Shown one piece after another: positions 1 to 13,157 of a DNA stretch of 13,157 nt. The DNA is from Candidatus Aerophobota bacterium (lineage in GTDB: Bacteria > Aerophobota > Aerophobia > Aerophobales > B3-G15). Within the stretch, counting starts at the first letter, position 1. Each line of letters begins with the position of its first letter. The notes beneath the pieces are model-generated. The model did no database searches and had not been told where the DNA came from. It saw only the letters and a program-made list of their open reading frames with translations. The position numbers and the translations under genes are program-made. The stretch lies in contig JAUWJM010000036.1 in NCBI GenBank assembly GCA_030607715.1, positions 1 through 13,157 of the forward strand, read 5' to 3'.

Positions 1-539
1 CTAAAGTTCCCTCACCTGCTGCTCCCGGTTACCGGGGCAAGGCAGAGTTTGATGAGGTGGAATGTGTGGTTTGTGGCGCCTGCGCTGAAGTTTGTCCTTC
101 TAATGCTATTGAGATAGTAGAGGAGTCTGCACCCCACGGCAAAAGAAGGTTGATCCTTCACTATGATCAGTGTATTTTTTGTGGCCAGTGTGAGGCTAAT
201 TGCCTCACAGAAAAGGGTATAAAGCTTACCACTAAGTATGATTTAGCGGTTTTATCCAGAGATGAGGCTAAAACCAGTATAGAGGATGAGCTGATATTCT
301 GTGAATATTGCAGAGAACCTATAACGACAAGAAAACATCTTGCCTGGATTAGAGATAGGCTGGGGCCTCTTATCTTTTCCAACCCTAATTTATTTATATC
401 CTCTTTAACTGATATAGAGTTGATTAAAGAAAAACTTCCCAAATCAGAGGATGTCTCTCTGGAACGGGCCGATAATTTAAGAATTCTCTGTCCCAACTGC
501 AGAAAACAACTTACCTTGAAAGAAGAGTGGGGTAAGTAA
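1..539 (+). CDS. HyfH/MbhN-like 4Fe-4S ferredoxin subunit (5' partial)
   Basis: The frame is open from the left edge (first full codon at 3), so the gene starts outside the window; the GTG at 57 lies inside it. Upstream residues read PGYRGKAEFDE, the usual lead-in of HyfH/MbhN/EchF-type subunits. Two [4Fe-4S] motifs follow, CVVCGACAEVCP and CIFCGQCEANC. The second lacks the usual proline after its last Cys. A C-terminal extension of about 100 residues carries two more Cys pairs, CEYC (about 300-311) and CPNC (about 489-500), looking like a zinc-ribbon or extra metal site. By family, such subunits carry electrons between ferredoxin or a catalytic module and the NuoB-like subunit of membrane-bound hydrogenases or formate hydrogenlyases. 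It ends 41 bp before the CsoR-like gene and probably closes an upstream operon for another energy-converting complex. It is separate from the NuoI-like domain at 9885-11756. Confidence 0.85.
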   Translation, partial: KVPSPAAPGYRGKAEFDEVECVVCGACAEVCPSNAIEIVEESAPHGKRRLILHYDQCIFCGQCEANCLTEKGIKLTTKYDLAVLSRDEAKTSIEDELIFCEYCREPITTRKHLAWIRDRLGPLIFSNPNLFISSLTDIELIKEKLPKSEDVSLERADNLRILCPNCRKQLTLKEEWGK

Positions 540-580
540 GGAGTAAGGTTTGATATTTGTAATTAATAAAAGAGGGTGTT

Positions 581-853
581 TTGATACCAAAAGATAATAA
601 TCCAAAAGAGGACATTTTAACAAGATTACGAAAGGCCAAAGGGCAGATGGGTGGTTTGGAAAAGATGATTGAAAGGGGTAATCCTTGTTCAGATATTTTG
701 ATGCAGATTAGTGCTATCCGATCAGCAGTTGGAAAGATAGGTATGCTGATTATGCAAAATTATATGAGAGATTGTTTCATTTATCAGGATAAAGAGACTT
801 TTGAGGACAGAATAGAGGAACTGATTAAAAGTTTTTCCAAATTCATAAGGTAA
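581..853 (+). CDS. CsoR/CstR-family transcriptional repressor
   Basis: A 90-residue, all-helical DUF156 protein. Conserved family segments are RLRKAKGQMGGLEKMIE (15-31) and CSDILMQISAIRSAVGKIG (36-54), then C65 in QNYMRDC. The start is TTG at 581, placed by AGAGGG at 571-576; the GTG at 576 hits a stop after two codons. Family members are tetrameric repressors that bind GC-tract dyads and sense Cu(I), Ni/Co, formaldehyde or persulfide. In numbering that happens to match M. tuberculosis CsoR, both cysteines are present (C36, C65) but the copper-ligand His61 is Tyr61 and position 64 is Asp. Losing the His while keeping the Cys pair is more like CstR, the persulfide sensor, than a copper sensor. 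It lies between two respiratory-complex loci, 240 bp upstream of the Mrp-type operon, whose promoter holds a large dyad. Family assignment is firm; the signal it senses is inferred. Confidence 0.88.
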   Translation: MIPKDNNPKEDILTRLRKAKGQMGGLEKMIERGNPCSDILMQISAIRSAVGKIGMLIMQNYMRDCFIYQDKETFEDRIEELIKSFSKFIR

Positions 854-915
854 GTTCTTTACCAATAACCTATCCAGTTTTAAAATCATCTTCAATTTAG
901 ATTTTTATTGCTCAC

Positions 916-946
916 TTGACAAAAAATTTTTGTTTGATAATATACT
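916..946 (+). promoter_or_regulatory. Candidate sigma-70-type promoter of the 13-gene operon
   Basis: A consensus TTGACA lies at 916-921. Two -10 candidates overlap: TAATAT at 938-943 (16-bp spacer) and TATACT at 941-946 (19-bp spacer). The first has the better spacing. Both fall inside the left arm of the dyad at 936-968, so a protein bound there would block RNA polymerase. Transcription would leave a leader of about 140 nt before the first gene at 1094. Confidence 0.5.
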
Positions 947-968
947 TTACAGGGTAGGGTATATTATC
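936..968. promoter_or_regulatory. 33-bp inverted repeat, candidate operator for the CsoR-like repressor
   Basis: The left arm GATAATATAC (936-945) and right arm GTATATTATC (959-968) are perfectly complementary over 10 bp. Inside them, TAC (948-950) pairs with GTA (954-956). The two remaining positions on each side (TT 946-947 and GG 957-958) are mismatched in DNA but could form U-G wobbles in RNA. The dyad is centred on base 952. The right half contains GTAGGGTATA, i.e. TATACCCTAC on the other strand, similar in style to CsoR-family operators (short C/G tracts flanked by TA). Its overlap with the -10 region fits a repressor site. As RNA it could fold into a 15-bp stem with a 3-nt loop followed by TTTGTT, so a weak terminator or attenuator is a second reading. 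Confidence 0.6.
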
Positions 969-1021
969 TTTGTTAATTATAGATTAATAGTGCTGGCAAC
1001 ATTTTCCAAAGGTTTTAAAGG

Positions 1022-1039
1022 ATAAAAGTTAGCTTTTAT
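1022..1039 (+). other. Small perfect hairpin in the operon leader
   Basis: ATAAAAG (1022-1028) and CTTTTAT (1033-1039) form a 7-bp stem around the loop TTAG. No U-tract follows, so it is not an intrinsic terminator. It could be a weak leader structure or chance in AT-rich DNA. Apart from the promoter and the dyad, nothing else recognisable was seen between 854 and 1093. Confidence 0.25.
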
Positions 1040-1093
1040 GAAAAAGAGACAAAATTCTATCTTTATTTAGAAAGAAAAGGTGTTTTTTTTAGC

Positions 1094-1639
1094 ATGAATG
1101 GTGAAAGAGTTCACAATCACAAGGTAAGATCTAAAAGTAAATTTAATAAAATAGGAAAATATATTTTAACCTTAATCTCCCTATTTATCTTATGGATTTT
1201 ATTAACATCAACTTTTGCCTGGGAGGAGTTAACTACAGGTTTTATCTTCTCAGCAATTATTGCAATTTTTAGTTATAGCTACTTTACCCAAAGGGGCTGG
1301 ACTGGGATTACCTTAAAGAAAATTGCTTATTTTCTTCTTTATATACCAGTTGTTCTCTGGGAGATGGTTAAGGCAAATTTTGATGTAGCCTATAGAGTAG
1401 TTCATCCCAAAATGCCAATAAGACCGGGAATAGTCCAGATCAAGACAAGCCTTAAATCTGATATTGCTAAATTAATTTTAGGAAATTCTATAACTTTAAC
1501 TCCAGGAACATTAACTGTAGAAATTGTGAAAGATAATTTGCTTATTCACTGGATTAATGTAAAAACTAAAGATGTTAACCAGGCAACAGATATTATTGGA
1601 AAAAGGTTTGAAAAATACTTAAAGGTGATTTTTGAATGA
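1094..1639 (+). CDS. mrpE: Mrp/Mnh antiporter subunit E homologue (MbhA/MbxA type)
   Basis: 181 residues, slightly longer than typical MrpE (about 160) because of a basic N-terminal extension of about 20 residues. Two or three membrane helices fall within residues 22-100. The soluble C-terminal half carries the MnhE signature: WEMVKANFDVAYRVV, then KSDIAKLILGNSITLTPGTLTVE, then LLIHWINV. MrpE is a small membrane subunit of multisubunit Na+/H+ antiporters and of the antiporter-like module in Mbh/Mbx/Mbs complexes. It is the first gene of the operon. The ATG at 1094 is preceded by AAAGAAAAGG (1071-1080), a somewhat distant Shine-Dalgarno site with no better in-frame start. It overlaps the next gene by 4 bp (ATGA). 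Confidence 0.9.
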   Translation: MNGERVHNHKVRSKSKFNKIGKYILTLISLFILWILLTSTFAWEELTTGFIFSAIIAIFSYSYFTQRGWTGITLKKIAYFLLYIPVVLWEMVKANFDVAYRVVHPKMPIRPGIVQIKTSLKSDIAKLILGNSITLTPGTLTVEIVKDNLLIHWINVKTKDVNQATDIIGKRFEKYLKVIFE

Positions 1640-1887
1640 TCTTGATAGTTTTCTTTGCAATTATTACAGTGGCAATTATTTTAGCTTTAGCTCGTGCTAT
1701 AAAAGGTCCAACAGCACCAGATAGAGTAGTTGGTGTTGATATAATGGTAACTATTACCATAGCATTGATGGTTCTTCTAAGTCTTTTTTTTAAGAGAAAG
1801 ATTTACCTTGATGTAAGTTTAATATATGCAGTGCTTTCTTTTGTTGGAGTGATAGCTGTAGCTCGTTACCTGGATAAAGGACTATGA
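1636..1887 (+). CDS. mrpF: Mrp/Mnh antiporter subunit F homologue (MbhB/MbxB type)
   Basis: 83 residues with three predicted membrane helices and the MrpF signature: RAIKGPTAPDRVVGVDIM after helix 1, and YLDVSLIYAVLSFVGVIAVARYL in helix 3. It is a little shorter than MrpF of stand-alone antiporters (about 90). The conserved Asp in GPTAPDRV is present. It is a small structural subunit of the ion-translocating module. AAAGGTGA (1621-1628) serves as its ribosome site. It overlaps both neighbours by 4 bp, indicating translational coupling. Confidence 0.93.
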   Translation: MILIVFFAIITVAIILALARAIKGPTAPDRVVGVDIMVTITIALMVLLSLFFKRKIYLDVSLIYAVLSFVGVIAVARYLDKGL

Positions 1888-2234
1888 TTTTAAAAATAAT
1901 AGGCTATGTAATAGCAGGGGTTGGGGTAGCCTTTCTTTTCTTAGGTGCCTTAGGAGTATTTAGATTTCCCGATGTATATAACAGGCTCCAGGCTGGAACA
2001 AAGTGTACCACCCTGGGGGCATTTTTATCAATTATTGGCGTGGGTATAATTGAACCGGCCTGGTTTTTAAAATGTTTAGTTGTAGCTGTATTTATCTTAT
2101 TTACAAATCCTATTAGTGCCCATGTCCTTGCCAGAGCAAGCTATAAAAGTAAAGTAAAGCTCTGGGATAAAAGTGTTGTTGATAAATGCAAAGAATTTGA
2201 AGAATGCATTAAAGTAGAAGAGGAAGATAAATGA
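1884..2234 (+). CDS. mrpG: Mrp/Mnh antiporter subunit G homologue (MbhC/MbxC type)
   Basis: 116 residues, the normal MrpG length. Three membrane helices carry the family signature: GALGVFRFPDVYNRLQAGTK after helix 1, then TTLGAF, and FTNPISAHVLARASY after helix 3. The soluble tail from about residue 90 is charged (KCKEFEECIKVEEEDK). MrpG is a small subunit of the membrane arm with no known redox role. The ATG at 1884 has AAAGGA just upstream and overlaps subunit F by 4 bp; the stop overlaps the next start by 4 bp. Confidence 0.93.
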   Translation: MILKIIGYVIAGVGVAFLFLGALGVFRFPDVYNRLQAGTKCTTLGAFLSIIGVGIIEPAWFLKCLVVAVFILFTNPISAHVLARASYKSKVKLWDKSVVDKCKEFEECIKVEEEDK

Positions 2235-2467
2235 TTTTTCAACTAATACTCATCTTTGTTATGATTATTTTAGCAGTTACAGCAGTTTTGTTTAAAGATT
2301 TAATAAATGCTGTGATTGCCTGTGCCGCAGTGAGCTTAATTACCTCTATCTTGTTTTATTTTCTTCAGGCACCAGATGTTGCTATGGCTGAGGCTGCTAT
2401 TGGCGCAGGATTAATTACAGCGATATTTGTCATTGCTATAAGAAAAACGGAAAGATACGAAAAATGA
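2231..2467 (+). CDS. DUF4040 subunit, MbhD/MbxD type (MrpA C-terminal fragment homologue)
   Basis: 78 residues, about three membrane helices. It matches the DUF4040 segment found near the C-terminus of MrpA and as free-standing MbhD in hydrogenase-type complexes: FKDLINAVIACAAVSLITSILFYFLQAPDVAMAEAAIGAGL, with the conserved APDVAMAEAAIG stretch. The acidic residues of that stretch are thought to belong to the ion pathway; this is family knowledge, not shown here. Its occurrence as a separate short gene, rather than inside MrpA, is a hallmark of the Mbh/Mbx/Mbs architecture. Four-base overlaps on both sides. Confidence 0.9.
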   Translation: MIFQLILIFVMIILAVTAVLFKDLINAVIACAAVSLITSILFYFLQAPDVAMAEAAIGAGLITAIFVIAIRKTERYEK

Positions 2468-3156
2468 GAAAAATAATTGCTATCATCATACTGGGGATAA
2501 TTGCTATAGGGCTTATTTTAACTTTTTTGCAAATCCCTTTTGGCAAAGATAAAATAAATGTAGCTAATTATTATATTAAAGAGGGAATCCAACAAACCGG
2601 TGCTGTTAATATTGTTACCTCAGTTGTTTTAAACTATAGAGGATTTGATACCCTGGGTGAGATTGCAGTCTTATTTATCGCTGCTATTGGCCTTGGTGCA
2701 GTTTTATTTGCAGAAAGAAAGACGCGAAAAAAAACGGGTAGCAAAGGACAACAAGCAAGTTTAATCCTGCGCACAGGATCACGCTTGCTTTTTCCCTTAA
2801 TCCTTCTTCTTGGCACTTATGTTTTTGTCCATGGTCATCTTACTCCTGGAGGAGGATTCCAGGGAGGAGCAATTATTGCTTCAGGATTTTTGTTAATGTT
2901 TTTAGCCTTTCCAAAACAAAGTATAAACAAAAAATCATTAAGTGTGGTTGAGAGCTTAAGTGGATTAGTTTTTGTAGGGATTGGACTTCTTGGTCTTGTT
3001 TTTTCCGGGTATTTCCTGACAAATTTTTTGCCCAAGGGGATTCCCAATACTCTTTTTAGTGCTGGTATTATTCCGGTTATATACATTGCTGTTGGACTTA
3101 AGGTTGGATTTGATCTAACCGGTATTATTGATGACTTGCTGGGGAGAAACGAATGA
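2464..3156 (+). CDS. mrpB: Fused MbhE + MrpB-like (MbhF) membrane subunit
   Basis: 230 residues in two parts. Residues 1 to about 80 resemble MbhE/the extreme C-terminus of MrpA: one N-terminal helix, then a stretch ending NIVTSVVLNYRGFDTLGEIAVLFIAAIGL. Residues about 95-230 are an MnhB/MrpB domain with about four helices and the signature LTPGGGFQGGAIIA (about residues 126-139). The linker is basic (AERKTRKKTGSKGQ). In Pyrococcus Mbh, as I recall, these are two genes (mbhE, mbhF). The continuous frame with no internal Shine-Dalgarno/ATG pair at the junction indicates a genuine fusion. Overlaps its neighbours by 4 bp on each side. Confidence 0.88.
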   Translation: MRKIIAIIILGIIAIGLILTFLQIPFGKDKINVANYYIKEGIQQTGAVNIVTSVVLNYRGFDTLGEIAVLFIAAIGLGAVLFAERKTRKKTGSKGQQASLILRTGSRLLFPLILLLGTYVFVHGHLTPGGGFQGGAIIASGFLLMFLAFPKQSINKKSLSVVESLSGLVFVGIGLLGLVFSGYFLTNFLPKGIPNTLFSAGIIPVIYIAVGLKVGFDLTGIIDDLLGRNE

Positions 3157-3512
3157 ACCTCATTTATAATTGGATGTACTATATTGCCTCAGGGGGTTTA
3201 ATTTTAATTGGCCTTTATACTGTTCTGGTAAAGACAAATTTAATTAAAATAATTATTGGAATTAATTTTATTGAGACCGGAGTAAATATTTTGCTCATCT
3301 GTATTGGTTATATTAAAGGAAGGACTGCCCCTATATTTTCTAAACCAGGGGTAAATCCTACAAATGTGGTAGATCCTGTTCCTCAAGCTTTAGTATTAAC
3401 TGCTATTGTTATTGGAGTAGCTGTGTTAGCTTTGGCACTTTCTATTGTTATTAAAGTTTATCAGCATAACAAAACCTTAAATGTTACTAAGCTAAAGGGG
3501 TTAAAATGGTAA
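3153..3512 (+). CDS. mrpC: MrpC/NuoK-like membrane subunit (MbhG/MbxG type)
   Basis: 119 residues with three membrane helices, typical for MrpC/NuoK. The NuoK-like signature is visible: GLYTVLVKTNLIKIIIGINFIETGVNILL (helices 1-2, with the conserved Glu of helix 2 in NFIETG) and DPVPQALVLTAIVIGVAVLALAL (helix 3). In complex I, NuoK carries buried glutamates of the proton path; here the FIETG Glu is the equivalent. A strong GGGGAG (3141-3146) precedes the ATG. It overlaps the upstream gene by 4 bp and the MrpD-like gene by 7 bp. Confidence 0.93.
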   Translation: MNLIYNWMYYIASGGLILIGLYTVLVKTNLIKIIIGINFIETGVNILLICIGYIKGRTAPIFSKPGVNPTNVVDPVPQALVLTAIVIGVAVLALALSIVIKVYQHNKTLNVTKLKGLKW

Positions 3513-4981
3513 CCCCATCACTTTTAATTGCTATACCTTTAGCTTTTGCCTTTTCCATTCCTCTTTTTGGCCTTATCTCTAAAAAAATTGAAAAATATAT
3601 ACCTGTTCTGGCTTTATTGATTAATGTTGTTATTAGTTTTATTTTAATTCCTCAGGTTTTAAAAAAGCCAATTGTTGTATCTATTGGAGGTTGGAGTCCA
3701 CCTTTTTGTATTAACTTAGTGGTAGGACCTTTAGGGATTTTCTTTACAGCTCTTATCTCCAGTATTGGTCTTCTGGTTTCTATATATGCAGTTAGTTATA
3801 TAAAGAAAGAACCTACCCAGAAATACCACATTTTATTTTTGCTATTAATAATTGGTGCCATAGGTATAGTCTTAACCGGGGATATATTTAACCTTTTTGT
3901 TTTTTTTGAGATTCTTTGCATCTCATCATATGCTCTTGTTGCTTATAACAAGGATAAAGATGGAACAGAGGCGGCCATAAAATATTTAATTCAGGGTTCA
4001 ATTGGATCCAGCTTTGTCTTGATTGGTATCGCCCTTTTATATGGTCTTTTTGGAACACTTAATATGGCAGATATTGCCAGCAAGATTACATCAGCTGAGC
4101 CTACTTATTTATTCGTTAGCTTAGCTTTTCTTATTACCGGGTTTGGAATTGAGGCAGCTATATTTCCTTTAAATGCCTGGTTGCCTGATGCTCACTCATC
4201 AGCACCATCATCAATAAGTGCTGTTCTTTCCGGTATAGCTATTAAAACTGGAGTTTATGGCCTAGCAAGGATGATTTTCACCATATTTAATGCGCAGGGT
4301 ATATTAGTTTTCATCGCCTTCCTTGGTTTATTAACTCTTTTAATTGGTGAGATGTCTGCATTTAGACAGGATGACATTAAAAGACTTTTAGCTTACTCCA
4401 GTATTGGTCAAATTGGGTTAATTATCTTTGCTTTAGGAATAGCAACCTCTCTTGGAGTTTTCGCATCTCTTTTTCAAATAGTATCTCATGCCTTAGCTAA
4501 GACTCTTCTTTTCTTAACTGTAGGATATATGATTTACAAAGTTGGTTCTAAAAGTATTACCTCATTAAACGGGATAGGCAAAAAAATGCCTTTAATCTCC
4601 TTTGCCTTTACTATAGGCTCTTTTTCCTTAATTGGTCTTCCACCTTTTGCAGGATTTATTAGCAAATTCTCAATAGTTTATGCTGCTATTAAGGTAGGAA
4701 AACCAATTTTCTTAATCTTTATCGCTGTTGCTTTAATTGCAACTGTTATTGAAGCTGGCTATTTTTTTAAAATTGTGCAAAACCTTTATTTTAAAGAAGG
4801 AAAAGGTATGGAGAAAATAACTGAAAGATCGGGATATATAATCATCCCTATAATTATTTTAACTATATCAATCATTGTAATTGGAATCCATCCTCAATTT
4901 ATCACCGGTTTACTTAAACAAGCAGCTAACGAGCTTTTGGGAAGGACAGGATATATAGGATGGGTTCTGGGAGGCACATAA
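3506..4981 (+). CDS. mrpD: MrpD/NuoM-like antiporter subunit (MbhH/MbxH type)
   Basis: 491 residues, the standard length for MrpD/MbhH (14 helices, Proton_antipo_M family). Ion-path residues visible are Glu135 in FVFFEILCISSYAL (helix 5), Lys247 in SGIAIKTGVYGLAR (helix 8) and Lys332 in SHALAKTLLFL (helix 10). The family motif FPLNAWLPDAHSSAPSSISAVLSG is intact. At the helix-7 position where NuoL/M/N usually have Lys (GxxxKAAxxPLxxWLPDAH) this protein has Glu216 (GFGIEAAIFPL). I believe this occurs in some MrpD-like lineages but cannot verify it. It is one of two large antiporter-like subunits and is expected to form one H+/Na+ channel. AAAGGGG at 3494-3500 is its ribosome site. Confidence 0.93.
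   Translation: MVTPSLLIAIPLAFAFSIPLFGLISKKIEKYIPVLALLINVVISFILIPQVLKKPIVVSIGGWSPPFCINLVVGPLGIFFTALISSIGLLVSIYAVSYIKKEPTQKYHILFLLLIIGAIGIVLTGDIFNLFVFFEILCISSYALVAYNKDKDGTEAAIKYLIQGSIGSSFVLIGIALLYGLFGTLNMADIASKITSAEPTYLFVSLAFLITGFGIEAAIFPLNAWLPDAHSSAPSSISAVLSGIAIKTGVYGLARMIFTIFNAQGILVFIAFLGLLTLLIGEMSAFRQDDIKRLLAYSSIGQIGLIIFALGIATSLGVFASLFQIVSHALAKTLLFLTVGYMIYKVGSKSITSLNGIGKKMPLISFAFTIGSFSLIGLPPFAGFISKFSIVYAAIKVGKPIFLIFIAVALIATVIEAGYFFKIVQNLYFKEGKGMEKITERSGYIIIPIIILTISIIVIGIHPQFITGLLKQAANELLGRTGYIGWVLGGT
4969..4974 (+). promoter_or_regulatory. Shine-Dalgarno site fixing the GTG start at 4982
   Basis: GGGAGG lies 7 bp before the GTG that directly follows the TAA of the MrpD-like gene. It supports a true GTG start with abutting stop and start rather than a later ATG. 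Confidence 0.7.
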
Positions 4982-6841
4982 GTGCAACTTATAACTATAT
5001 TAGTAGTTTCTTTTCTTGGAGCAGGAATAGTTTATTTTGTCGGTAAGATTTCTAAAAGAGCTCGTGATATCTTAGCAGTTTTAGTATCTTTAGCCACAGT
5101 TGGGTTAATTATTTTAACTTATAATCAAAAAATCTACACCAGTTTTTATCCTCTCCCTTTTCTAAATTTATCTCTTAGCTTAAGAATAAATTCTCTTTCC
5201 TGGTTTTTTGCTATAGTAGTTGCCGTAATTGGATTTTTATCAATTCTTTTTTCCTTGGAGTATATAAAGTATCATAAGAGATTAAGTTTTTATTATTTTA
5301 TGATGTTATTTGTTAATGCAAGTATGCTGGGAATTGTCCTTAGTGGTGATTTTCTATCTTTTTATATTTTCTGGGAGATAATGAGCTGGGGTACTTTTCT
5401 TTTGATAAGCTACAAGGGAGGAAAGGCAGTAGCTGCTGGATTAAAATATATTATTATGTCAGTTGCAGGCTCCGTAGCTATGCTATTTGCCATTGTTAGT
5501 CTGTATGCATCTTATGGAACACTAAAAATTTCCAGTTTGGCTTCCTTTCTGCAAACTGCCTCACCTGGATACATTCTCTTTCTTTTGATTATGTTTGTAA
5601 TCGGGTTTGGTATCAAGAATGCAATTTGGCCACTTCACACCTGGCTTCCTGATGCTCATGCTGAAGCAGTATCTCCTTTTTCAGCAGTTCTTTCCGGAAT
5701 CCTGGTAAGAATGGGAATGTATGGATTTGTTTTAGTTATGTATGGTATGGTAGGATTAAATCTTCTACAAAGGTTAGGATATGGGCTGTTAAATTTTAAC
5801 TATATACTTTGCTGGATTGGAGCTATTACCATAGTTATTCCTACATTTACTGCCCTTCTTCAAAATGATTCTAAAAGACTTCTTGCCTGGCATGGAATTG
5901 GGCAGGGAGGATATATGATTTTAGGAATTGGAACTGCTACATCATTGGGTATTGCTGGAGGTATATTTCACACTTTAAATCATTGTATCTATATAGCATT
6001 GCTTTTCTTTGTTGCCGGAGCAATAGAACATAGAACCGGAGGAGTAAGAGATCTAAGAGAACTTGGGGGATTAATTAAAAGAATGCCGATTACTTTTATA
6101 GCAGGCTTGGCTGGCATATCTGGCTTAATTGGTATTCCTCTAACCAATGGCTTTATTTCCAAGTGGCTGATATACAAGACTTTAATTTTAGAAAATTATC
6201 CATTTTTAGCCTTTGCTGCTCTTATAGGAACCTGGGGAACAATTTTATCAGTTTACAAATTCTTGCATAACATATTTTTAGGACAGCTTCCAGAAAAATA
6301 CAAAAAGGTTAAGGAAGTTCCCTGGACAATGCAGATTCCCATGCTTCTTTTAACCCTGGCCATTATTTTATTTGGAATTTTGCCTGGAATCCCCTTAAAG
6401 GTAATTTCTGCAATTGAGAAATCCTTGGGAATAAAACCTCTTTCTACTTCTTATTTTGGCATACCCAAAGAGATTGGAGAGTTAAATACGATTAATATTC
6501 TTGCCGCAGTATTAGTGGCTGGCGGGGTTATTTATCTTGCATTCTCCCTCTCAGCAAAATCAAGACGGGTCAACCAGGATGACAGCTATGCCGCCGGCGC
6601 ATCTATTCCCAAGGATAAATACCAGTATAGTGTAAGATTTTATGATCAAGCCTACAGAATAATCGGACCTTATCTTCGTGATGTGGTAGATGATTTTTAT
6701 TACTGGCTGGCGGAAAGGAGCAAATCTTTCTTCCAGATTGTAAGGCAAATTTATACCGGAAATATAAATACTTATGCTTTGTATATTCTTCTTTTTTTAG
6801 CCTTTTTAATTTTTGTTAAGTTAGGATGGAGACTATGGTAA
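4982..6841 (+). CDS. Second antiporter-like subunit, NuoL/HyfB-like (MbxH' type)
   Basis: 619 residues, GTG start. Residues about 1-480 form the 14-helix Proton_antipo_M core: Glu132 in FYIFWEIMSWGTF (helix 5), Lys212 in GFGIKNAIWPLHTWLPDAHAEAVSP (helix 7), and DSKRLLAWHGIGQGGYM. The tail adds a helix (about 500-525), a soluble stretch (SAKSRRVNQDD through FYDQAYRIIGPYLRDVVDDFYYW) and a last helix (about 598-617), an arrangement seen in HyfB/EhrA-like subunits. The helix-10 Lys normal in HAxxKALLF is replaced by Ile338 (NHCIYIALLFF), and helix 8 has Arg in GILVRMGMYG. Helix-10 transport may therefore be altered. Its place after the MrpD-like gene and before the NuoH homologue is the Mbx/Mbs order (H, H', M). 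Confidence 0.9.
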   Translation: MQLITILVVSFLGAGIVYFVGKISKRARDILAVLVSLATVGLIILTYNQKIYTSFYPLPFLNLSLSLRINSLSWFFAIVVAVIGFLSILFSLEYIKYHKRLSFYYFMMLFVNASMLGIVLSGDFLSFYIFWEIMSWGTFLLISYKGGKAVAAGLKYIIMSVAGSVAMLFAIVSLYASYGTLKISSLASFLQTASPGYILFLLIMFVIGFGIKNAIWPLHTWLPDAHAEAVSPFSAVLSGILVRMGMYGFVLVMYGMVGLNLLQRLGYGLLNFNYILCWIGAITIVIPTFTALLQNDSKRLLAWHGIGQGGYMILGIGTATSLGIAGGIFHTLNHCIYIALLFFVAGAIEHRTGGVRDLRELGGLIKRMPITFIAGLAGISGLIGIPLTNGFISKWLIYKTLILENYPFLAFAALIGTWGTILSVYKFLHNIFLGQLPEKYKKVKEVPWTMQIPMLLLTLAIILFGILPGIPLKVISAIEKSLGIKPLSTSYFGIPKEIGELNTINILAAVLVAGGVIYLAFSLSAKSRRVNQDDSYAAGASIPKDKYQYSVRFYDQAYRIIGPYLRDVVDDFYYWLAERSKSFFQIVRQIYTGNINTYALYILLFLAFLIFVKLGWRLW

Positions 6842-7716
6842 TAAAAGCTGTATGGATAATTGTTATGCCTTTGATAGCCCTTGTTATTGGGGGGTTTTTC
6901 CTGGGCTTATCAAGAAAAGTAATTGCCAGAATCCAAAGAAGGTACGGTCCACCAATTTATCAACCAATTATTGATATTATTAAGCTAATTAATCAGGAAA
7001 GCATCTCTCATGGTAGAATATTTGATGTAGGTGTTATTTTATCTTTAGCCGGTTCAATAGTTTTAGTTCTTTTCATTCCCTTTGGTGGAATTGCTCCTCT
7101 TGCTACATCAGGTGATTTTCTTGTTGTCATTTATCTTATGCTTCTTGCACCGCTTGGGGTTGCTTTAAGTGGAGGAGAAGCAGCTAATCCAAATGTAAGT
7201 ATAGGTATATCTCGTAAGATGATGCTTGCTCTTGGATATGAGGTTCCCTTTCTTTTTGCTGTTCTGGCAGTTATGACCTTTTATAAAACCACCTCATTGG
7301 TTGAAGTGGTAAAAGCTCAACAAAGCTCTCTTTGGGGCCTAATTTATCTTCCTCTTCCTGCCATAGCTTATTTTATGATTCTACCGGCAATGCTGGAAAT
7401 AAGCCCTTTTGATATAGTCAGTGCACCTCAGGAGATTGCTTCAGGAACAGCAGTTGAGTATGGAGGAAAATACTTAGCCTTAACAACTATCCAGCATTCA
7501 TTGCATACATTTATTGTTATTGCACTTTTTGTTAATCTCTTTTTGGGTGGAGGAAACCCCCTTACCTTCTTTGTTAAAATGCTAATTGTATTTTTACTTG
7601 GTCTTTTTATCAATGCAGTTTTTCCGCGTTTAAGAATTGACCAGGCAATAAAGTACTGCTGGAAGTGGCCAGCTATACTGGCACTGGCAGGACTAATTAT
7701 AGCAAGAATAATTTAA
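6826..7716 (+). CDS. nuoH: NuoH/MbhM-like membrane anchor subunit
   Basis: 296 residues, about eight helices, the normal size for hydrogenase-type NuoH homologues (NuoH itself is about 325). Signatures: SRKVIARIQRRYGPPIYQPIIDIIKL (first cytosolic loop contacting the Fe-S arm), SGGEAANPNVSIGISRKMMLALGYEVP, and SPFDIVSAPQEIASGTAVEYGGKYLAL. It links the membrane ion channels to the peripheral NuoB/D module and carries the glutamates thought to couple redox to ion movement. Two starts are possible: ATG 6826, overlapping the previous gene by 16 bp, or ATG 6835 (MVIKAVW), which has GGAG at 6828-6831 but a short spacer. I lean to 6835. The NuoB-like gene follows after 9 bp. Confidence 0.93.
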   Translation: METMVIKAVWIIVMPLIALVIGGFFLGLSRKVIARIQRRYGPPIYQPIIDIIKLINQESISHGRIFDVGVILSLAGSIVLVLFIPFGGIAPLATSGDFLVVIYLMLLAPLGVALSGGEAANPNVSIGISRKMMLALGYEVPFLFAVLAVMTFYKTTSLVEVVKAQQSSLWGLIYLPLPAIAYFMILPAMLEISPFDIVSAPQEIASGTAVEYGGKYLALTTIQHSLHTFIVIALFVNLFLGGGNPLTFFVKMLIVFLLGLFINAVFPRLRIDQAIKYCWKWPAILALAGLIIARII

Positions 7717-7725
7717 GGAAAGAAT

Positions 7726-8286
7726 ATGGATAGAAATCAGATAAAAAAGTGGTTAAAAGTTCCAGACAAGATGGGTCAGAAATATTCGTTATGGGTAGTT
7801 TATTTTTGTACTGGATGCGGGATTATAGAGATTCCACCGGTTATAACCTCCAGATGGGATGCAGAAAGGTTTGGAATTATCCCCGTGGCTACTCCCAGAC
7901 AGGCTAATTTATTTTTAATTACAGGATATGTTTCAGTAAAAACTCTAAGAGCAATTATAAGAACTTATGAGCAGATGTCTGACCCAAAATATACTGTTGG
8001 TTTTGGTTCCTGCCCTATAAATGGTGGGATGTACTGGGACTCTTATAACACCATAAAACATCTGGATAAGTATATTCCTGTAGATGGTTGGATTGCTGGG
8101 TGTATGCCCAGGCCTGAAGCTGTATTCATTGCCATTACCCATCTTTGGACTATGATTGATAAAGGAATGGCAACTGGATATATAAAGTATAGAGAAAAAT
8201 ACAAATCCTATCGCAAAAATCAGGAAAAAGCATTGGGCAAACTGGAGTGGCCACCTTTATATCCATTAGGAGATAAAGATGAATGA
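7726..8286 (+). CDS. nuoB: NuoB-like 4Fe-4S subunit (MbhJ/MbxJ type)
   Basis: 186 residues. All four N2-type cluster ligands are present: Cys28 and Cys31 (YFCTGCGIIEIPP), Cys96 (GFGSCPINGGMY) and Cys126 (IAGCMPRPEAV). The first pair is spaced CxxC as in hydrogenase small subunits and Mbx/Mbs, not the tandem CC of complex I NuoB. The segment TPRQANLFLITGYVS (56-70) is the usual NuoB core. It holds the last cluster before the active site; in Mbs this cluster is reported to sit at the site of sulfane sulfur reduction. Residues from about 160 are a charged tail. AAGGAAAG just upstream of the ATG is a good ribosome site; it overlaps the next gene by 8 bp. Confidence 0.95.
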   Translation: MDRNQIKKWLKVPDKMGQKYSLWVVYFCTGCGIIEIPPVITSRWDAERFGIIPVATPRQANLFLITGYVSVKTLRAIIRTYEQMSDPKYTVGFGSCPINGGMYWDSYNTIKHLDKYIPVDGWIAGCMPRPEAVFIAITHLWTMIDKGMATGYIKYREKYKSYRKNQEKALGKLEWPPLYPLGDKDE

Positions 8287-8794
8287 ATCATTAAAAGAAG
8301 AGCTGGAATCAGGTTTTAAAAATGTGCTGGTAAATATTCTTGAAGATACAAGATTGGTTGTAACTGCTCCAAAAGATGAGGTTCTATCTATTTTGAGTTT
8401 TCTTAAAAATAAGGGATATAACCATTTAGCTCTTATCTCCTGTGTGGACTGGATTGAAAAAAAAGAATTTGAGCTGGTTTATGTTATCACTTCCTATTTA
8501 CAAAAGAATGATGAATATACAGGCAATGAGAGATTACATATATTTTTAAAGACAAGAATTTCCAGGAAAAACCCGGAATTTAAAACACTAATTCCCATTT
8601 TTAAGAATGCCGAACCTTACGAGCGGGAACTTCACGAGCTTTTTGGCATAAATTTTGAAGGTAATAAAAGACTAATCCCTCTTTTTTTAGAAAGGGATTA
8701 CAAGATACCTCCTTTTAGAAAGGATTTTGACACAAGAGAGTATGTTAAAGAGACCTTTGATAAAATTCCTTCTATTGAGGAACAAAAAGAATGA
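8279..8794 (+). CDS. nuoC: NuoC-like 30-kDa subunit (MbhK/MbxK type)
   Basis: 171 residues. The hallmark of the 30-kDa subunit is intact near the C-terminus: NAEPYERELHELFGINFEGNKRLIPLFLERDYKIPPFRKDF (about 117-157). The N-terminal half is a ferredoxin-like fold segment with DWIEKKEFELVYVITSY. It has no cofactor and helps to assemble the NuoB/NuoD interface. AGGAG at 8268-8272 precedes the ATG. The stop overlaps the NuoD-like start by 4 bp (ATGA). The subunit is separate from NuoD, unlike the fused NuoCD of some bacteria. Confidence 0.94.
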   Translation: MNESLKEELESGFKNVLVNILEDTRLVVTAPKDEVLSILSFLKNKGYNHLALISCVDWIEKKEFELVYVITSYLQKNDEYTGNERLHIFLKTRISRKNPEFKTLIPIFKNAEPYERELHELFGINFEGNKRLIPLFLERDYKIPPFRKDFDTREYVKETFDKIPSIEEQKE

Positions 8795-9888
8795 GAGAGC
8801 TTGAACTTTATTTTGGTCCCCAGCATCTGGGGATGGTGGGAAATCTTAGTATCACCCTGAAGGTGGAGGGTGACAGGATTTTAAAAGCCCAGGTCAATCC
8901 AGGGTATCTCCATAGAGGTTTTGAAAAATTGATGGAATACCGAACCTGGATACAGAATTTTCCTCTTGTTTGTAGAGTAAATGTAATAGAGCCGGATTCT
9001 ATGGAGATGGTGTATGCAATGGCAGTTGAAAAATTAGCAAAAATAGAAGTTCCAGAAAGAGCGAATTATATAAGGACTATTGTTCTGGAACTTGCTCGAT
9101 TAGGTTCCCATTTGTTTGGTTGCTGGGCTTATGCTAATATGCTTGGTTTTGATACAGTTGCTCAGTGGGCAATGTATCACAGAGATCTTGTTTTAGACCT
9201 TTTTGAAGAGATTACAGGTGCCAGAGTGTATCATATATATATCTGTCCTGGGGGGGTGAGACGTGATCTACCTGAGGGATTCAAAGAGAAGGTTTTAAAT
9301 ACATTGCATACCATAGGAGGCTGTATACCTGACTATGATGCCACATTTTTTAATAATCGTTTGTTTTATGAAAGGGCAAAAGGAATAGGAAAAATAACCA
9401 AAGAAGAAGCAAAAGAACTGGGAGCAACAGGTCAAATTTTAAGAGCAACAGGAGTAAAATTTGATATTAGAAAAGTTGAACCTTACGCTGCCTACAACAA
9501 AGTGGATTTTGAGATTCCTACAAGGGAAAATGGGGACGCATATTCCAGAGTCTGGATAATAAGGGATGAGATGATTCAAAGTGTTCATACTGTAATGCAA
9601 TGCTTGGAGAAAATACCAGAGGGTAAGGTCTATAACAAAGTTCCCAATCCATTCAAATGGAAGATACCAAAAGGAGAAGCTTATGTTAGGGTTGAATCTT
9701 CTCGTGGAGAATTGGGTCTTTATATGGTAAGCAATGGCGGGGATAAACCTTATCGGGTTCACTTTAGAACTCCTTCTTATCCGCATGGGCTGCTTGTTTT
9801 AGAAAAATTGTTGGAGAATGCAAGTATTGCTGATGTAGGCAATATTATGATAAGTTTATATGTAATTGCTCCGGAGATAGATAGATGA
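8791..9888 (+). CDS. nuoD: NuoD-like catalytic subunit without NiFe site (MbxL/MbsL type)
   Basis: 365 residues. Family motifs: YFGPQHLGMVGNL (7-19), NPGYLHRGFEKLMEYRTW (36-53) and the C-terminal EIDR (362-365). In group 4 [NiFe]-hydrogenases this subunit binds Ni-Fe through two CxxC pairs. Here the four positions are Asn64 and Glu67 (CRVNVIEPD, against RICGIC) and Ile359 and Glu362 (SLYVIAPEIDR, against DPCxxC), so no NiFe centre can form and hydrogen is not the product. The alignment at both ends resembles Mbx/Mbs and complex I. The substrate is unknown: sulfur or polysulfide, a quinone-like compound, or a purely structural role are possible. GPQH includes the His that in complex I lies near quinone. 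It overlaps both neighbours by 4 bp. Confidence 0.93.
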   Translation: MRELELYFGPQHLGMVGNLSITLKVEGDRILKAQVNPGYLHRGFEKLMEYRTWIQNFPLVCRVNVIEPDSMEMVYAMAVEKLAKIEVPERANYIRTIVLELARLGSHLFGCWAYANMLGFDTVAQWAMYHRDLVLDLFEEITGARVYHIYICPGGVRRDLPEGFKEKVLNTLHTIGGCIPDYDATFFNNRLFYERAKGIGKITKEEAKELGATGQILRATGVKFDIRKVEPYAAYNKVDFEIPTRENGDAYSRVWIIRDEMIQSVHTVMQCLEKIPEGKVYNKVPNPFKWKIPKGEAYVRVESSRGELGLYMVSNGGDKPYRVHFRTPSYPHGLLVLEKLLENASIADVGNIMISLYVIAPEIDR

Positions 9889-11756
9889 AAGAAAAATCAA
9901 AAATCAATGAAAAACATAGCCTTTTAAGTCCCTTTAAGGCAGTTAAGTATCTTTTTAAGAAGCCAGTAACTTTGAGATATCCTTTTGAATCCAAAGAGCC
10001 TTCACTAAGATACAGGGGTTTTCATCTCAATGACTGGGATAAATGCACTGGCTGTGGTAACTGCAAGGACATATGTCCAAATGAAGCAATTACTATGGTA
10101 GAAATTCCTGAAATAAAAGCCGAACCTGGAGAGAAAAATGAGCGCCCTCAGATTGATTATGGAAGATGTTGTTTTTGTGGTTTATGTGTGGATATATGCC
10201 CTCCTGGTTCTCTAAGACTTTCCAGGGATTATTTCCATATTCACTTTAAAACAAATACTTTTAACTTACTGGCAAAGGATGAAAAGACAGATAAAGAACA
10301 TTTTTTACCTGCAGATAAGTATTCTATATTTAAAGCAAGCCTGGAACACCGCAAGAAAGATAATGAGGGATTTGTATCCGACTTAGAATATTCATTATTT
10401 GAGCCAGAACGTGTGCCTATGCCCCAGGTTAAACCCGAGAAAAGAAAACTTTCCTTCATAGAGCAGGTTTTAGGTTACAGTAAGGAGGAGGCAAAGAAAG
10501 AGGCATCAAGGTGTCTTGAATGTAAACTATGTGAGGAGGCATGCCCAGCGCATTTAAAGATTTCCGATTACATAAGAGCCATTTATGAGGATAAGCCTGA
10601 GGAGTCTTTAAAAAAGATATTTGAGGATAATCCTATCCCTGCAATATGTGGAAGAATATGTATGAAACACTGTGAGGAAGCTTGCTCTTTAAGCATAAGA
10701 GGGGAAGCAGTATCTGTGAGATGGTTGAAGAGGTATGTCGCTGATAGTATTGAAGATTACAAGAAAACCTTGGAGCTTAAACCGGCTAAAGCTACCGGTA
10801 AGAAAGTTGCTGTTATAGGAGCAGGTCCAGGTGGTTTATCGGTAGCATATTTTTTAAGGCTTAAAGGTCACAATGCAGTTGTATTTGATTCTTTACCTGG
10901 TGGAGGAGGTATGATGCGCATAGGACCTCCACTTTACAGATTACCCATAGAAGCTATTGATAAGGATGTAAACTACATTGCTTCTTTAGGAGTTGAGTTT
11001 AGGTTCAATACTACTATAGGTAAAGACATTTTATTTGAGGATATTATGAAAGACTATGATGCAGTTTATTTAGGAATAGGAACCATTGTAAGTCGTTCAA
11101 CCAGAATTAAAAATTCTGAAAAATGCCTCTTAGCCCTTAATTTTTTAGAAGAGAACAAAATTGGAAAAGGTGTAAAAGTAGGTAAGCAAATTATTGTAAT
11201 AGGTGGTGGAAATGTAGCTATAGATGTAGCCAGAGAGGCATTAAGGGTTCAGCATATGCAATATCCTGGACAAAAAGTGATAACCAAAACTGTTTCTCTG
11301 GAAGATTGGGATGAGATGCCTGCAACAGAAGAGGAAATTGAAGATGCAAAAGCAGAAGGGATGCAGTTTAATCCTGCTTGGGGTCCAAAAGAAGTCAAGC
11401 TGGATGAGAAAGGTAAAGTTAAAGGACTTCTGTGTATGAAGGTAAAGTCAGTGTTCGATGAGAAGGGCAGGTTTCATCCTACTTTCTATGAAGAAAAAAA
11501 GACACTCTTAAAGGGGGATATGATAATTGAAGCAATAGGGCAAGCACCTGATTTCTCATTTATACCTGAGAAGCTCTTTAAGAGGCTTGAGTTTACTGAA
11601 AGAAAAAAAGTAAAAGTTGATGAAAATGGACAGACTTCCATACCTAAGGTTTTTGCTGGTGGTGATATTGTCAATTTAGATTTAGATGCAGTAACAGCTA
11701 TTGCCGATGCTAAAAAAGCTGCTGAGGGGATAGATCTTTATGTAAAGGGAAATTAA
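9885..11756 (+). CDS. Fusion of NuoI/MbhN-like ferredoxin with NfnL/GltD-like flavoprotein
   Basis: 623 residues, last gene of the operon. Domains: (1) about 40-115, NuoI/MbhN-like 2x[4Fe-4S], Cys54/57/60/64 and Cys95/98/101/105; (2) a linker of about 85 residues; (3) about 195-290, the Fer4_20 domain of GltD/NfnL/DPD proteins with Cys210/213/216/220 and Cys255/259/263/267 (CGRICMKHCEEAC); (4) FAD-binding Rossmann motif VIGAGPGGLSVAYFL (Gly312/314/317); (5) nucleotide-binding Rossmann VIGGGNVAIDVAREALR (440-442), and (6) the closing FAD motif AGGD (591-594). Predicted cofactors are four [4Fe-4S] clusters and FAD, with NAD(P) as substrate. The usual YRRS arginine pair of NADPH-binding relatives is absent (KTVSLEDWDEMPA, 468-480), so NAD versus NADP is open. 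It replaces the separate N subunit of Mbx and gives the complex its own pyridine-nucleotide module. Closest simple alternative: a misannotated GltD; the NuoI domain and context exclude that. Confidence 0.93.
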   Translation: MKEKSKINEKHSLLSPFKAVKYLFKKPVTLRYPFESKEPSLRYRGFHLNDWDKCTGCGNCKDICPNEAITMVEIPEIKAEPGEKNERPQIDYGRCCFCGLCVDICPPGSLRLSRDYFHIHFKTNTFNLLAKDEKTDKEHFLPADKYSIFKASLEHRKKDNEGFVSDLEYSLFEPERVPMPQVKPEKRKLSFIEQVLGYSKEEAKKEASRCLECKLCEEACPAHLKISDYIRAIYEDKPEESLKKIFEDNPIPAICGRICMKHCEEACSLSIRGEAVSVRWLKRYVADSIEDYKKTLELKPAKATGKKVAVIGAGPGGLSVAYFLRLKGHNAVVFDSLPGGGGMMRIGPPLYRLPIEAIDKDVNYIASLGVEFRFNTTIGKDILFEDIMKDYDAVYLGIGTIVSRSTRIKNSEKCLLALNFLEENKIGKGVKVGKQIIVIGGGNVAIDVAREALRVQHMQYPGQKVITKTVSLEDWDEMPATEEEIEDAKAEGMQFNPAWGPKEVKLDEKGKVKGLLCMKVKSVFDEKGRFHPTFYEEKKTLLKGDMIIEAIGQAPDFSFIPEKLFKRLEFTERKKVKVDENGQTSIPKVFAGGDIVNLDLDAVTAIADAKKAAEGIDLYVKGN

Positions 11757-11816
11757 AAAATTCTACAGAATAACAGCTAACTTAGACTAAAATTAAGATA
11801 CATCTCTTTTAATAAT

Positions 11817-12284
11817 CTAACTTTTCTCTTGAGGAGATATCCTTATCTCTGGTTTTAGGATTACCTTAGATTTTAGAGAATTAGATATAAAACAATTTCT
11901 TTCAGAAAGCTCTAACAAGCTCTGTGCTCTTTCTACATCATCATTGGAAACTACTAAGATCTCAGGTTTAACCTCTATCGTAGAAAACATAAATTCGTTT
12001 TCCACCCTTTCAAGAACTCCTCTGGCAGAGCTTTCATAACTTAACAATTCAAATTTCTTTTTTTCAGCATAATATAAAAATGTAGTCATCACGCAGATAT
12101 CAACTGAGGCAACCAATAAAGTCTCCGGTGTCCAAAGCCCGGGACGACCTTTAAACTCAGGTGGAGTGGATATTTCTATAGGAAGTTTGTCCTCAGAGGT
12201 AAGCAATCCCTTCCTACCTCCTGTCCATTTTATCCTTGTCTCATAGACAAATTGTTTACTTTTTACTTTAACCCTGGCACTCAC
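11817..12284 (-). CDS. OsmC/Ohr-family thiol peroxidase-like protein
   Basis: 155 residues, GTG start at 12284 with AGGAG at 12291-12295 (6-nt spacer). The family core is GRPGLWTPETLLVASVDICVMTTFLYYA (46-73) with the first redox Cys64, and the second redox Cys131 in SERNCFISNSLKSKVIL. OsmC/Ohr proteins are cytoplasmic dimers that reduce organic or fatty-acid hydroperoxides; some YhfA-like members have unclear substrates. Both cysteines are present, so peroxidase chemistry is plausible, but the subfamily cannot be set from sequence alone. It is convergent with the large operon, whose stop is 60 bp away. No convincing terminator hairpin was seen between them (11757-11816). Confidence 0.9.
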   Translation of the reverse strand: MSARVKVKSKQFVYETRIKWTGGRKGLLTSEDKLPIEISTPPEFKGRPGLWTPETLLVASVDICVMTTFLYYAEKKKFELLSYESSARGVLERVENEFMFSTIEVKPEILVVSNDDVERAQSLLELSERNCFISNSLKSKVILKPEIRISPQEKS

Positions 12285-12316
12285 TTTTTTCTCCTAATTT
12301 TAAAATCTCATTGCAA

Positions 12317-12345
12317 ATTATCCCATTTATAAAAATCCTTATAAT
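12317..12345 (-). promoter_or_regulatory. Possible promoter of the OsmC-family gene
   Basis: On the minus strand an extended -10, TGGGATAAT, has GATAAT at 12322-12317. A weak -35 (ATTATA) is at 12345-12340 with 17-bp spacing. A start about 26 nt before the GTG at 12284 would fit. The -35 is poor, so this is tentative. Confidence 0.3.
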
Positions 12346-12349
12346 CATC

Positions 12350-12466
12350 CTGGGAGACTGGTGAAAAACCCCAATATTGTAGCGGTCCGATTCATCGGAC
12401 CCGTTAACAAAGCGGGTTTCATAAATGAAACCTCTACAAAAAACCACTTTTTCACCACTCTCCTAG
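12350..12466. repeat. Nested palindromic element with inverted pair of GTAG-footed hairpins (BIME/MITE-like)
   Basis: The outer arms are CTGGGAGACTGGTGAAAAA (12350-12368) and its inverted copy (12448-12466), 17 of 19 positions matching. An inner inverted repeat follows: TTGTAGCGG (12377-12385) against CCTCTACAA (12431-12439), one mismatch. Within lie two 8-bp hairpins with 2-nt loops: GGTCCGAT-TC-ATCGGACC (12384-12401) and GGTTTCAT-AA-ATGAAACC (12415-12432). Read in opposite orientations these are two diverged copies of one unit: GTAG, one base, an 8-bp palindrome, then CCG. The stems differ at three positions, each change compensated on the other side. A GTAG foot plus hairpin in inverted pairs is the layout of REP/BIME elements mobilised by RAYT transposases; the long outer arms also suggest a MITE. 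No clear target-site duplication was seen. Confidence 0.75.
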
Positions 12467-12545
12467 TAATGTCAAAAGTTTTCTTATAGTTTTGTTTTAA
12501 ATCTCTTATTGAAAAGTGTTTCAGTGAAATTGACATATCTCCCCC

Positions 12546-12617
12546 CTGGTGGCACAGGCATCTTGCCTGTGGAAATCACAGGCTGGAAGCCTGTGCTACT
12601 GAATTCTGTGCTACCAG
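12546..12617. repeat. Second inverted-pair palindromic repeat (CACAGGC family)
   Basis: Two hairpins: CACAGGCA-TCT-TGCCTGTG (12553-12571) and CACAGGCT-GGA-AGCCTGTG (12577-12595), each an 8-bp perfect stem with a 3-nt loop. In opposite orientations they are copies of one unit with foot GTGG or GTAG directly next to the stem. The loop-closing pair is A-T in one and T-A in the other, again compensatory. The ends CTGGTGGCACAG (12546-12557) and CTGTGCTACCAG (12606-12617) are an inverted repeat with one mismatch; the right end is a third, truncated unit (GTAGCACAG on the minus strand). Repeats of this style are scattered in many bacterial genomes by my recollection; copy number here is unknown. Confidence 0.75.
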
Positions 12618-12644
12618 ATTGTGTCACCCTTTTATCTTTCATAT

Positions 12645-12893
12645 TTACCATAAAACTTTAATGCCATTACCTTCCCAAGTACTTTTAAATTCGACGTAAT
12701 CAAAAATGGCAAAATCTTGCTCAAGGGTATTCTCAAGTTCTTCTTCAATATTAAATCTGCTGCTTATCCTGTTATTTACTCCAAAATTGATGATATTTCC
12801 CGCAATAGCCACCTTTATCGTCATAAGCAATGAGTCCTTTGCCTTTTTTGCTTTTTCCTTCAATTTAAGGTAAAACTCCAGAGCAATCTTTTT
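12645..12893 (-). pseudogene. Remnant of a DUF89-family (ARMT1-like phosphatase) gene
   Basis: About 83 codons on the minus strand read ALEFYLKLKEKAKKAKDSLLMTIKVAIAGNIINFGVN and then FNIEEELENTLEQDFAIFDYVEFK. This matches the part of DUF89 proteins (usually about 280-300 residues) around the AIAGNIIDFG motif. The homology runs upstream of the TTG at 12863 to a stop at 12896-12894, so that TTG is not a true start. Downstream the frame closes (WEGNGIKVLW) where the family continues to its metal-binding DNAGE motif, which is absent. Both ends are therefore missing, and the fragment overlaps the end of the membrane-protein frame at 12865. It reads as a decayed internal fragment next to the repeat elements. 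DUF89 enzymes act as damage-control phosphatases; no activity is expected here. Confidence 0.65.
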
Positions 12894-13157
12894 TCATAAA
12901 TAAAAGAGGATATATTATGTCACTCATACAACAAGGAATCCAAACTGTAAGAAATAAAAATAAGAAAATAAAAGGAAACATCCAACCTGCTATCGTTATC
13001 TGGTGTTGGGTAATAAAAAATAATGATGCCCATGCACTTAACAGGACGTGTCCTGCATGGGGAAATTTAGTTGTTGGTTTCAAAAAACCAATTATAATAC
13101 CAATGAATGCTAATAAATTTATCCACCATTTTGCGATAAATGGAATAATAAATGGTA
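12865..13157 (-). CDS. C-terminal part of an unrecognised multi-pass membrane protein (5' partial)
   Basis: The frame is open to the right edge (last full codon at 13155), so the TTG at 13083 is internal. About 97 residues are visible, with three likely hydrophobic segments: FIIPFIAKWWINLLAFIGIIIGF, HVLLSAWASLFFI and GWMFPFIFLFLFLTVW. Between and after them are FPHAGH and WIPCCMSDIIYPLLF, whose His, Cys and Asp residues could bind a metal, but I do not recognise the family. The last residues (KKDCSGVLP) overlap the DUF89 remnant in another frame, so the original C-terminus may be near FMKK and the present end acquired after a deletion. It is probably a real gene, with a possibly altered C-terminus. 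Confidence 0.55.
   Translation of the reverse strand, partial: PFIIPFIAKWWINLLAFIGIIIGFLKPTTKFPHAGHVLLSAWASLFFITQHQITIAGWMFPFIFLFLFLTVWIPCCMSDIIYPLLFMKKDCSGVLP

What the first reader, a model, noticed from the sequence alone, without database searches (positions are those of the whole stretch)
1094..11756. Complete Mbx/Mbs-type complex with its own NAD(P)H/flavin module
Seen: gene order E-F-G-DUF4040-(MbhE/MrpB)-C-D-H'-NuoH-NuoB-NuoC-NuoD, then a NuoI-NfnL/GltD fusion, all overlapping or abutting within 9 bp. Known: this is the Mbx/Mbs order, and Pyrococcus Mbs reduces sulfane sulfur without NiFe. Inference: the terminal fusion makes the complex a direct NAD(P)H- or ferredoxin-linked ion pump. 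It could run NAD(P)H to a sulfur-type acceptor, or ferredoxin to NAD(P)+. I recall that some Thermotoga-type loci have a GltD-like gene next to Mbx genes, so a relationship is likely rather than total novelty.
Basis: partly seen in the sequence, partly recalled or inferred. Interest (0 to 1): 0.72.

Follow-up and report, generated by a model that had tools for sequence, protein, structure and literature searches.

The report
Sulfur-type ion pump with NADH module
This is a complete bacterial relative of the archaeal sulfur-reducing ion pump (MBS), with an NAD(H)-handling flavoprotein fused to its electron-input subunit; the same 13-gene layout is found in Thermotogota and several other phyla, and the genes suggest a quinone-free counterpart of complex I that links NADH, and perhaps ferredoxin, to sulfur.

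Summary
Confirmed: window 1094-11756 is an intact 13-gene Mbx/Mbs operon ending in a NuoI-GltD fusion. NuoD and NuoB are closest to P. furiosus MBS; NuoD falls in an Mbs+Mbx clade (48 rows, 100/99), outside complex I and [NiFe] enzymes. In 62 NuoB the three MBS proximal-cluster ligands are invariant, while the cysteine MBS does not use varies.

Not unique: it is the Thermotoga MBX architecture. In two phyla (159 genomes) Mbx-NuoB and the fusion co-occur in 81, are both absent in 76 and disagree in 2, both at contig ends.

New here: the GltD part is StnC-type (Lys replaces Nfn's Glu; non-bifurcating in StnC) and has an acidic, NADH-type residue instead of NADPH-type YRR. A Rex gene (NADH sensor) lies beside the operon in 10 of 65 loci; the window has a CstR-like gene instead. 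The window's clade lost both residual NiFe cysteines.

Best reading: an ion-pumping NADH (and/or ferredoxin):sulfane-sulfur oxidoreductase; direction unproven. Rnf-like ferredoxin:NAD+ exchange stays open. No biochemistry was possible.

The parts
1094..1639 (+). MbxA: MnhE/MrpE-like subunit
   Evidence: PF01899, E 8.8e-42
1636..1887 (+). MbxB: MrpF-like subunit
   Evidence: PF04066, E 2.4e-19
1884..2234 (+). MbxC: MnhG/MrpG-like subunit
   Evidence: PF03334, E 1.8e-25
2231..2467 (+). MbxD: DUF4040/MbhD-type subunit
   Evidence: PF13244, E 1.3e-20
2464..3156 (+). MbxE(F): MbhE + MnhB fused subunit
   Evidence: PF20501 and PF04039
3153..3512 (+). MbxG: MnhC/NuoK-like subunit
   Evidence: PF00420, E 1.1e-26
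3506..4981 (+). MbxH: MnhD/NuoN-like antiporter subunit
   Evidence: PF00361, E 3.8e-66
4982..6841 (+). MbxH': second antiporter-like subunit; antiporter domain ends at residue 416 of 619
   Evidence: PF00361, E 5.1e-60
6826..7716 (+). MbxM: NuoH-like membrane anchor
   Evidence: PF00146, E 4e-64
7726..8286 (+). MbxJ: NuoB-like proximal-cluster subunit with CTGCG, GSCPING and AGCMPRP motifs
   Evidence: best PDB hit MbsJ 6u8y_J, E 4.3e-66; motifs
8279..8794 (+). MbxK: NuoC-like subunit
   Evidence: PF00329, E 4e-30
8791..9888 (+). MbxL: NuoD-like subunit; no NiFe cysteines; Nqo4 H38/Y87 equivalents are V16/V65
   Evidence: best PDB hit MbsL 6u8y_L, E 6.9e-106; tree; residues
9885..11756 (+). 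MbxN fusion: MbsN/NuoI domain (8 Cys, two [4Fe-4S] motifs) + GltD/StnC-type FAD and NAD(H) domain (about residues 184-622, 8 Cys)
   Evidence: (NF010590 714 bits, cut-off 946)
581..853 (+). CsoR-family regulator, CstR-like (two Cys kept, copper-site His replaced by Tyr): candidate sulfane-sulfur sensor for the operon
   Evidence: PF02583, E 1e-23; alignment to 4m1p; homologue in the same place in L003
916..968 (+). candidate promoter (TTGACA, 16 nt, TAATAT) with palindrome 941-963; weak on its own
   Evidence: palindrome not beyond chance in the window (224 of 500 shuffles) and equalled by another site at 1016; 9 of 500 in L003

Best explanation
A membrane-bound, quinone-free ion pump of the Mbs/Mbx family. 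The antiporter-like arm (A-H') and the NuoH-like anchor carry a peripheral arm (J, K, L, N). In MBS, ferredoxin feeds three [4Fe-4S] clusters and sulfane sulfur is reduced at a three-cysteine-ligated proximal cluster in a hydrophobic chamber tied to the ion-pumping arm. Here the electron-input subunit N is fused to a GltD/StnC-type flavoprotein. I propose that NADH (NADPH in a sister clade) is oxidised at its FAD, that electrons pass through the two GltD clusters and the two MbsN-type clusters to the proximal cluster, and there reduce polysulfide or a persulfide, pumping ions; ferredoxin may enter the same wire. In effect it is a complex I analogue with an unrelated NADH module and sulfur instead of quinone. 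Shown: genes, family, motifs, co-inheritance. Inferred: substrates, direction, coupling and cofactor preference.
For: Family: best PDB hits are MBS for NuoD and NuoB, and MbsN is the best hit of the NuoI part; Mbs+Mbx clade. Active site: the equivalents of MbsJ C28, C93 and C123 are Cys in 62 of 62 NuoB; the C25 equivalent, which MBS does not need (PMC7684303), is C in 44, G in 16, A in 2. Quinone-head residues are absent in the window (alignment). NADH module: 16 cysteines in 66 of 70 aligned proteins, the other 4 lacking the NuoI part; K282 and R352 in 70 of 70, equivalent to StnC K170 and R239 (alignment), and StnC is a non-bifurcating NADPH input (PMC10482914); E473 after strand 466-471 in 57 of 70 instead of YRR. 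In the complex: fusion and Mbx NuoB co-occur. Context: Rex gene within 2 kb in 10 of 65 loci; Rex-like sites of 13 of 14 bases upstream of mbxA in L057, L058, L059 (0-1 of 500 shuffles); CstR-like gene before the operon here and in L003. Relatives: T. maritima mbxA rises 4.36-fold with S0; a bacterial MBS is induced by S0 in strain 3DAC.
Against: No activity of a fusion-bearing Mbx is reported in the passages I read. In-cell potentials given in PMC10482914 are about -280 mV for NADH and -370 mV for NADPH; against sulfur couples near -270 mV (recalled) an NADH-type motif leaves almost no driving force for pumping, so ferredoxin may be the real donor. Rex and Wood-Ljungdahl-type neighbours (FolD, FdhD, formate dehydrogenase alpha and NuoF near L003; formate-THF ligase beside L025) fit ferredoxin:NAD+ exchange as well. 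The Lys is also in the 4 aligned relatives that have no Mbx genes nearby, so it marks the GltD type, not Mbx. The NuoI half of the model is poor (pLDDT below 50 in much of it), so a continuous wire is not shown. No background rate was computed for Rex adjacency. A CstR-related Thermus regulator did not respond to NaHS.
Confidence: 0.5

Rival explanations
1. An Rnf-like ion pump that exchanges electrons between ferredoxin and NAD+: either conserving energy from ferredoxin oxidation, or using the ion gradient to make reduced ferredoxin from NADH. The sulfane site would be unused or regulatory.
For: Rex beside the operon; fusion of a ferredoxin-type NuoI domain with an NAD(H) domain; formate and folate enzymes near L003 and L025; larger energy drop from ferredoxin to NAD+ than from NADH to sulfur; one paper states that P. 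furiosus Mbx is a ferredoxin:NADP+ oxidoreductase (PMC6349859, passage).
Against: In MBS and complex I coupling runs through the chamber at the proximal cluster; a ferredoxin-to-NAD+ path would begin and end on subunit N and bypass it. The three-Cys proximal cluster is conserved in 62 of 62. S0 induces mbxA in T. maritima, which has Rnf as well.
Confidence: 0.27
2. Same enzyme, working backwards: sulfide or persulfide is oxidised at the proximal cluster and NAD+ is reduced at the expense of the ion gradient (reverse electron transport), at least in sulfur-oxidising Pseudomonadota.
For: The same operon in Parasulfuritortus (L026; a sulfur oxidiser by recall) and other Pseudomonadota (6 of 299 genomes; L126-L129); a Mrp-Mbx complex of unknown direction is a network neighbour of the rTCA cycle in the Riftia symbiont (PMC11636981, passages).
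Against: No direct evidence for oxidation. The window's nearest relatives are candidate-phylum bacteria of unknown lifestyle. The potentials are nearly level, so either direction is possible.
Confidence: 0.1
3. Ferredoxin-only sulfane reductase as in P. furiosus; the GltD half is a structural, regulatory or decayed appendage.
For: MBS itself uses ferredoxin, and its MbsN is a stand-alone chain of 208 residues.
Against: FAD and nucleotide motifs, 8 GltD cysteines, K282 and R352 are conserved; the family splits on one branch (100/99) into Glu-type and YRR-type proteins, which suggests that the site is used.
Confidence: 0.08
4. A quinone-reducing complex I variant.
For: Homologous core; NCBIfam names NuoD/NuoB as complex I subunits.
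Against: Tree, no tandem Cys motif in NuoB, H38 and Y87 of Nqo4 replaced by V16 and V65. Note that 18 of 20 Thermotogota Mbx keep a His at the H38 position.
Confidence: 0.03

Closest known systems
Thermotoga-type MBX operon (PRK13984/NF010590 fusion as 13th gene)
   Same: Same 13-gene order and NuoI-GltD fusion in 20 of 20 fetched loci of that phylum (L068 gave no hits for three small subunits); Glu-type nucleotide motif in 18 of the 20
   Different: 42-48% identity in the fusion and 47-52% in NuoD; the window clade lacks both residual NiFe cysteines that the 20 keep; fusion scores 714 bits against a curated cut-off of 946
Pyrococcus furiosus MBS (6u8y)
   Same: Subunit set; closest solved relative of NuoD, NuoB and the NuoI part; three-Cys proximal-cluster motif
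   Different: MbsN is a stand-alone 208-residue chain; MBS keeps C85 and C385 in MbsL, the window has N64 and I359
StnC of Sporomusa StnABC / NfnA of NfnABC (GltD-type NADPH module)
   Same: GltD module used as a plug-in nucleotide dehydrogenase; Lys where NfnB has Glu
   Different: StnC is fused to a NuoG-like protein, uses NADPH and has YRR; here fused to NuoI with an acidic residue
NfnL/NfnB of bifurcating Nfn
   Same: Best fold match of the model (5jca_L)
   Different: Glu at the cluster replaced by Lys; no NfnS-like gene among the ORFs scanned in the window
Respiratory complex I
   Same: Overall plan and core subunits
   Different: No NuoEFG among the ORFs scanned; different proximal-cluster motif; separate clade

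Membership tests
MBS/MBX | Subunits and order A-B-C-D-E-G-H-H'-M-J-K-L-N | tested here: met
MBS/MBX | NuoD/MbsL falls with MBS, outside complex I and [NiFe] enzymes | tested here: met
   48-row Mbs+Mbx clade 100/99; 4 complex I rows 99/95 (MbsL is a long branch and only one archaeal MBS was included)
MBS/MBX | Proximal cluster with C28, C93, C123 type ligands and CTGCG loop | tested here: met
MBS/MBX | Two residual NiFe cysteines in MbsL (C85, C385) | tested here: not met
   N64 and I359 in window; both lost in 25 of 47 NuoD, both kept in 22. In MBS they are dispensable for catalysis
MBS/MBX | Absence of quinone-head residues (Nqo4 H38, Y87) | tested here: met
   V16 and V65 by the ungapped alignment
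MBS/MBX | Ferredoxin-dependent sulfane sulfur reduction with ion pumping | not testable with these tools
   needs biochemistry
Thermotoga-type bacterial MBX | NuoI-GltD fusion as 13th gene | tested here: met
Thermotoga-type bacterial MBX | NF010590 curated score cut-off (946 bits) | tested here: not met
   714 bits; 43 of 61 genomes of the Thermotogota sample pass it
Respiratory complex I | Tandem cysteines in NuoB and NuoEFG genes | tested here: not met
   CTGCG in window; no NuoEFG among the 19 ORFs scanned
Group 4 [NiFe] hydrogenase (Mbh) | NiFe-ligating cysteines | tested here: not met
   compare ERICGIC in L087, L102, L103, L105
Bifurcating NfnL | Glu at the FAD-proximal cluster and an NfnS partner | tested here: not met
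   K282; no NfnS-like gene among the ORFs scanned
StnC-type GltD module | Lys at StnC K170 and Arg at R239 | tested here: met
   K282 and R352, residue numbers counted by me along the alignment; 70 of 70; paper passages
CstR (persulfide-sensing CsoR family) | Two Cys, no copper-site His | tested here: met
   alignment to 4m1p; meaning of the motif is recalled
CstR (persulfide-sensing CsoR family) | Response to persulfide and binding to the mbx promoter | not testable with these tools
   candidate site is weak

The most novel reading that the evidence does not exclude
Across several bacterial phyla there is a quinone-free counterpart of complex I: an ion pump that couples NADH (NADPH in one clade) to sulfane sulfur, built by fusing a StnC-type flavoprotein to the N subunit of an MBS core, controlled in different lineages by an NADH sensor (Rex) or a sulfane-sulfur sensor (CstR-like), and reversible enough to serve sulfur reducers and sulfur oxidisers alike.
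Probability: 0.3. Interest if true: 0.82.

Novelty: new variant of a known kind. Interest (0 to 1): 0.55.

Why it matters
MBS is described as a ferredoxin-fed early relative of complex I. If bacterial MBX is its NAD(H)-linked form, complex I was not the only time that this ion pump gained an NADH module, and the module (GltD/StnC type) is unrelated to NuoEFG. It would give a testable energy-conserving link between NADH, ferredoxin and sulfur in Thermotogota, where a sulfur role for Mbx is so far inferred from homology and transcripts, and in many uncultured bacteria. The NiFe-cysteine series (two in MBS and Thermotogota; one or two in most of the Cloacimonadota/Pseudomonadota types seen; none in the window clade) fits stepwise loss of the hydrogenase site.

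Tried and rejected
Own-genome search: no genome is held for the window, so no genome-wide context of the host. Viral contigs: no match to the fusion patterns. Literature for TM1217: 6 papers listed, 1 of them on Thermotogales. Palindrome upstream of mbxA: first taken as a CstR operator; in the window 224 of 500 shuffles reach its score and another palindrome at 1016 scores the same, in L003 9 of 500 shuffles reach it; the best ungapped 45-mer match between the two upstream regions is 31 of 45, without a control. Kept as suggestive only. Rex operator in the window: best match 10 of 14, within background; not claimed. Rex sites of 12 of 14 occur in L055, which has rex, but also in L008 and L071, where no Rex gene was seen nearby, so only the 13-of-14 sites are used. 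Bifurcation at the GltD FAD: disfavoured because K282 replaces the Glu. A vestigial GltD half: disfavoured. Complex I and Mbh placements: not supported. My notebook says Nqo4 H38 is absent in all; that is wrong (18 of 20 Thermotogota have His) and is corrected here. Rows left out: NuoB rows under 85% or 70% of the window's length, among them L056, whose NuoB is in two frames; NuoD tree without L010 (N-terminally cut); loci L038-L052 as duplicates; fusion tree without L009 (cut) and L031, L032, L033, L036 (no Mbx genes in the fetched flanks), which count in the 70-row tally; Rex count without L024 (contig begins inside the fusion; weak Rex-like hit with a stop). L070 and L071 have a further GltD-like hit behind the fusion. 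The phylum samples include the centre genomes, which were reached through the fusion itself.
Full report
What is there. The window (13,157 bases; the database entry for its fusion protein, P0121, names a contig of just this length) carries 13 tightly packed genes on the + strand from 1094 to 11756. Pfam gives MnhE, MrpF, MnhG, MbhD, MbhE+MnhB, MnhC/NuoK, two antiporter-like subunits, NuoH, NuoB, NuoC, NuoD and a 623-residue fusion of a NuoI-like part with a GltD-like FAD/NAD(P) part. The nearest named relatives are Candidatus Aerophobetes MAGs (NuoD 92% identical to L003).

Which family. NuoD and NuoB have P. furiosus MBS as best solved relative, and the N-terminal part of the fusion matches MbsN (residues 4-117, chain E 3.3e-33) better than any complex I NuoI chain (best 4.1e-15). 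In a 59-row NuoD tree the 48 Mbs and Mbx rows form one clade (100/99) apart from four complex I rows (99/95) and the [NiFe] rows (the program warns of long branches among the hydrogenase rows). Inside it the window's clade (24 rows, 100/99; records labelled Aerophobetes, Cloacimonadota, Eisenbacteria, Fermentibacteraceae, Latescibacteria, Bacteroidetes and others) is separate from MbsL plus Thermotogota, Pseudomonadota and one Omnitrophota row (94/83; MbsL is a long branch, so this split is less sure).

Active site. In MBS the proximal cluster has three cysteine ligands (C28, C93, C123), C25 is not a ligand and the C25A enzyme is active, and the residual NiFe cysteines C85/C385 are dispensable (PMC7684303, passages). 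In 62 bacterial NuoB the three ligand positions are Cys in all 62, while the C25 position is Cys in 44, Gly in 16 and Ala in 2 (first seen). So the cysteine that varies is just the one that MBS does not use. Of 47 NuoD, 22 (20 Thermotogota-phylum loci, L026, L037) keep both residual NiFe cysteines and 25, including the window, lack both and have a Cys three residues before the first. With 20 more loci added (67 rows) the first position is Cys in 40, Asn in 26, missing in 1, and the second is Cys in 28 and Tyr in 13; the Tyr rows come from Cloacimonadota and Pseudomonadota samples. The quinone-head residues H38 and Y87 of Nqo4 correspond to V16 and V65 in the window (ungapped alignment); 18 of 20 Thermotogota loci have His at the first of these.

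The fusion belongs to the complex. No other N subunit is in the operon. In the sample of the phylum of L004 (record: Thermotogae) the same 46 of 61 genomes have the fusion (E <= 1e-150) and the Mbx NuoB (E <= 1e-20), and the same 15 have neither. In the sample of the phylum of L006 (record: Cloacimonadota) 35 of 98 have both, 61 neither (NuoB at E <= 1e-32); G422 has only the fusion and G458 only NuoB, and by their coordinates both stop at a contig end. Order: 20 of 20 fetched Thermotogota loci have the fusion behind NuoD as last of the 13 genes, and so have the 20 loci as far as the contigs reach. In the first scan NuoD directly precedes the fusion in 29 of 37 loci. The one clear exception is an Omnitrophota genome whose Mbx core ends with NuoD, while its fusion lies on another contig beside a formate-THF ligase gene. 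Prevalence elsewhere: 6 of 299 in the Pseudomonadota sample, one of them partial, 3 of 17 in the phylum of L003; each sample includes the centre genome that was found through the fusion.

It is not new as an architecture. NCBIfam NF010590 (PRK13984, 'putative oxidoreductase', 611 positions) is this fusion; T. maritima is the only one of 14 control genomes with a match at E <= 1e-150, and it is over the cut-off. The T. maritima mbx operon was noted in 2008 as a horizontally acquired twelve-gene operon (PMC2246101, passage), and a 2022 paper calls MBX a 13-subunit homologue of MBS whose mbxA transcript rises 4.36-fold with S0 (PMC9431562, passages); 'glutamate' and 'GltD' do not occur in its main text. 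Among the papers listed by my searches, of which I read passages of some, I saw none that describes the fused NAD(H) module of bacterial MBX. That is a statement about these searches of an open-licence library only; subscription papers, such as the original MBS biochemistry (PMC6204914, not held), were out of reach.

What the GltD half does. The model's best fold match is NfnL (5jca_L, E 2.5e-43; mean pLDDT 74, mostly above 80 from residue 200 on, below 50 in much of the NuoI part). StnC, another GltD module, passes electrons from NADPH onward and has lost bifurcation; it has K170 where NfnB has a glutamate, and R239 near the FAD (PMC10482914, abstract and passages). Counting along the alignment, StnC K170 equals window K282 and R239 equals R352; both are present in 70 of 70 aligned proteins, including 4 relatives without Mbx genes nearby. 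So this is probably a linear, non-bifurcating module. For the nucleotide, the Nfn and StnC proteins aligned have YRR after the second beta strand; the window has SLE, with E473 two residues after strand 466-471, where an acidic residue usually means NADH (recalled). Among 70 aligned proteins 57 have the Glu, 12 have YRR, 1 has Gln. In a 65-row tree the 12 YRR rows (10 from the Cloacimonadota sample plus L070, L071) and the 52 Glu rows sit on opposite sides of one branch (100/99).

Regulators. A gene for Rex, the NADH/NAD+ sensor, lies within 2 kb of the operon in 10 of 65 fusion loci (4 Thermotogota, 2 Eisenbacteria, 2 Aerophobetes, 1 Planctomycetota, 1 unnamed); six were checked and confirmed by NCBIfam. 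Three Thermotogota (L057, L058, L059) have a Rex-like site of 13 of 14 bases (consensus recalled) between divergent rex and mbxA; 0, 1 and 0 of 500 shuffles reach it, and no other of 46 upstream regions does. The window has no such site. Instead it has a CsoR-family gene at 581-853 that keeps the two cysteines but has Tyr for the copper-site His, as in persulfide-sensing CstR (recalled); L003 has a homologue in the same place. A CstR-related Thermus regulator controls sulfur oxidation genes and binds TACTATACCTTGGTATGGTA, though it did not respond to NaHS (PMC10318464, passages); L003 has TATACCCTACAGTGTATGGTATA and the window TATACTTTACAGGGTAGGGTATA behind a TTGACA promoter, but the window's palindrome is no better than chance. 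In cultured strain 3DAC a bacterial MBS is induced and MBH repressed by S0 (PMC10356935, passages); the row Mbh-like tail, CstR-like gene, mbx in the window would suit such a switch. This is a hypothesis.

Mechanism. Established here: family, intact genes, sulfane-type proximal-cluster motif, StnC-type module in one chain with N. Inferred: NADH to FAD to four [4Fe-4S] clusters to the proximal cluster to sulfane sulfur, coupled to ion flow. The coupling logic of the superfamily argues against a plain ferredoxin:NAD+ path on subunit N alone; energetics (NADH about -280 mV in the cell; sulfur couples near -270 mV, recalled) argue for ferredoxin as a donor. A joint NADH/ferredoxin input is possible. 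Direction could differ between sulfur reducers and sulfur-oxidising Pseudomonadota (PMC11636981 lists MBX among complexes of unknown function or direction).

Noticed in passing
window 57-539 (+): Ferredoxin-like ORF of the HycF/NuoI kind (NF009053 E 2.4e-23, below its cut-off); a 38% homologue lies at the end of an Mbh-like operon in L103 whose large subunit has the NiFe motif ERICGIC. The contig probably begins inside a hydrogenase operon that directly precedes the CstR-like gene and mbx.
   Followed up: partly
window 11817-12284 (-): OsmC/Ohr-like gene convergent with the operon.
   Followed up: no
window 12345-13083 (-): Small ORFs, one (12645-12863) matching part of the ARMT1-like domain; may be a broken or frameshifted gene.
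   Followed up: no
L035 / L107 (Aerophobetes AUK192): CsoR gene in two frames, followed at once by the C-terminal part of NuoD and an intact fusion: a deletion of about 8.5 kb relative to the window, or an assembly join.
   Followed up: partly
L101 and L025 (Omnitrophota, G088): Mbx core without N, and an unlinked NuoI-GltD fusion beside a formate-THF ligase gene.
   Followed up: partly
L003 12462-17907 and L106 776-2724: Formate transporter, NuoF-like and formate dehydrogenase alpha genes downstream, FdhD and a partial FolD upstream of the Aerophobetes mbx locus.
   Followed up: partly
L001 (record named Thermoplasmata archaeon): Locus 81-85% identical to the window in NuoB, NuoD and fusion on a 4 kb contig of an archaeal MAG; mis-binning or recent transfer.
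   Followed up: no
L007 / L104, L006, L105: In L007/L104 a second complex with the NiFe motif (L087 ERICGICS) lies about 5 kb behind the Mbx operon; L006 shows the start of the same; L105, from the genome of L005, holds an Mbh-like operon on another contig.
   Followed up: partly
L023 11897-18062: HdrA2-like gene (NF040770, 931 bits, below its cut-off of 1100) and further Hdr-like genes (named by me) directly downstream of the fusion.
   Followed up: no
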